From IMG/VR virus record IMGVR_UViG_3300025141_016375, positions 1 to 64,000 of that record: a stretch of DNA of 64,000 nucleotides; one strand, given 5' to 3'. Below, in pieces: positions 1 to 64,000 of this stretch. The position numbers were made by a program, and so were the translations under genes. Each line of letters starts with the position of its first letter. The stretch's first letter is position 1. This DNA is from a virus. The notes below the pieces were generated by a model. It saw only the letters and a list, made by a program, of their open reading frames with translations. It did not search any database and was not told the DNA's origin.

Positions 1-93
1 GACGTTGCAGTGAGCGAAAGATCTAAACATCTGGATATAATATTCAGCGAAAATCCTCCGCGGGCAGACCAGAAGTATATAAAAGTCTATTAG
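1..93 (+). CDS. C-terminal end of an unidentified protein (partial)
   Basis: An open frame enters from the left edge and stops at TAG 91-93, giving 30 residues that end in DQKYIKVY. The next gene starts 8 nt later, which fits the dense same-strand packing. The fragment is too short to recognise a family. Confidence 0.6.
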   Translation, partial: DVAVSERSKHLDIIFSENPPRADQKYIKVY

Positions 94-100
94 GAACAAG

Positions 101-493
101 ATGAAACTATTAATTGAAAATTGGCGACAATATTTAAGTGAACGAATAGATTCTTTGCCTCCTCGCAAAGATGAGCCGTGGGATATTGGGGAAACCTTCG
201 TTCCTATTACAAAATTAGACATTATTGAAAAGCCTGCAGTGATGCCCCAAGAAAAAAATACACTTTTAAATCAATTTGATGCCCTGCAGGCCACAGATAA
301 TACCGATCCCTTCAAAGGAATCACTATACAAAACGTTTTAGATTCCATTTATAGCTTAAGTGGCAATTCCGATGATTTTAAATACGAGACCAAAGAGGAC
401 GCATGGAAAGATTATATTGATCCCTATCGATATGAGAGAAAATCGTTGAGGGATTATCACCGTAAAATTAAAAAAATCCTGCGCAATCGTTAA
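101..493 (+). CDS. Hypothetical phage protein, 130 aa
   Basis: Unrecognised soluble protein with no signal peptide or membrane segment. It opens with an amphipathic segment (MKLLIENWRQYLSER) and ends in a strongly basic helix rich in Lys and Arg (about residues 112-130). The middle is polar and probably loosely structured. An AGGAAC stretch lies just before the ATG. It stands at the head of a block that includes a metallopeptidase and a nucleotidyltransferase fusion. No function is proposed. Confidence 0.7.
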   Translation: MKLLIENWRQYLSERIDSLPPRKDEPWDIGETFVPITKLDIIEKPAVMPQEKNTLLNQFDALQATDNTDPFKGITIQNVLDSIYSLSGNSDDFKYETKEDAWKDYIDPYRYERKSLRDYHRKIKKILRNR

Positions 494-527
494 CAAATGT
501 AAAACCGGTTTATTAATATCACCATTA

Positions 528-540
528 CTATTTATTAAAG
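528..540 (+). promoter_or_regulatory. Putative late-promoter motif (CTATTTATTA)
   Basis: CTATTTATTAAAG begins 32 nt before the ATG of the metallopeptidase gene. It differs by one base from the CTAATTATTA found at similar distance before several other genes in the window. Promoter function is inferred from the recurring position. Confidence 0.3.
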
Positions 541-559
541 AAATTGGAGTGCCATTTAA

Positions 560-1342
560 ATGCCTTGTGATATTACTAATAATTCTCCCTACGACACATC
601 TTCTATAGAAAAAATGGCGCATAGCTTATATCCCTTTGCTCAAAAACGCATGGGATTCCATAAGCCCCCCCAAATGGTCTTTGATTCAGACCCAGAGAAT
701 GCTAAAAATATTTTAGGCAAAACGGCCCAATATGAGCCTGGGACGATGACCATTACAATTTTTGTTAATGATCGTCACCCTAAAGACATTTTGAGATCTC
801 TCGCCCATGAGTTAGTTCACCATGCGCAAAATTGCAGAGGCGAATTTGAAAACGGCGGTGCCACCGACGTGGGCTACGCACAGACAGATGATCACATGCG
901 CGAAATGGAACGAGAAGCCTACGAAGTTGGCAACATGTGCTTTAGAGACTGGGAAGACGGTATAAAATCGCAAATGCCATTACACGAAACTATTTATAAA
1001 CAGCTACTGAAAAAAGGAGATAGCTACATGTCTACGAAAAATTGGAAAAATGCCGAGCTTAATACCCTCCTCATGGAGAAATGGGGCTTTAAAGCTAAAG
1101 AGGAAAAAGAAGTTCTCAAAGAAGAAGTCGAAGCCTTCATGAATATGAAGTCGGACTATAATACAGGACAAAAAGAAATTCCCAAAGACGCTCTGGAAGA
1201 GGAGGACGAGGAAGAATTTAAAGTTGATTCGGACCACCCTCATGGCTCGGAAAGCCGTCAAGAAGTATTAGACCAGCTGGATGAAAAAGTATTACGCAGC
1301 GTTATTCGCCGAGCTTTGCAAAAATCATTGCAGGCACAATAA
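560..1342 (+). CDS. HExxH zinc metallopeptidase-like protein
   Basis: 260 aa. The segment LAHELVHHAQNCRGEF carries the gluzincin zinc motif His83-Glu84-x-x-His87, where the two histidines bind zinc and Glu84 acts as general base. The EREA segment near residue 117 is a plausible site for the third ligand. The C-terminal half (about 150-260) is highly charged, with a run of Glu and Asp near 212-222, and ends in a helix with DEKVLRSVIRRALQ. There is no signal peptide, so it should act in the cytoplasm or in the virion. A GGAG stretch precedes the ATG. A role in processing phage or host proteins is inference; the substrate is unknown. Confidence 0.8.
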   Translation: MPCDITNNSPYDTSSIEKMAHSLYPFAQKRMGFHKPPQMVFDSDPENAKNILGKTAQYEPGTMTITIFVNDRHPKDILRSLAHELVHHAQNCRGEFENGGATDVGYAQTDDHMREMEREAYEVGNMCFRDWEDGIKSQMPLHETIYKQLLKKGDSYMSTKNWKNAELNTLLMEKWGFKAKEEKEVLKEEVEAFMNMKSDYNTGQKEIPKDALEEEDEEEFKVDSDHPHGSESRQEVLDQLDEKVLRSVIRRALQKSLQAQ

Positions 1343-1345
1343 ATC

Positions 1346-1597
1346 ATGAAAATCGATTTAAATAAAATGACCAGGCGGTTTTTATTTGGTGAATCGAAAG
1401 CAAGACCTTCAGTGCGAGCTTATGCCGAATCTATTCTAAATATTTTAGAAACCTTTGCGCCTCGCTCTCAAAGAGAAAGTAGACAAGTATCTATTGCCAA
1501 ACAGCACCTCAATGAAATTAAAAAGTTAAATCGTAGATTAGAAGAAAAACTCAATTTGCTTGAAGAGCAAATTAAAGTATTAGAAGAAGGAAAGTAA
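1346..1597 (+). CDS. Small coiled-coil protein
   Basis: 83 aa, starting 3 nt after the metallopeptidase stop. The N-terminal half is basic and the C-terminal half (about 48-83) is a heptad-like Leu/Lys/Glu helix, with LNRRLEEKLNLLEEQIKVLE suggesting oligomerisation. No enzymatic motif is visible. It ends 1 nt before the next ATG, so the two genes are probably translated together. Function unknown. Confidence 0.7.
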   Translation: MKIDLNKMTRRFLFGESKARPSVRAYAESILNILETFAPRSQRESRQVSIAKQHLNEIKKLNRRLEEKLNLLEEQIKVLEEGK

Positions 1598-1598
1598 T

Positions 1599-3683
1599 AT
1601 GGGAGGCGTTGCAGGCCATTTAGCTCATCTCTATGACAATAGGGATTTATCTTACAACAATATCAAAAATATTCTCTCTCAAGCTGCAGCGGGCGAACTA
1701 GTCGGCACAGAAAAAACTGATGGCTATAATATTTATTTGGGTTATGTAAACGGACTTCCTCGTGCTGCCCGCAATAAAGGCGATATGGCCAAAGGCGGTA
1801 TGACTTTTGAAGATTTGGTTAATCGTGAATTTCAAGGTGGCACAAAGGCCAAAAACGCCTATTTAAAAGCCTTCCAATCCTATAAAAAAGCGGTTGATTC
1901 TCTGTCCGATAGCGAAAAAGCCACTATCTTTGGACCCGATGGAGAGGTATTTTATAATGCCGAGATTCAAGGGCCTTCCGCTCAAAATGTAGTCAATTAT
2001 GATGACGATATTATCAGCATTCATCGCATGGGGCATAAATTATATAATGCCGAAACTAATACTGTAGATCAAGTAGATACTCCCGAAGGATCCGTGTTGT
2101 TGGATAACCTTGTGGAGCGCTTCGAAGAGGCGACAGCAGATGAGCCATTCTCTGTGCGCCGCACTGCTTTTTTAGAATTAAATAAATTAGACGATGGCCA
2201 TGATTTGAATATTGCCCTTGAAAGAATCCAAAAAGCTGGTTTAACAGGGAACATGACCATTGGCGAATATTTAGAAAATCGCCTTAAGGAAGCATCTTCC
2301 GAAGAATTAGGCTTTTTAAGCGAAGATATCCAACAACAAGTTATTGATCGCATTCTCAAAAAAGAAGGTTTCTTGGGCCTCAACAAAATTTACAAAGGGT
2401 TTCCGGATGACGTAAAAAGGCGCATCAAAGAATTTGTTGAGCAATCTCCCCTTCTAATCAAAACGGCCATCTGGCCCATTGAAATGGCCATCCACGATTT
2501 TGCAGTTGAACTTTTAAAAGGAGTTCAGAGCGCTTATATTTTAGATAATGATGCCCAAGTTGACAATCTTAAGTCCCAAGTTGAACAAGCGATTCGTGCT
2601 ATTCAAACACATCGGGGTCCATATCAAGAAGACATGTTCGCTATATTAGAGCAACAACTAGAAAAACTCAAACACCATGACAAGATTGATACGGTTGTAG
2701 AAGGATTTGTTTTTCAAGTCGGAGATCAGATGTATAAGTTTACTGGTAATTTTGCGCCAGTAAATCAACTATTAGGTCTTTTTAAATATGGAAGAGGAAA
2801 CATCCCCCCTCTTAATTTGGATGCCAACGAACTAGAAGCCGGAGAAGAAAAAGAAAAGAGAATCATTGCTATTTATCCAGGTCGCTTCCAACCCATGGGC
2901 CAACATCACGCAGAGACATTTAAACGCATTCAAGAAGAGTTTGGCCCCGAAAACACATTTATTGCCACGTCAAATGTTGTTAATGCGCCTAAATCTCCTC
3001 TTAATTTCGCTGAAAAGCAATTAGTCATGATGGAACACGGAATATCGCCTGACAACGTTGTGGAGGTCAAAAATCCTTACAATGCGGCCGAAATCCTAGA
3101 GAAGTTTGATCCTAATACAACAGCGGTTACATATGTGGTTGGAGAAAAGGATATGCAAGAAGACGCCCGTTTTGGGAAATTAGGCGGCACAACTAAAGAT
3201 GGAACGCCACGATATTTTCGTAATTATGCCGAAGAAGAGGGCGAACTCAAGGGTCACGATAAACATGGTTACATCAAAGTGGCGCCACATGTTTCAATTG
3301 ATATTCCCGAAGTAGGCGAGATGTCTGGTACTAATTTGCGCAAAGTTTTGCGAGATGCTGACGAAGAAACGTTTAAAAGAGTTATGGGATGGTATGATCC
3401 TGAAATTCATGAATTGTTAAAAAGCAAATTTGGAGCCATGGCCCTAGAGGAGACCCAGTTTAATCTGGGAATATTTCGTGGGTTAGTTGACGAAATTCTT
3501 GCTGAAGAAGATGAAGACTTAGAAGAGATTTCTTCGGCTGGGGGTGGTTCAAATGTGGGGTTTGCTGGTGGCTTAAGTGTTTTGCCGCGGAAAAGAAACC
3601 GCAAACGTAAGAAAAAGAAAAAAATAGACGAAATGGTTAATGAATTTTATGACTATTTATTACACACGCTTAAGGGGAATTAA
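1599..3683 (+). CDS. Fusion of ligase-like nucleotidyltransferase and cytidylyltransferase (NMNAT-like) domains
   Basis: 694 aa with two recognisable catalytic parts. The N-terminal part has GTEKTDGYNIY (Lys39-x-Asp-Gly), the motif I of covalent nucleotidyltransferases (RNA/DNA ligases and capping enzymes), followed by the basic RAARNKGD near 56-62. The C-terminal part has IYPGRFQPMGQHHAETF (about 424-440), matching the nucleotide-binding HxGH-type motif of nicotinamide-nucleotide and cytidylyl transferases, and MSGTNLRK (about 574), matching their ISSTxxR motif. The tail is very basic (NRKRKKKKK). A role in RNA end repair coupled to nucleotide-cofactor chemistry, such as NAD synthesis, is inference. 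SD AAGGA lies upstream of the ATG. Confidence 0.75.
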   Translation: MGGVAGHLAHLYDNRDLSYNNIKNILSQAAAGELVGTEKTDGYNIYLGYVNGLPRAARNKGDMAKGGMTFEDLVNREFQGGTKAKNAYLKAFQSYKKAVDSLSDSEKATIFGPDGEVFYNAEIQGPSAQNVVNYDDDIISIHRMGHKLYNAETNTVDQVDTPEGSVLLDNLVERFEEATADEPFSVRRTAFLELNKLDDGHDLNIALERIQKAGLTGNMTIGEYLENRLKEASSEELGFLSEDIQQQVIDRILKKEGFLGLNKIYKGFPDDVKRRIKEFVEQSPLLIKTAIWPIEMAIHDFAVELLKGVQSAYILDNDAQVDNLKSQVEQAIRAIQTHRGPYQEDMFAILEQQLEKLKHHDKIDTVVEGFVFQVGDQMYKFTGNFAPVNQLLGLFKYGRGNIPPLNLDANELEAGEEKEKRIIAIYPGRFQPMGQHHAETFKRIQEEFGPENTFIATSNVVNAPKSPLNFAEKQLVMMEHGISPDNVVEVKNPYNAAEILEKFDPNTTAVTYVVGEKDMQEDARFGKLGGTTKDGTPRYFRNYAEEEGELKGHDKHGYIKVAPHVSIDIPEVGEMSGTNLRKVLRDADEETFKRVMGWYDPEIHELLKSKFGAMALEETQFNLGIFRGLVDEILAEEDEDLEEISSAGGGSNVGFAGGLSVLPRKRNRKRKKKKKIDEMVNEFYDYLLHTLKGN

Positions 3684-4526
3684 ATGATTGACCGTCACAA
3701 AGCATTAAATGAATTAAAAGAGGAACAGCGTCTACGTGAATTTGTTCGCAAAGGATTGAAGCTTTATTTTGAGCAGAAAAAAATTCAACGACCACAACAA
3801 ATAAACGAAGAGCAACGATTGCGCCAAAATATTCAAAAATTAGTGAGCGAAGTCAAAGAAGAAGAAAGATTAAGAAGCGTTGTGCGAGACCTTATTCGCG
3901 AAGTATCGAAAACAGACGTTCCCGTTGAACAGCCCCATGTTAACACTGGAATTAACGTGCTGGAAGATCTTTTAAGAAATATTATCCCTCAAGTTGAAAG
4001 TGGTTATAAAGCTTTAACAAGCGCAAAAGAACAACGGGTGTCTTTTAGAGCGCACATGCTTAACGCTGTAGAAAATACTCTTCTGCCTGCTGAAGTAGTT
4101 GCTGGAGTTCCACATGATGAAGAAGAAGTAGACGTTGTAGAGCTTGACGAACAAGACATCACAATGGATATTGGCGATGACGAAGACAAATTCATTCCCG
4201 TAAGAGATGTAGATCTAGAACCTGAAGAAGAAGTAGAAGTAGAAGAAGACGAGTTTAGTATTGAAGGTGAAGATTTAACAGGAAGAAACTTCGCTGCTAA
4301 TACCTGGAATAAAGTGGAAAAACAAACTCTTGATGCTTTCGAAAGCCTAGGCGATGAAGAAGACAGAGAGCTTTTTAAAGATTATCTTTTAACCAATCTT
4401 AAACTTTATTTTGATAAATTTGAAGAAGAACTTCAAGCTAACCTATCAGAACCTGAATCTCCAGATTACGAAATGGCCGCTACCACTGCTGTAGAAGAGC
4501 CTGTAGAAGACATCCCTGCCTTATAG
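3684..4526 (+). CDS. Acidic protein with N-terminal EExRLR repeats
   Basis: 280 aa, starting directly after the previous stop with AAGGGG as SD. Three related segments occur at about residues 12-31, 41-57 and 58-74, each built on [K/N]-E-E-[Q/E]-R-L-R followed by a hydrophobic helix. The middle (about 140-200) is extremely acidic, with long Glu/Asp runs. A C-terminal helix contains NLKLYFDKFEEEL, which resembles the KGLKLYFEQ of the first repeat. No catalytic motif is seen. Acidic, repeat-bearing helical proteins often serve as scaffolds or internal proteins, but this is only a suggestion. Confidence 0.7.
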   Translation: MIDRHKALNELKEEQRLREFVRKGLKLYFEQKKIQRPQQINEEQRLRQNIQKLVSEVKEEERLRSVVRDLIREVSKTDVPVEQPHVNTGINVLEDLLRNIIPQVESGYKALTSAKEQRVSFRAHMLNAVENTLLPAEVVAGVPHDEEEVDVVELDEQDITMDIGDDEDKFIPVRDVDLEPEEEVEVEEDEFSIEGEDLTGRNFAANTWNKVEKQTLDAFESLGDEEDRELFKDYLLTNLKLYFDKFEEELQANLSEPESPDYEMAATTAVEEPVEDIPAL

Positions 4527-4549
4527 TTTAATTTTCAAAGAACTTATGT

Positions 4550-4555
4550 TATAAT
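4550..4555 (+). promoter_or_regulatory. TATAAT -10-like box
   Basis: A perfect TATAAT lies in the 82-nt gap before the HTH gene and tmRNA. Only a weak -35 (TTTAAT at 4527-4532) sits 17 nt upstream. The surrounding TTATAATCA also occurs before the gp25-like gene (39401-39409). Unproven. Confidence 0.3.
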
Positions 4556-4573
4556 CATTTTAAGAAAGAAGAC

Positions 4574-4606
4574 ATATGCACTTTAGCATATCAATTTTGA
4601 TTTTTT
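4574..4606 (+). terminator. Possible weak hairpin terminator
   Basis: ATATGC (4574-4579) and GCATAT (4586-4591) can pair around a 6-nt loop, followed by a T-rich stretch ending in TTTTTT. The stem is short and AT-rich, so it would be weak. It lies between the acidic-protein gene and the HTH gene. Confidence 0.25.
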
Positions 4607-4608
4607 AA

Positions 4609-5001
4609 ATGGTTTGGAAAAAACGAAAAAAGTACTATGGTTTATATGAAAAGTATAGTATAATAAATAAATATAAGAAAGAAGATAAGCTTAATAATAG
4701 TATATTAAATTATATTAACAATATTTCTTTAGAAGACCTTATAGCTATTAAGTTAGAATTATCAACAAGAATCTTAAGTGGTAAATATTATGGTTTACCC
4801 TTATGGCATTCAATTCGTCATTTAACTGCTGATGCAATCCTAAAAACAGCAGTGAGTGTTTGTAGAACGAAGAGTGAAGCTTCTAGGTTTTTAGGAATGG
4901 ATTATACAGATTTCCGAAAACTAATTAAAAAATATAAAACAGAATCATTTTTTGAAGATGAAAGGAATGGGGGCGAAACGGTTTCGACGGAGGACGAATA
5001 A
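4609..5001 (+). CDS. Small Fis-like helix-turn-helix protein
   Basis: 130 aa. The segment AVSVCRTKSEASRFLGMDYT followed by DFRKLIKKY (about 83-111) resembles the Fis-type HTH, with A-x-x-L/F-G-M/I then a recognition helix. The N-terminal 45 residues are Lys/Tyr/Asn-rich and coded by very AT-rich DNA, unlike its neighbours. There is no clear SD before the ATG, so a later start is possible. The last 33 nt overlap the 5' end of the tmRNA gene. A DNA-binding regulatory role is inferred from the motif only. Confidence 0.6.
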   Translation: MVWKKRKKYYGLYEKYSIINKYKKEDKLNNSILNYINNISLEDLIAIKLELSTRILSGKYYGLPLWHSIRHLTADAILKTAVSVCRTKSEASRFLGMDYTDFRKLIKKYKTESFFEDERNGGETVSTEDE

Positions 5002-5348
5002 AATAGCGTGCAAAACTGTGTGGGTAACACAGTAAAAATACTCAAACTTTATAAATGCCAACGATAACGTTGAATTTGATTTTGCCTTAGCGGCTTAATC
5101 GGAAGTTGTTAATAGCTTTCTTAAAAAATATTAACCGTTTTCAATTTTCAGAAAAATTGGTGGTGCGCGCAGTAGGTATTTGGTCATTTTTATGACTATA
5201 TATTTTCGGCAGCCAGCGCCATGAGCTGGTGAATGGATTCCCTGACCTTGGTCGGGTGGTTGGTGCTTAGGCGGTTCATGCACCTACTTTTGTGAATGAC
5301 GGTATTTCTGCAGTTTTTCGGACCCGGGTTCGACTCCCGGCGCCTCCA
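4969..5348 (+). ncRNA. ssrA: tmRNA (transfer-messenger RNA), single-piece
   Basis: tmRNA rescues stalled ribosomes: it acts first as an alanyl-tRNA and then as a short mRNA that adds a degradation tag, working with SmpB. The 5' GGGGGCG (4969-4975) pairs with 3' CGCCTCC (5341-5347, one G-U pair), followed by discriminator A5348; CCA is not encoded. The T arm CCGGG-TTCGACT-CCCGG lies directly before the 3' acceptor strand. A pseudoknot-1-type stem ACTGTGT/ACACAGT is at 5015-5033. The tag frame starts at GCC 5057 and reads ANDNVEFDFALAA, stopping at TAA 5096-5098; the ALAA end is typical of bacterial tags. No smpB gene is seen in the window, so host SmpB would be needed. It is flanked by phage genes on both sides. 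Confidence 0.94.
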
Positions 5349-5364
5349 CTTAATTAACTTTCTA

Positions 5365-5380
5365 CTAATTATATTATATT
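5365..5380 (+). promoter_or_regulatory. Putative late-promoter motif before the tubulin-like gene
   Basis: CTAATTATATTATATT starts 31 nt before the ATG of the tubulin-like gene, just after the tmRNA 3' end. It shares CTAATTAT with the motifs at 9262, 39394 and 58959. Function is inferred from position and recurrence. Confidence 0.35.
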
Positions 5381-5395
5381 CCAAGGAGATTTGTT

Positions 5396-6520
5396 ATGAC
5401 AGATGACATTGAAAATGTAGAGGAAGGTGCACAGCCAGAAGAGACGCCAACAGCGGAAAGTTGGGATCTTCCGGACGATGCTCCATTTGGCCTAGACGAT
5501 TTTGATTTCGTAGAGGCTTATGACGACGAGCCGTCCGAGGACGACCGCATGCTAGGAGAAAACACCGCGCCCAGCGCAATTAATTGTGCATTTATCGGCG
5601 TCGGTGGCGGCGGCGGAAAGATGGCCAAAGCCTTTTTGGATTTAGGCTTTAATAAAACTCTTTTAATCAACACGACTGCAAAGGATCAGCCTACGGGTGT
5701 ACCTGCAGAAAATTTTCTTTTAATCCCCGGCGCCGATGGCGTAGCTAAAGACATTAAGCTCGGTAAAGAAGTTTTAGGCGATAATAGCACTTTTGTGGAA
5801 GATGCTTTACGCACACGAATTGGTAAAGTAGATTGGATTTTTGTATTAGCTGGTGGAGGCGGCGGCACCGGAAGTGCGAGTTCCGTGTTGCATGATTGTA
5901 TTACACGTTATTTAACCTCAATTGAGGCCGAAGGTAAAGTTATTTATATTACGAGTAAGCCCAGCGCGCAAGAACTTTTGAACCCTACTATTAAAAATAA
6001 TTGCCAGTCGCTTTTCAAAGACATCCATAATCATCCGCACATTGTCATTGACAATGAAAAACAACTCCAATTATTACGCGGTAAAGTGGGAATGTTGAAT
6101 ATGTATCCAGCCGCTAATAGAAATTTTGCAAAGTTATTAGCCCAAGTTTTAAAGCTGGCTAACGAGCCCTCTCCTATTCAGGCGTTTGATTCCAAGGATT
6201 TGGAAAGATGTTTGCGCACTGGTGGAAGAATGTTGTTAGGCAGTACAGTTGCACGAGATGTTTCTGCTCATGATTTAGGGGCAAATGTGTTTCAAGGGTG
6301 CCTCCGTTCTTCTCCGTGCCCTCCCCCTACGCGCAACCCAAAAACGGGAGTATTGCTTTTAATTGTGACACCTGAAATGGGAGATGATCCGCGAGTGAGT
6401 AATCGCTTAGAAGCGGCTTTTTCTTATGTGGGTGGTCGCACCGAAACATTATTTTCCGGGGTGTATGTTGCACCCCGTCTTCCTGGTTTAATTGCCTTAA
6501 CGCTTTTAGGCGGAATGTAG
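5396..6520 (+). CDS. FtsZ/tubulin-like GTPase
   Basis: 374 aa. A GTP-binding tubulin fold is indicated by FIGVGGGGGKM (66-76, the T1 glycine loop) and LAGGGGGTGSASS (151-163), a variant of the tubulin signature GGGTG[S/T]G. Further on, FDSKDLERCLRTGGRMLLGS resembles the FtsZ T7-loop region, keeping the D-x-x-D pair that activates GTP hydrolysis in the adjacent subunit while the preceding Asn of FtsZ is not obvious. The first 60 residues are a very acidic extension not usual in FtsZ, and the protein ends right after the C-terminal subdomain with no FtsZ partner-binding tail. Phage tubulins such as PhuZ build filaments that position replicating DNA; whether this protein does so is inference. 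SD AAGGAG. Confidence 0.85.
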   Translation: MTDDIENVEEGAQPEETPTAESWDLPDDAPFGLDDFDFVEAYDDEPSEDDRMLGENTAPSAINCAFIGVGGGGGKMAKAFLDLGFNKTLLINTTAKDQPTGVPAENFLLIPGADGVAKDIKLGKEVLGDNSTFVEDALRTRIGKVDWIFVLAGGGGGTGSASSVLHDCITRYLTSIEAEGKVIYITSKPSAQELLNPTIKNNCQSLFKDIHNHPHIVIDNEKQLQLLRGKVGMLNMYPAANRNFAKLLAQVLKLANEPSPIQAFDSKDLERCLRTGGRMLLGSTVARDVSAHDLGANVFQGCLRSSPCPPPTRNPKTGVLLLIVTPEMGDDPRVSNRLEAAFSYVGGRTETLFSGVYVAPRLPGLIALTLLGGM

Positions 6521-6592
6521 GCTAAAAATAATATTTAAAATAGTATTTGATTGTTGATAAAATTAGGTATATTTTATTAATGAGAGGGTCTT

Positions 6593-6841
6593 ATGGATAC
6601 TAAGAACTGGCAGTCGGCGGGCGTTTTTAAGACATTTGAGGAAGCTGATCAAAAACGCGATGAATTAAAAGAAAAATTTGATTTAGTCAAGGTAAAGCGA
6701 TGTGGTCGCGCCGGAAACCTTTTTCGGGTTAAAACATGGACACAACCCCTTCCGCCTAAAAAAGAAAAAACTACTGTTAAGTCCAAATATAAAAAAGGTA
6801 AAAAAAATGCCCACCTTCGCTCTGGACCGCAAGGGGAATAA
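6593..6841 (+). CDS. Small basic hypothetical protein
   Basis: 82 aa, preceded by GAGGG. The first half has helix-forming FEEADQKRDELKEKFDLV followed by a short beta-like KRCGRAGNLFRVKTW. The C-terminal 30 residues are strongly basic (KSKYKKGKKN). Its layout loosely recalls SPOR-like or nucleic-acid-binding minidomains, but the match is not good enough to assign. It overlaps the next gene by 35 nt in another frame. Confidence 0.6.
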   Translation: MDTKNWQSAGVFKTFEEADQKRDELKEKFDLVKVKRCGRAGNLFRVKTWTQPLPPKKEKTTVKSKYKKGKKNAHLRSGPQGE

Positions 6842-7025
6842 AATATATACTGGCACATGCGTTCTTTATAAGAATAGATCCTTTATTATAGAAAGCATGC
6901 ACGACCCTTTGTATTGGAATCGTGAACAGTATATCACCCTTGTAGATAAAAAGAACAAAAATAAAAAGATCGAATTCGTCTTACCTCAAGATGTCGTTAA
7001 GATAAGAACCCAAAGGAATGCATGA
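6807..7025 (+). CDS. Small hypothetical protein, 72 aa
   Basis: The ATG at 6807 is preferred over an in-frame upstream start at 6702 because AAGGT lies 7 nt upstream and the overlap with the preceding gene becomes small. The product (MPTFALDRKGNKIYTGTCVL...) looks like a compact beta-rich domain with the spacing of small SH3-like folds, which is a guess from pattern only. Its stop overlaps the next start as ATGA, so it is probably co-translated with the GAPDH-like gene. Confidence 0.55.
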   Translation: MPTFALDRKGNKIYTGTCVLYKNRSFIIESMHDPLYWNREQYITLVDKKNKNKKIEFVLPQDVVKIRTQRNA

Positions 7026-8074
7026 GCAAAAGCGTTTTAATTGTTGGCACAGGAACTATTGGGGAGCCCCTCATCGGCTTATTGGCAGATTTCAAAGAGA
7101 AACTCGGCTTAAATGAAATCATATTTCACAAACGAACGCCGCTTATTGAAGAAGTAGCCAAAGTCAATAGTTTAACCAAAAGAGGCGCAAAGCTGGCGTC
7201 TGACGAAGAGAAGATGCACTTTTTTCGAAAATTAGGGCACAAAGTTTCTTATAATTTTACGGAAGCGTTGGAACGAGCTAGCGTGATCATCGACTGTACT
7301 CCTGCCGGCAACGAGCATAAATACAAACACTACCAACATTATCCCGAGAAGCTCTATATTGCCCAAGGGAGCGAAAAAGATTTTGGGGTACCTTATGCGT
7401 ATGGAATTAATGATACCATATTCAAGGAAAGCCCTAGTTTTATTCAAGTGGTCAGCTGTAACACTCACAATATTGCTGCTATATTGCATTCTATTGATCC
7501 AAGTCTAAATCGTATTGAAAAAGCCGACTTTGTTTGCATTCGGCGCGCCAACGATATCAGCCAAGAAGGAAACTTTATTGCCTCCCCACAGGTTGGGAGC
7601 CATAAATATACCAACTTTGGGACCCATCATGCAAAAGATGCCTATGATTTGTTTAAAACCAAAAATAAGCACATCAACATTTTTTCCAGTGCTCTTAAAA
7701 TCAATTCTCAATATATGCACCTTCTGCGTTTTGATCTTATTGTGTATCAATTCTTATCTACGGCTTCTTTAATTGATAAGTTTAAAGAAAACAAATTTGT
7801 GTCTTTAACTCATAAGACTTTGGCTAATAAGATTTTTTCTTTTGGCCGCGACCATGGGTATTATGGGAGAACTTTTAATCAAACTGTAATTTCTATTCCA
7901 TCGTTACTCGCGGCTCAAAGAGGGGGAAAAACTCAAGTGACCGGCTTTTGCTTCACTCCTCAAGATGGCAATTCCCTTTTGAGTAGCGTAGCCGCCTGTT
8001 TATGGGGTATCTATAAAGAAGACTATTTAAAATATATGAAAACTTTTGATGAATTTTTATTTGATGAAATCTAG
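7022..8074 (+). CDS. Archaeal-type (type II) glyceraldehyde-3-phosphate dehydrogenase-like protein
   Basis: 350 aa. An N-terminal Rossmann motif (VLIVGTGTIGEPL, about 5-17), the segment VIIDCTPAGNEHKY, and VVSCNTHNIAAIL with the candidate catalytic Cys146 match the layout of archaeal type II GAPDH, which has V-V-S-C-N-T-T around its nucleophile. The family oxidises glyceraldehyde 3-phosphate to 1,3-bisphosphoglycerate using NAD(P). The second Thr of the archaeal motif is His here, so substrate or activity may differ. If active it would be an auxiliary metabolic gene acting in central carbon metabolism during infection. ATGA overlap with the preceding small gene. Confidence 0.75.
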   Translation: MSKSVLIVGTGTIGEPLIGLLADFKEKLGLNEIIFHKRTPLIEEVAKVNSLTKRGAKLASDEEKMHFFRKLGHKVSYNFTEALERASVIIDCTPAGNEHKYKHYQHYPEKLYIAQGSEKDFGVPYAYGINDTIFKESPSFIQVVSCNTHNIAAILHSIDPSLNRIEKADFVCIRRANDISQEGNFIASPQVGSHKYTNFGTHHAKDAYDLFKTKNKHINIFSSALKINSQYMHLLRFDLIVYQFLSTASLIDKFKENKFVSLTHKTLANKIFSFGRDHGYYGRTFNQTVISIPSLLAAQRGGKTQVTGFCFTPQDGNSLLSSVAACLWGIYKEDYLKYMKTFDEFLFDEI

Positions 8075-8077
8075 CTC

Positions 8078-8434
8078 ATGAGCCCTAAATACACAAAACG
8101 CCGCCATTCTGCTACTCGGAGCAATTTTGATTATGTGTGCGAGCCCAACAATATGAGAATCCTAGTAGAAATAGCCCCCAGCGCTCACGGTAAAATTAAT
8201 GTCACCCTCTTCATCGATGAAAAAGAAGCGCTTTTTGGCACCTATCGGGTTAAAAACCTAGATAAAGACACTTTAAATGAGAGAGTCGCCACCTTTTGCA
8301 AAGGAATAGCCATGTTTTCAGAAGACGATATACGTTCTTATGTTGCTGAAGATCGATCTATATTGGCGCGTAACGCCAAGCGTTATTTAAAAGAGGTAAG
8401 AAATAAATTAGGAAGTCTTATCTGGCGTAAGTGA
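8078..8434 (+). CDS. Hypothetical protein, 118 aa
   Basis: Starts 3 nt after the GAPDH-like gene. Very basic N-terminus (SPKYTKRRHSATRS), a central predicted beta segment (ILVEIAPSAHGKINVTLFID) and a helical, basic C-terminus (NAKRYLKEVRNKL). No family recognised. Its last 27 nt overlap the end of the convergent protease gene. Confidence 0.6.
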   Translation: MSPKYTKRRHSATRSNFDYVCEPNNMRILVEIAPSAHGKINVTLFIDEKEALFGTYRVKNLDKDTLNERVATFCKGIAMFSEDDIRSYVAEDRSILARNAKRYLKEVRNKLGSLIWRK

Positions 8435-9202
8435 ATCTGGTTCGAAGATATTATCTAGCCCCAGCCGGTTCATCACTCTTTTATACACGATGTATTTATC
8501 AAGATTTGTTCTAATAAAGGAGATAAGATGATCATATCTTGTGCTCAAAGTAATCACCGGAAACCTAACAAAAACAGAATGAACGAGTCCCACCAATTCC
8601 CCGTCTTCATTAACAATCATCGATCCCGAGCTACCGGGCGCCGCCGGCAAGAAGTACCATGCCAAGCCTTCGGTTTCTCCACTATAACGCCCCTCCAAAA
8701 TGGGCACCATATGGGGCCTAAAAATGGCTATTGGCGCCGCAATATTATAGACACGATCTCCCGGCTCGGGTTTTGTGGGAGAGATTTTAACGGCTTCTAC
8801 CCCTTCAGTAAGATCCTTGACGAATACGAGGCACACATCAATTTCTCTATCATAAGTCAAAACCGCAGCCTTATAACTTTCTCCATCCAGCCGTCGCATT
8901 ACATAAGTCGCGACCGTTTTAGTCGTTGGGGATTCTAACGCAGGGGGAACATTATCTTCGCATACATGCGCTGCTGTAATGGCATACGCGCCATCTTTGG
9001 CTACTTTCACTATAAAGCCGCTAGCAGCCGAATTAAAATTATGGGTGGCACAGTCGTTGTCTATACATTGAATAACGGTGAGGGTTTTACGAATGTGTAA
9101 AAATGAGGTACGGGGGAGAATATCTTTAGGTTTTTTTTCTATATGCCCACATGACAAGAGGGAAAGAGCAAGCAAAACTATTAAAATATTCCTAAAGTTC
9201 AT
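8408..9202 (-). CDS. Trypsin-like serine protease, predicted lipoprotein
   Basis: 264 aa from the ATG at 9202; an in-frame TTG at 9232 would add 10 residues. The chosen start gives a standard lipoprotein signal: MNFR, a hydrophobic run, then LLSC with Cys18 as the lipidated residue. A chymotrypsin-fold catalytic triad is readable: His79 in AITAAHVC, Asp122 in REIDVCLV and Ser192 in PGSSGS. Four cysteines (46, 51, 81, 124) may form disulfides outside the cytoplasm. It is the only convincing minus-strand gene and is divergent from phoH. This placement is typical of an independently expressed moron acting in the host periplasm or outer membrane, for example in exclusion or envelope modification; that role is inference. 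Confidence 0.82.
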   Translation of the reverse strand: MNFRNILIVLLALSLLSCGHIEKKPKDILPRTSFLHIRKTLTVIQCIDNDCATHNFNSAASGFIVKVAKDGAYAITAAHVCEDNVPPALESPTTKTVATYVMRRLDGESYKAAVLTYDREIDVCLVFVKDLTEGVEAVKISPTKPEPGDRVYNIAAPIAIFRPHMVPILEGRYSGETEGLAWYFLPAAPGSSGSMIVNEDGELVGLVHSVFVRFPVITLSTRYDHLISFIRTNLDKYIVYKRVMNRLGLDNIFEPDSLTPDKTS

Positions 9203-9260
9203 CCTAAAGTAAATATGACTGGAAAAAAACAATCGTTATTTTTATACAAAAAAAACACAA

Positions 9261-9273
9261 ACTAATTATTTTA
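9261..9273 (+). promoter_or_regulatory. Putative late-promoter motif before phoH-like gene
   Basis: ACTAATTATTTTA lies with its C 29 nt before the ATG of the PhoH-like gene, in the divergent gap next to the lipoprotein protease. It shares CTAATTATT with other gene leaders in the window. Confidence 0.35.
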
Positions 9274-9290
9274 GAGGATTCACACACTGC

Positions 9291-10598
9291 ATGGCCAAAA
9301 AAGTTTATGTTTTAGATACTAGCGTTTATTTAACAGATGCAAATTCTATAATCTCCTTTGGAAATAATGATATTGTTATACCTTTTAAAGTATTAGAAGA
9401 GGTAGACAATCACAAGAAACGCCAAGATAGCGTAGGCACCAATGCGCGCAAACTTATACGAATGCTGGATTCGCTCCGCGAAAAGGGGACTTTGCACAAA
9501 GGAGTGCGCCTAGGTAAAGGCAAAGGAATTGTTTTTGTTAAAAATTGTAACGAGCATGATAAAAATCTAGATTTGTCTATTGCCGACAATGAGATTATTT
9601 CGGTGGCCCTAAGTGAAAAAGAAAAAAATCTTAATAGAAAAGTAATTGTGGTTTCCCGCGATATCAACATGCGCGTTAAATGCGATGCATTGGGATTGGT
9701 AACAGAAGATTATCAAGTTAATCAAATAGTAAAAGACACGAGCCATATATACACAGGCTTTGTTGAACATTTGGTCGATGAACCACTCATTGATAGATTT
9801 TATGCTGGCGAAGACATTTATCTGGAAAAAGATGAAATCGTTTTAATGCCTAATCAATTTGTACTTTTAGTTTCTAATCAAAATCAAAAGAAAACTGCCC
9901 TGGCCCGATTTCTTAACGCCCACACTCCGCTTAAGCGTATTAATGGCGAACACAAGAAGGGAATGTGGGGAGTTAAGCCTCGCAATAAAGACCAGATATT
10001 TGCACTGGACCTCCTTCAAGATCCTTCGGTTCATATCGTCACTTTGGTGGGGAAAGCGGGCTCTGGCAAAACACTATTGGCAATTGCGGCCGGGTTATAC
10101 CAAACTATGGAAACACAAGAATATAAAAGACTTGTCATCTCCCGGCCCATCCAGCCCATGGGAAGGGATATCGGCTTTCTCCCAGGTACGATGGCAGAAA
10201 AAATGGCCCCATGGGTTGCGCCCATCCAAGATAATTTACAATTTTTGATGGGAAACGACAAAGAAACTTTGCGTATGTACATTGAAGATGGTACAATTGA
10301 AGTTGAAGCTCTAACATATATAAGAGGCCGTTCCATTTCCAACGCATTTATTATTGTGGATGAAGCCCAGAATCTGACTGCACATGAATTGAAAACAATC
10401 ATCACTCGTGTAGGAGAAAATACTAAATTGGTTTTAACTGGCGACGTAGAACAAATAGACAATGTATATATCGATGAAACATCCAATGGCCTCACCCACG
10501 CCGTGGAAAGGTTTAAATCATACGATATATCAGGACACGTCACTCTTGTCAAAGGTGAACGATCAAAAATTGCTACACTCGCAGCAAAAATTCTTTAA
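9291..10598 (+). CDS. phoH: PhoH-like protein with N-terminal PIN domain
   Basis: 435 aa. The N-terminal PIN nuclease domain (about 1-150) has the acidic residues expected: Asp9 in YVLDTSVYL, Glu in VLEEVDNH, Asp/Glu in IADNEIISVAL and Asp in VVSRDINMRV. The C-terminal P-loop ATPase has Walker A VGKAGSGKT (about 252-260) and Walker B IIVDEAQNLT (about 353), then LTGDVEQID. Bacterial PIN-PhoH (PhoH2) proteins unwind and cleave RNA using ATP. PhoH-type genes are very common in marine phages, but their role there is not settled. GAGGA precedes the ATG. Confidence 0.9.
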   Translation: MAKKVYVLDTSVYLTDANSIISFGNNDIVIPFKVLEEVDNHKKRQDSVGTNARKLIRMLDSLREKGTLHKGVRLGKGKGIVFVKNCNEHDKNLDLSIADNEIISVALSEKEKNLNRKVIVVSRDINMRVKCDALGLVTEDYQVNQIVKDTSHIYTGFVEHLVDEPLIDRFYAGEDIYLEKDEIVLMPNQFVLLVSNQNQKKTALARFLNAHTPLKRINGEHKKGMWGVKPRNKDQIFALDLLQDPSVHIVTLVGKAGSGKTLLAIAAGLYQTMETQEYKRLVISRPIQPMGRDIGFLPGTMAEKMAPWVAPIQDNLQFLMGNDKETLRMYIEDGTIEVEALTYIRGRSISNAFIIVDEAQNLTAHELKTIITRVGENTKLVLTGDVEQIDNVYIDETSNGLTHAVERFKSYDISGHVTLVKGERSKIATLAAKIL

Positions 10599-10639
10599 AA
10601 ATATATATATGTAATGTTATTATTGACATGGAGGCTATT

Positions 10640-10927
10640 ATGAGCTATAATGAAAATGAGAATCCTGACTTGCAAAAAGTCGTTGAGAAAGAGAACCCAA
10701 TGAAAGGGTGGCTTGTTAGCTATGTTGGCGACAAGCTTAAACCTGAGAATGATGAAGTAACGGTAGAATTGATTATCGAAGCCATGGCAGATGAATTTCC
10801 TGAATTTATATTAGCCGTCGCCGAAGAAAACTTTATAAGAGGATACCGACAAGCTTTAGTGGATGTAGATGAAGAAGAAGCGCCTGCCGAAGAAACACAG
10901 AATGAAAAACTATATAATCAAAAATAG
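10640..10927 (+). CDS. Small acidic hypothetical protein
   Basis: The ATG at 10640 is chosen because GGAGG (10630-10634) sits 5 nt upstream; an ATG at 10628 has no such site. 95 aa, highly acidic, with helical segments around VTVELIIEAMADEFPEFILAV and a Glu-rich tail. A GTAATGTTATTA stretch 29 nt upstream loosely resembles the late-promoter motif. Function unknown. Confidence 0.65.
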   Translation: MSYNENENPDLQKVVEKENPMKGWLVSYVGDKLKPENDEVTVELIIEAMADEFPEFILAVAEENFIRGYRQALVDVDEEEAPAEETQNEKLYNQK

Positions 10928-11579
10928 CGAAATAATTCAAGAAAAACTGGCGTCTTCTTTTTATGATAAGCCAATTAACATTGTAAATCCCTTTATTAAC
11001 CCTATTAACTTTAAAAGTGTTTTATCCCAATTAGAGTCTTATATTCCTCTCCACTTGACCCATAATTTGGATGGGATTTATATTGGGGATTTCAAAGATT
11101 TTAAAAAGAACAACCGCGATGTAAATGCATCTTATAAAGACGGCGGCATTTTTGTTTCCAACGAGCAAGATGATGAAGCTGATTTAATAGACGATATCAT
11201 CCATGAGATTGGTCATTCTTTAGAAGGGCAATACAAAGATCATTTATATGGAGACGAAGTTTTAGAAGGGGAGTTTTTAAGCAAAAGACGGACCCTTTAT
11301 CATCTTCTTGATGATAATAAAGAGAAAAGTCTGATGGACTTTTTGGATCCTGAATATAGTTTGGACTTTGATATGTTTTTGTACCAAACACTGGGCTATG
11401 ACTATTTACGCCTTGCGTCTGCTAATCTGTTTTATTCTCCCTATGGAATCACTTCTCTGCGCGAATATTGGGCAGACGGATTTGAAAATTATTTCTTGGG
11501 CGACAGAAGAAAGTTAAAAGAATTAAGCCCCATACTGTATAATAAAATAAAAGCCTTAGTTGATAACGAAATAGAATAA
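10902..11579 (+). CDS. HExxH metallopeptidase-like protein (second)
   Basis: 225 aa from the ATG at 10902, overlapping the preceding gene by 26 nt. The zinc motif is His101-Glu102-x-x-His105 in DIIHEIGHSLE. The later SLREYWADGFENYF resembles the E-x-x-A/W-x-x-F segment that supplies the third ligand in minigluzincins. No signal peptide is visible. It is not obviously similar to the other HExxH protein at 560-1342 beyond the motif. Substrate unknown. Confidence 0.72.
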   Translation: MKNYIIKNSEIIQEKLASSFYDKPINIVNPFINPINFKSVLSQLESYIPLHLTHNLDGIYIGDFKDFKKNNRDVNASYKDGGIFVSNEQDDEADLIDDIIHEIGHSLEGQYKDHLYGDEVLEGEFLSKRRTLYHLLDDNKEKSLMDFLDPEYSLDFDMFLYQTLGYDYLRLASANLFYSPYGITSLREYWADGFENYFLGDRRKLKELSPILYNKIKALVDNEIE

Positions 11580-12362
11580 ATGACCCACATCTCATATTCC
11601 GAATTAAAAGAGTGGACCGTGTGTCCATGGAAGCACAAATTAAATTACATTGATAGGATCAATGAATTTAAAGGAAACGAACATACAGCATTTGGCACCA
11701 GCATGCATACTGTATGTGAACATTTAGTTTCAGATGGCAAATTAGAGTCGACTGATTTTTTTGATAAAGAGTTTGTGAAAAATCTTTCCACTATTAAAGA
11801 AAAAGACCCCAATATCGTTTTTAAGAAAGATTTAGTGGAACAGATGAGAGTACAAGGAGTGGCGCTCATCAAACATGTGCTCCCTGCTCTTCGCTCGTAT
11901 TTTAGAAAGTTTGAGTTAATTTCAATAGAAGAAAAATTATACACCCCGATTGCAGATCAAGAGTTTAATTTTAAGGGCTTTGTAGATCTAGTTGTAAAAA
12001 CCTCAGACGGTAAATACCACGTGGTCGATTGGAAAACATGCTCTTGGGGGTGGGATAGTAGAAAAAAGAACGACAAGATGATAACCTATCAGCTTACCCT
12101 CTATAAGCATTTTTGGAGTAAAAAACACAACGTTGACCCTAAAGACGTAATTACGCATTTTGCGTTGCTAAAGCGCACAGCGAAACACCATCAAGTAGAA
12201 TTATTTAAAGTTACTAGCGGCCAGAAAAAAACACAAAACGCTCTTAAACTCTTAAATAAAGCCATATATAATATTCAAAAAGCCAATTTCATTAAAAATA
12301 AATTAGCGTGTTATGGAAGATATGGCACGTGCGAATACTATAAAACAACCCATTGCCCTTAA
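11580..12362 (+). CDS. PD-(D/E)XK nuclease, Cas4/AddB/RecB-like
   Basis: 260 aa. The catalytic core is readable as GFVDLVVKT...YHVVDWKTCSW, with Asp in GFVD and Asp-x-Lys in VDWKT. The N-terminal SYSELKEWTVCPWKHKLNY is the helix that begins this family. Cys15 near the start plus Cys244, Cys251 and Cys259 at the very end give the four-cysteine arrangement that binds a 4Fe-4S cluster in Cas4 and AddB, though the spacing here is wider. Such enzymes are DNA exonucleases used in recombination or DNA degradation. No CRISPR genes lie nearby. It begins right after the previous stop (TAAATG). Confidence 0.85.
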   Translation: MTHISYSELKEWTVCPWKHKLNYIDRINEFKGNEHTAFGTSMHTVCEHLVSDGKLESTDFFDKEFVKNLSTIKEKDPNIVFKKDLVEQMRVQGVALIKHVLPALRSYFRKFELISIEEKLYTPIADQEFNFKGFVDLVVKTSDGKYHVVDWKTCSWGWDSRKKNDKMITYQLTLYKHFWSKKHNVDPKDVITHFALLKRTAKHHQVELFKVTSGQKKTQNALKLLNKAIYNIQKANFIKNKLACYGRYGTCEYYKTTHCP

Positions 12363-12370
12363 AGGTGACT

Positions 12371-13642
12371 ATGAATAAAAAAATCAAACTCCTAACTTTA
12401 GGAGATATGCCGCTTTCTCCGAGCGGCGTGGGTACCCAAACCAAATACATTATTGAATCACTGTTGAGAACAGGCAAATATCAAGTAGTGAGTTTGGGCG
12501 GCGCTATTAAACACCCCAATCACAATCCTATTAAAACCGAAGAGTTTAAAGAAGATTGGGTGATTTATCCTGTGGATGGATATGGAAATCCTGACTTGGT
12601 AAGATCACTAATACGCAATGAAAGGCCCGACATTTTGTGGTTTATGACCGACCCTAGATTTTGGGCATGGCTATGGCAAATGGAAAACGAGATTAGACCC
12701 TTAATACCGATGCTCTATTATCATGTATGGGATAATTACCCCTATCCACACTATAATAAAGTGTTTTATGACTCTAATGACATGATTGTGAGTATTTCCA
12801 AGCTCACCCAAGACATTGTAGAAACGGTGGCTCCTAGTGTCAAATCAGTGTATTTGCCTCATGCCGTTAATACGGAAGTATTCACCCCGCGCGACCCTCA
12901 TAGCGACGAGATAGAAACAGCCAAAAGAACTCTCTTTGGAGAAAGTTATGATCCGGACAAATTTACTTTTTTTTGGAACAATAGAAATGCTCGCCGCAAG
13001 CAAAGTGGATCTTTGATTTTTTGGTTCAAGGCTTTTTTAGACAAAGTAGGCCACGACAAAGCTTGCTTAGTGATGCACACTGAAACAAGAGACCCACATG
13101 GCCAGGACCTTCAGGCTATAATTCAAGAGTTGGGACTAACGAACGGCGAAATATATTTTAGCCAGCACAAAGTGGATGCCGCACAATTGGCCTTGATCTA
13201 CAATATGATGGATTGTACCATCAATATATCCGATGCGGAAGGTTTTGGTTTAGCCACGTTGGAATCTCTAGCATCGGGAGTGCCTATTATTGTTAATATG
13301 ACAGGGGGCCTTCAAGAACAAGTGACTGACGGTGAAAAATGGTTTGGTATTGGACTCTCCCCAACATCTAAAGCTATAATTGGTTCCCAAGAGATTCCTT
13401 ATATATATGAAGATAGACTTTCGGAAGAAATAGTTGTACAAGCCTTATATGATATGTACACTAAATCGCCGGAAGAAAGAAAAAAACTAGGGGAGCAAGG
13501 CCGCCAGCACGTGCTTAAAAATTATAATTTCGAAAATTATGGGAAAGAGTGGGATAATATCTTAACTACGCTCTATGAGGAAGAGGGGTCATGGAATACT
13601 CGCAAACCTCACCAACGTTGGATATTTAAGGAGATAGTATGA
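12371..13642 (+). CDS. GT4-family glycosyltransferase
   Basis: 423 aa from the ATG at 12371, with AAGGTG upstream. The C-terminal nucleotide-sugar domain contains DAEGFGLATLESLASGVP, the E-x7-E motif of GT-B retaining glycosyltransferases (GT4), followed by TGGLQEQV. The N-terminal LLTLGDMPLSPSGVGTQTK is the glycine-rich acceptor-domain loop. It transfers a sugar from a nucleotide sugar to a glycan or other acceptor in the cytoplasm. It opens the carbohydrate cluster and overlaps the next gene by 4 nt. Confidence 0.88.
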   Translation: MNKKIKLLTLGDMPLSPSGVGTQTKYIIESLLRTGKYQVVSLGGAIKHPNHNPIKTEEFKEDWVIYPVDGYGNPDLVRSLIRNERPDILWFMTDPRFWAWLWQMENEIRPLIPMLYYHVWDNYPYPHYNKVFYDSNDMIVSISKLTQDIVETVAPSVKSVYLPHAVNTEVFTPRDPHSDEIETAKRTLFGESYDPDKFTFFWNNRNARRKQSGSLIFWFKAFLDKVGHDKACLVMHTETRDPHGQDLQAIIQELGLTNGEIYFSQHKVDAAQLALIYNMMDCTINISDAEGFGLATLESLASGVPIIVNMTGGLQEQVTDGEKWFGIGLSPTSKAIIGSQEIPYIYEDRLSEEIVVQALYDMYTKSPEERKKLGEQGRQHVLKNYNFENYGKEWDNILTTLYEEEGSWNTRKPHQRWIFKEIV

Positions 13643-15660
13643 AAACTAAAGTAATAGTAAGGGCACCCGCCCTGACTCGTACCGGGTATGGAGAGCACGG
13701 CCGTTTTGTATTAAGAGCATTGCGCACAATGCAAGATGTTTTGGATATACATTTATTACCAGTTAATTGGGGAGCCTCTAATTGGATGTGGGAAGACACT
13801 GAGGAGCGCCGTTGGCTAGATGAGATCACGCATAAGACGGCCATTTATCACCAACAGGCTCAGCAAGCTGGCGTTCCCGTACATTACGACATGAGTGTTC
13901 AAGTGACTATCCCCAATGAATGGCAGAAGATGGCTGCGATTAATATAGGCGTAACTGCCGGTATTGAGAGTACTAAAGTTGCCCCTGTGTGGCTAGAAAA
14001 AGCCAATGAAATGGATAAAATAGTTACCGTATCCCAACATTCCAAAAATGTTTTTTTAAATACAGCTTATGATGGAACCCACAAGCACACTGGCGAACCT
14101 TTGCGGCTCAAATGTACTACCCCTGTAGAAGTGGTACATTACCCCATTAAAGACTGCGACGCAACTCCTTTAAATTTCCAATGCTCTACTTCATTTAATT
14201 TTTTGACGATTGCACAATGGGGCCCTCGTAAAAATATAGATAACACGATTTGTTGGTTTGTAGAAGAATTTATCGATAATCCCGATGTAGGACTGGTAGT
14301 GAAAGTGTTTGGAAAAGGAGGGTCTCTCATAGACCGGCAGACTTCCCAACGCCAATTAGAAGCACTCTTGGCACCGTATAAAAATAGACAGTGTAAGGTT
14401 TATTTTTTACATGGTGATTTAAGCGAAGAAGAAATGCATGGTCTTTATAAACACCCGAGCATCAAGGCGTTTTTCTCGTTAAGCCATGGCGAAGGATTTG
14501 GGCTCCCGCATTTTGAAGCAGCATATTCTGGATTGCCTGTAATCGCTCCTGAGTGGAGTGGATATTTAGATTTCTTGTGCATGCCCAAAACGGATAAAAA
14601 AGGAAGAAGTCGCATTAAGCCACATTTTATTTCCGTTGATTATGAATTGTTACCCATTAACCAAGAGGCCCACTGGGAAGGAGTACTAGAAAAGGATGCG
14701 ATGTGGTGTTTTCCCACACAGGGATCATGTAAAATGAAATTGCGAGAAGTGGTCAAAGATTACGGCCGCTTTAAGAAACAAGCCAAAACCTTACAGAAAT
14801 GGATCTTGCAAAATTTTCAGCCTAATGTTCAATATGAAAAACTCGTTTCGAGCGTAGTGGGAAATTTAAAGGCTACGCCGGAGCCATGGCTTCCTCCTCA
14901 AAGTATTGGGGGGGTGAGTTTTTGTATTCCAACAAATGGAAAAAGATCCGAAAAAACCGATTTAACTATTAAAAGTATTCAGAACCAACCATGGGGCGAA
15001 TTGCCTTATGAAATTATAGTATGCGGGGATGTGGAAAATTTTCAAAACTCTTCGGGTGCCAATATCGTTCTGGTGGAGAAGAAAGACGCATCCACCACCG
15101 GCCATGTGGCCACTTTGCGAAATGGCGCAGTCGACCATGCTCAATATGATACCATTGTATTTTGCGATGATGACATTTTGTTAGATGCGGATTGGCTGGA
15201 CGGCACAAGAGCCTATAACGAGAATAATGGCTGGCAGGTCTTAGGAAACGCTTTGCTCAACCCAGATGGTACTCGTCACTGGGACCGTGCTTTATTGTCT
15301 CCGCATGTGTTGGTTAATTATAACCATCCAAGCACGGATAAAAATCTTATCCAAACATCAGGCTTTTTTATGATTCGACGTTCCCTCCACGAAATAGTGC
15401 AGTGGAACGAAGAGTGCTTTGTTTATGCTGATCGAGAGAATAAGGGCGTACCCGAAGATGTGCAGTATAGTTTAGATTTACACGCCCATAACATTCCTTT
15501 ATCTTTTAATGATACAGTATGTGTGTGGCACAATGATGAGCGCTACACCCAGTTTAACAATCAAACATTATATAAAAATGTTATTCCTGATCATCAAGAG
15601 CGAGGATTCTCTCCACTATTTGAACGGGCGACGATGGCGGCCACTTTCCAAAAGATATGA
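13639..15660 (+). CDS. Two-domain glycosyltransferase (GT4 plus GT2-like)
   Basis: 673 aa. The N-terminal part is GT-B-like: RAPALTRTGYGEHGRF near the start and HGEGFGLPHFEAAYSGLPV (about 280) with the E-x7-E motif. The C-terminal part, from about residue 430, is GT-A-like: VSFCIPTNGKRSEKTDLTIK, then IVFCDDDILLDADWLDG with the acidic DDD metal-binding motif. One polypeptide could therefore add two sugars in sequence. Clear SD AAGGAG before the ATG. The donor and acceptor are unknown. Confidence 0.82.
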   Translation: MKTKVIVRAPALTRTGYGEHGRFVLRALRTMQDVLDIHLLPVNWGASNWMWEDTEERRWLDEITHKTAIYHQQAQQAGVPVHYDMSVQVTIPNEWQKMAAINIGVTAGIESTKVAPVWLEKANEMDKIVTVSQHSKNVFLNTAYDGTHKHTGEPLRLKCTTPVEVVHYPIKDCDATPLNFQCSTSFNFLTIAQWGPRKNIDNTICWFVEEFIDNPDVGLVVKVFGKGGSLIDRQTSQRQLEALLAPYKNRQCKVYFLHGDLSEEEMHGLYKHPSIKAFFSLSHGEGFGLPHFEAAYSGLPVIAPEWSGYLDFLCMPKTDKKGRSRIKPHFISVDYELLPINQEAHWEGVLEKDAMWCFPTQGSCKMKLREVVKDYGRFKKQAKTLQKWILQNFQPNVQYEKLVSSVVGNLKATPEPWLPPQSIGGVSFCIPTNGKRSEKTDLTIKSIQNQPWGELPYEIIVCGDVENFQNSSGANIVLVEKKDASTTGHVATLRNGAVDHAQYDTIVFCDDDILLDADWLDGTRAYNENNGWQVLGNALLNPDGTRHWDRALLSPHVLVNYNHPSTDKNLIQTSGFFMIRRSLHEIVQWNEECFVYADRENKGVPEDVQYSLDLHAHNIPLSFNDTVCVWHNDERYTQFNNQTLYKNVIPDHQERGFSPLFERATMAATFQKI

Positions 15661-16433
15661 AATTATCTATTATAACCGCTGTTGGGCCCCTAAAGCACTA
15701 TGAAAAATTTATTCCTCGATATATCGATAATGTAATGGCTCAAACTGTTTTTAGTGAATGCGAAATTATTGTAGTTTACATGGAATGGGATGAGAAATTT
15801 ACACAGTTAAATAAACTAAATAATGTTAAGTATATTCTTGACGACCAAGAAAAAGGCGCCTATAATGCTTGGAATATGGGAATCCAAGCTAGCAATGCAC
15901 CCTATGTAACAAATTGGAATATTGACGACATTAGGCACCCCACTAGTTTGGAACGCCAAGCTACCATATTGGATAATAATTCTGATATTGATTTAATCTA
16001 CAATTATCACATGATAACTAATGATTGGGAAGAAACGTTTAAGAATCTTAATCCACACACAGAGCGGCATGTTAAATTTTATCCCGATGATGGACATGCA
16101 GTGGTCCATCAATGCTGCATGTGTGGACCAGATCCATTATGGAGGCGCGCCCTACACGATAAGGTAGGCTATTTTGATTATGAGAACTACCCTTCTATCG
16201 CGGATTGGGATATGTGGATTCGGATGGCCGACGCAGGGTGCAAGTTTAAACTTATTCCCTTACCACTGTGTCTTTTTTATGATGGTGATTCCAGCATTAG
16301 CCAACGTTTTCAATCTTCGCGAGAAGAAATAGAAAATAAAAAATTATACCAGCAGCACAAAGAGGGGTTTGATAACGTCTCTCCGGTTAAGTGGTCGATA
16401 GGACGCGTGTATATTAATGAAAAAAGTTATTAG
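15657..16433 (+). CDS. GT2-family glycosyltransferase
   Basis: 258 aa, overlapping the preceding gene by 4 nt. It opens with LSIITAVGPLKHYEKFIPRY, the usual N-terminal strand of GT2 enzymes, and has NWNIDDIRHPTSLERQ (about 87-102) as the metal-binding DxD-type site. AYNAWNMGIQASNAPYV is the conserved segment before it. DWDMWIRMADAG near 182 matches the region holding the catalytic Asp. Part of the glycan cluster; sugar specificity unknown. Confidence 0.85.
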   Translation: MKLSIITAVGPLKHYEKFIPRYIDNVMAQTVFSECEIIVVYMEWDEKFTQLNKLNNVKYILDDQEKGAYNAWNMGIQASNAPYVTNWNIDDIRHPTSLERQATILDNNSDIDLIYNYHMITNDWEETFKNLNPHTERHVKFYPDDGHAVVHQCCMCGPDPLWRRALHDKVGYFDYENYPSIADWDMWIRMADAGCKFKLIPLPLCLFYDGDSSISQRFQSSREEIENKKLYQQHKEGFDNVSPVKWSIGRVYINEKSY

Positions 16434-17070
16434 TTTTAGTTTGTGGGGCGACGATGAGAAATATACCATCGGCGCTATTCGCAATGCACAATTGGCCTCC
16501 CAAGTATATCCTGAATGGGAAGCGCGCTTTTATTGTGGGACGTCAGTCCCCGTTTCTATCATAGATCAATTGCGCGAATTACAGGCCCATGTGATCATGA
16601 TGGAAGAAGCAGGGGATTGGACTGGAATGTTCTGGCGCTTCCTCGCAATTGCCGACTCAGATGTAGAAATCATGATTTCGAGGGACACTGATTCACGATT
16701 AAACACCAGAGAAAAAGCCGCAGTGGATGAATGGCTTGAAGGCCCCCAACTTTTTCATATTATGAGAGACCATCCATGGCATAATGCCCCCATTTTAGGC
16801 GGAATGTGGGGCGCCCGCAAACCCTTGCTTCAGGACATGGCTCAGTTAATAGCCGAATATCAAAAAGGAGATTTTTGGCAAGTAGATCAAAATTTTCTAA
16901 GAGAAGTGGTAGCTCCTCGGGTCGAACATACTTTACATATTCATGATGAATTTTTTTCACGGAGTCCTTTTCCTACGGCTCGCAATGGTGATGAATTTGT
17001 AGGACAGGTATTTGACGAAAGTGAACAAACCATCCAAGAACATATCGAGATTTTAAGGAGATATTTATGA
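16417..17070 (+). CDS. Putative glycosyltransferase with RDTDSR motif
   Basis: 217 aa, overlapping the previous gene by 17 nt. The segment MISRDTDSRLNTREKAAVDEW carries a DxD motif that would bind a metal-nucleotide sugar, and HPWHNAPILGGMWGARK follows. FSLWGDDEKYTIGAIRNAQLA at the start resembles the nucleotide-binding strand of GT-A enzymes. I do not recognise a named CAZy family. Its position inside the cluster supports a transferase role. Confidence 0.65.
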   Translation: MKKVISFSLWGDDEKYTIGAIRNAQLASQVYPEWEARFYCGTSVPVSIIDQLRELQAHVIMMEEAGDWTGMFWRFLAIADSDVEIMISRDTDSRLNTREKAAVDEWLEGPQLFHIMRDHPWHNAPILGGMWGARKPLLQDMAQLIAEYQKGDFWQVDQNFLREVVAPRVEHTLHIHDEFFSRSPFPTARNGDEFVGQVFDESEQTIQEHIEILRRYL

Positions 17071-17726
17071 AACATGAACCCTATGAATTATGGTGGGAAA
17101 ATAATTTGGGAAAATCCTATGACCATGCAGGCACCCAACACGAAGCTCCCGATGAAGATGGGTTTATAACGTGGATGGGAGATCCTTTTGCTATGGATCG
17201 CCAACAGGTAAGGAGACTCCTAGATCCCAATATTAAAACATTTTTGGATGTGGGTTGCGGTGCGGCCCCCGAGTATATCGGACTGCAGCAGAGCCACCCC
17301 GACATTGAATACCATGGCGTCGATATTACTCCACGTTTAGTTTCGTATTGCACCAATAAGGGAATTGATGTGGTTTTTGGCACGGCGCGAAATCTGCCCT
17401 TTGATGATGCATCGATGGATGCTGTACATGCGCGCCATGTTCTAGAGCACATGGCAGATTTTAAAGAACCCTTAGCAGAATTCATTAGAGTGGCCCGCCA
17501 AAAGGTTTATATAGCTTTTTTCATTTCTCCCATTTTAAGCCCCACCAGTCGCATTACTGATATATCACAATTGGACATTCCTTGTTATAATAATGCATAT
17601 AGTTTGTCGGAAATAAAAGATTTTTTAGCGAGTAGCACTAAAGTAAAAAGCTATGAATGGTATAGTTTGGGAGGGCATAGTAAATGTTTGCTATCCATAG
17701 ATATAATAGATATAAAGAAAGCGTAA
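17067..17726 (+). CDS. Class I SAM-dependent methyltransferase
   Basis: 219 aa, SD AAGGAG. The SAM-binding motif I is FLDVGCGAAPEYIG (about 59-72), followed by EYHGVDITPRLV (motif II region) and MDAVHARHVLEHMADF (about 118-133), a layout typical of the Methyltransf_11 group. Such enzymes methylate small molecules or sugars; inside this cluster a glycan O- or N-methylation is likely but not shown. It overlaps the upstream gene by 4 nt. Confidence 0.85.
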   Translation: MKHEPYELWWENNLGKSYDHAGTQHEAPDEDGFITWMGDPFAMDRQQVRRLLDPNIKTFLDVGCGAAPEYIGLQQSHPDIEYHGVDITPRLVSYCTNKGIDVVFGTARNLPFDDASMDAVHARHVLEHMADFKEPLAEFIRVARQKVYIAFFISPILSPTSRITDISQLDIPCYNNAYSLSEIKDFLASSTKVKSYEWYSLGGHSKCLLSIDIIDIKKA

Positions 17727-17786
17727 GCTGAATATTCAATACCCTCGCACTGTGTGAACAGCAACGAAAGAGAAGGAGTTATTAAA

Positions 17787-18329
17787 ATGATAAATGGACA
17801 AACGAGATTCGTGTTAGACGAACTGGCACAAGAAGGTATCAAATCCGTCTTAAATATAGGATTCAGATATGATTCAGATAAAACTGTTAGAGATTCGGTT
17901 CACTCTAGGGGAGGAACTTTTTCTGTTTTAGAAGCGTATGGGCCTAATTGCGCAGATATGCGTATAAAAAATACTGCGGATACTGTGTATGAAAAAGATG
18001 TGCGAAACATTGCGGAGTTAGATGCGGAGTGGGATGCTATTATTTGGCTTCATGGTCCCGAACATGTTTATTGGAATGAATTTGTGGAGATACGAGAAGA
18101 GATTGAGAAAAAAGCTAAAAAACTTGTGCTCTATCAAGCTCCCATTGGAGAATATCCTCAAGACGCTCTTTATGGCAACCCATATGAAAAACATGTGGAG
18201 GCCCTAACCCCAGAAATGTTCTGGCACCTTGGATATGAAATAGTAGTCCACAATGGTAAAAAAACCCATGCGTATGATTTTGTTGAAGGAGAGTTGACGT
18301 TTTCCGCGGTACACAGAGTGGAGGGTTAA
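17787..18329 (+). CDS. Methyltransferase-like protein
   Basis: 180 aa from the ATG at 17787, which has AAGGAG about 10 nt upstream; an in-frame GTG at 17754 is less likely. SVLNIGFRYDSDK resembles a SAM-binding loop with one glycine, and DAIIWLHGPEHVYWNEF resembles the fourth strand and helix of class I methyltransferases. The glycine-rich motif is degenerate, so activity is uncertain. No other family is suggested. Confidence 0.55.
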   Translation: MINGQTRFVLDELAQEGIKSVLNIGFRYDSDKTVRDSVHSRGGTFSVLEAYGPNCADMRIKNTADTVYEKDVRNIAELDAEWDAIIWLHGPEHVYWNEFVEIREEIEKKAKKLVLYQAPIGEYPQDALYGNPYEKHVEALTPEMFWHLGYEIVVHNGKKTHAYDFVEGELTFSAVHRVEG

Positions 18330-19184
18330 TTGTCAAAACTTTTAATAATTCAAGAAAATGGTCGTCATGACGCCAATCGTCATATGCGAGAGTGTTTTTC
18401 ACTTCAACATGGGCTCGCTTCGCATGGTATCGAATCGATTATTTGGGGTCTCGGCCACGACAATTTCTCTATTCCTTTTGAAGATATAGTTGCAGATTGT
18501 GATGCCATCTTATCAATTGAGAATTATGATACCGGGTGGATGCCAAGCTTGGCCGACATAAAAAAAACCAAGTTGTTTTGGAGCATCGACTCTCATTGTG
18601 CGCTTCGACAACATCAACATTTTTGCCACCATGCTAAAATTGATATTCTTTTGAACTCTACGCCTCATTATAATCAATTTTATTCTAATTTAGTTAAAAA
18701 ACGAGTGTGGTTTCCCAATGCAGTGGATTTAAGATGGTTTAGCCCGTTGGAGTGCGAAAAAAAGCACGATGTAGGGTTTTGCGGAAGCTTGATTCACGAT
18801 AGAAAACAGTGGCTTAACACCATTCACCAGCAACTACCAGTACGCGTGGGTACGGGAATATTAGGCCGCGCAATGATTGAAGAGGTTAATTCTTATCGGG
18901 TGTCACTTAATAAGTCAATTGATATAGACATACCATATAGAGTTTTTGAGATGACGGCATGCCGCTTACCTTTGGTGACAAATTATGTTCCCAACTTGGA
19001 GAGACTCTATGAACTGGGAAAAGAAATCGAAGTATATCAAACAGTTGAGGAATTGATTGCGACGACGACACGATTATTAGAAAACGAGGAAGAGCGCCAC
19101 GCATTGGCGCAAGCGGGATATGCTCGCACATTAAGAGACCATAACTATGAAATACGAGCGCGTCAATTAGTGGGACTTTTTTAA
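18330..19184 (+). CDS. CgeB/GT1-like glycosyltransferase
   Basis: 284 aa with a TTG start directly after the preceding stop and GGAGGG upstream. The order of segments, KLFWSIDSHCALR, NAVDLRWFSPL, HDVGFCGSLIHDRKQWL, then DIPYRVFEMTACRLPLVTNY, matches the C-terminal glycosyltransferase fold of CgeB-like proteins, where the last segment binds the nucleotide sugar. The lone Glu in VFEMTACRLPLV corresponds to the conserved acidic residue of that fold. Acceptor unknown. Confidence 0.78.
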   Translation: MSKLLIIQENGRHDANRHMRECFSLQHGLASHGIESIIWGLGHDNFSIPFEDIVADCDAILSIENYDTGWMPSLADIKKTKLFWSIDSHCALRQHQHFCHHAKIDILLNSTPHYNQFYSNLVKKRVWFPNAVDLRWFSPLECEKKHDVGFCGSLIHDRKQWLNTIHQQLPVRVGTGILGRAMIEEVNSYRVSLNKSIDIDIPYRVFEMTACRLPLVTNYVPNLERLYELGKEIEVYQTVEELIATTTRLLENEEERHALAQAGYARTLRDHNYEIRARQLVGLF

Positions 19185-19987
19185 TGCCAGACTTTCATAT
19201 TCAAGAAATATCTCATTTCGCCGAGGATGCACATTATTCATCCTCTTTGTTAGCCGTTCAACATCATATGGGCCTAGGCGATCATATACATTTATCCGGG
19301 CTCGTGCGCTATACAGTGGTGGAATTGGGTTTCGAGGAAGTGCTTTTGTTTTGCAAAGAAGTTTATTATCAAACAATGACTAGGCTTTATGCGGACGACG
19401 AACGGATAACAGTAGTATCAGTGGGAGACATTTATGGAGGCTTGTCGGAAACTGGTTTAGTAAGAAAACACCTTGAAAGTCTTGGCAGATCGTGTGTTTA
19501 TCTGCGCTTAGGCTTTGAGCGCTATCCCGGGCAACTAGCTAACAAATTTGGCTATCCGAGTTTCATTTTTTATGATTTGGCTTGTATTTCTCGCGACGTA
19601 CGATGGGAATATTTTAAATTTTCACGCAACCGTCGCGAAGAAAGCCGCCTTTATAAAAAATTGAATCCAAAGGACGTCCCTTATATTTTTGTACATGATG
19701 ACCCATCTCGCGGCTTTAATATCCCCCTTGAAAGAGTGCTAAAAGCCTCCCCTTTTGCGGACGACAAGCTAGTAATTCGAAATGACATGTCCGAAAATAT
19801 ATTAGATTTTGGCGCTATTTTAGAGAATTCCGCGGAGATTCATTGTATGGGGAGCGCTCTATTTTGTTTGGCGGATATGTTATCTCTAGAGCATCCAAGT
19901 TGTTTTTATCACAATATCCGGCCCGTATTCTCTGAATCAGAAATATTACACCAGGACACTCGAAACGAATGGAGTTGGGTACCGTAA
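19184..19987 (+). CDS. Putative glycosyltransferase-like protein of the glycan cluster
   Basis: 267 aa, overlapping the previous stop by 1 nt. The N-terminal HHMGLGDHIHLSGLVRYTV looks like the glycine-rich loop seen at the start of GT-B enzymes (GT9-like GLGDxI pattern), and HDDPSRGFNIPLERVL plus SAEIHCMGSALFCLADML resemble the donor-binding half. The match is partial, so the call is tentative. Its setting among sugar genes supports it. Confidence 0.5.
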   Translation: MPDFHIQEISHFAEDAHYSSSLLAVQHHMGLGDHIHLSGLVRYTVVELGFEEVLLFCKEVYYQTMTRLYADDERITVVSVGDIYGGLSETGLVRKHLESLGRSCVYLRLGFERYPGQLANKFGYPSFIFYDLACISRDVRWEYFKFSRNRREESRLYKKLNPKDVPYIFVHDDPSRGFNIPLERVLKASPFADDKLVIRNDMSENILDFGAILENSAEIHCMGSALFCLADMLSLEHPSCFYHNIRPVFSESEILHQDTRNEWSWVP

Positions 19988-20424
19988 TGGAGAAGCTACT
20001 TCAAATAGACGAAGGAAACAAGTCGTTGATCGAAGAGTTTCAGCGGACAGCCGGTTCCTCGTTAAAAACATTTAGATATTTTGAATCTCGGCCGGTGGAC
20101 ATCATCCAACAGCACTTGATAACATATATTATGACAGGTGAAAGTGGCGAAATCATCGGCTATGGCCATTTAGACCTGGAAGACAACGTTGTCTGGCTTG
20201 GAATATGTATAGTAGAAACTCAGTTGCGTTCCGGTTACGGGAAAAAAATGATGAAGGCTTTAATCGCTTTTGCTGATAACAACTCTGTTCAGACGATCAC
20301 TTTGTCGGTTGACAAAAAAAACGAAGCAGCGTACGCGCTATATAAAAGCTTAGGCTTCCAGAGAACCGGTCATGATAAAACAGTGTACTTTATGAAATTA
20401 GAATTAGGAGAAACAGATGGCTGA
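19987..20424 (+). CDS. GNAT-family N-acetyltransferase
   Basis: 145 aa; the ATG at 19987 shares its A with the previous stop (TAATG), preferred over an in-frame ATG at 19969. VWLGICIVETQLRSGYGKKM contains the acetyl-CoA-binding motif A (R/Q-x-x-G-x-G/K), followed by ITLSVDKKNEAAYALYKSLGF, the conserved motif B with N-x-x-A-x-x-L-Y. In sugar clusters such enzymes acylate amino sugars; here the likely substrate is the 4-amino sugar made by the aminotransferase and Gmd, which is inference. Confidence 0.85.
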   Translation: MEKLLQIDEGNKSLIEEFQRTAGSSLKTFRYFESRPVDIIQQHLITYIMTGESGEIIGYGHLDLEDNVVWLGICIVETQLRSGYGKKMMKALIAFADNNSVQTITLSVDKKNEAAYALYKSLGFQRTGHDKTVYFMKLELGETDG

Positions 20425-20725
20425 TACATTGGGCGGTTTAATTGATAAACTAATCACGGTTGATATGAAGATGTGGAATAATCAGGAATTTCTTTATGAG
20501 GTAAGGAAAATGAGCTTTAAAGAATTTGAAAAAAAGTTTACCACCACGGAAAATGCACGAAATGAACTGTTTGAGTCTATAAAAAAATGCTGCGATCTAA
20601 ACGCACAAAGAAATCAACTCATTGATGAGGTAGATGAAAAAATTGTAGAAATGATGGGAGCTTATATCGCGGGGAAAGACTTAGATGACGGAAAATACAT
20701 TCAACGCAAACACAAGACCTATTAG
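20417..20725 (+). CDS. Hypothetical helical protein in the glycan cluster
   Basis: 102 aa, overlapping the acetyltransferase gene by 8 nt, with AGGAGA upstream. All-helical in appearance (LGGLIDKLITVDMKMWNNQ, then ARNELFESIKKCCDLNAQRN). The L-I-x-K-L..W-x-x-Q/E pattern recalls small proteins found beside phage and bacterial sugar genes, but I cannot name a family. Function unknown. Confidence 0.6.
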   Translation: MADTLGGLIDKLITVDMKMWNNQEFLYEVRKMSFKEFEKKFTTTENARNELFESIKKCCDLNAQRNQLIDEVDEKIVEMMGAYIAGKDLDDGKYIQRKHKTY

Positions 20726-20740
20726 GACAAAACACACGAA

Positions 20741-21415
20741 ATGAAAAAATGTTTTTATATACGTATAACTAAAAATGCCTGTCAAACGGTTTTTCATTTG
20801 TTTAAGAATGAAAGGGGCTTCATAAATCCCCATGCAGGCCCTACCCCGTATTATCGTAGTCCGATTGATGAATCTTTGGCACGCGAGAAAGATCGCAATT
20901 TATATCCTTTTGATTTTGAGCGGAGTGATGTGATTACGTTTAGTTTTGTGCGCAATCCTTATGATCGTGCCGTTTCTTCTTGGAAACATAGTCTTCGGGA
21001 AAACTGGACCACGTTGAAGTTTTTGGATTATTTAAAAAGGCTCCCGGCGTTAATTCCAGCCCAATCGGATTCTTTGAATGACAATGATTATGCAATTAGA
21101 CGCCATACAATGCCTCAATACCAATGGCTCAGTAATCAAGGGGGAGAGTATATTGTAGATTTTATTGGGCGGGTGGAGCACTTAACTGAACATGTACGCT
21201 TTTTTGGAAAAAAAATGGGGATGGAAACTTTTCCTTCTTCGCTGGGGCGACTTAACTCTTCGCGCCCTGTCAATGATGGGTATGTTAAATATTATTCCTC
21301 TGAAGAAAAAAAATATGTAGAAGAAATTTATGGAAGGGATATCCATCAATTTGGATATGAGTTTGGCGCCCCCGAGCCGTCAAGTGTTTGTTACTCGCGC
21401 CTAGGAGGAGAATAA
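20741..21415 (+). CDS. Sulfotransferase (sulfotransferase family 2-like)
   Basis: 224 aa. Two PAPS-binding motifs are readable: the 5'-phosphosulfate loop RITKNACQTVFH (8-19) and the 3'-phosphate motif SFVRNPYDRAVSSW (about 67-80), the classic R-N-P-x-x-R-x-x-S. Such enzymes move a sulfuryl group from PAPS to a hydroxyl or amino group of a carbohydrate. The gene lies within 4.4 kb of an APS kinase that makes PAPS, which strengthens the call. The acceptor, perhaps the glycan built by the neighbouring transferases, is inferred. Confidence 0.86.
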   Translation: MKKCFYIRITKNACQTVFHLFKNERGFINPHAGPTPYYRSPIDESLAREKDRNLYPFDFERSDVITFSFVRNPYDRAVSSWKHSLRENWTTLKFLDYLKRLPALIPAQSDSLNDNDYAIRRHTMPQYQWLSNQGGEYIVDFIGRVEHLTEHVRFFGKKMGMETFPSSLGRLNSSRPVNDGYVKYYSSEEKKYVEEIYGRDIHQFGYEFGAPEPSSVCYSRLGGE

Positions 21416-21422
21416 GAGAAAT

Positions 21423-22658
21423 ATGACTATGCGAATTCCCGCTGCTTGTGTCGTACATGAGCTAGGATATGTGGTGTTAGACGATGAAACGAGAAAAGCC
21501 TATCGTGTGGTCACACACCCAGTGTTCGAGTTTATAACTTCAGAGGCTTATAAGAAGAAAGAAAATGAATATTGGCCAGCAACGCGACCCGTTTCTGTGA
21601 CTCATGAATTATTTAAAGATGATGCCACTTACAAAACTGTTGAAGTGGACTACGTGGATCATATGGTATATTGGCCCGAAATGTCCGCGCGGGATATTAA
21701 AATGTGTCTTTTGTTTTTGTGTGATGTTTCAAAATATTTGGCGCAAAACAATTTGTGTTTGGGATCCCACATGTGGAATATTACATTGACCGGTGGACGC
21801 CCCCTTCTTATAGATTTAGGTGATTTTTTTCATGGCGTAAACAAACAATATGTTTATCGCACCATCGTTAGTCATCTAGTTCCTCCTTTCACGGATAATC
21901 ATACCCCTTTGCGTCCCGAAAAATGGATGACAAACTATGATGAAATATTGGTTCAAATAAAGAACATTGAGGGTCTGGTTCGAACACCGTCAGCCAGCGG
22001 CGTTCAAATTGCCGAAGAATTAAAACGTTGCTTGTCCAATATTATCCCTCGCGAAGCTTCCCATATTTGGGATAGTTATCCGGCACAAAAAAAGATGCCC
22101 ACTGACATTGAAACTTTAGAAAGTTACGCCCAGAACATGCGTCCCAATTTGTGCGCTAGGATTAAGCAAAAAGCCCCCCAGACCCTTTTGGATTTGGGCT
22201 GCGCGCGAGGATTGTATTCTCTTTTCGCTGCAATTCAGGGCGCTTCGGTAGTAGGTCTTGATTATAGCCATGAAATGATAGGGGACGCCAATCAGAAAAG
22301 TGCCGCTTTAAAATTAAAATGCCACTTTGCTTTCATAGATTTGCTTGACATTAAAAAATGGGGGTTAGGAGGCGGTTATGGAGATTGTCTATCACGCTTT
22401 AAAAGCGATGCGGTTATCGCCCCCGCGTTGATTCACCACGTGCATGGGAAAAATAAACCTCTCGAAATATTGATCACGGAGTGGGCAAACGCCGCCACGC
22501 AATGGATTATGGTAGAGTATATTCCTCTCGATGTTAATAATCAACCAATCGACTTAAACACGATAACGGACACTTTACATGACCTAGGATTTAAAAATAT
22601 AGATATATTGAATTCTCATCCTGCCCCTAGGAAGTGGATTTTTGCAGAAAAGACTTAA
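21423..22658 (+). CDS. Methyltransferase with N-terminal kinase-like region (NoeA-like)
   Basis: 411 aa. The C-terminal half is a class I methyltransferase: TLLDLGCARGLYSLFAAIQG (about 256-275) is motif I and ASVVGLDYSHEMIGDAN the acidic-loop strand; APALIHHVHG lies where the active site is expected. The N-terminal half contains GSHMWNITLTGGRPLLIDLGDF, spaced like the catalytic loop and D-x-G segment of protein or small-molecule kinases but lacking the catalytic Asp of HxD. This layout recalls NoeA-type nodulation methyltransferases. GGAGGAG lies 16 nt upstream of the ATG. Confidence 0.7.
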   Translation: MTMRIPAACVVHELGYVVLDDETRKAYRVVTHPVFEFITSEAYKKKENEYWPATRPVSVTHELFKDDATYKTVEVDYVDHMVYWPEMSARDIKMCLLFLCDVSKYLAQNNLCLGSHMWNITLTGGRPLLIDLGDFFHGVNKQYVYRTIVSHLVPPFTDNHTPLRPEKWMTNYDEILVQIKNIEGLVRTPSASGVQIAEELKRCLSNIIPREASHIWDSYPAQKKMPTDIETLESYAQNMRPNLCARIKQKAPQTLLDLGCARGLYSLFAAIQGASVVGLDYSHEMIGDANQKSAALKLKCHFAFIDLLDIKKWGLGGGYGDCLSRFKSDAVIAPALIHHVHGKNKPLEILITEWANAATQWIMVEYIPLDVNNQPIDLNTITDTLHDLGFKNIDILNSHPAPRKWIFAEKT

Positions 22659-22671
22659 AGATATTTGACTT

Positions 22672-23772
22672 ATGATTCCTATTTATAAACCTTATTTGCC
22701 TTCTCACTCGCTGAGACATGCGCATGCCGCGATTGACTCTACGTGGATCTCTTTTAACGGCCCATACGTGGAGCGCGCAACAGAGAAGTTGCGCGAATTA
22801 TTAGGAGTGAAATATGTCCAGCTTGTCAACAATGGCACCGCAGCTACTCATTTAGTAGCGAAAGGGCTTTTTTATAAGCATCCCAATATCACTAAAGTTA
22901 TTGTACCTAATAATGTGTATGTCGCTGCATGGAATGCTTTTGTTTATGATAAAAACTTTGATCTTGTGCCCATCGATGCTGATGTGGCAACCTGGAATAT
23001 GAACATCGAGGCCGCAAGTCATTTATTAGATGACAATAATACAGCGCTGTACGCGGTACATAATTTAGGCAATACAATTAACATTCCGGCACTTAAGCGT
23101 AGATTTGGGAAGTGCGTCTTTGTAGAAGATAATTGCGAAGGGTTTATGGGAACCTACGAAGGAAAGTATTCTGGTACCGAATCTTTGGCCTCTTCAGTGT
23201 CTTTTTTTGGCAATAAAACAATCACTTCAGGAGAGGGCGGCGCCGTTATTACCAACGATGAAGACGTTTTTAAACATGTCAAATCCGTTCACGGCCAAGG
23301 ACAGGCACCAACTAAAAAATACATTCATGATAGACTTGGCCATAACTATAGAATGACAAATGTGCAAGCTGCGATTTTATTAGGCCAGTTAGAAATCTTA
23401 CCAGAAATTTTAGAAAAGAAGAAGAATATATTTGATTTTTACAAAAAAGAATTTGCTCTGATGAGAAATGTTGAAGTTCAACAAGTCGAAGAGGGGTGCA
23501 CTCCTTCCAACTGGATGATGGGAGTGCGCCTACGATCTAGGGGAGGTTACGCCTCTTTGCAGAATTTTCTCGCTGATAAGGGCATTGACTCACGACCGAT
23601 GTTTTATCCCATGTCTTCGCACTCTCATTTGAAACATGTTGCTTCCCCCACCAGGGAAAAGGGGGCTAAAATACTTCACAAAGAGGGTGCAATTCTCCCC
23701 TCCTTCCCTGAATTAACGCATAATGAACTTGTCCACATTGTGGCTTCTATTGAGGAATACGCCAACAAATGA
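22672..23772 (+). CDS. DegT/DnrJ/EryC1-family sugar aminotransferase, perosamine synthase-like
   Basis: 366 aa, the usual length for the family. The PLP-binding lysine is Lys182 in SFFGNKTITSGEGGAVI. The HNLGNTINIPAL and VFVEDNCEGFMGTYEGK segments (the latter with the Asp that holds the PLP pyridine nitrogen) and the start IPIYKPYLPSHSLRHA fit as well. With GDP-mannose 4,6-dehydratase encoded immediately downstream (ATGA overlap), the best guess is GDP-perosamine synthase, which aminates GDP-4-keto-6-deoxymannose at C4. Other nucleotide-sugar substrates cannot be excluded. Confidence 0.87.
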   Translation: MIPIYKPYLPSHSLRHAHAAIDSTWISFNGPYVERATEKLRELLGVKYVQLVNNGTAATHLVAKGLFYKHPNITKVIVPNNVYVAAWNAFVYDKNFDLVPIDADVATWNMNIEAASHLLDDNNTALYAVHNLGNTINIPALKRRFGKCVFVEDNCEGFMGTYEGKYSGTESLASSVSFFGNKTITSGEGGAVITNDEDVFKHVKSVHGQGQAPTKKYIHDRLGHNYRMTNVQAAILLGQLEILPEILEKKKNIFDFYKKEFALMRNVEVQQVEEGCTPSNWMMGVRLRSRGGYASLQNFLADKGIDSRPMFYPMSSHSHLKHVASPTREKGAKILHKEGAILPSFPELTHNELVHIVASIEEYANK

Positions 23773-24740
23773 AAGCGATAATAACCGGAGTAACAGGACA
23801 AGATGGGTCATATTTGGCGGAATTGTTATTAAAAAAAGGCTATGAGGTGATCGGATTAAAAAGGCGCTCTTCCACTATTTGTACCGAGCGTATCGATCCC
23901 ATTTACGAGCATCCTAACTTCTATTTGCGTTATTTTAATTTAAACGATAGTGGGTGTTTTTGGAGACTTTTGCTGGAATATCAACCGGATGAAGTGTACA
24001 ATTTGGGGGCCCAATCTCATGTGAAAGTCTCTTTCGAAACTCCCGAAGAAACCGTGAAGAGCATCGCTTTGGGAACTTTGCGCCAACTAGAAGCTATTCG
24101 TACGATCAATCCGGCCATTCGCTTCTATCAAGCCTCTTCCTCTGAGATGTTTGGAATTAATGTAAATTATCCTTATAACGAGGAATCGGTTTCGATCCCA
24201 GCTTCCCCCTATGCATGTGCTAAAGTATTTGCGCACAATTTAGTTAAAAATTATAGAGCTAGTTATGGGCTTTATGCGTGTAGTGGTATTCTTTTCAACC
24301 ATGAATCGCCCCGTCGAGGCGAAACCTTCGTCACTCGGAAAATTTCCTTAGCTGCAGCTAAAATTAAATTAGGACTACAGGATAAATTATATTTGGGGAA
24401 CTTAGAAGGAAAGCGAGATTGGGGATTTGCAGGAGATTATGTAGAAGCAATGTGGCTCATGATGCAGCAACAACATCCCGAAGATTTTGTTATTGCCACG
24501 GGCATAATGAAGTCTGTACAAGATTTTGTAGAATGCGTTTTTGATTATGCTAAACTGGACTATAAAAAATATGTGGCAGTTGATGATCAGCTGAAACGTC
24601 CCCAAGAGGTACCGGCTCTACAAGGTGATTATTCTAAGGCCCAAAAAATATTGAAATGGGGCCCTCGCGTTACTTTTGAGGAATTAGCAGTGATGATGTA
24701 TGAATCGGACTTACAAAAGCTACAAAGGAAGACGAGATGA
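23769..24740 (+). CDS. gmd: GDP-mannose 4,6-dehydratase
   Basis: 323 aa. Converts GDP-mannose to GDP-4-keto-6-deoxymannose. NAD(P)-binding GVTGQDGSYLAE (7-18), the catalytic Y-x-x-x-K as Tyr148-Lys152 in SPYACAKVFAHN, SSSEMFG supplying the catalytic Ser/Glu region, and FNHESPRRGETFVTRKI, which is diagnostic for GMD within the short-chain dehydrogenases. It overlaps the genes on both sides by 4 nt, so it is part of a translationally coupled group with the aminotransferase and the HAD-like gene. Confidence 0.93.
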   Translation: MKAIITGVTGQDGSYLAELLLKKGYEVIGLKRRSSTICTERIDPIYEHPNFYLRYFNLNDSGCFWRLLLEYQPDEVYNLGAQSHVKVSFETPEETVKSIALGTLRQLEAIRTINPAIRFYQASSSEMFGINVNYPYNEESVSIPASPYACAKVFAHNLVKNYRASYGLYACSGILFNHESPRRGETFVTRKISLAAAKIKLGLQDKLYLGNLEGKRDWGFAGDYVEAMWLMMQQQHPEDFVIATGIMKSVQDFVECVFDYAKLDYKKYVAVDDQLKRPQEVPALQGDYSKAQKILKWGPRVTFEELAVMMYESDLQKLQRKTR

Positions 24741-25090
24741 GTGTTGAAATGAAAGAAATTTCCTATGAAATTAAAAAGAATACAATTGCTATTGATTTTG
24801 ATGGCGTTTTACATCAATATTCTAAAGGGTGGCAAGGGCTGTACAATGCTTATGACCCGCCTATGAAAGGGGCCGTTGCGGCCATTAAAAAACTGAAAGC
24901 CTCTGGCTATCGTCTGGTGATTTTTTCTAGTCGGGCAGTCCCGGTGATCCAAGAGTGGCTTCACAAATATGATTTAGATGATTGTTTCGAAGAGGTCACA
25001 AACACTAAAATCCCAGCCCGTGTTTATATAGATGATCGTGCTTATCATTTCGACACATGGGAAAAAACGATGGAGGACTTGTTTGATTGA
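24737..25090 (+). CDS. HAD-like hydrolase, small
   Basis: 117 aa. IAIDFDGVLHQY carries the D-x-D nucleophile motif I, LVIFSSRAV gives motif II (Ser), and ARVYIDDRAYHFDTW gives the acidic motif IV; there is no large cap domain. The layout fits a small phosphatase of the haloacid dehalogenase superfamily. It lies between gmd and the APS kinase, overlapping both, so a role in nucleotide-sugar or PAP/PAPS metabolism is possible but unsupported by sequence. Confidence 0.75.
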   Translation: MSVEMKEISYEIKKNTIAIDFDGVLHQYSKGWQGLYNAYDPPMKGAVAAIKKLKASGYRLVIFSSRAVPVIQEWLHKYDLDDCFEEVTNTKIPARVYIDDRAYHFDTWEKTMEDLFD

Positions 25091-25817
25091 TTCGAGCAAA
25101 AGAAGCTGGAGCAAAGCCGGAAGTTGGAAAGTATTGGGGTTTCTCGTTCTTTCCTCTCTTGCTTATGCCGCCACAGGCTCTTTAAAGCAAACTTCTGTAG
25201 TGGCCATCGTTTATCAGTTGGTAATGCTAGCCCTATTTGTGATTCATGAAAAGGTATGGAATAAGATCCAGTGGGGAAAAACAAGTGGTTTATTTATCCA
25301 AATGACAGGTATGAGCGGCGCCGGTAAGACCACTTTGGCCAAAAGCGTAGGGCAAAATTTACAGAAACAAGGGATCAAAGTGGAGGTAATCGATGGCGAT
25401 GAATATAGAACAAATTTATGTCAAGATTTGGGATTTACACGGCAAGATAGAGAGGAAAATATACGAAGGCTATCGTTTGTGGGGAAAGTACTTGGCCGCA
25501 ATAATGTAGTATGCATTATGTCGGCTATTAATCCCTATAATACAACGCGTAGCCATATTAAACAAGCCTCTCCTAATTCTAAATTAGTATATATTAAATG
25601 CGATTTGGAAGAATTAAAAAAACGAGACACCAAAGGTCTTTACGAGAGAGCGCTCCTTCCCGATGGAGACCCAAATAAGGTTTATAATTTTACCGGGATT
25701 TCCGATCCCTTTGATGTCCCAGCCGACCCAGATTTAATTATTGAAACCGACAAAGAATCTTTAACTAATTCCATAATCAAATTGGAAAAATTAATTTTAA
25801 AAAGTATTGGAGGATAA
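25083..25817 (+). CDS. cysC: APS kinase with N-terminal DUF2061-like membrane domain
   Basis: 244 aa from a TTG at 25083, chosen because GGAGG (25072-25076) lies 6 nt upstream and an earlier ATG at 25032 would overlap far more. Residues about 1-60 hold two hydrophobic segments (VLGFLVLSSLAYAATG and VVAIVYQLVMLALFV) ending in HEKVWNKIQWG, the hallmark of DUF2061 membrane domains. The rest is CysC: Walker A GMSGAGKTTLAKS (76-88), VIDGDEYRTNLCQDLGF, and NPYNTTR. It phosphorylates adenylylsulfate to PAPS at the membrane. No ATP sulfurylase is visible, so APS would come from the host. Confidence 0.9.
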   Translation: MIDSSKRSWSKAGSWKVLGFLVLSSLAYAATGSLKQTSVVAIVYQLVMLALFVIHEKVWNKIQWGKTSGLFIQMTGMSGAGKTTLAKSVGQNLQKQGIKVEVIDGDEYRTNLCQDLGFTRQDREENIRRLSFVGKVLGRNNVVCIMSAINPYNTTRSHIKQASPNSKLVYIKCDLEELKKRDTKGLYERALLPDGDPNKVYNFTGISDPFDVPADPDLIIETDKESLTNSIIKLEKLILKSIGG

Positions 25818-25818
25818 T

Positions 25819-26109
25819 ATGAGAGATATTACGATGACAGATCAAGCTGTAGGCGCTGTAATGATGGCGTTGCAGAAAAGTTTAATGGAACAAAGCGACA
25901 TTGTTCCGGTACTCAAGGGCTTCAAATTTGCCGCTACACAAGAAGGGTTGACGGTGATTAACCCGCCTTTGGTTAAGTTTAATGAGGAGACAACGGAGAT
26001 TTTCCGCGAGGCCCAGCGCAATGAGTTGAGTGAAGTGTCCACTAGCGAAAGGGCGTCCGATCCCGGGGGCTTTGATGTTGTGACGACACAGCCTACTACT
26101 TCGGATTAA
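25819..26109 (+). CDS. Small hypothetical phage protein
   Basis: 96 aa; the ATG at 25819 has GGAGG 7 nt upstream. TDQAVGAVMMALQKSLMEQS and IVPVLKGFKFAATQEGLTV are well-ordered segments, and the C-terminal third is Thr/Ser/Glu-rich and probably disordered. No family is named with confidence. It starts the small-gene run leading to the sigma factor. Confidence 0.65.
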   Translation: MRDITMTDQAVGAVMMALQKSLMEQSDIVPVLKGFKFAATQEGLTVINPPLVKFNEETTEIFREAQRNELSEVSTSERASDPGGFDVVTTQPTTSD

Positions 26110-26110
26110 G

Positions 26111-26359
26111 ATGCCCATATATTTATATGACTGTCGTGGGTGTAAAATTAGTTTTACAATAAGACATGGAATGGACGAGACATGCGCAGAATGCTTAACG
26201 TGCGGTTCTGATAATGTCGTACGCCTTCCTGCTGATTTTACCAATCGTTCTAAATCCATTGTGCGTTCTAAAAAAGTGGGAGATACAACTAAAGATTTTA
26301 TAGAAAGTGCGAGACAAGATTTAAAAACACAAAAAGAGGAACTAGAGGAACAAAGATGA
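26111..26359 (+). CDS. Zinc-ribbon protein, FmdB-like
   Basis: 82 aa. MPIYLYDCRGCKISFTIRH and CAECLTCGSDNVVRLP give two Cys pairs (CRGC as C-x-x-C, and a CAECLTC cluster) in the arrangement of FmdB-family regulatory zinc ribbons, which begin M-P-x-Y-x-Y-x-C. The rest is helical and basic. Likely a nucleic-acid- or protein-binding module; the partner is unknown. It overlaps the next gene by 4 nt. Confidence 0.75.
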   Translation: MPIYLYDCRGCKISFTIRHGMDETCAECLTCGSDNVVRLPADFTNRSKSIVRSKKVGDTTKDFIESARQDLKTQKEELEEQR

Positions 26360-26676
26360 ATTGGGCTATTTTTTATTTAAGCTTATCATTGATTTTTAAT
26401 GTACTGTTTATTTGGTATATTATTAAAATGATCAAACGCGTTTTAGCCTTTCAAGATCGATTAGATGATTTTGTAGAGAGCTTAGAGACCTATGAAGGCC
26501 ATGTGGATGTCATCTATAATCTGGAAACATATTATGGCGATGAAACATTGGGCAATCTTTTAAGGCACTCTAAAGCTGTTGTTGAAGAATGCCAAGAGTT
26601 CAGAGCGCTATATTATGGCGAAGAATCAGTCAAGTTTGATGATTATAATGAACTGGAGATCGTTGATGGCCCGTAA
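26356..26676 (+). CDS. Small membrane protein
   Basis: 106 aa with a single N-terminal hydrophobic segment (IFYLSLSLIFNVLFIWYII, about 4-22) and a cytoplasmic or periplasmic helical, acidic domain containing VIYNLETYYGDETLGNLLRH. There is no lipobox. Its end overlaps the sigma-factor gene by 11 nt. Similar one-pass proteins occur in T4-like marine phages as far as I recall, with no known role. Confidence 0.65.
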   Translation: MNWAIFYLSLSLIFNVLFIWYIIKMIKRVLAFQDRLDDFVESLETYEGHVDVIYNLETYYGDETLGNLLRHSKAVVEECQEFRALYYGEESVKFDDYNELEIVDGP

Positions 26677-27352
26677 ACGAAAAAATTATTATTTCACTTT
26701 AGAGCACGAACAGGCAATTATAGATTACTGTTCTACGGAGGATTCTAAAAGCAGAAATGAATTGTACAAAGTTTGGATTGGTCCCGTTTTTGATGAAATG
26801 GTGGACAAAATCGTTTATACCTATCGATTCACCACCCTTCCGAATATCGATGCCTTGCGTGACGACTGTAAAAATTGGTTAATTACTATATTAGATAAAT
26901 ACGACCCCTCGAAAGGCTCTAAAGCCTTCACCTATTTCAGCGTGGTTACAAAAAATTGGTTTATTCATCAAGTTAAAAAAACGAGCAAAAAAGCCAAAAG
27001 AGAAGTTCTTTTGGAAGATTATTTTATTGATAGTACTACTATGCACCAGGCTCACGCTTTAATCGAACGCAATACTATTATTGAGGATCGGATTAAGGTT
27101 GAATTTTTTACTCATTTAAAAGAAGAAGTGGATTCATGGCATGAGTTACCTTTAAAGCCCAATGAAAAGAAAACCGTTCAAGCTATTCAAGTGCTATTTG
27201 ATGAGTCCGAGAAAATAGATATTTTTAATAAAAAAGCTATTTACTTATATATAAGGGAAATTACTGGACTAAATACAAAACAAGTAGTAAGCTCCCTCAA
27301 CAGAATTAGACGAAGATACAGAGAGTTTAAAAAAGAATGGGACGAAAAATAA
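26666..27352 (+). CDS. Late-transcription sigma factor, gp55-like
   Basis: 228 aa from the ATG at 26666, with GGAG about 9 nt upstream; an in-frame ATG at 26579 would overlap the membrane-protein gene by nearly 100 nt. DKYDPSKGSKAFTYFSVVTK plus NWFIHQVKK (about 87-115) is the sigma region 2-type segment of T4 gp55, where the conserved F-D-P-x-K-G-x-x-A-F-x-Y-F reads YDPSKGSKAFTYF. gp55 directs host RNA polymerase to short AT-rich late promoters. The recurring CTAATTATTA-like motifs in this window are candidates for its sites. Confidence 0.85.
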   Translation: MARKRKNYYFTLEHEQAIIDYCSTEDSKSRNELYKVWIGPVFDEMVDKIVYTYRFTTLPNIDALRDDCKNWLITILDKYDPSKGSKAFTYFSVVTKNWFIHQVKKTSKKAKREVLLEDYFIDSTTMHQAHALIERNTIIEDRIKVEFFTHLKEEVDSWHELPLKPNEKKTVQAIQVLFDESEKIDIFNKKAIYLYIREITGLNTKQVVSSLNRIRRRYREFKKEWDEK

Positions 27353-27639
27353 ACGATCTTGAGGCTTATATTGATGAAGCCATCACTAATATTCGGGATG
27401 ATAGAGCCATCACCTCGGCGCTTTTAACAGATATTTTTAATGAGCTACAACAAACTAAAGACATAGATATTCATCGTAATTTAGGCGCAATTGCGTCTAA
27501 ATATGTGGAAACGCTTCAACGTTCTAACGAACAGTTGGTAAAAATTACCGCCATATTAAATAAAAGACAGGATGTTTCAGATTCTTTAGACGAAGACGAC
27601 AAAAAAGAACTGTTTGATCTAATCCAAGGTAGCAATTAA
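27337..27639 (+). CDS. Small helical hypothetical protein
   Basis: 100 aa, overlapping the end of the sigma-factor gene by 16 nt. INDLEAYIDEAITNIRDDRA, then ASKYVETLQRSNEQLVKITA, all helical, with an acidic end (DSLDEDDKKELFDLIQG). Its small acidic character and place next to the sigma factor would allow a transcription co-activator such as gp33, but no motif supports this and it may equally be a structural or packaging protein. Confidence 0.6.
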   Translation: MGRKINDLEAYIDEAITNIRDDRAITSALLTDIFNELQQTKDIDIHRNLGAIASKYVETLQRSNEQLVKITAILNKRQDVSDSLDEDDKKELFDLIQGSN

Positions 27640-28898
27640 TGGCCGACTGGAAGGAAACTTATAACGACGCAGTGAATCAAACGTTATATGATTATAATGA
27701 AACTCGTCGCTTGATCGATCCAGATACGACTGAAGGCCTCAAGCAAGTAAGAGAGGCGATGATTGAAGCGTATACGCCCAATAAGTTATTAGCACAAAAG
27801 TCTTTTAAGGCGATTTGTTTGCGTCAATTGGATACCGTGATTGTTGAGAAAGAGGGGGATTCTCAACAGGGCGGCCATATTTTACGGGTTAAAGCGCGCA
27901 TCCCCGAAATTCATTCTTTTTTGCCTATTCCGACAGGTCCCGATGATTATACAACTTTGGCTTTTTATCCTACTTTTATTAGCCCCGCGGGACCCATGGG
28001 AGAACAAGTAATCACCCCGGGTTCCCCCATACAAGTAAGTTTTGGCAATATGACCAATTTTGCTGACCCCATTTTTGAAGGCGTCTATGATATAGGAAGT
28101 ACTACTGATTCAGATTCGGGCGCACCCAACGCACCGAGTTCGAAAGAGTCTTACGATGTGAATGGTCGACCCGCGCCGGCGGGTGGACCAGCTGCATGCG
28201 AGTCGCCATGCTACGTCGGCGTCCACGAGCCTTACACAGGCGAACGTATCGCATGGAAGCGAGTGGAAACTACCAAGTATAAAAAGGGCTATGGAGGACT
28301 TACGCTGCGCAAAGATAGCGCCGAACGTTTACAAAAGGTGATAGCGATTGTGGAAAGTTATGGCGGAATAATCACTAGTTCTGGTGGCCGCCGCGGCCTA
28401 GGTGCCGCAGTGAGCCCAACGCGCTCTAAAACCTCCTTACATTATACGGGGCGCGCCATGGATTTATATTTAGGATCGGGAATGAAAGATCCCAAAATTG
28501 ATCCTTATGTTATCGTTCTGGATGAATCGTCGCCAAGTGGCCGTCTCTTCCGCGTATATGTTGCGGTAGATGATGGTCCGCAGATAACGTTAGATGCGTG
28601 GACGTATAAGACCCCCCTCACGAACAAAAAAGTAACAGTAACACGAAAATTGCGCGACCTTACGGCTATTTTCAAAAAGCACGGCTTCAGTCGTATTCCT
28701 GCCATGAGGTCATTTATGGAGAAAGGCAATCGCCTTGGGGCTGAATGGTGGCATTTCCAAGATATTACAAATTTGAAGCGTGGAACTTCAACACTTGGGG
28801 ATGAGTTACAAAAGGTATGGGCGACTTCGACATTGATCAAGTCTCCGGTCTGGGCTTATAGGAATTATGTCTGGAAGAGCTATGGTTTTGGTAAGTAA
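27639..28898 (+). CDS. Baseplate hub-type protein with M15 D-Ala-D-Ala peptidase domain
   Basis: 419 aa, starting on the A of the previous TAATG. The N-terminal part (about 40-165) is beta-rich and looks like an OB-fold of the gp5 type. The C-terminal domain has the M15 zinc motif: SLHYTGRAMDLY (His268 and Asp275) and GAEWWHFQD (Glu369 and His372), the S-x-H-x-x-G-x-A-x-D plus E-x-x-H layout of VanY/DacB-like peptidases. It would cut peptidoglycan cross-links or stems to help the tail tube cross the cell wall, replacing the lysozyme of T4 gp5. Confidence 0.82.
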   Translation: MADWKETYNDAVNQTLYDYNETRRLIDPDTTEGLKQVREAMIEAYTPNKLLAQKSFKAICLRQLDTVIVEKEGDSQQGGHILRVKARIPEIHSFLPIPTGPDDYTTLAFYPTFISPAGPMGEQVITPGSPIQVSFGNMTNFADPIFEGVYDIGSTTDSDSGAPNAPSSKESYDVNGRPAPAGGPAACESPCYVGVHEPYTGERIAWKRVETTKYKKGYGGLTLRKDSAERLQKVIAIVESYGGIITSSGGRRGLGAAVSPTRSKTSLHYTGRAMDLYLGSGMKDPKIDPYVIVLDESSPSGRLFRVYVAVDDGPQITLDAWTYKTPLTNKKVTVTRKLRDLTAIFKKHGFSRIPAMRSFMEKGNRLGAEWWHFQDITNLKRGTSTLGDELQKVWATSTLIKSPVWAYRNYVWKSYGFGK

Positions 28899-28910
28899 AG
28901 GGTGTAAAGA

Positions 28911-30479
28911 ATGATCATTTCTTTTAAAGCTACGGCGAAATATACTCCTTATGCCTCGGCCGAAACCGGTACAGGAGAAGGCTTCACGGGTCCGCCGCGG
29001 CCAGCAGGACATAAGAAAGTGGTTGTAATTTTTGACATAATTAAAGATTACAAAGAAACCGAGACAAAAATATTTTTATTGCCCGACAAACAAGGCCAGT
29101 TTAAGACAACTTTATTAAAATTATTTGATACATATTCTAATATAATGCCCAAAGACCTCACCAAAGAGCGCTTTAAAAGCGACTTTGTGGAGTGGACTTT
29201 GAAGCAAAATTTTGCTACCGTCGATGTTAACGTACTTAATTCTCACTATGAATTATTATTTGAAGCTGACATCATCGACCCTCTTTCTGCCCAACTCAAA
29301 AAAATGTATGAGTTATACGGAACCCTTCAAGGAAAAGCCGCTCAAAATATTGCTGCTTATGAGAAATCCAAAAGCGAAGGCGGCGCGGGAAGCGAACCAA
29401 TGGAGTCAGCTTTGCGCGAGGCGCCCGATACCCCGGACACTTCCCCGCCGGATAAATTGACCGTGACTCCGGGCCCATCGCCAGCCAAGAGCGATACTCA
29501 AAAACCCAAACGTGATGTTTCAAATTTATCTAGTGCGGCCAAGCAGCGCGTCGCAAGTCAGCCAGATGGCGGAGCGAGCCTCGCCGGTATTCTGGGGGAT
29601 AAATTGCTAGAACCTTTTGCAGGGTTACGTCAATTTGATGGGGATGTTGTTATTAAAGGCTCAAACAACGCCTGGTGTTTGCTGACAAGGGATTTAGGAA
29701 GATATGGAGTCGACGGCTCTACTGGAGCTGGGGCTGTATGGCTCGGTGCCGGTCTAAGTCCTCATGATACTAAAACGGAAGTGGCTGATGGAAATAGCGG
29801 ACCCGGAAGCAATAAACCAGTAGAAAAAAGGCCTACTTTAACTGATGATGCTGCCTTTTTATATCTTTCTCAAAAAAGCGATCCCGATAGCTTACTCGGC
29901 AAAGTCGCGGGGGGTACATATAAAAAAGTCTCCGGCCCTCGCACCGGCGAATCATTTGGCGCTCTGAAAGCTGACGGCGTGGCCATTATTGCAAGAAAGT
30001 CCGGGATAAGATTAATCACAGGAACCGATAGAAAAGCAACAGATGGAGGAAAGATGACTTCCACTTTTGGTATCGATTTGATAGCGGGAAACAGCGATAA
30101 AGATTTGCAACCTATGGTCAAGGGTGATAACTTAGTCACCTATCTTGCCCAACTATCCGATTCTGTTACAAAAGTGGGAGCGGTGCTATATAATTTTATG
30201 ACTGCTCAAAATACCTTCAATGCAAAGTTGATGGTCCATCAACATTATTGTCCCACAGGGGTGGGCTTAGCCTCCTTGGCCGGAAACCCAACGCTCCCAA
30301 TATCAAAATCAATCCCCGACGAAAAATTAGTTGTTTCCGGAATGCAAAAGGTGCTACAAACTTTGCTAAATCAAATAAACGCCGTTAACCAAGCATTGGG
30401 ACAAATTAATAATGATTTCAATGCATTGCAGCGAATAGGCGCTTATAGCATTCGTAGCTCTAAAAATCGAGTTAATTAA
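28911..30479 (+). CDS. Putative tail/baseplate structural protein
   Basis: 522 aa. No enzyme motif is seen. The N-terminal 150 residues are mixed alpha/beta; residues about 155-220 are Pro/Ser/Lys-rich and likely a flexible linker (REAPDTPDTSPPDKLTVTPG); the C-terminal part ends in a helix-rich QINAVNQALGQINNDFNALQ. The setting between the peptidase-bearing hub protein and a giant virion-type protein makes a tail role likely. No homologue is named with confidence. Confidence 0.65.
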   Translation: MIISFKATAKYTPYASAETGTGEGFTGPPRPAGHKKVVVIFDIIKDYKETETKIFLLPDKQGQFKTTLLKLFDTYSNIMPKDLTKERFKSDFVEWTLKQNFATVDVNVLNSHYELLFEADIIDPLSAQLKKMYELYGTLQGKAAQNIAAYEKSKSEGGAGSEPMESALREAPDTPDTSPPDKLTVTPGPSPAKSDTQKPKRDVSNLSSAAKQRVASQPDGGASLAGILGDKLLEPFAGLRQFDGDVVIKGSNNAWCLLTRDLGRYGVDGSTGAGAVWLGAGLSPHDTKTEVADGNSGPGSNKPVEKRPTLTDDAAFLYLSQKSDPDSLLGKVAGGTYKKVSGPRTGESFGALKADGVAIIARKSGIRLITGTDRKATDGGKMTSTFGIDLIAGNSDKDLQPMVKGDNLVTYLAQLSDSVTKVGAVLYNFMTAQNTFNAKLMVHQHYCPTGVGLASLAGNPTLPISKSIPDEKLVVSGMQKVLQTLLNQINAVNQALGQINNDFNALQRIGAYSIRSSKNRVN

Positions 30480-30494
30480 AAAGGATGGTTTCAA

Positions 30495-33400
30495 TTGCCT
30501 AAAGTAGAAGTTTTTAAAAACGCCCCCGATGTAAAAATGCATAATCCAGTGTCTAATGAAATTTTTAGATACGACCATGTGTTCTTTAAACGCCAACAGT
30601 CGTCCTTTGATGTCATTCACATTTATGGACTTTATGGAGTGAAGTCGGGAGGCCCCTCTTACTCTGATAACCCCGCCACTTCGGTATGGTGCACGGCCCC
30701 CCCTGCCACCACTGGTCCAGCCGGCTATGATCGAAAGCCTCTATCTCAATGCTATGGGGGTACTCGCGCCAAAAATGAAATAGCCGAACATATCATTAAA
30801 TATGGAGTAAAAAACAAGTTTTTTAAAGCGGGCACTGTTGCTGCGCCTCTTCCCGAGGTTATCGATATCGCCAATGACCCCGCCAATCCTACTTCATTGA
30901 CCCAGTTTTCCCAATGGCTTCAGCAGACAGAGAAGGAGCGCGGCACCCAAGCTCTTCCAATTTTTGTAGTTAAAGTTCTTCCTATCCCGGCTAATAATTG
31001 GCCTCTCGCCTTCAAGGGGATGCGCCTCATACCCAAAGACTATAAATATGCATACTGTTTCCATGCCATGATTCCCATCGCCGCATTTCAAAAACAAATG
31101 TCAGGAGACTGCACCATTCCCAAAACCGTCACTTCTGATTCTGCGGAGATCCAGAAAAAAGAGGTGGAGAAGGCAATGGACGCCGATAAAAAGGCAAAGA
31201 GCCCTAAGCCACCGGCTCAAGGAACCAAAGCAGAGCCAGGGACTGTAGCCACCACTGAGGGCCAACCTGATATAACAGAAGATAGCTCTACAACACGAGG
31301 AAGCGGCGAAACGTTACGATACGTCAGTACTTATAAAATTGATAACATTCCTCTATATGTAGATATTGTTGCTAAGGTACTGCAAAGAGTAGACACCAAA
31401 ATGAAAGAATATGGGATTACTTTTCCCACTCGCCCTTTGAATCTGGGAGTTCAGATTAAAAACCTTGAATATTTTAAAGACAACATTAAATCACAATTGG
31501 CTAAAGTTGCTTCTCCTGTCGATCCTAAAAAAAGAGTAATTTTGGCTTTTGATAAAAAGTTTAAGTTAACGGCGGTGCAATACGAAGATAAAAAACATCC
31601 CGAGGTTCGAGTTTTAGCGGCACACGCACCCTATTTTTCGCAAACAGCAAATGCTTTAATCTATCATCTGATTCATATTTATAAAAAATATCAAACCACT
31701 TATGGCTCCGCCGAATGGAATGCTCCGGAGGTAGAGATCAGAGCTTTTTTAAAAAAGTACATTTTTCCGACTCCCCTTATTTTAAACACAGCGGCCGGGG
31801 AATATATTGCCGAAAAATACCTTTTAGGAGATAAGCGCCTTTTAAACGAAAAGTTTTGGGATAAATATAAACAATTCCCCATGTCGGCTAACGTTAAAAT
31901 GCAAATGAAAAACTTCGCCGGGGATTCCTATAAAATGATAGGGGACGCCTTGGGCTTCAAATATGCCAGCGGAGGTTTCCAACAGATTGATGATTTTGAT
32001 GATTTTTACGAACAATGTTTAGAATGGATCGATCTTTCTAAAATTATTCAAGTGGCTGCTGTATGTATGATGAAAGCGATTGGGGCTGATGAATGGATCG
32101 ATAAAATTTGTAAAGAGGTCGTCGACGAGTTTGAAAAACACCGGGATGCCATTATTGGTTGGTGTGAAAGCCAAGATGACCCCGCCACCAAAGCCTTTGC
32201 TAAAGAGCTAAAGGACCTGATGTTTGCAGGCGAAAATTGGATGCTTAAGCAAACAGAATCTATGCTGGTGCAAGGGGCCAAAAAACTCGCTGAAATGGCC
32301 GTCACCGCTGCGGACCGAGAAACGTGGGCGTCTACTACAAGCTTGCGTAATTATTTGCAAAATCTTTCCCGGGAGGCCAACGCCCTGCAAGAAGAGTTGT
32401 CGGAGGCACCCCTTCACAAAGAACCTTCGGGCCTAGTCGATAAGATTGCCAATTTAAAGGATCAGTTGGAAGACATGAAAGAGGCTGTGGCCAAACAGAA
32501 GCAGCGCCAAACGGATTTGGGCACTGCGCTCCCGGCCAATGAAACAAATTTATACGGACAGCTTTTAGATGAAAAGAATCGCATTAGCACAAAAATAGGA
32601 AAACTACAAGGAGCCCAACGTTTACGGCAAGAACAGTTTACGATATACAATCTTCTGCTAGACGAGATTTTACCAGAACTAACTGTATTAAATCCCTATT
32701 TAAGCGAAACAACGAAGGGCTCCTCAACCGATAAAACTGAGATATATGACTGGTTTGAATCCGCACGTAATGCGACCCCCTCTAAGTTGAAAGAGACAGC
32801 AGCTGCTTCGTTAAACGAGGCGACACTCAGAACGCGCCTGGACGCCATTGCCATTGACGTTGCCGGGGGAACAGTGGTCGGTGGTGTCTCTTCTAAACTT
32901 TATTTTAATGTGGCATCTACCTACGTTGATATCTATCAGGATTATCATCTTTTTGCAGCGTCGACGGATGGAAAAGACAAAAATAACGCCCAAATGATAG
33001 AAGACACTTTTGATTCTCTACTGGTCAAAGTAGGTTTATTACTTAAAATAATTCATGAAAAGGGAGCACAAACAGGCTCTTTTGGAAGTTTGTTAAAAGA
33101 AGGCGCATTCAAAGGGGGAAAAGCAGCCCTCTTAGAAATGTTCGACAAAGACCAGCGTAAAAGAGCAATGCTCTGCGCCGCCATTTTTGCTACTGTAGGT
33201 GCCGCCATTTATGGAATATATTACTTGATTGATAATTGGGATGAAGTTTCTGTGGCTATGACGGGGGATATGAAAAAATTAGCCGGAGCTATTGAAAAAC
33301 GCTTCGCGCTGTTTATGCGCACTGATTATCCAGTTATGGACATCTTAGAGAGTCTTAAAGAGGCCGCCAAACAAATAGGCTTAAACTTATTGAAAGACTT

Positions 33401-36400
33401 AGTAGTAAATACCATAATGTGGCTCGTAGACGTTATGCAAGCTGCGTGTGCCGAAGAAGAATTGGTGGCGGCTCCTTATTCCCCATTTGGGCAAGTTAGC
33501 CTGGGTGACTTCATGGTTGCCAGCAAGACTAACAATAATTTGACCAGCGGCGAAGGTGTGATGGAGCGTACCAAAAGCTTTACGGCCCTCTCCACACAAA
33601 CTAATATAAGCTTAGAGACTTTTAACATCATTTTAAGTACCTTGTCTGCTGGCCTCAGTATCCGAGAAGTGTGCTCTCTCCTAGAGGAAACAGCCCCCGG
33701 AGGCACGTATAATCGTGCAATTCAAATATTACAGACCATTCCTCAATTACAAAATACTTCTTTTTATGATTATTACGTTAATATGGATGGCATTAAAACA
33801 TTCTTTGAACTTATTTCTAAAGATATTAAACCTCAATATTGTATTTTGGCCAAACAGGCTTTTGAGCGAGAAAAAGAACTACTTTTAAATATATGTGTCG
33901 ATCCAGCCGACGACGTTTTGGCTGCTAATTTGGCCGATTACCTCAGTTCAGAAGATGTATTAGAAGCATTAGCCAATCGAAAAAAATCTAATTTGGATCG
34001 GGCAGGCGACGCGGCAAAGTTTTTAGGGCAAATTCTCGATGGACCGGAGGAAATTGATCCGATGTGCGGTGGCGGAGCAAATAGTATGAGCCCGCGGCAC
34101 GAATCTCAACAATACGCGGCCAACCAGGCCGGTGACGCTATCTTTGCCGCCATTGAAAAAGTTTTTGAAGACGAGATCAGAAGGATAAAGTACATTTATA
34201 GAGATGACGCCGCGTTAATGAACGCATGGGCGGCTCAACAGACGGCCGAAGGCGGGGACACCCCCTCCAATATGAAGCTTTTCTCGGATGCAATTTTGGG
34301 CGCCCCCGCTCAATCGAAAGCAGCAGGCGACGCTGCCATGGCCGAGTTTGAGAGCATTGCCGGTATCGCCACCGCAGCGGATGTAGATTTTGTCGCCAAT
34401 AAGATTAGAACCCAAATAAGAGGCCTCAACACTAGGAATGCTTTTGTGGTAAAATATGCCCAAGTCGATGCGGCCGACGACTTTGACACCACCATCAAAA
34501 CCAAGACAGAAATTGCGGAACTTATTAAGGGCTGGGCGTGGGCGGCCATCCATCCGCAGGATATGGCACAGAACCCCGAGATGTTCTTCGTGATGTTGGA
34601 GTATGGGGATGTAGACGCATGGAGAGGAGTTTGGTACGAGGACAAGGGAAACCCCTTCGCTTCTGACCAAGAGTTTTGGAAAAGTTTTGGATACCCAGAT
34701 GGGCAACCCGAGCTGCCTGACGAGTCTGACGACAGTGAAGCCTACCTAGACTTGCAAAAGATACTGCAAGTAGTTGGAACCGCCACTATCATACCAGCGT
34801 TTTCATTCGATTTAGGAACCGATGTGTCTTTGGATTGGGGCGCATATCACCCGCAACTCTTCGCCGGCCTAGATAGAATGATTAGATTTAGATATAAACC
34901 CACGGCGCCGGGGAAGCCTAACGTCAGCTTGCAGGTATATATCCCGTCCACCGGCGAAATATTGGCTTCCTATAAAACGAGAAAAGTGGGACTCCCGTTT
35001 AATTTCTATATGCTTTATCAGGAACAAAACGGCTGGAATGACAAGGCTGCTTGGCTAAATAACGTTTTTCTTTATCAGTTTGCATGGCCCAACAATACAT
35101 ATAATATTTTAATTAATAGTATTTTTGAAGATTTGCTACGTTATTCGGGCGATAATGGGCTGTATACACGCGAGAACTTCTCTGCATTACATTTAAATAA
35201 GTACAGCCCCTGGTCTACTTTAACAAACGGGGAGCCCAACCCAGAAAAATGTTTCCTTGGGTTCTTTAATAAAAACGTTTTAAATAACCAAACTCAGAAA
35301 ATGATTGATGCACTGGCATGTTTCAATCCAGATTCTGTTAGTAAAAATTCTACTACAGTTTCTTTTATAAAAATGTTGGTGGATTGTTTGATCCGGGTGA
35401 TCGTTGTAAAAGAGACGATGAAGACGTTGTTTACTTTTGGAATATTTAACAAGTCACAATTATACGTGAAAGACATAGAGGGGGAAGACGAAGAAGTTCC
35501 TTTTTTCCAGGTATATTTTAAAAAAGAAATTGAACGAGCCCTTCTAAAACAATTTGGAGTAATTGCTAGCCAGCTTTTTAATCCTCGCCAAGGCCTAGGA
35601 TATAGCGGAAAGGTAGGCAAAGCCGTCAAAGTAGACAAAGAGGAAGAGGGTGCAGGCGATCCCGATGCCATCTTTGCAGATCCGTGTAGCATGGAGCCTG
35701 CCCTGGAAACGGCCAACTTTCAAGCCGCCGCCACCGAACTTCAAAAATTCAATGATGAGATTATAGCCGAGTGGGTAACGGGAGTAACGCGCGTTTTATT
35801 TCAAAACGAACAACTAACAGACGCCGAAGCCATTTCTATCAACATCAACCAGCAGATCGCTTATGTTCAAGAAGTGCTATATCGCGGCATTCCTGATAAC
35901 GTCAAAGGAGAACAGTTAAGTGGCACCTTAGCAGCCTATCAACAGGCCGCGGCTAAAGCCTCTAAAAATACGTTTCTAGAGAATTTTGACCCCCACACAG
36001 GAGGAAGCGAAACATGGGTAGCGGAAGCTAGCAATTTAATTAAATTGGAAAAATTAAATGCAAAGGCCAAGCTCTTAACAATTGAAAATGATGCATTAGA
36101 AAGCTTTTTCAACCCTGCTCCTGTATTAGCGAGCAAGGGAGAAACTGAAACGATGCGCGCCGAGCGCTTATGGTTTCCCTACGACCGTCTCATGCTAAGC
36201 CCAGCTACGATCTATATGGAATGGCAACTTGTGGAGCAGAGGGAGGCAAAGGCGTCGCTGTGGCGGTATATCAACACCTCGGCGCAGTCGTACTGGACCG
36301 CAAAATACTCTGGAGTGGACGAGCTGGTCGAGTGGATCGAACAAGACCAGAGCGTCGTCGGTGCACACACCAATCCAGATAGGAACACCTGGACTAAACT

Positions 36401-39383
36401 AGCTACATGGGCATATGGAGGTGCCAATGAGCTTGGGAGGGGCGGTGATTTCACCACCGGCCGATCCCCGACCGCAGTTTTATGGGCAGGCTTCCTCACA
36501 GCGCCCATCTCCGAAGGCTTTACTATACCAGGGGCACACAGCGCGGTTATAGACGAGAGCACCCTTACAACAGTCCAAAGCCAGGAAAGCATGCTTCAAC
36601 TTGCAACCTTGTACCCTGGTGTAGATCTTGGGGCCGAGGTGCTCCAGGGACTTCCCAAGATAGAAGGGGGTAAAGGAGGAAGTTATTTTAAGTTTGATGT
36701 GCCAATGCCCCCCATCATTGAAAGAAGCGGTGAAATAGAATTTATATCTCACGGTGTCAATTCTGGTTTGGCGACGGACCCTTACGTAGAACTAAACTAT
36801 GTCAAGAAATTTTACGACAATTTGGGTACCAATGGGCTTCATCCTGATATGGCAGAAAAAAACCGACAAGCTTTTAAAGACAGCCTCTATGGCATGACTC
36901 GATGTTTTGCCGGAACCGCGTGGAGTGAGTTGGTGCAGCCCCTATCTAAATTTCTTTATGAAACAAAACTAATACTACTTTTCCCCCAAATGCACGACTT
37001 TTTATTACCAGAGAATTTCGATTTAGTGAAAACATACTATGAATCACACATATTCTGGCACTTTTTCCAACACAATTTCATTGGAGGGGTAGAGCGGGCG
37101 TCCGACATTAAAGTTTATGGCGGTACGATAGATAGCAAGTATATCATGCAAAACTATGCTGCTATTGGATCCGCTCTGACATACCAAGGAAAAATATATT
37201 TAAGCGACTGGTTGCTACTCACTGGCAAGTTTGAGCCCCCGACGCGTCGCGACTCAGACCTCAGTGGTTTTAACAAGGGCTGGCACTCTGGTTTTGCGCT
37301 GTGGGACGGCGGCCTTGCACCTCAAGGCGCCGACTACTATGGGAAACTGGGAAAAGACGCGCGCGCGCCAATCAACCCCGTCGTTTTTGATGAGTTTATG
37401 ACGAATGGCATCCTGGCCCCCGAAGTAAAAGATGCAATTCCACACCATCCCTCGAATGCTCTAGATCCGGCTATAAGTTGGGGTAATTACCTTTACAATG
37501 GCCTAGAGGCCACTTGGGAAAATACTGTCGGCGCCGGCAAAACGGTGACCGAAACGGGTGCCACGTACCAGGATCTCACGCCCGTTTGGCACCGCCTCGT
37601 TGATGGGACATTTAAGTGCGGCCCGGCCACAAACGCGCGGGTGTCGGAACAAGATCTATATACTGATAACTTTTTTGGTTGGCTTTATAGTCTGGAGTTA
37701 GCCGAGATCGTTGATATTGAATTCGGCTATAATATAACACAATATACTTTTGCCGGGACGGCTGTAACCAAGCAAGCGAAGAACGCCGCGCAAAATGCTC
37801 CGGACTTACCGCATGCCGAAAAGATTTTCGATGATATAATTGAAAATTATTGGAAGGGGAGCGATTACACTGCGCGCTGGGACATTATCAATACCCTGAT
37901 CAAAGAAAAAGTGGGCAAAGTAAAGGTGGGGAGTAATAATTTTTATTATATAGCTTTTCCTATTTTCAATGTTGCCAAAAAAGCCCCTGGACGCCTGCGC
38001 TTTTTAGATTATATCTACCAGAGCAAATTTGACGATGCAGCTACACAGACCCAATGGATCTTTACATGGCCGGGCGAAACTCCTGTCACCCCAGCGGAGA
38101 TAGGCGTAAATGTTCCACTTGAAGGCGCCCTCTCCCAGGCCGGCGACGGCGTACCTGTTGCGCGCAGCCATTATAATTTTGGCAAATGGGCTCCGCAGCC
38201 TATTCGTGTGAGAAACGGGGCTCTAAGTCAAAATCCGCGTAAAACGCGACCGGTGAACCCAAAAAACTTGGATTGGATTGGATTGCAAAAAACTCCCATT
38301 GGAAAATGCGTTGGTTTTGTTCATATATATAGAAGCGATAGCTATGAGACCCCGACCGACGCCAAATGGATTCATTACACATTGGGCCCAGCGAACGTTG
38401 CGTTTACTCCCACACAGTTGCCTTGGCTGTACAACGATCTAAGGGCATTTAACTTAGTACCGGACGACAAAGATCCGGTCGATTACAAAAATGTAGGCGG
38501 TCGCCGGCGAGCCATATATGGGTCGAATTCATACTATGCGGCGCAAACAGCTGTGAAGTTGGCGAACTGGTATGAGGAACATACAAAAGGCCAAGCAGAG
38601 GCAATTGGAGAACATGGAATTCTCATCAGCAACGAGAAACATCTCAACGCTGCTTGTGAAGCCGTGGCCATTCCTAAGAATTACATGGGAACTTGGTGGG
38701 AATTTAGTGATGGCGTCTCAGTAACCGAAATAAAAGAAGATACTGTAGATGTTCTCTTTGGCAGTAAATACAATACTTTATATGCCTCTACTATTCGCTT
38801 GGCCAATATAATAGGAGCGGAAGAAGACACCGATCCTTTATTTGCCTATGGGGAAACTTTTTTCGAGATGATGTCCGAGGATAAAAAAGTAGCTTTCGAG
38901 AGAATTATGAAAAGCTTCTTTTTGAAAGAACAAACCACCATTGTAAGCATCATGCATCGTATTCTCAGTCAAAAATACTACCCTGCCATTGAATATAATT
39001 TTGATTACTCCACCAGAAATATAACTAATGCTCTAATGACAGCTATAGCTGTGGCGGGTGGCGACTATCAATACGCCGCGCCGGGTACAGAAACGGATAT
39101 CCCATTTCCGCTAGATTTATCTAATGTCGATTGGTCAGAATTGGCTGAGATGGTTTTAAAAGCCCTTTTAGGTGCAATAGCTAGCGCATGCGACCCCACA
39201 TGGCAAACCCCTTGGTTCTTTCCCGGGCCTTTTACGCCCATTGGAGTGGCGGCTAAAATCTTAATCGGCAAAGACTGGTGGGGTGACGATGATGATGGCG
39301 ATGGAAGGGTACGAAAAACTTGTGAGGATGCCTTAACAGAACAAACAAAACTATTAGATTTAGGGCCTTTTTTCAATAAATAA
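30495..39383 (+). CDS. Giant virion-associated protein, 2962 aa
   Basis: TTG start with AAGGATGG upstream. No catalytic motif is recognised. Visible parts: a Lys/Pro/Thr-rich linker near 220-270; a coiled coil of heptads at about 630-690 (ANALQEELSEAPLHKEP, KIANLKDQLEDMKEAVAKQK); one hydrophobic segment, AMLCAAIFATVGAAIYGIYY (about 890-910); and a C-terminal PWFFPGPFTPIGVAAKILIG followed by an Asp/Gly-rich DDDDGDGR that could bind calcium. It lies directly before gp25-like and gp6-like wedge genes, so a tail or baseplate component is likely. The membrane-like segment could help membrane contact. Composition varies along its length, suggesting a mosaic build. Confidence 0.8.
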   Translation: MPKVEVFKNAPDVKMHNPVSNEIFRYDHVFFKRQQSSFDVIHIYGLYGVKSGGPSYSDNPATSVWCTAPPATTGPAGYDRKPLSQCYGGTRAKNEIAEHIIKYGVKNKFFKAGTVAAPLPEVIDIANDPANPTSLTQFSQWLQQTEKERGTQALPIFVVKVLPIPANNWPLAFKGMRLIPKDYKYAYCFHAMIPIAAFQKQMSGDCTIPKTVTSDSAEIQKKEVEKAMDADKKAKSPKPPAQGTKAEPGTVATTEGQPDITEDSSTTRGSGETLRYVSTYKIDNIPLYVDIVAKVLQRVDTKMKEYGITFPTRPLNLGVQIKNLEYFKDNIKSQLAKVASPVDPKKRVILAFDKKFKLTAVQYEDKKHPEVRVLAAHAPYFSQTANALIYHLIHIYKKYQTTYGSAEWNAPEVEIRAFLKKYIFPTPLILNTAAGEYIAEKYLLGDKRLLNEKFWDKYKQFPMSANVKMQMKNFAGDSYKMIGDALGFKYASGGFQQIDDFDDFYEQCLEWIDLSKIIQVAAVCMMKAIGADEWIDKICKEVVDEFEKHRDAIIGWCESQDDPATKAFAKELKDLMFAGENWMLKQTESMLVQGAKKLAEMAVTAADRETWASTTSLRNYLQNLSREANALQEELSEAPLHKEPSGLVDKIANLKDQLEDMKEAVAKQKQRQTDLGTALPANETNLYGQLLDEKNRISTKIGKLQGAQRLRQEQFTIYNLLLDEILPELTVLNPYLSETTKGSSTDKTEIYDWFESARNATPSKLKETAAASLNEATLRTRLDAIAIDVAGGTVVGGVSSKLYFNVASTYVDIYQDYHLFAASTDGKDKNNAQMIEDTFDSLLVKVGLLLKIIHEKGAQTGSFGSLLKEGAFKGGKAALLEMFDKDQRKRAMLCAAIFATVGAAIYGIYYLIDNWDEVSVAMTGDMKKLAGAIEKRFALFMRTDYPVMDILESLKEAAKQIGLNLLKDLVVNTIMWLVDVMQAACAEEELVAAPYSPFGQVSLGDFMVASKTNNNLTSGEGVMERTKSFTALSTQTNISLETFNIILSTLSAGLSIREVCSLLEETAPGGTYNRAIQILQTIPQLQNTSFYDYYVNMDGIKTFFELISKDIKPQYCILAKQAFEREKELLLNICVDPADDVLAANLADYLSSEDVLEALANRKKSNLDRAGDAAKFLGQILDGPEEIDPMCGGGANSMSPRHESQQYAANQAGDAIFAAIEKVFEDEIRRIKYIYRDDAALMNAWAAQQTAEGGDTPSNMKLFSDAILGAPAQSKAAGDAAMAEFESIAGIATAADVDFVANKIRTQIRGLNTRNAFVVKYAQVDAADDFDTTIKTKTEIAELIKGWAWAAIHPQDMAQNPEMFFVMLEYGDVDAWRGVWYEDKGNPFASDQEFWKSFGYPDGQPELPDESDDSEAYLDLQKILQVVGTATIIPAFSFDLGTDVSLDWGAYHPQLFAGLDRMIRFRYKPTAPGKPNVSLQVYIPSTGEILASYKTRKVGLPFNFYMLYQEQNGWNDKAAWLNNVFLYQFAWPNNTYNILINSIFEDLLRYSGDNGLYTRENFSALHLNKYSPWSTLTNGEPNPEKCFLGFFNKNVLNNQTQKMIDALACFNPDSVSKNSTTVSFIKMLVDCLIRVIVVKETMKTLFTFGIFNKSQLYVKDIEGEDEEVPFFQVYFKKEIERALLKQFGVIASQLFNPRQGLGYSGKVGKAVKVDKEEEGAGDPDAIFADPCSMEPALETANFQAAATELQKFNDEIIAEWVTGVTRVLFQNEQLTDAEAISININQQIAYVQEVLYRGIPDNVKGEQLSGTLAAYQQAAAKASKNTFLENFDPHTGGSETWVAEASNLIKLEKLNAKAKLLTIENDALESFFNPAPVLASKGETETMRAERLWFPYDRLMLSPATIYMEWQLVEQREAKASLWRYINTSAQSYWTAKYSGVDELVEWIEQDQSVVGAHTNPDRNTWTKLATWAYGGANELGRGGDFTTGRSPTAVLWAGFLTAPISEGFTIPGAHSAVIDESTLTTVQSQESMLQLATLYPGVDLGAEVLQGLPKIEGGKGGSYFKFDVPMPPIIERSGEIEFISHGVNSGLATDPYVELNYVKKFYDNLGTNGLHPDMAEKNRQAFKDSLYGMTRCFAGTAWSELVQPLSKFLYETKLILLFPQMHDFLLPENFDLVKTYYESHIFWHFFQHNFIGGVERASDIKVYGGTIDSKYIMQNYAAIGSALTYQGKIYLSDWLLLTGKFEPPTRRDSDLSGFNKGWHSGFALWDGGLAPQGADYYGKLGKDARAPINPVVFDEFMTNGILAPEVKDAIPHHPSNALDPAISWGNYLYNGLEATWENTVGAGKTVTETGATYQDLTPVWHRLVDGTFKCGPATNARVSEQDLYTDNFFGWLYSLELAEIVDIEFGYNITQYTFAGTAVTKQAKNAAQNAPDLPHAEKIFDDIIENYWKGSDYTARWDIINTLIKEKVGKVKVGSNNFYYIAFPIFNVAKKAPGRLRFLDYIYQSKFDDAATQTQWIFTWPGETPVTPAEIGVNVPLEGALSQAGDGVPVARSHYNFGKWAPQPIRVRNGALSQNPRKTRPVNPKNLDWIGLQKTPIGKCVGFVHIYRSDSYETPTDAKWIHYTLGPANVAFTPTQLPWLYNDLRAFNLVPDDKDPVDYKNVGGRRRAIYGSNSYYAAQTAVKLANWYEEHTKGQAEAIGEHGILISNEKHLNAACEAVAIPKNYMGTWWEFSDGVSVTEIKEDTVDVLFGSKYNTLYASTIRLANIIGAEEDTDPLFAYGETFFEMMSEDKKVAFERIMKSFFLKEQTTIVSIMHRILSQKYYPAIEYNFDYSTRNITNALMTAIAVAGGDYQYAAPGTETDIPFPLDLSNVDWSELAEMVLKALLGAIASACDPTWQTPWFFPGPFTPIGVAAKILIGKDWWGDDDDGDGRVRKTCEDALTEQTKLLDLGPFFNK

Positions 39384-39404
39384 TAATAATTAGCTAATTA
39401 TTAT
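39383..39404. promoter_or_regulatory. Perfect 22-bp palindrome overlapping a late-promoter-like motif
   Basis: Two 11-nt arms meet between 39393 and 39394 (ATAATAATTAG and its exact complement). The right arm begins CTAATTATTA, 31 nt before the gp25-like ATG, and TATAAT (39402-39407) overlaps its end. It lies in the 41-nt gap after the giant gene. It may be a promoter, a binding site for a dimeric regulator, or a weak AT-only hairpin. Confidence 0.4.
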
Positions 39405-39424
39405 AATCAAGAGGATTTTAACTA

Positions 39425-39823
39425 ATGGCTTACGGATACTCAGCAGTTTTACCTTTACAAAGAAGTCAAGAGGATGGGTTTTATGCACTCACAAAAACTC
39501 TTGCTTCCAATATCAAACAAAATTTAATGAATATTTTATTGACGGGACCCGGTGAAAGAGTGATGCTTCCCAATTTTGGAGTAGGTCTGCGGCGCGTGCT
39601 TTTTATGCAGGCCCACGAAGCACTTGAAGCGGAGATAACCGAAAGGATTGAAGATCAAGTGGCGACTTATATGCCTTTTGTTTCTATTACCCGCATCAAG
39701 TACTTCAAGTTTAATACCACCGTGGAAACATCCGAAAGAGAACACCAGTTTGACATCCAACTATTTTATGGAGTCCCCCAGTTGAATTTCTCTGATTTGT
39801 TAGAGATTATTCGATTGCCATAA
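39425..39823 (+). CDS. Baseplate wedge protein, gp25-like
   Basis: 132 aa, close to T4 gp25 in length. LASNIKQNLMNILLTGPGER and LPNFGVGLRRVLFMQAHEAL match the GPW/gp25 family, with the P-x-F-G-x-G-L-R segment as its core. gp25 joins the wedge and the tail sheath and begins sheath assembly. It precedes gp6 as in other myoviruses. SD AGAGGA. Confidence 0.93.
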   Translation: MAYGYSAVLPLQRSQEDGFYALTKTLASNIKQNLMNILLTGPGERVMLPNFGVGLRRVLFMQAHEALEAEITERIEDQVATYMPFVSITRIKYFKFNTTVETSEREHQFDIQLFYGVPQLNFSDLLEIIRLP

Positions 39824-39842
39824 CAGGAGGAAATAGCTACGC

Positions 39843-41636
39843 ATGCCTTATATTAAAAAACCGCTCATTAATTATACTAATAGAGAATTTGAAACTATTA
39901 AAGCCGATTTAGTTAATTATGCGCAGAAGTATTATCCCGAAACCATGCAGGATTTCAATGAGGCTTCATTTGGTTCTTTGATGTTGGACATGGTAGCTTT
40001 AGTGGGCGATATGCTTTCCTTTTATATAGATTATCAAGCAAACGAATCATTTATTGAAACAGCCAACGAATACGAAAATGTTTTAAATCTTTCTAAACAT
40101 TTTGGATATAAGTATAAGCCCAACGCCTCTTCTATGGGACAAGTGAGCTTTTTTGTACTGGTTCCAGCACTAGGAGGCTCTGTCGCCCCCAATTTAAATT
40201 TGGCGCCTATTATTCGCAAGGGCTCTCTTTTTTCTACCACAATTGGGACCCTTTTCACTTTAATGGAAGATATAAATTTTTCTCAATCTTCGGATATTGT
40301 GGCAGGAGAAGTAAACGCAACTACTGGGGCGCCCACGAGCTATGCTATTAAAGCTCAAGGAATTGTAGTCTCTGGCGAATTACGAAGCAAAGATTATACC
40401 ATCGGCGCTTACGAAAAGTTTTTAAGGGTACAAATTGATGACAGTAATGTGACAGAAGTGGTAGCCGCCTTTGATTCCAATGGCAATAATTATTATGAAG
40501 TAGACTATCTCACCCAAAATACCGTTTATGTGTCTGTTATCAATAATCAGTCCAATATGGATACCGTGAGAAATATTTTAAAACCTGTATCTGTGCCTCA
40601 TCGCTTCGTGGTGGAGCACAATGAACTTTCTACAACTTTACAATTTGGGTTTGGCACACAAGATAATGAAGCAAAAATATTGGATCCGACCAACATTATC
40701 TTAAATGTTTTTGGAAAAGAACATTTTAGTGAGCCATCTTTTGACCCTACCGTGTTGATTAAGACGGATAAGTTGGGTGTTGTTCCTTCGGATACCGTGC
40801 TAACAGTTATTTATCGTCGTAATACTACATCCAATGTCAATGCGGCCGCCAATTCTTTACGCAATACTGTTAATGCACAATTCCAGTTTCGTAACGCCCA
40901 AACGTTGAACGCGGGATTGATGACAGGCGTACGTAATAGTTTAGAGCTTACTAACGAAAATCCGATTTTTGGGGATGTTTCGGCGATTAGCGCGGAGGAA
41001 TTAAAATACCGCGCCTATGGGACATACGGCGCCCAAAATCGTGCCGTCACTAAAGAGGATTATATTACGATGATATATAATATGCCCGCTAATTTTGGTC
41101 AAGTAAAAAAAGCCACTATTGAACGCGACGTAGATTCTTTTAGCGGTAAAAATTTGAATTTATATGTTCTTTCAACAAACGATGGGGGCAAATTTGCGCC
41201 TACTAACCTCACTATTAAACAAAATTTAAAGACATGGATAAACCAATATAAAATGTTGGGCGATACTATTGATATCCTCGATGGTCGCGTGATCAACCTT
41301 GAAATAAAATTTACCGTCGTTGCCTTTGCAAATGTCAACAAATACGACGTGTTACAGCTGTGTCTCAATACTCTGACCAGCTTTTTTCAAGGCTCCTATT
41401 ACGATCTTGGCGAGCCATTTAAAATTACAGATGTATATAAATTATTAAACAATATAAGCCAAGTATTAGATGTCAAAGATGTGACGGTAACACCCAAGCG
41501 TGGAGCGGGCTATTCGGATTATGCTCCTTCTTTTGACGAATTGGCCTCTGATGATGGGAGATTTTTAATGGCACCCCACGATACGGCATTTGAAATACTG
41601 AGTCCAACCAACGATATTGATGGAGAAGTGATTTAA
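39843..41636 (+). CDS. Baseplate wedge protein, gp6/J-like
   Basis: 597 aa. The start PYIKKPLINYTNREFETIKA and FNEASFGSLMLDMVALVGDM, then LSFYIDYQANESFIETA, match gp6-type baseplate wedge proteins and the baseplate J family. gp6 forms the ring that holds the wedges and triggers sheath contraction. The middle contains TKEDYITMIYNMPANFGQVK, a conserved segment of these proteins. It follows gp25 with AGGAGG upstream and overlaps the next gene by 1 nt. Confidence 0.9.
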   Translation: MPYIKKPLINYTNREFETIKADLVNYAQKYYPETMQDFNEASFGSLMLDMVALVGDMLSFYIDYQANESFIETANEYENVLNLSKHFGYKYKPNASSMGQVSFFVLVPALGGSVAPNLNLAPIIRKGSLFSTTIGTLFTLMEDINFSQSSDIVAGEVNATTGAPTSYAIKAQGIVVSGELRSKDYTIGAYEKFLRVQIDDSNVTEVVAAFDSNGNNYYEVDYLTQNTVYVSVINNQSNMDTVRNILKPVSVPHRFVVEHNELSTTLQFGFGTQDNEAKILDPTNIILNVFGKEHFSEPSFDPTVLIKTDKLGVVPSDTVLTVIYRRNTTSNVNAAANSLRNTVNAQFQFRNAQTLNAGLMTGVRNSLELTNENPIFGDVSAISAEELKYRAYGTYGAQNRAVTKEDYITMIYNMPANFGQVKKATIERDVDSFSGKNLNLYVLSTNDGGKFAPTNLTIKQNLKTWINQYKMLGDTIDILDGRVINLEIKFTVVAFANVNKYDVLQLCLNTLTSFFQGSYYDLGEPFKITDVYKLLNNISQVLDVKDVTVTPKRGAGYSDYAPSFDELASDDGRFLMAPHDTAFEILSPTNDIDGEVI

Positions 41637-43633
41637 TGGGAATTAAACGATGGGTTGCAAACCAAGACAATACAATTACGAATGCTTTTGCACCTAACTT
41701 GTTGACTCGCGGCGTCAGCGGCAACATGGGCCAATCCGATGTTCTAGAAGTCTTCTCTATTTTTGGACAAGCCTCATCTGCTTCTTCAGAACTAGAAAGA
41801 ATATTAATTCAATTTCCAGTGTCCCAGATCTCTTCGTCTAGAGGTGCAGGCACCATTCCTGCTTCTGGTAGCGTAGATTTTTATTTAAGGATGTTCAATG
41901 CCAAGCATTCATGGACCACTCCCCGAGATTATACTTTAGATATTTGTCCCGTTTCACGCTCCTGGTGCGAAGGTTTGGGCTTGGATATGGAAGATTATAG
42001 GGATTTAGATGCTTCTAATTGGCTCTACAGCTGCCCGGCCCCTGGCACCCAAGCATGCGCGACTATTACCATAGAAAACACCGATGGTGGCCCTGTCCCC
42101 GGCGCTAACAACCCGTTTATCAATCTAACCATCGATGCCGGAGCGGGCCCCCCTCCGGCCACCTATCAATTTCAAGGACTCCATGGCCCCTTATGGTGGC
42201 CCAGTTCCTTTCGGATAGGCACAACGACGACAGCCATTGCCACCGATCTGGCGAATGTCATTAATGTATCAGCTAGCGACCACTTTACTGCTTCTTCAAA
42301 TGGAAGTGTTGTGCGCATATGTGCGACAGGCTCTGGGGTATATGGAAATAATTATGCCGCAGTCGGCTTCCCATCAGTCGACGCCGACGCCGCCGGCAGG
42401 TGGGTGTTTGCGACGGTAACCGGCGCAGCTGCCACGGAGTATTTCTGTTCAATGGGGCCCGACATGAGTGGGCCCGCTGCCCCGGCACTCCCGGCCCTCT
42501 GTGGCGGGGCTCTCTACCCAGCGGGGAGCGCCTCTTTGGGAGGTGGAAGCGCCGCCGAGGGGTTTATTCGCTGGACAACAGAAGGCGGCGATTATTTAAG
42601 CTCTCCATGTTTTTCTCAATACTTTGACACTGGTAATGAAAATCTAGAAGTTAACATAACTCCTCTCGTTGAAGAATGGATTAGCGGGACTGTCGCCCGG
42701 GGCACCCAGCGTGACGCCCTTCCTAATTATGGCGTCGGAATTAAATTAAGTGCCACCGACGAAGGAGATTCTTTTTCATATTATACTAAAATGTTTTTTG
42801 CCAGAGGTTCTCAATTCTTTTTTAAACGTCCAATTATTGAAGCACGTTGGAACAGCAGTATACTAGATGATCGGGGTAACTTCTTTTTAAGCTCATCGCT
42901 TGTGCCTGCAACTGATAATTTAATGAACCTTTACCTTTATAATGTGGTAAGAGGGCAATTAACAAACATTCCTGCGGTCGGCACCGGTAAAATACTAGTT
43001 AGTGTTTATTCTGGATCTAACGACAATTCGGCTCCTTTTGGCGCCAAATTGGAACTTCCAGCCGGTGGGGGTGTGGTGGCCGACGATGATGTGAATATCA
43101 CCGGTTCCTGGGTCGAAACAGGCGTCTATTCAGCTTCTTTTGCATATACTTCGTCAGCTATTACGACCATTTTTGATGTATGGCATAGTGCAAGTGTGGA
43201 ATATCACACCGGCAGCGCCGTCACAGTAAGCACCTTTGACAGTCAAAACTTCAATTTTGACCGCCGATATGTTTCCAAAGTTATTAATTTGCGCCCCGTT
43301 TATTCCCCCGACGAAACGAGTAGATTTAGACTTTACGTTCGTGAAAAGGATTGGCAACCCACCATTTATACGGTGTCGTCCAATATCATGCCTAATCAAA
43401 TAATTTACAATGCGTATTATCAAGTGAGTAGAGTTTCCGACAATTTAAAAGTGATACCGTATGGCACGGGAAGTTCAAATCAGACCAAACTTTCTTATGA
43501 TGTGAGCGGAAGTTATTTTGATTTGGACATGGCACTCTTTGATACTGACACGGTTTACTCATTAAAATTGGCTTATTTGATTAACGGTACGTATACAGAA
43601 CAACCAGAAGAATTTAGATTTAGGGTCGAGTAA
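41636..43633 (+). CDS. Virion protein with DNRLRE-like domain and internal insertion
   Basis: 665 aa. Two separated halves of a DNRLRE-like beta domain are seen: LERILIQFPVSQISS and RDYTLDICPVSRSW before, and NITPLVEEWISG, NYGVGIKLSATDEGD and RPIIEARW after. Between about residues 135 and 308 sits an extra GC-richer block with Gly/Ala/Pro-rich sequence and TAIATDLANVINVSASDHFT, resembling beta-repeat domains of fibres. It starts at the gp6 stop (TAATGG) and lies in the wedge region. A baseplate-surface or fibre-attachment role is inferred. Confidence 0.75.
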   Translation: MGIKRWVANQDNTITNAFAPNLLTRGVSGNMGQSDVLEVFSIFGQASSASSELERILIQFPVSQISSSRGAGTIPASGSVDFYLRMFNAKHSWTTPRDYTLDICPVSRSWCEGLGLDMEDYRDLDASNWLYSCPAPGTQACATITIENTDGGPVPGANNPFINLTIDAGAGPPPATYQFQGLHGPLWWPSSFRIGTTTTAIATDLANVINVSASDHFTASSNGSVVRICATGSGVYGNNYAAVGFPSVDADAAGRWVFATVTGAAATEYFCSMGPDMSGPAAPALPALCGGALYPAGSASLGGGSAAEGFIRWTTEGGDYLSSPCFSQYFDTGNENLEVNITPLVEEWISGTVARGTQRDALPNYGVGIKLSATDEGDSFSYYTKMFFARGSQFFFKRPIIEARWNSSILDDRGNFFLSSSLVPATDNLMNLYLYNVVRGQLTNIPAVGTGKILVSVYSGSNDNSAPFGAKLELPAGGGVVADDDVNITGSWVETGVYSASFAYTSSAITTIFDVWHSASVEYHTGSAVTVSTFDSQNFNFDRRYVSKVINLRPVYSPDETSRFRLYVREKDWQPTIYTVSSNIMPNQIIYNAYYQVSRVSDNLKVIPYGTGSSNQTKLSYDVSGSYFDLDMALFDTDTVYSLKLAYLINGTYTEQPEEFRFRVE

Positions 43634-43636
43634 TTT

Positions 43637-46600
43637 ATGTCTTTAAAAGATTTATTTAAAGAAGATGATAATCTTAGAAGTTTTGAACCCATTACCAAAG
43701 CGGACATAGACGCTGATTTAGAGTCGTATGATTATTTAAAAGCCGTTCAAGAAAGGTCGCGCCGATTCCTCCCTTTAGAAAAGTTTGCGAAGCCCGAGAC
43801 CTTTGCCAAATTTGGCTCCGCCGAGAAATATTATGAAGACTCCATTCGGCGCATATACAATACTTATCCTTATGATGGCTCTTTAAAGGAGAAAATACAA
43901 TGGGAGCTTTCCTCTTCTGTAATTGATATATTTCTTTTGGAGAACGGGTACCCGCGTACTACAGGGTATGCTACTTTTTCTTCGGCCAGCTTCGCAGCCA
44001 CAGTATTAGTTAATGGCTATGGCGCCGTCCCCACTGCTTCTTACGAGTTTATTTCACTTCAAGGTGGCCCCCATAAGGGCACCGGCAAATCCCTTTATTA
44101 TGATCAGTGGCAAGATACGACCACATATCGTAAAGATGCGAATATTTTGGATCGTAGCCAAAATAGAGAAAACAATTTAAAAATTGATGGTATAGATGGC
44201 AATACAGTAGAGTTTTGGCTTAAAAAGGAAGCTTTTTTGGTATTGGGAGACCCCGATTACACCAGCGAGAAAGAGGTTATAATTGATGTTTTTGTATCTG
44301 GTACCACACAAGTTGATCAGGAGTATGGGAGGTTAAGAGTAGAACTTACCGGGACCGCCGATGTAGGAGCGACTCCGTGGCTAGTCACTTTTTCCTCCGG
44401 CACCCTTAACGCAATGATGCAACAGCCCATTGGTAGAAACATTACGACTGCCTCGGTGGCGGATGGCCAATGGCATCACTATGCATTTATATTTCAAAAT
44501 AATGCCGATAACCCTGGTAACGCGGTGCAGTGCGATCTTTTTATAGATGGCGCTCATAATAGCAGAGCCGTAGGAACCGGGGAGGTTTTTTATGTTAGCG
44601 GCGCCCTCGAAGCCACCGTTGGAGCGCTCGGGTCTGCCGATCCTCCCGAAACGGGCGTCACGGCACTCAACGGCGCCCTCAAGGGGTATGCCAAACTGTC
44701 GGGGTCTCTCGATGAAGTACGTTATTGGAAAACTGCTCGGACATCAAAAAAGATTCAACAATATTGGTTTGATCAGGTTGGAGGGGGAACCAATAGTGAT
44801 CTTGCCAATACCCATTTGGGTGTTTATTATAAATTTAATGAAGGGATCACCACTAATGTCGCCATCGACGCGAATGTATTAGATTATTCCGGACGTATTT
44901 CGAATGGAACGTGGACTGGCTATAATCCGCTTTTTTCTCGCTCAACAGGGTCTGCAATGATAGAATCTTCGGCTAGCGCGATAGAATTTAGAGATCCCAT
45001 TATTTATCCTTCTCATCTTGACGTAGTGAGCTTTTTAAATACCCAAAAGGGCATCGGAAAGGATTACGACACTACTAATGTCAACTCTCTCGTTTCCTAT
45101 ATGCCCACCTGGATGCTAGAAATTAATGAAACCGCGGAGGCAGATGCCAACAAGAACGTGTTAATGAATTTGTTACAGATACTTTCAAGTTATTTTGACA
45201 ATGCGTCGCTTTTGATCGATAAAATCCCTTCTCTAAGTGAACCCAAATATTACACCTCGGGCACTTTTCCGCCTCCCTTTAATAAGAGGCTTTTAGAATC
45301 CCGCGGCTTTGTAGCGCCCGACATTTTTATGGATCTCAGCTTGCTTGAACAGTTTGCACAGCGGGACAATACTCTTTTATTCCAGGAGAGCGTAGAACAT
45401 GTTAAAAGAACGATTTATCAAAATATCTATAATAATTTAATTTATTTATATAAATCAAAAGGCACCGAAAAATCTTTTAGAAACTTAATTAGATGTTTTG
45501 GTATTGACGATGAAGTATTAAAATTTAACATTTATACTAAAAACAATACATTTAAAATACAAGACAACACCAAATATGTCACTAAAACAAAACAATACGC
45601 TAATTTCAATGAAGTAGAAAATGGCGACGCAACGGTATATCAGCATACAGCGTCGGACGATACCAATGCCACTTCCTTTCTTACCATGGGCCCGGGCCTT
45701 GTGGGCGGTGATGTTCCTACTTTCAGTTCGGGCACTGCTTTTACTTTAGCAGCCGACGTAATTTTGCCAAATCATGTAACTATTGCGGAATACGCCACAG
45801 TTAAAGAAAACTATGATGGTAAAGTACAAAATCATTATCCTTTGATAGTGTCTTCATCTTTATTTGGCCTTCATGACGTAACTTCAGTTGAAAATGTTGG
45901 AACGTGGATCAATCCGGACTGGGCGAATTTTCAAGTTTATGCTGTAAAAGAAAATAATGATAAGTTTTCAACCACAGCTAAATTTGTTTTGAGCAGCGTG
46001 CCAAGCGCTCCCGCGGGACCAATAGAGACTATATTACCTATTGAATCGCCTTTTTTTGAAGATATTTATGACGATCAAAAGTGGACTTTAGCAGTATCCG
46101 TCTTTCCAGAAAAACAGGGAGTGAACCAAGTTGGAGGAACTAGTGGTTCCGACATGGGCGTCCCAACCTCACCCGACCAATCAGATTATATAATAAGATT
46201 TTATGGGTGTAATCATATCTCCGATATAAAATATCAAAGCTTTGAAGTTAGTGCGACGATTCCACAACAGGCTGGCGATTGGGGAGGCGCCTTCTTCTGG
46301 CACTGGCCCAACAAAAGAATATTCGCCGGCGCCCACCGCACTGATTTTAATGGAAGTCTAAGAGAGTTCTCGGATGCCAAGATATCCGCAGTCAAAGCGT
46401 GGTACGCGAATATTCCCACCTCTTCTATAGATCAGCATAACAAAAAAGCTGGGAATTATGGCGCAGCAGCCCCCACAAAAAATGCTTTTCTTTACGAGGA
46501 AGCTTACAATTCAGTTAATATACCTGAAATAGGAACGCTCGCTCTTCACTGGGATTTTACCACTGTAAGCTCTTCCGATGCATCGGGCCAATTTTTTGTT

Positions 46601-49600
46601 GAAGACGTTACATCCGGGAGCAACACCGATAATCGTTACGGTGATTTTAGCACGGGTGTATCTCGAAGACATCCGGGCCGCGGCGATTTCTTCCAAGCTT
46701 CTTCAACAGATGCGGTTCAAAATATTGCGCGCGCCACACTTAAACAACAAGTACCTGAAGTGTTGATAGATTCTAACCTCACAAAAATCTTAACTCAAGA
46801 CGATGAGTTTTTTAATCGCGCCGCGCGTCCCATTACTTATTATTTCTCTATAGAAAAAAATCTGTTCCAAAGCATTTCTGAAGAGATGCTCGATATGTTT
46901 GCTTCTATTAAGTATTTAAATAATCTAATTGGGGAACCTGTAAATCTTTATCGATCCGAATACAAAGAATTGGGCAAGTTGCGCGAACTCTTTTTTGAAA
47001 AAGTTGGGAATGATTACGATTTTGATAAATATGTAGAATACTACAAGTACATTGATTACGCGATTGGCCAATATATTGAAAAACTCATTCCTGCTTCAAT
47101 GTCTACTTTTCGCAAAGGGATCACAACTACAGTTGAAAACTTTGCATTAGACAGAAACAAATATGCGAATAAGTTTCCAATTATTAAAGATAAGATGCCA
47201 CCCATTCTTCAGGCCCAAGCGCTGGGAATTAATGAACTTTTATATGATTGGGAGTTTGGCCATGCGCCTTCTTCTTCTGCCGGTTTTGGGACTCCGGAGT
47301 CGGTAGCTTGTCTTTGGTGGAAAGAACGAGCCGAACGAACAGGGTCCTTATCTATTGTAAGCAGCGACAATGCCGTCAATATCGACAAGCAAACAATGCT
47401 GGATTCTATTGTAAATGAGACAAATGCGAGCGCTCCAACGGTAAGTCAAACGAGTTCAGCTGGAACATCGATGTATTCTGGTTCCACTTATGTGACGCGA
47501 CGATTGGCGAAACCTTATAGGCTTACGAGCGATCAGTCTCCATATTACCATGGAGGATCCAATTTTTATCAAAACAAGAAATATGATATTGTTAATGCGA
47601 TGGGAGGTCTAAACCTTTTTCCGAACAATATGCTAGAAATAAGCAATGTCGAAGCTTTTGAAGAATGCACCGATGGACTAGATTTAGGGAAAAAACGGAA
47701 ATATAAATACGAGGCGGCAATAGTAAATTTAGCAGGCGCCGGAGAACAAAATTATTTTAGAGCGAAGGGCGATTTGTTTGCTCCGTTCAGCCTATATAGT
47801 GCATCCATCGCAGGAGGATACCATGATGAAATAGCTGCACAATTTATGGTCGGCGCGGACATCACCAACTTTCATGATGATACATATGGCCCGGCCTATG
47901 AAGTACCAATGCAAGGTCCCTTTACTGAAAAATATGTTGGCGGATATCAGTATAGACACATTGATTTAAATTATAGTGGGACAGACCATCCTTTGGATAC
48001 GGCCGTCACCCGTCCGGAAGGAAGGCTCGTGGAACTTAGTTCCGGCGAGATAGAGATTTTGGGCCAGTGGCTTTCGACCGACCGCGATCCCCCAGCTTGG
48101 TCTTTACGAGAGCCATTAGCCAAACGCCCCGTAAACATTGCGAACATTCTCCAAACAACCGGCTCCAGTCCAACTAAAATTGGTAACTATGAACACGATT
48201 ATGATATTGTGCAGACTAGTGGCCGAACAATTAATAATTTGTTCTTTGTTGAAAGCGAAGGCATTGAGGTCATACCACAGACTTCACTTGTAATATTCTC
48301 CCCTGGCGCCACCCCTCCTGGCGCGCCCCTTGTGGATTATACTCTACCAGATCGTAGCATCAGCGGATCAAACAAATTTGTTTTTGTCAATCGCTTTTCT
48401 GCACCAGGCGGCCCTGAAGTCTCGTCTCTCGGCTTCATGGATGTAGAAGCTGCAGAGTTCTCTGTTTATAATGCGCTACCCTTTAGAAACTTAACTGTAC
48501 GATTGCCATTACAAGAATTATTAACAGATCATTGCAAACAATTTGGCTATTTCAGCGACGCTCAGAACTCTGCCAGTTACGTTTTGGCTGGAGTCGCTTA
48601 TCCCGGTACCAGCGGTTCGGTCAACACAGGATCTTATTATGCAACAGCGGGATATACAGACGCTACAGCTTCTTTCCATAAAGTTAATAGAAACACCAGG
48701 TTACAACCATTTATAGCAAACACTGGCTCGTTCTTTAACACTCTTTGTGCATCTTTGGTTAAAGCGACACCCGACTATATAGCCAATCTGGGCACGGCGG
48801 CCACTGACGGGTTGACCATTTGCACCTATTCTATGTGGGTCAACCCTATTGGAACTTTGTCTCCCACTTTAGACATGGCTATGAACCTAGGTGGTGCGCA
48901 ACGCACTATTGATATTCGCGGCAATACTCCGGCCACACGATTCGTCCGTTTCGGCGCGGATTTTTCTACTACGGACGGTGTGTGGGACACAGACGAGGGA
49001 AGTATTATAGTGGGGGAATGGCACAATGTTGTGGTGGTGTATGATGGCTCGCTCACCACTAATGTTCCCGTCATTTACATTAATGGCGCACCCATGAACG
49101 TTACCACTTTTACGGAGCCGCAGGGAACATTAGTGATCTCCTATACTGCCCCCTATACTATTCTGGGGATAGACGCCAGTATAGGTGCGCTTTTTGCATT
49201 TGATGGATTTATAGATGAGGTGAGTTTGTGGAATAAAGCCCTAACTGCTGGCGAAGTACAAGAAATTTTTAATTCAACCGATGATTATTGTTATGGGGGC
49301 CCTAGCAACCTCTTTCAACACTCAGCAGTGGCATCTTTAATAAACTGGTGGCGCATGGGCGATGAACCCGGCGATGCCCTTCCCGCGGGCCCAATTATAG
49401 ATCTCATTGGGGGCATTAATTTAACCACAATCGGAGGCGCCCCAACCCTTTCCGCTGATGTGCTCTCTGCATATTGTTATGCTATTAAGACCAAACCCGC
49501 CTACGACAACGCTTACATACAACATCAAATCCCCCAAACAGATGTACAATACGCTTGGATTAAAGCAAGCTTAATTGAAGGATATACGGGATCTGCACTT

Positions 49601-52600
49601 TATGGATTTGAAGAGCCGAATTACAGTCTTGCAAGCATGGCCTCTACGGATCTGACGTTTTGTAGTGCGAGTGATGTGGGAAGCAATTTATTCCGCGACG
49701 GTGGTTTTGTAGAATATGGCCGCATGCTTGGAGCACAGTACGGAAACCCGGTGTGCACGGTTGTATCACACCCAGAGACTTTTTTACCAACAGATTTTGT
49801 TGGTTTAAATTCTAATATTGTGGAACCTATAAGTTCTTCGACGAATATACTTGGATATCCCTCTCTCGTCGCCTCCTTCCATCCAGGCTGCATGGCTGAA
49901 GTAAATTATGTTAATACTACTTTTTGCGATGCGGAAGGCGCCAACGGCAACACTAACAGCCCAATGGGCCTCGCATCAGTTCTTAGCGCATTAATTGGCC
50001 ACCGCCAAGGTCCATACGGTTGGCCCACTTGGAAACAAATTAGAGGCGGGATACACCCAATTGCGCGATACCAACGAAATCATAACATTATTCAGTATAT
50101 AGATTTTGTTCAAACATGGACGGTTCAGCCCTTCCAGGGGGTGTCGATGCTGATGCCAGGCGGGACGGCCAAAACAATTATTTCCACAACAGAGCCCCCC
50201 TTATCTTCAAAATATAAGCCGCTCACCTTTGTAATGCCCTCTCATTCTCCTGCTAAGTTCGAGGAAAGCTTTGCCACAGTGGCATATGGAAACGCTCTCG
50301 TTAAGTTTACCGATCATCGTACTGAATTTGTACCTTCGCCGCTTGTCGGCTCCACGGCTTTAGATCTAGATGCTAAATTGAATACGGTTGCCACTAATAC
50401 TTATTCTAACTTTGGGGCGATGAGAACTTTATTAGCCAAAAGCAATTATGCTGCAAACCCTGACGATTTTATTAAGGTTTCTTATAGTGAAACCATTTAT
50501 CCCAAAGGCCAATACACTTATTTAAGCGGATCGCGTAAAAGAACGAGTTTTACCAATACGTTTTGGCGAACACACCGTTTTGATCGCACCATTCGTGATC
50601 TGCCTAATTCTTTGAGTGATTCACTGGGCGGCGGAGTTGTGCTTATTCCCACGGCAAGCATGTGGAAATTAGACGGGCATCTAAATTTTACAGACAATGC
50701 AGATTTTTGGACCAGCGGAAGTACCAATTTCAGAGCAGATGGCGCCGGTGAGCTACAAAATAATTATTGCTTATGGCGTAATAGTTTAGAGCCGGGTCAT
50801 GTAAGCTGGGTGACCAATCCCGTGGACCCTGGAGCGTTTGTATATAATGCCGAGGGCTGCCAATTAACACCGTTGCCCCGAGCCGCCAGCGAATATGCGA
50901 GAAGAATACCTTATGTAGACATCAATGAAGATAACGGCCCACAAGCACGTAGCGGAAGTTACCGTCCTAATTATACGGCTGGTGGAGGCCTCGGCGAATG
51001 CAATGCTATTCCCATCCTGGGCAAACCCGCTTACTTAGCTGAATATTCTTTCCCAGATTTTGAGGGCTTTACAGGGGGCTCCACTGAATATTTTGTTTAT
51101 GACACTATCATTAATGGCGATACCAAATGGACAGCAGCCGAGGAAAGCCCTTTAAATTATCAACCTTTTTATGATAGTTACGATGACTATATTGAAGATT
51201 TGTTTAGAGCTTCTAAGGACGCGACGATTGTACCTGAGTTTAGAATAAGTGAAAATATAAACTTTTACTTTAGCAATAATCCCAATATTTTCTTTGACGA
51301 AACGGGATTAAACTGGGCTCATGGCAACATCACAACGAATCAGTTGCTTACTTTGACAGGTTCGAGTTATGAGCCAAGTACGGGCAATTATGACGACTTT
51401 TTGAAAAGGTATGTCTTCTCGGATTTCTTAGAATATTTTACAATTGTAAAAGACACCTATGAGGATGGCCGCAACAAACTTCCGCCTGGAAGTAATCAAA
51501 CGGAAGCTAAGACCGATTCGTTCGGCAACACTGTTTACGTAGAGACCTTACCTCCTCCTTTAGAAAGTACGCGTTTTAAAATTGTATGCGAAGCCGGAAT
51601 CAAATTTCTTCCCTACGATGGATTTTACCCTGCCGAAAGGTGCGTTCAATTAGGAACTTTATTTTCACAGTCGGCCACGACCACGTTTGCGGGGACAGAA
51701 GCCAATTTTAGAACTCTGATGCAGCCTTTCTTTGCGCCTGGCATTGTATATAACAGTATTAAATCGGGCCTCGCGGTTGACTATCCGATCTATACTGCCG
51801 GTACGACTCCTCTTACGGCTGCATATAGTGCATCGACCAACACGGTGGCGTACAACATGGACGAGTTCGTCACGAACACTCTTTTATGGCAGGCCCAATT
51901 AGATGGCACGCCGTTTGATACTAGGATTCCTTTTGAGACCTTGTACGAGGCGGTTCCTCTTCCTACAACTATTTTAGATTTTGAACCAGCATGCCGTGCC
52001 CACATTGATTCTACTGCTTCTTTGAGCACCATCAATAGTAACTTTAGAGCGGCAATGGATAATTTCTTAGCAGAAAGTGTGAATACCTTTTTGGAAGGTG
52101 GAAATGTTACCCAACTTAAAAGCAATGTTTTCGTTAAAAACCTAGGGGACGGCGTTCCCATGGTCACAGTGCCTGGAAGCCCCTCCGCCACTAAAACTTA
52201 TTCAATGGATGTGGTGTTAAATAATTCAACCAACATCAACAGTCTAAGTGATTTTAAGACGGCTGTGGAATTGCTTACCTATGACAGCGGCGATCCGGCC
52301 TCGTTAGGGAGCAACCCCCAATCGTGTAGTTTAAATGTAAATTCTTCTTCCATTATCATGTATTCGCGTGCCACCACGGGATATAGTATCGATCCCCATC
52401 TTTATGGTTCATCTTTTGGCATGCCCATGACGGCGTTCACGGCACAAACTATTCATGGCTCCAATGGTCTTTTAAGTCCACAGTGTACATACGGTACATG
52501 GTACAAGCTGGCCAGTTTCGAGCCCTATACACCTCCTTATTATGACGGTTTTGCAGCAGTTAGAATCTCCGTAGAACTACCGGGAGGCGAAGCTAGCATT

Positions 52601-53968
52601 ACTCAGATTGCCAAAGATTTGCAATATACTTATTATCGTATGCCCACTTTCCACTCTTCTACGACTGATAATAAGGCATGGGCAAACGCGATGCATATGA
52701 GTGCATCTATTAATTTAGGCGGCGACAATTCGGAGAAAATTATTTTTGAAGGATACACTCCCAATAACCAGCACTATCATCAACAAATAATCTTTTCTCC
52801 CAAGTGGGAATGTCCTATTCTTGATTTTACAGATAAGACACCCGAGAAACCTTTTTACTCTACTATTGATGGGGGTGTAGCAAAAGGAATGTGGCATCAA
52901 TATGGAGAAATCCCCTCTAGTGTCACATCGTCCCCTTTCGAACCCACCGGAAAGAAGGGGATTCAATTAAGTGTCCAACAAAGCGCAGAATCACGAACGC
53001 AGGAACATGGAGATCTGGCTACGTTACTGGGGTTTGTTGGGCCCGAGGTCACCCCTCAGACATTAGGAACGTTGGGTGAATACAGCACTGTTCAAACCCA
53101 GGCCAAGAAAAATACTCTAAGCGAAGCTCTAGTGGCTATTCCTTTCAAATTTGATAAAAACAATAATACTACTCAGACTTATCAGATCCTTCAGAGCGCT
53201 CTGGATGGCAAATCTGCGCCAAATGCTCAAACGTTCACAAATAGCAATGGCGTTACTACCGAAGTTCCTCCACGACTTAAGGGGGCGCGCGACTTATTCT
53301 TAGATGAGAATGGCCAGGTCATAGATTACGCTAATTTATTACCTCCCACTTTTAAAGAATTTTATACTAAATGGCCCGCAGAAAAAGACGTTCTTGATGA
53401 TATTGATCCTGAAGTATATGCGTTGCTACAAAAAATGCACAAATACGTGGTGCCGCCCGAATTAGACTTTTTGCATAACCCTTCTATTTCTCCTTTTGTC
53501 ATGTATATGTGGGAGTTTGAAGTAGACTTAAGCACACAAGATCTACAGAATATTTGGCAAAATATTGCACCCCCATTAGTTCAAGATGATGGAAATGCTA
53601 GCGGCGGATTTCTCAAGGTCGCAGGCACACCAATTGAACATGTGATGCCCACAACGGCGGCTCAGGCTATGTTGGGGGACCATCACAATTTCTTTTATGA
53701 TATCTTTGATGAAGAAATAACCCGTTGGGCTGTCTTTAAAGTCAAAAAAAGGGCGCGCAATAACTATAATAATATAATAGGGCGCCCAAAAGATGGTGAT
53801 AATTTCTTGATCCGACGCGATCTTTATTCCAAAGGAGTGGGGCCGAAAGATTATCCCTATTCATATAATTGGCCTCATGATTTTTATTCTTTGATTGAGC
53901 TAGTAAAAATTGACACCAGCACCACTTTTTCTAAACGAGTAGCCGAAATGCGCACAGAGGAAGACTAA
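43637..53968 (+). CDS. Giant virion protein with two LamG-like domains, 3443 aa
   Basis: Largest gene in the window. Two concanavalin/LamG-like regions are readable. The first, about 184-410, has NTVEFWLKKEAF, ADGQWHHYAFIFQN, LSGSLDEVRYWKTART and GVYYKFNEG. The second, about 1710-1910, has LTICTYSMWVNPIG, VGEWHNVVVVYDGS, FDGFIDEVSLWNKALTAGE and LINWWRMGDEPGD. Such domains bind glycans or proteins. The N-terminal 100 residues are helical and charged. The rest is beta-rich with many aromatic residues. The context after gp25 and gp6 supports a baseplate or tail-fibre component that may touch host-surface glycans; that is inference. Confidence 0.82.
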   Translation: MSLKDLFKEDDNLRSFEPITKADIDADLESYDYLKAVQERSRRFLPLEKFAKPETFAKFGSAEKYYEDSIRRIYNTYPYDGSLKEKIQWELSSSVIDIFLLENGYPRTTGYATFSSASFAATVLVNGYGAVPTASYEFISLQGGPHKGTGKSLYYDQWQDTTTYRKDANILDRSQNRENNLKIDGIDGNTVEFWLKKEAFLVLGDPDYTSEKEVIIDVFVSGTTQVDQEYGRLRVELTGTADVGATPWLVTFSSGTLNAMMQQPIGRNITTASVADGQWHHYAFIFQNNADNPGNAVQCDLFIDGAHNSRAVGTGEVFYVSGALEATVGALGSADPPETGVTALNGALKGYAKLSGSLDEVRYWKTARTSKKIQQYWFDQVGGGTNSDLANTHLGVYYKFNEGITTNVAIDANVLDYSGRISNGTWTGYNPLFSRSTGSAMIESSASAIEFRDPIIYPSHLDVVSFLNTQKGIGKDYDTTNVNSLVSYMPTWMLEINETAEADANKNVLMNLLQILSSYFDNASLLIDKIPSLSEPKYYTSGTFPPPFNKRLLESRGFVAPDIFMDLSLLEQFAQRDNTLLFQESVEHVKRTIYQNIYNNLIYLYKSKGTEKSFRNLIRCFGIDDEVLKFNIYTKNNTFKIQDNTKYVTKTKQYANFNEVENGDATVYQHTASDDTNATSFLTMGPGLVGGDVPTFSSGTAFTLAADVILPNHVTIAEYATVKENYDGKVQNHYPLIVSSSLFGLHDVTSVENVGTWINPDWANFQVYAVKENNDKFSTTAKFVLSSVPSAPAGPIETILPIESPFFEDIYDDQKWTLAVSVFPEKQGVNQVGGTSGSDMGVPTSPDQSDYIIRFYGCNHISDIKYQSFEVSATIPQQAGDWGGAFFWHWPNKRIFAGAHRTDFNGSLREFSDAKISAVKAWYANIPTSSIDQHNKKAGNYGAAAPTKNAFLYEEAYNSVNIPEIGTLALHWDFTTVSSSDASGQFFVEDVTSGSNTDNRYGDFSTGVSRRHPGRGDFFQASSTDAVQNIARATLKQQVPEVLIDSNLTKILTQDDEFFNRAARPITYYFSIEKNLFQSISEEMLDMFASIKYLNNLIGEPVNLYRSEYKELGKLRELFFEKVGNDYDFDKYVEYYKYIDYAIGQYIEKLIPASMSTFRKGITTTVENFALDRNKYANKFPIIKDKMPPILQAQALGINELLYDWEFGHAPSSSAGFGTPESVACLWWKERAERTGSLSIVSSDNAVNIDKQTMLDSIVNETNASAPTVSQTSSAGTSMYSGSTYVTRRLAKPYRLTSDQSPYYHGGSNFYQNKKYDIVNAMGGLNLFPNNMLEISNVEAFEECTDGLDLGKKRKYKYEAAIVNLAGAGEQNYFRAKGDLFAPFSLYSASIAGGYHDEIAAQFMVGADITNFHDDTYGPAYEVPMQGPFTEKYVGGYQYRHIDLNYSGTDHPLDTAVTRPEGRLVELSSGEIEILGQWLSTDRDPPAWSLREPLAKRPVNIANILQTTGSSPTKIGNYEHDYDIVQTSGRTINNLFFVESEGIEVIPQTSLVIFSPGATPPGAPLVDYTLPDRSISGSNKFVFVNRFSAPGGPEVSSLGFMDVEAAEFSVYNALPFRNLTVRLPLQELLTDHCKQFGYFSDAQNSASYVLAGVAYPGTSGSVNTGSYYATAGYTDATASFHKVNRNTRLQPFIANTGSFFNTLCASLVKATPDYIANLGTAATDGLTICTYSMWVNPIGTLSPTLDMAMNLGGAQRTIDIRGNTPATRFVRFGADFSTTDGVWDTDEGSIIVGEWHNVVVVYDGSLTTNVPVIYINGAPMNVTTFTEPQGTLVISYTAPYTILGIDASIGALFAFDGFIDEVSLWNKALTAGEVQEIFNSTDDYCYGGPSNLFQHSAVASLINWWRMGDEPGDALPAGPIIDLIGGINLTTIGGAPTLSADVLSAYCYAIKTKPAYDNAYIQHQIPQTDVQYAWIKASLIEGYTGSALYGFEEPNYSLASMASTDLTFCSASDVGSNLFRDGGFVEYGRMLGAQYGNPVCTVVSHPETFLPTDFVGLNSNIVEPISSSTNILGYPSLVASFHPGCMAEVNYVNTTFCDAEGANGNTNSPMGLASVLSALIGHRQGPYGWPTWKQIRGGIHPIARYQRNHNIIQYIDFVQTWTVQPFQGVSMLMPGGTAKTIISTTEPPLSSKYKPLTFVMPSHSPAKFEESFATVAYGNALVKFTDHRTEFVPSPLVGSTALDLDAKLNTVATNTYSNFGAMRTLLAKSNYAANPDDFIKVSYSETIYPKGQYTYLSGSRKRTSFTNTFWRTHRFDRTIRDLPNSLSDSLGGGVVLIPTASMWKLDGHLNFTDNADFWTSGSTNFRADGAGELQNNYCLWRNSLEPGHVSWVTNPVDPGAFVYNAEGCQLTPLPRAASEYARRIPYVDINEDNGPQARSGSYRPNYTAGGGLGECNAIPILGKPAYLAEYSFPDFEGFTGGSTEYFVYDTIINGDTKWTAAEESPLNYQPFYDSYDDYIEDLFRASKDATIVPEFRISENINFYFSNNPNIFFDETGLNWAHGNITTNQLLTLTGSSYEPSTGNYDDFLKRYVFSDFLEYFTIVKDTYEDGRNKLPPGSNQTEAKTDSFGNTVYVETLPPPLESTRFKIVCEAGIKFLPYDGFYPAERCVQLGTLFSQSATTTFAGTEANFRTLMQPFFAPGIVYNSIKSGLAVDYPIYTAGTTPLTAAYSASTNTVAYNMDEFVTNTLLWQAQLDGTPFDTRIPFETLYEAVPLPTTILDFEPACRAHIDSTASLSTINSNFRAAMDNFLAESVNTFLEGGNVTQLKSNVFVKNLGDGVPMVTVPGSPSATKTYSMDVVLNNSTNINSLSDFKTAVELLTYDSGDPASLGSNPQSCSLNVNSSSIIMYSRATTGYSIDPHLYGSSFGMPMTAFTAQTIHGSNGLLSPQCTYGTWYKLASFEPYTPPYYDGFAAVRISVELPGGEASITQIAKDLQYTYYRMPTFHSSTTDNKAWANAMHMSASINLGGDNSEKIIFEGYTPNNQHYHQQIIFSPKWECPILDFTDKTPEKPFYSTIDGGVAKGMWHQYGEIPSSVTSSPFEPTGKKGIQLSVQQSAESRTQEHGDLATLLGFVGPEVTPQTLGTLGEYSTVQTQAKKNTLSEALVAIPFKFDKNNNTTQTYQILQSALDGKSAPNAQTFTNSNGVTTEVPPRLKGARDLFLDENGQVIDYANLLPPTFKEFYTKWPAEKDVLDDIDPEVYALLQKMHKYVVPPELDFLHNPSISPFVMYMWEFEVDLSTQDLQNIWQNIAPPLVQDDGNASGGFLKVAGTPIEHVMPTTAAQAMLGDHHNFFYDIFDEEITRWAVFKVKKRARNNYNNIIGRPKDGDNFLIRRDLYSKGVGPKDYPYSYNWPHDFYSLIELVKIDTSTTFSKRVAEMRTEED

Positions 53969-53970
53969 TT

Positions 53971-55161
53971 ATGGAGTTTTTTGATAAAAAACAAGATGTG
54001 CTTGATATTAAATTAACTCGTTATGGACGCCAACTCCTTTCTCGCGGAAAATTTAAGCCAGCTTATTATAGTTTTTCGGATGATGACGTCATTTACGATC
54101 AGCGATGGATATCGGGCACCGTTGCTCTAGAACCCCAATCCCAAGTGGAAGGGCGTATCCAGGAAGGAACACCGCGTGTTGAAACTCTCAGTTCTAAAGT
54201 AGGGGCAGAAGTCACCGTTTTTAATAGCAACAATGGTTCTCAACTTCAAAATCTTATCGACCTCTATAACATTAGTACCGATATGGCACAAATGATAGCG
54301 GTGCAAGAGGACCCCAAGAAAGGAGGTCCAGAGGAAAAAGAGTTTCAAGAAATTTTAAATTCAATAGTTCTTGACGTGGACTTTGCCGATGCAGAAAAAT
54401 TAGTACGCCATCACTTGGGGACAAAAAGATATTTTACTAATTTTGCTCCTGGTTGGAATGTAGTGTTTTATCATGGTTATATTTCTGGTTCATCTCCAAC
54501 TTATTTCAAGAAAGACATCAATAAAAAAGTACCTCAAATCGACACTACCCTGAGAGATAGTTTTTCTCGATATCACGATGATCAAGATGCATTTGAGCTA
54601 AACCCGGCACTTAGGAATGTAATTGAAAAATATAATAAATATGGCAGCCTCGGAACAGTAACGGAAGAAACTGTTGGCGCCTACAGCGATGTTTTTGGGG
54701 AGGATGAGGGGATTGATTATTTAAACACCTACTATGAAAGTTTCCCTCTGCAAGAAGGCTCTGTGTTTGTGGAAAAGGATTTTCTTTTATTGTCGTTTGA
54801 GGAATCGGGGGTGGATTTTACTCACGAAAACTTTTCCTTAGAAGTATTTGAAATTGTTGAGCCTTTTGCTGAAGGGACCCCAGCGTCGGCTAGCACCGAA
54901 CAATTAAATCGTTTAATGTTTGGAGACTTGGCGGAACAAGCCACCACCACCTCTAGAATGGTGGATGCCTATTTCGACGTGGAGTTCGACACGGAAATTA
55001 ATAAAATCCTAGGATGTACTTTAACGGGCAAGAAACAACTTAAAACCAAGAACATATACAATACTAATGTTTTTAATTGCGAGCCCATAGACAACAAAGC
55101 CGAGTCTACGAGCACAGATATATACGATTTGGACCCAGTTGAAACAGAGGAGGTTTGTTGA
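53971..55161 (+). CDS. Virion protein with N-terminal LTRYGR motif
   Basis: 396 aa, starting 2 nt after the giant gene. The N-terminus reads VLDIKLTRYGRQLLSRGKF followed by PAYYSFSDDDVIYD, closely parallel in order to VLTDTGRMRMAKGDGTFKIA and AFGDDEIDY in the protein at 62618-63607. The remainder is mixed alpha/beta without catalytic motif. Proteins with this N-terminus are found in tail regions of other large phages as far as I recall. Likely a structural protein. Confidence 0.7.
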   Translation: MEFFDKKQDVLDIKLTRYGRQLLSRGKFKPAYYSFSDDDVIYDQRWISGTVALEPQSQVEGRIQEGTPRVETLSSKVGAEVTVFNSNNGSQLQNLIDLYNISTDMAQMIAVQEDPKKGGPEEKEFQEILNSIVLDVDFADAEKLVRHHLGTKRYFTNFAPGWNVVFYHGYISGSSPTYFKKDINKKVPQIDTTLRDSFSRYHDDQDAFELNPALRNVIEKYNKYGSLGTVTEETVGAYSDVFGEDEGIDYLNTYYESFPLQEGSVFVEKDFLLLSFEESGVDFTHENFSLEVFEIVEPFAEGTPASASTEQLNRLMFGDLAEQATTTSRMVDAYFDVEFDTEINKILGCTLTGKKQLKTKNIYNTNVFNCEPIDNKAESTSTDIYDLDPVETEEVC

Positions 55162-58100
55162 TGGCGAAAGGATTAAATTATGTACCTAGGCCTTTTGTTT
55201 CGCGGATTTTGGTAGAAACTGCCACCAATACGACATCCAATGCACAGCAATGGATAGACCTTTACACAGAACAAACGGATACCGACTTCGGCAATGATAA
55301 AGCCAACAAGTTAAAGATTACGTTTAATTTCGCCTTTAAAAGCCTTTACCCTTCGTATGGGAATTGCGTTGCCCTAGAAGAAACCTCAACTGTGATCTCC
55401 AAGCTGGGCATCACGGGCTATCGTGTAAGAGATCCAAAATTGCTTAAGGAGTTTTTAGATTTTAAAGTCGAAGTGGGGTTCGGGAAAAGAGAATGGGCCG
55501 AGGCAAATTTTGGCATAGGCGCCTCCCACCCCATGCCCTACATATTAAAAGAAGATCTTCCAGATTATATTGTGCGCCAAAATGGTACCAATATTTTAAC
55601 CCTTCCCCATTATATATTTGATATATATGAATATAACGACACAGCGGCCACGCCTAATGGAAACCCAGAGTTTCTTGCTTATGTGTTTTTTATCACTGAT
55701 AAATCTATTACCCCCAACGTTTTTACTAGTGAAATTGTTTTTAGAGGCGGCGCTTTGGTAAACACTACATCTTATTTTGTAATTGGGGATCATTATGAAA
55801 AAGGGGGAAAGATGTATAGCCTTGTGGAAGAAAATCTCGACGTTGATACTGGCGTAAGCTTAACTGCACAAGTAAAAAAATCCTATGGGGCCCCCGGTCA
55901 ATTGTGGTGCGGCAGCGTACATAAACATGGTGCTAAATTGATGGCGGGCCTGGAAAAGAATGGCGCACAACCTGTTCTTAAGATGTACACGGCGCGGAAT
56001 GATAAAATAGTGGATGTTAGAGCCGCACAAGCGGTGGACAAAACATATGCTTATGAAGGATCTCAATATGAGAAGTCGCTTTCTTTTATCACTACTCCCA
56101 CATTTGCCAATTATCAACAGTACAAAGTTACGGACTATCTTATTCCCCAAAGCAATGGTGTTTTTACAGAGGTAGATTATTCCATTCGGACTTTCACCTC
56201 TGCAGATGATTATAGCATGGCCCTCTCCATGCCACCTGCGGCTAAAGTTTGCTTGTTCTTTGGAATGGATAAGGTGCGTTTATTAAAGCAAGGCACAGCA
56301 CTTCCCGGGCTTTTGGATAGGCTGACGGCCTTCAATCCTGACTTTTTATCGTATTTTACGGCTAAAATTAACATTACGCGCTTTGAAATTGCGCGTCTCA
56401 ATGTTGAGACGGGCCAAGCTCAAATTCTTTTAATCGGAAATAATGGTGATTATTTTGACGATGCAGCAACTGCCGACCCTGATAATAAACCTGTTGCTCG
56501 TCGAGCAAAAGGGCATCGTCTTCGCCGCGTAGGAGCAGCTGGAACCAATATTAAATTCGCCAATGATGACGGTACTATAAGCTTTTATGAGTTTAGAGAC
56601 GGCGAATTAAATGCCGATAGTTATGATAATGGGATGTATAAGTATTCGGTAAAAGTAAGCTTTAGAGACCCTATATGGGATTATCTCAATGGCCATTTAA
56701 CCACCCTTACCAAGATCACAGAAGATTTAGACGATTTGTTGTTTAAAACTTCTTTAAAGTTTCTCGATACTTCCGTCAATAAAACAGTAGCGGTTTTTGA
56801 TAAATATTATCAAAAAATGAATCCCGTTTTTGTTGAAAAGGCACTAGCTGGAACAGCACTAGTGGGATTTACTTTTGCAACTGAGGGCGCATATGAGGGA
56901 GTCCCTCAAAGCATCGTCACCGCCTTTGCCCCTTATCACGTGACGGAGACAACCAAATATAATAATTTAACTTTATTGTTACATGCAATTTCTGGAGATA
57001 TGACCGCGTTGGTAGCGATAGACGATTATTATCAACAAACCGAATTGCAAGCTGCTTACGGCAATTCTTATCATAGCGATATTCGCGATTATTTAATTAA
57101 TTCTACAAAACTTGCCACTACCACTCCCATTTTGTTGGAAAAGGCTCGTTCCATTCTGGCTCTTTTGAGCGATAAAATCGCAAAGGTAGTGAGCATCTAT
57201 AGTCGCGAGATTAAAAACAAAAACAGCGACGTAGGCGCCGATCCTTATACAGATTTTCTTAAGGGCCAAGGCGACTTTGCGAGCCCGAGTACGGTAAACG
57301 AAATTGAAATGAAACACACTTTCAAAAAGGACATTGACCTTGCCAAAGTGAAAGATCGTTTTGACTGGCTACAGAATATGGGCCCTTCTACGCAGCCATT
57401 TTATAGTTTAAAAGTGGTTAGAAGTGGCGATTATATAGATACGATTGCCACTAGTTTTAGTTATTTGCTAAATGAAGATACGACTTATGATCCATTGGCC
57501 ATCGGAGTTGATTATTGGTTTTTGCCCTCTTACACAATGAGGTTCGAGTGGGGGCAGGGATATGTGATGTGGGGAGATACCCCTCGTGCAGGCACAGAAA
57601 CTTTTAAACTTTTTAACTATAAAGATCAGCCGCAAGGAACATTTGCAGGGGATTTTGAAAATAAGTTCTATCAAGCCATGAGGAAAAAAGTATTGGGAGG
57701 CTCTACGGATACACAAAAGAACGTATCGATGCTGGAGATTCTCGCTTTTTTTGGAATTAAAGGTCCCACTAAGTTTTTTGAATTGACCTTCCTCGGCCTA
57801 ACCCCCGTCCTTTCCGAAGAACAGAAGACAACCATAAGCTTAATTGCATCAGCATTAGATTTTAAAAAAGCAGGCGAGTCCGGAGACCAGGAACAAGAAA
57901 CCGACGTAGATTCCAACCCAACAGGCAAATTGGTAACAAAATCAGGGGGTGTCACAGAAAAAGATACGGCATCGGGTGCCCCCCATGAATGGGGGGGCCT
58001 CTCGGCAAAAATGTGGGATATAAATGCCGCTAAAAAAATCCTTGCGTTGCTTTTTTCGGATAATTCCAAAAAGAATAACTATAGGAATCTTAATCTTTTT

Positions 58101-58910
58101 CAAGATGATACACCTTTCATTCAAAAAACGCTTCACAAAACTGTTGCCGGTGTTTCTTTGGACAATCCGGGATTTACGCAAGGTATCCCCGTAACAATGA
58201 ACCTCTTGCTCCGCTTGGCTAATGCCGGGAATTATGCTGCGACTGTTTCTCCCTTTATGGAACAAAACATATTCGATGCTAATGGAACTTTAATGCTTGA
58301 AAATTATTATTTGTATATTTTGTTTTTGTGTCTGCTGGGACGGGTAGAATATTTAACGGGGTTTACTCAAAGGCCCGGGATGGGCACTTTAACCCCCACT
58401 TCTTTTCATTATAGAAATCAAGTTAGATCCCCCCAATGGGCCAAGCTTACACCAATCGCGATTGGAAGCCTTAAAGATGATGAATTTTTGTATTGTCGGG
58501 TGAGTCTATACGATGAAGGCCCCCTTATCGATAATTCCTATATACGCTTATTTAGAGCCTATTTTACTAATGATCAATATTTTTACATGGGAGCAGGCAC
58601 AACCTATACTATGGCTCCCGAAGATGCCGCGGGGCCCTTAACTACTTCTACGCCCAATCTTACGACTGCCACCGGTTTAAATGTCCTCCCCGCTGGTGCG
58701 CTAGCCACACCGGGCGGCGCCACTAATTCAGTGACACAGGGCTTGTCCATTGGCTTTGGGGCTTCCGGCGCGCCAACACCAGCACTGCCGGGAGGTGCAC
58801 CACTACCGTCAGCTGCAGGGAAACGCGCGCCCAAGGGGAAAAATAAAAAGAATAAGGGAAGCGCCAAAGGAAAGAAAAAGAAGCCCCTGCGGCGGCGGAA
58901 GAAGATATAG
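55161..58910 (+). CDS. Large virion-type protein, 1249 aa
   Basis: ATG at 55161 shares a base with the preceding TGA (TGATG), with GAGGAGG upstream; two in-frame TTG codons just before are less likely. No enzyme motif was seen. The sequence alternates beta-rich and helical parts, with helical TTPILLEKARSILALLSDKI near 660-680. It ends in a Pro/Gly/Ala-rich linker and a very basic tail (KRAPKGKNKKNKG, then KKKKPLRRRKK), which might contact nucleic acid or an acidic partner. Tail function is inferred from context. Confidence 0.7.
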   Translation: MAKGLNYVPRPFVSRILVETATNTTSNAQQWIDLYTEQTDTDFGNDKANKLKITFNFAFKSLYPSYGNCVALEETSTVISKLGITGYRVRDPKLLKEFLDFKVEVGFGKREWAEANFGIGASHPMPYILKEDLPDYIVRQNGTNILTLPHYIFDIYEYNDTAATPNGNPEFLAYVFFITDKSITPNVFTSEIVFRGGALVNTTSYFVIGDHYEKGGKMYSLVEENLDVDTGVSLTAQVKKSYGAPGQLWCGSVHKHGAKLMAGLEKNGAQPVLKMYTARNDKIVDVRAAQAVDKTYAYEGSQYEKSLSFITTPTFANYQQYKVTDYLIPQSNGVFTEVDYSIRTFTSADDYSMALSMPPAAKVCLFFGMDKVRLLKQGTALPGLLDRLTAFNPDFLSYFTAKINITRFEIARLNVETGQAQILLIGNNGDYFDDAATADPDNKPVARRAKGHRLRRVGAAGTNIKFANDDGTISFYEFRDGELNADSYDNGMYKYSVKVSFRDPIWDYLNGHLTTLTKITEDLDDLLFKTSLKFLDTSVNKTVAVFDKYYQKMNPVFVEKALAGTALVGFTFATEGAYEGVPQSIVTAFAPYHVTETTKYNNLTLLLHAISGDMTALVAIDDYYQQTELQAAYGNSYHSDIRDYLINSTKLATTTPILLEKARSILALLSDKIAKVVSIYSREIKNKNSDVGADPYTDFLKGQGDFASPSTVNEIEMKHTFKKDIDLAKVKDRFDWLQNMGPSTQPFYSLKVVRSGDYIDTIATSFSYLLNEDTTYDPLAIGVDYWFLPSYTMRFEWGQGYVMWGDTPRAGTETFKLFNYKDQPQGTFAGDFENKFYQAMRKKVLGGSTDTQKNVSMLEILAFFGIKGPTKFFELTFLGLTPVLSEEQKTTISLIASALDFKKAGESGDQEQETDVDSNPTGKLVTKSGGVTEKDTASGAPHEWGGLSAKMWDINAAKKILALLFSDNSKKNNYRNLNLFQDDTPFIQKTLHKTVAGVSLDNPGFTQGIPVTMNLLLRLANAGNYAATVSPFMEQNIFDANGTLMLENYYLYILFLCLLGRVEYLTGFTQRPGMGTLTPTSFHYRNQVRSPQWAKLTPIAIGSLKDDEFLYCRVSLYDEGPLIDNSYIRLFRAYFTNDQYFYMGAGTTYTMAPEDAAGPLTTSTPNLTTATGLNVLPAGALATPGGATNSVTQGLSIGFGASGAPTPALPGGAPLPSAAGKRAPKGKNKKNKGSAKGKKKKPLRRRKKI

Positions 58911-58958
58911 ACCTAAAGACTTCAGAGCATTAACAGTGCATGAATAAAAGGAATTATA

Positions 58959-58970
58959 CTAATTATTAAT
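58959..58970 (+). promoter_or_regulatory. Putative late-promoter motif (CTAATTATTAAT)
   Basis: CTAATTATTAAT starts 31 nt before the ATG at 58990 in the 79-nt gap after the 1249-aa gene. It matches the motif at 39394 over CTAATTATTA. A TATACT overlaps its start. Confidence 0.38.
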
Positions 58971-58989
58971 GGATTTTAAGGAGAAATAG

Positions 58990-59193
58990 ATGCCCCCTAC
59001 TGGATACAATAGCGATTATTATAGCAGTGCTTATTTACTATATATGGATGACTCTGCCCCCTCCGTCGATAACGTGGTAAGTGATTACGATTTTTCCATA
59101 TATTATGATTCAACAGACACCGCAGGTGCAAATACAACACCACCGACCGGAGAGACGGACGACAGCGCCGCTCCGCTCACATATACTTCATAG
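58990..59193 (+). CDS. Small Asp/Ser/Tyr-rich protein
   Basis: 67 aa with AAGGAG before the ATG. Composition is unusual: rich in Tyr, Asp, Ser and Thr, with almost no basic residues (YNSDYYSSAYLLYMDDSAPS). No fold or motif is recognised and it may be disordered. Its own leader and placement before the 1107-aa gene suggest it is expressed with the tail genes. Function unknown. Confidence 0.55.
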   Translation: MPPTGYNSDYYSSAYLLYMDDSAPSVDNVVSDYDFSIYYDSTDTAGANTTPPTGETDDSAAPLTYTS

Positions 59194-59205
59194 GCATTAT
59201 TAATA

Positions 59206-62200
59206 ATGGGAATAAAAACTGAAATAGCAGTAGAAAAGCCGCCGGACCCACCAGTAGCGTACGCCTTTGTAGATGGCTGGCACGGGCACGATCCAAATGC
59301 AGTATCCCCGTCGTCTTACACTTTGATAGACAATTTTGATAAATTTGATCTCGATACTTATAGCCGTTATATATCTATTGCGACGGTGACGGAAACCACC
59401 GCTCCTTTAATGCGAAGTGTGATACAAAACCTCGAAACAGTAGAGATGCCCAATTACACGCGCCCCTTTGCTTATAGATGGGAAATAAGGCCCGATCTGC
59501 TGCGCTTTTTTACCAATAGGCGATTTTATTTGAATCAAGACAATGTAGTGAGCTATCCTCCCCAGACGTATTTATGGCCCGCCTGCACAGGCCAAGCTTG
59601 CGTATCGGCTACGGATCTTATGCCCTATACGTTTGCTGCGAAAAAGGCCGCCATCGGCATGGTCTCGAAACAATATCCTTATGAAGGTACAGAATTTTTA
59701 ACAAGCTTGATCCCTGTTTATGACGAGGGCTGGAGGTCTTCTCCAATTAATGAAAAACTAAACAATAATTTTTCTCTGACCAATTCTAAGATAAAGTGGA
59801 TAGATTACTTTATAGGAGGCAACAGGGGTCCCCACGGAGAGACTTATAGCATCCCCCAACATCAATTGGGATACGCTCAGCTGGAGCGCCGAGTACCGCA
59901 AGCTCCGCAGACCTCTGAGGCGTTTTTAGAGGTGCTAGAATATCTCAGAAAGTTGCTGAGTTCCGGTGTCCACCAATCCGGGAATCAATACGTTCTCGAC
60001 GAGCATCACGCGAGCCAAGATTTGTCGGATTATCGAGGTATATATACAAACATGGTCCGCTACAGTTCTGGTCCCAACTATCCCGAGGGCGCGCTGGCGG
60101 AGCCTTTGCTGCAGCTCCAAATGTTCACTCGCATGGGCTACTTACCAGGCCTGGATAGTGGAGGGGATTGGCCCTGGGCATATGATGCCGCTTACAGGCT
60201 CCTAATGCGTTTGACCAGTTTTCAGTATGTATCTTTTTGGGAAGGGTCCTCCCAAGATCCTCATCTGGCCAATGGCTATAAATTTCCTAAGCACACTTAC
60301 TTTGTTGCAGACTTCCCTATAGGTCGCCCCTCTGCTTTTGGCTCCCAAAAGGAAGATCTTTACACGGGTACTCGTAAGGATCTACTTGGTTGTGTTCCTA
60401 CTTATAATTATTTTTCTCCTTTGACCGAGGATTTTACACCAGAGGTTGTAACCACCGAACGACAGCTTCCCAATATCTATACTTTTTATTCTTATAAGGC
60501 GAATACCACCACTTCCCAATTAGCTTATTACAAGGCTCTGATTCATTTGGGGAAGAACTCTTCTACTAGCACGGCAGCTGCTAATTTTCAATTGAATGAT
60601 TATTATACGACCATCAAGACCATGGCACCGGAGGGCTCTGAAGCTGCCCCATCGGTCCTTGACCGCTATAAAAAAGTAGTCTTTGGCGCCAATCTCGAAA
60701 TCTTAAAGGATGTTAAAGCAATACGAGATTATTTTCCTTATAGCATAGAAATTAATTTGCCCAATGCTCATTTTTCAGAGGCTATGCAAAAATTTGAAGA
60801 GAAGGGGGCGGTAGATTATTTCACCAGCTTGTTAGCAAATTATTCCGTAGATCCTGCTGCTTCCAGACGTCGAACGGCGATTCATAAGTACATTTTGCTT
60901 GATAGGTCCAGGCAGCACCCCAGCCATGGCGGAGGCGACATTAAGTTGTCCGACCTCCAAATTTTAAATCTTTCTCATTTTATGAGAAATACTCAATCGG
61001 AATTTGTAGAGCATATTGATGATCACAGATGTGTCAAATTTGGGTCGATTCTTGCACCCAATCAAGACGCAGAAGGGTCGGAAGCTACCGACACCGCCTT
61101 CGATTTATATGCCACTAAATTCAACAATGTTTTTCTCAGCGGCTATACAGGCGACACCCCCCCGCAATATTTAGAAGGTCTGGACAACTATATTAAAGCA
61201 AAAGCGTTAAGCTTCTGGGGTGTATATGAGGGTAGAAAATGCCACACAGAAATTCTAGTTTTTGAGATAGTGAAGTTTAAAATTAATCAATATGGAAAGA
61301 AAGAATTGGTGCAAAGTATTTTTATACCGAATGTTTCTAGTTTTAAAGACGTATTTTCCTATGTTGATACGCAGGTATTTCCCAATCATTCTTATACTTA
61401 TGAAGTTTTTACACACACGTTGCTTGTAGGCAATGTTTATGAAATTTTACGAAAGCATGATAGTCCGGAGACCGAAGCCAAAAAACAAGGCACTGATGAT
61501 ATTTTGTGGTATGGCTACCCCCCAACGTCGGGTGAGTGGCCAGGTTGGCGCCCCACTGAGTTTAACTTAACCAAGTTAGATGGCGCCGCCGAAGACGCTG
61601 ACTACGAACCAACAGGCGTTAGAAACATGCCCACGGCTTTGATTGTGAGGGCACCGTATTACAACAATGAATCACTAGGGGCCCAAAGCGAAACCATTGT
61701 TACATCCCGACCTCCACTGGTTCCCGATGTTGCTTTTTATTCTTATAAAGACGTGGCGGATAAAGTTTTAGTGCTTCTTAATCAAAACTTTGGGACCAAA
61801 ACCATGTTGCCCATCCCCATTTTTCCGGATGATGAAGATAAAATACAAAAACAATTCAATGCCCAGCAATACGATGATAAGCCCCCTGGTTATCTTATTT
61901 ATGCATCTGATGATTATCGGGGAAGGTGGGAAATATATCGCACGACACGTCAGCCCTTAGAGTTAACCGATTTTGATAAGGTGGTGCCCCGCACGATTGA
62001 AACACGCGAGCGCTCAGGATATGAAGACGCCATATTGCCCAATACTGATTATTATTATATGGTACGTTTTGTAGACTTGCATGAGAACATTTCCAATCCC
62101 ACTAGCATCTTTTATTTAAGGATGGTTGAAGAAGAGGGGTTTCCCCCTTATTTGCTCGTGAAGGCGCATAGTATAACTGATTTTCATCGCAACATTATCA

Positions 62201-62529
62201 CCAAACGATTTAAAAAGTTTGTTAAAATTAAACTAAAAGACACTCTAAGAACGGTAATAGGAGAATCCGCTACGTCTGCGCAAATAAGCTATGATGTGGG
62301 AGGCTCTAAGAAATTAAACAAATATAAATTTAGAATCACCTCTCTCAAAACCGGGAAGCAAATAGATATCAATGTTGGCTTTAGCCACATTGTGCATGCG
62401 GCTCCGCTTGTTGCTCCTAATGCTTTATTGGGTGACGATTGGTCCGAAGTTACGGAAGCCATGGCAGCCAAAGCTGAAGAGGCTCTCAACGTTAAAGTGG
62501 AGAACAATTCGGATGCGTCGTGCGATTAA
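59206..62529 (+). CDS. Large virion-type protein, 1107 aa, with FN3-like end
   Basis: No enzymatic motif. The N-terminal two-thirds are aromatic-rich and mixed. Around residues 905-975 the order WEIYRTTRQPLELTDF, LPNTDYYYMVRFVDLHEN and NPTSIFYLRMV resembles a fibronectin type III strand pattern (Y-x-Y-x-V-x-x-x-D). A charged C-terminal helix follows. Such domains occur in tail fibres and baseplate proteins, where they bind surfaces or bridge subunits. Role inferred from the neighbourhood. Confidence 0.68.
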   Translation: MGIKTEIAVEKPPDPPVAYAFVDGWHGHDPNAVSPSSYTLIDNFDKFDLDTYSRYISIATVTETTAPLMRSVIQNLETVEMPNYTRPFAYRWEIRPDLLRFFTNRRFYLNQDNVVSYPPQTYLWPACTGQACVSATDLMPYTFAAKKAAIGMVSKQYPYEGTEFLTSLIPVYDEGWRSSPINEKLNNNFSLTNSKIKWIDYFIGGNRGPHGETYSIPQHQLGYAQLERRVPQAPQTSEAFLEVLEYLRKLLSSGVHQSGNQYVLDEHHASQDLSDYRGIYTNMVRYSSGPNYPEGALAEPLLQLQMFTRMGYLPGLDSGGDWPWAYDAAYRLLMRLTSFQYVSFWEGSSQDPHLANGYKFPKHTYFVADFPIGRPSAFGSQKEDLYTGTRKDLLGCVPTYNYFSPLTEDFTPEVVTTERQLPNIYTFYSYKANTTTSQLAYYKALIHLGKNSSTSTAAANFQLNDYYTTIKTMAPEGSEAAPSVLDRYKKVVFGANLEILKDVKAIRDYFPYSIEINLPNAHFSEAMQKFEEKGAVDYFTSLLANYSVDPAASRRRTAIHKYILLDRSRQHPSHGGGDIKLSDLQILNLSHFMRNTQSEFVEHIDDHRCVKFGSILAPNQDAEGSEATDTAFDLYATKFNNVFLSGYTGDTPPQYLEGLDNYIKAKALSFWGVYEGRKCHTEILVFEIVKFKINQYGKKELVQSIFIPNVSSFKDVFSYVDTQVFPNHSYTYEVFTHTLLVGNVYEILRKHDSPETEAKKQGTDDILWYGYPPTSGEWPGWRPTEFNLTKLDGAAEDADYEPTGVRNMPTALIVRAPYYNNESLGAQSETIVTSRPPLVPDVAFYSYKDVADKVLVLLNQNFGTKTMLPIPIFPDDEDKIQKQFNAQQYDDKPPGYLIYASDDYRGRWEIYRTTRQPLELTDFDKVVPRTIETRERSGYEDAILPNTDYYYMVRFVDLHENISNPTSIFYLRMVEEEGFPPYLLVKAHSITDFHRNIITKRFKKFVKIKLKDTLRTVIGESATSAQISYDVGGSKKLNKYKFRITSLKTGKQIDINVGFSHIVHAAPLVAPNALLGDDWSEVTEAMAAKAEEALNVKVENNSDASCD

Positions 62530-62593
62530 TTTTAAAATAGCAAATGAAAAAAAGTTCTAATGTTAATAAATATAATAGATTGTAAAGAATGGA

Positions 62594-62602
62594 CTAATTA
62601 AT
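62594..62602 (+). promoter_or_regulatory. Variant late-promoter-like motif (CTAATTAAT)
   Basis: CTAATTAATAAAAGGAG begins 24 nt before the ATG at 62618, closer than the other copies (29-32 nt), and runs into the SD. A TATAAT also lies at 62571-62576. Weakest member of the set. Confidence 0.25.
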
Positions 62603-62617
62603 AAAAGGAGTTAAGTT

Positions 62618-63607
62618 ATGGGTTTTTTAGATAATTCGGGCGATATTATTTTAGACGCGGTTCTCACCGATACTGGTCGAATGAGAATGGCAAAGGGCGA
62701 TGGAACCTTTAAAATAGCTAAATATGCGTTTGGCGATGATGAAATTGATTATGGAAACTATAACGCCACTAATCCTAGTGGATCCGCTTATTACGATTTA
62801 GAGATTTTACAAACTCCAATTCTTGAAGCATTTACAAACAATCGCTCTTCTTTAAAGCACAAATTAGTTACAATGACTAACAACAACCTTCTCTTTTTGC
62901 CTGAAATTGTATTAAATGATAATGTATCCATTGGATACAAGGGCAAGTTGCCGCCCCCCACAGATTTGGCCACGGGGAGTTTTATTGTGGCCGTTGATGC
63001 CACTACTGTTAACACCCTTACGGGACAGGACGGCGGTATAGGGCAGCTGAACGGAAGATTTATTGTGGGCACTGCCCCCCAAACGACTGCTAGTCCTTTT
63101 ATTCGAGTCGACCAGGGTTTAAACACTACTAAATTGTCCGCGGAACAACAACTAAGTGCAGAATTGCGCGAACAGCAATATTTAGTTCAAATTGATAACC
63201 GCCTAGGCCGCCTCACCGATCCCCGCGGCCAGTCAGCTACTTCACCAGCTTTTATCGACGACGATCAAATTGCTTCTTATTATTTTACATTGGGCGTCGG
63301 CGGTTTTGTAGAGTTATGCACAACCGGCCCACGCAACGCCATTACGGCTGTTGGCGATAGCGAGGGCACCGGTGGATCAGCGGGAGATTTCCAAGTCTTG
63401 GATGGGCCGCGGGGCACCAACCTTTTATTTTCCATCCAAGCCCAAAGCAATGTACAAGCCAGCACCTTTTTGTTTGAAACGTTGGGTACAACCAAAAACT
63501 TTGAGGGCGTGGACTATTTTGTTATTGATTCCACCGTCAAAGTAACCGGCGTTACTACAGGATATACAATAGACCTTCCCGTACGATACGTAAAACAACA
63601 GACTTAA
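62618..63607 (+). CDS. Virion protein with N-terminal LTDTGR motif
   Basis: 329 aa, SD AAAAGGAG. The N-terminus, LDNSGDIILDAVLTDTGRMR, then KGDGTFKIAKYAFGDDEIDY, is the same pattern as in the protein at 53971-55161, so the two likely share an N-terminal domain. The C-terminal two-thirds are beta-rich and Gly/Thr-rich, like fibre or sheath-associated proteins. No enzyme motif. A structural role in the tail is likely but unproven. Confidence 0.7.
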   Translation: MGFLDNSGDIILDAVLTDTGRMRMAKGDGTFKIAKYAFGDDEIDYGNYNATNPSGSAYYDLEILQTPILEAFTNNRSSLKHKLVTMTNNNLLFLPEIVLNDNVSIGYKGKLPPPTDLATGSFIVAVDATTVNTLTGQDGGIGQLNGRFIVGTAPQTTASPFIRVDQGLNTTKLSAEQQLSAELREQQYLVQIDNRLGRLTDPRGQSATSPAFIDDDQIASYYFTLGVGGFVELCTTGPRNAITAVGDSEGTGGSAGDFQVLDGPRGTNLLFSIQAQSNVQASTFLFETLGTTKNFEGVDYFVIDSTVKVTGVTTGYTIDLPVRYVKQQT

Positions 63608-63622
63608 AATTAGGAGAGCATA

Positions 63623-64000
63623 ATGGCTAACACTTTTAAAACATTTTTACCCGAAGACATTGCGACCACGCGGACGCTACTTCACGAGGCAATTCCGATC
63701 ACGGGAACGATTGTTTCTGGTACTTATGAAGATTTAAATATTAAAAACTTTACACACGCTATGTTTCAATCAGTGTATGATTATCCTTTTTTAAGTTCTT
63801 CGGCTAATCACATCTTTGACATAACTTGGGGCTATTCTGTTAACAGCCCTCAAAGTGCAAGTACTGGGCTTAAAGTGCAGCAAGACAAAAAGATTAATAT
63901 CTATAATCAAATGGCGCTGGTTTTAAATGAGTTGGACATCTCAGGGAATATCCGAGATTTTGATAGAGATGGGGAGATAGATGTTGATATAGACGATGAC
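63623..64000 (+). CDS. Hypothetical tail-region protein (partial, runs off the window)
   Basis: 126 residues are visible from the ATG at 63623 (GGAGAG upstream); the frame is open to the end. It begins MANTFKTFLPEDIATTRTLL. Near the visible end NIRDFDRDGEIDVDIDDD is an Asp-rich loop of the D-x-D-x-D-G type that may bind calcium. Placement among tail genes suggests a virion protein, but the family is not identified. Confidence 0.65.
   Translation, partial: MANTFKTFLPEDIATTRTLLHEAIPITGTIVSGTYEDLNIKNFTHAMFQSVYDYPFLSSSANHIFDITWGYSVNSPQSASTGLKVQQDKKINIYNQMALVLNELDISGNIRDFDRDGEIDVDIDDD

Follow-up and report, generated by a model that had tools for sequence, protein, structure and literature searches.

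The window, a stretch of 64,000 nucleotides from a possibly incomplete IMG/VR virus record of 73,894 bases, contains an ATG-initiated open reading frame at 43637-53968 (+) encoding a 3443-residue protein (P0001), hereafter the giant. It follows two genes for baseplate wedge proteins and a third gene, for protein X. The tmRNA gene of this phage record lies elsewhere in the window (4969-5349, tag ANDNVEFDFALAA; ARAGORN). The features of the locus are as follows.

39425..39823, + strand: gp25-like baseplate wedge protein (Pfam GPW_gp25, 5.4e-13; phrog_261, 3.9e-14)
39843..41636, + strand: gp6-like baseplate wedge protein (phrog_10646, 9.5e-19; phrog_219, 4.5e-16)
41636..43633, + strand: protein X, 665 aa, a conserved neighbour between the gp6-like gene and the giant
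42026..42550, + strand: optional insert in X, residues 131-305 (comparison with relatives of X)
43637..43957, + strand: N-terminal helical domain, residues 1-107 (fold model; aligned in 115/115 relatives, which were selected for the N-terminal region and the core)
43958..44995, + strand: LamG1, residues 108-453, fixed part (Pfam; fold Z 19.6; 115/115 relatives)
44975..45706, + strand: wedge-like helical core, residues 447-690 (hhalign to the isolate family; KGT motif alignments)
45449-45502, + strand: KGT motif, residues 605-622 (P2 gpI and T4 gp7 motif alignment)
45704..46636, + strand: eroded LamG-like domain, tentative, residues ~690-1000 (beta-rich model; hhalign)
46829..47356, + strand: helical end of module 1, residues 1065-1240 (fold model; frame ends in five relatives)
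47357..48727, + strand: first part of module 2, residues 1241-1697 (comparison with relatives)
48728..49483, + strand: LamG2 cassette, residues ~1698-1949 (Pfam; LamG profile at 1731-1931; fold; anchor profiles)
49484..50608, + strand: second part of module 2, residues 1950-2324 (comparison with relatives)
50609..53965, + strand: module 3, residues 2325-3443 (a separate gene in the relatives L118, L119, L121 and L123)

An earlier note, made from the DNA letters, had described two LamG-like regions in the giant, and profile searches and fold prediction both bear this out. The motifs quoted there occur once each (DGQWHHYAF at residues 276-284, DEVRYWK at 359-365, VGEWHNVVVVYDG at 1792-1804 and DEVSLWNKAL at 1860-1869). 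Pfam Laminin_G_3 matches the protein in two stretches with 76.5 bits (E 3.3e-21; curated cut-off 27.6), and a LamG profile built from relatives finds residues 191-424 (1e-54) and 1731-1931 (8e-38). With this profile, no further LamG was detected at E 0.1 in open stretches of at least 60 codons on both strands of the window and of positions 60001-73894 of the record. The predicted fold of LamG1 (residues 108-453) is closest to PAPP-A (8d8o; Z 19.6, 220 aligned residues, 3.2 Å), followed by pentraxins and neurexin/laminin LG domains; the AlphaFold model containing it has a whole-model pLDDT of 73.6. LamG2 (model residues 490-684, corresponding to 1717-1911 of the protein) is closest to PTX3 (Z 12.1, 136 aligned residues, 2.9 Å). 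The concanavalin-type β-sandwich expected of LamG domains is thus predicted for both. The model of residues 1228-2330 that includes LamG2 has a pLDDT of 49.9 and is poor outside this domain, so the placement of LamG2 on a surface loop is deduced from alignments. Its base composition (0.478) is slightly higher than that of both flanks (0.444 each), and no exact 11-base direct repeats surround it within window positions 48601-49600. Outside the LamG domains, searches of PHROGs, Pfam and NCBIfam returned nothing useful for the giant. Its seven best matches in BFVD (E <1e-78) are viral proteins that are either unnamed or not characterised, and one of them is labelled uncultured marine virus.

The gp25- and gp6-like genes and X lie directly upstream of the giant, with X separating the gp6-like gene from it. 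The gp6-like protein matches proteins of the phages immuto and Mel-JY01 and of an unannotated 484-kb phage over 98-99% of its length at ~30% identity; against the annotated baseplate wedge protein of immuto, coverage is 98% and identity 30.8%. It was through this neighbour that relatives of the giant were reached among phage records. A search of these records with the first 1500 residues of the giant gave no match at 1e-5, and one with module 1 of a distant relative (L106) gave a single weak match (97 residues, 2e-3). In immuto, Mel-JY01 and the 484-kb phage, a protein of 1265, 1336 and ~1400 residues, respectively, stands after one or two X-like genes, and the arrangement of the locus in immuto and Mel-JY01 is that of the window, apart from the X genes. 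The family formed by the Mel-JY01 and immuto proteins matches residues 447-1177 of the giant (hhalign 99.7%, profile positions 425-1114); LamG1 was not detected in its first 395 residues. Directly upstream of the gp25-like gene, window positions 30495-39383 encode a 2962-aa protein with two Pfam matches below the cut-offs and otherwise no family; at a guess, it is possibly the tape measure.

The position of the giant raises the question of a relationship to the second member of the known wedge pairs. The gp6-gp7, gpJ-gpI and TssF-TssG pairs are held to be related, and those of T4 and the T6SS form two-to-one heterotrimers (excerpt of PMC6300606). For both P2 gpI and T4 gp7, the best-scoring alignment to the core lands on IYLYKSKGTEKSFRNLIRCFG (residues 602-622), the stretch with the KGT motif. 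The hhalign probabilities against the core are low (4.1% for gpI and 2.7% for gp7), and both scores exceed those of 100/100 column shuffles (gpI 23.8 against a best shuffle of 21.5; gp7, narrowly, 31.4 against 30.1). For gpI, a profile from the 80 kept relatives, 99-100% identical, was unusable, and nine phage records were used instead. Even at E 10, the record contains no match to Tail_P2_I (PF09684), and 1 of 74 core sequences gave one (E 0.073). When solved structures were searched by sequence in the PDB, the module-1 profile matched none at E 1, the core profile gave unrelated matches only (E 0.18 or worse), and the isolate-family profile gave nothing significant. The Foldseek and VIA lists for whole-module models were filled by LamG folds and held no gp7-like entries, which excludes nothing. 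Because the sequence support is weak but consistent and the Tail_P2_I cut-off is not reached, we describe module 1 as working like gp7/gpI and not as a member of the Pfam family. At the level of sequence, a gp7/gpI-like wedge protein is suggestive only.

Relatives in viral contigs were collected with two regions of module 1. The scan with residues 481-700 confirmed 412 relatives, the best 80 of which were kept, and that with residues 1-130 gave 44. Both regions are contained in 115 reading frames (the window's own left out), 83 of them nonredundant. BLAST identity to the giant is ~39% up to residue ~1650 and 27-30% beyond ~2000. LamG1 is recognised by the LamG profile in all 115 of these relatives, which were picked by the regions flanking it and not by LamG1 itself. 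The LamG2 site behaves differently. It is readable, with anchor profiles on both sides, in 55 of the 83 nonredundant members; 46 of the 55 are empty, with 11-30 residues, and nine carry a LamG. In near relatives (for example L003, L007 and L082), a short loop joins the HKVNRN motif to a YDN...IPQ motif at this place. Where the near relative L002 and the window can be compared, LamG2 is 34% identical, against 52% and 45% for the flanks. By this comparison of relatives, LamG1 is a fixed part of the protein and LamG2 an optional cassette that replaces a short loop. Since LamG1 is constant in a baseplate-type protein, its role may be to keep the virion assembled and not to bind a host. Attachment to the host surface by LamG2 is plausible.

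Twenty loci came out of a scan of genome contigs, and four cover residues 1-1200 in full. The MAGs that contain these four carry the labels WOR-3, Maricaulis (two) and Poseidoniales, which are too varied to name a host. One locus, L127 (10001-14680), encodes a 1559-aa relative with a full module 1 in CP070664.1, a 2.85-Mb chromosome of a candidate division WOR-3 MAG; its location there is either a prophage or an assembly error.

Several relatives divide the giant into two or three separate genes. The reading-frame match ends at residues 1232-1280 in L024, L030, L058, L072 and L106 and at 2318-2324 in L118, L119, L121 and L123. In all nine except L024, the missing modules are carried by following frames; for L024, no such frame was recognised in the locus. 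Either the giant has therefore arisen by fusion or the other forms by splitting, with module ends near 1240 and 2324. In L017 and L019 (8603-11299), the module 1 frame is 899 residues long and breaks off within the conserved part; a further frame with modules 2 and 3 follows, as a gene split or a frame break. Within module 1, residues ~690-1000 align with the same region of the isolates (hhalign 79.5%), whose middle region in turn aligns with LamG1 (81.9%). The window's own region reaches 39.9% against LamG1 and 2.0% against the cassette profile, and the region gives a weak LamG-profile match in relative L111; Pfam reports no LamG there. A third, badly eroded LamG-like domain is likely at this position, judging by these profiles and the beta-rich model, and probably the same holds for the middle region of the isolates.

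LamG domains occur in relatives at about eight other places: inside LamG1 (L058, L062, L110), at ~750-840 (L009, L040), and at ~1210, ~1350, ~1470, ~1550, ~2090, ~2450 and ~2620. More than one LamG match was found in 33 of the 83 nonredundant members, a count that includes a few single LamG1s cut by an insert and one eroded domain. Laminin_G_3 is the commonest recognised domain in the unaligned stretches of relatives, matching 38 of 111 at E 0.01 (deduplicated stretches of at least 100 residues, including tails and some misaligned scaffold). A single stretch of the 111 matches (E 4e-4) a jelly-roll model for receptor binding whose name comes from a toxin; the match indicates a fold class only and is no sign of a toxin. 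Inserts at least 80 residues longer than the window's protein number nine in residues 1-1185 and 59 beyond, in a set where contig ends truncate many members and a few of the places are wrongly assigned. There is also a second cassette class, domains of ~130 residues that have no Pfam match at 0.01.

A tree of 90 LamG domains (193 columns, quick method, many inner branches weak) places all 30 LamG1 rows in one group with 96% support, joined only by the eroded middle domain of L111. Mapping the place label onto the tree takes 25 changes; the minimum is 10, and shuffled labels average 54.7. The actual labels are thus much more clustered than shuffled ones, and most cassettes are inherited in place, with moves in the minority. 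Starred sister pairs that span different places are L068 (~1210) with L097 (~1550), L095 (~1350) with L092 (~1210), and L055 (~1210) with L076 (~1470).

Copies within one gene are clearest in L039. A 395-bp stretch, a cassette of the second, non-LamG class, occurs there at residues 1789-1920, in the socket at ~1470, and at 2316-2447, in the loop just before HKVNRN; the DNA identity of the copies is 93.7% and drops abruptly at the borders. The same gene holds two further repeated pairs (93.3% over 255 bp and 79.7% over 423 bp). Older repeats at 71-76% are present in L063, L095 and L040, and these four are the only ones of the 115 members with repeats longer than 150 bp. In L039, the neighbouring X and the giant of the same phage carry cassettes that are 86% identical to each other. 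Protein X itself has no PHROG match at 0.01 and no Pfam or NCBIfam match at 0.1. Among 120 relatives of X having both flanks, 12 carry inserts of at least 80 aa and 108 carry none. The only match of the window's X insert in the X-insert comparison is that of L009 (38.7% over 62 residues), and the X inserts of the window and L010 weakly resemble a stretch of the phrog_165 tail sheath family (8e-4 and 3e-3).

The earlier note had also proposed a possible link between the LamG protein and a cluster of glycan genes, and here the comparison lends no support. In 30 relatives' records, the glycosyltransferase at 12353-13642 is present in 28 (43-71% identity) and has the distribution of a core gene in the group, a sugar aminotransferase is present in 13 and an epimerase in 19. 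Neither of the latter two is associated with a LamG at the LamG2 site: the aminotransferase occurs in one of four records with such a LamG and 12 of 26 others (Fisher p 0.61), the epimerase in three of four and 16 of 26 (p 1.0). The test is weak, given fragmentary records, small groups and 26 other records that are not all readable at this site.

Taken together, we favour the view, at a probability of roughly 0.58, that the giant is a gp7/gpI-like wedge scaffold of the baseplate which is joined to additional modules and presents exchangeable cassettes for adhesion. The protein would belong to the baseplate of a phage with a contractile tail. Residues 1 to ~1240 would act like T4 gp7 or P2 gpI next to the gp6-like protein, and they include LamG1 as a fixed domain. 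Two further modules are fused behind them, as the split genes show. The comparison of relatives shows that a limited number of loop sites takes folded cassettes, either LamG sandwiches or other domains of ~130 residues, which are gained, lost and sometimes copied between sites; most of these sites lie in modules 2 and 3, and others in LamG1 and X. LamG2, replacing the short loop after the HKVNRN motif, is this phage's one such LamG. Wedge proteins stand in several copies around the baseplate, and LamG2 would therefore be placed at the host-facing periphery, where it could bind a surface glycan or protein and aid adsorption.

The exchange of cassettes could have little to do with binding. The LamG domains might be structural decoration, comparable to other accessory domains in tail proteins, that stiffens or protects the baseplate and is exchanged near-neutrally, with later, fibre-like genes binding the host. 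The constancy of LamG1 in relatives is in accordance with this, as are the non-LamG cassettes in the giant and X and the sheath-like resemblance of the two X inserts. That LamG is the commonest recognised domain in the unaligned stretches argues in the other direction, and LamG2 has diverged more than its flanks between the window and L002, as a displayed binding domain might. We regard decoration as somewhat unlikely. It is more improbable still that the giant is a tail fibre or adhesin merely adjoining baseplate genes, with LamG1 and LamG2 both receptor-binding. Its size, its modularity and its variable rear half are like those of receptor-binding proteins, and a significant match to a wedge family is also missing. 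The alignments of relatives show a fixed front and a variable rear, as a protein with a virion-bound part and a displayed part might. However, the front half shares its position and homology with a single protein of 1265-1404 aa in three deposited phages, identity peaks in this front half and not in the rear, and the KGT motif coincides in the gpI and gp7 alignments, all of which argue against this reading.

The wedge scaffold with exchangeable cassettes provides a proposed function for an unnamed, very large protein of an uncultured phage group, whose relatives in viral contigs number in the hundreds, and it distinguishes a fixed from an exchangeable lectin-like domain. The optional second domain may be the means by which these phages alter their attachment targets. 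The nearly identical cassettes that one gene carries at two sites look like recent events and offer a way to study the gain of binding domains in phages. For the wedge part, the isolates immuto and Mel-JY01 open the way to tests in culture. A bolder and distinctly tentative version is that the baseplate as a whole is a reprogrammable adhesin, in which wedge-type proteins and X have loop sockets filled by cassettes copied through recombination. If so, socket copying would run within one gene and between adjacent genes, and host attachment would evolve on the baseplate, not (only) on the fibres.

When comparing the giant with T4 gp7 and P2 gpI, the position behind gp25- and gp6-like genes, the KGT motif alignment and the helical core predicted by the model are shared. 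The giant differs in its length (3443 aa, compared with 1032 for gp7 and 176 for gpI), in its built-in LamG1 and two more fused modules, in having no significant family match, and in the one extra gene, X, that stands between the gp6-like gene and the giant. Among the closest known counterparts are two hypothetical proteins, QQO91841.1 of Flavobacterium phage immuto (1265 aa) and WWT39511.1 of Microcystis phage Mel-JY01 (1336 aa), each with a homologous module 1 from ~447 at the same locus. Both share the probable eroded LamG-like middle domain with the giant and consist of module 1 only; they lack LamG2, and their first 395 residues gave no LamG1 match.

The receptor-binding and baseplate proteins of phages are known to be mosaics of domains (excerpt of PMC10684548), and that paper's main text mentions neither LamG nor laminin. 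Laminin G3 domains have been linked to virion parts of jumbo phages, tail fibres among them (excerpt of PMC7824862), and LamG proteins appear in two phage descriptions (excerpts of PMC8541153 and PMC12038007). No report of LamG in a baseplate wedge protein was found among the matches listed, in a literature coverage mostly outside subscription journals. LamG1 and LamG2 have the fold and signature motifs of Laminin_G_3 and pentraxin domains; unlike such domains elsewhere, they are set in loops of a phage baseplate-type protein. Ig-like domains are mobile accessory domains of phage structural proteins. The cassettes described here resemble the mobile accessory domains of tail proteins in that folded domains are exchanged, and differ from those known elsewhere in that a single scaffold accepts them at many of its internal loops and that one gene can hold nearly identical copies.
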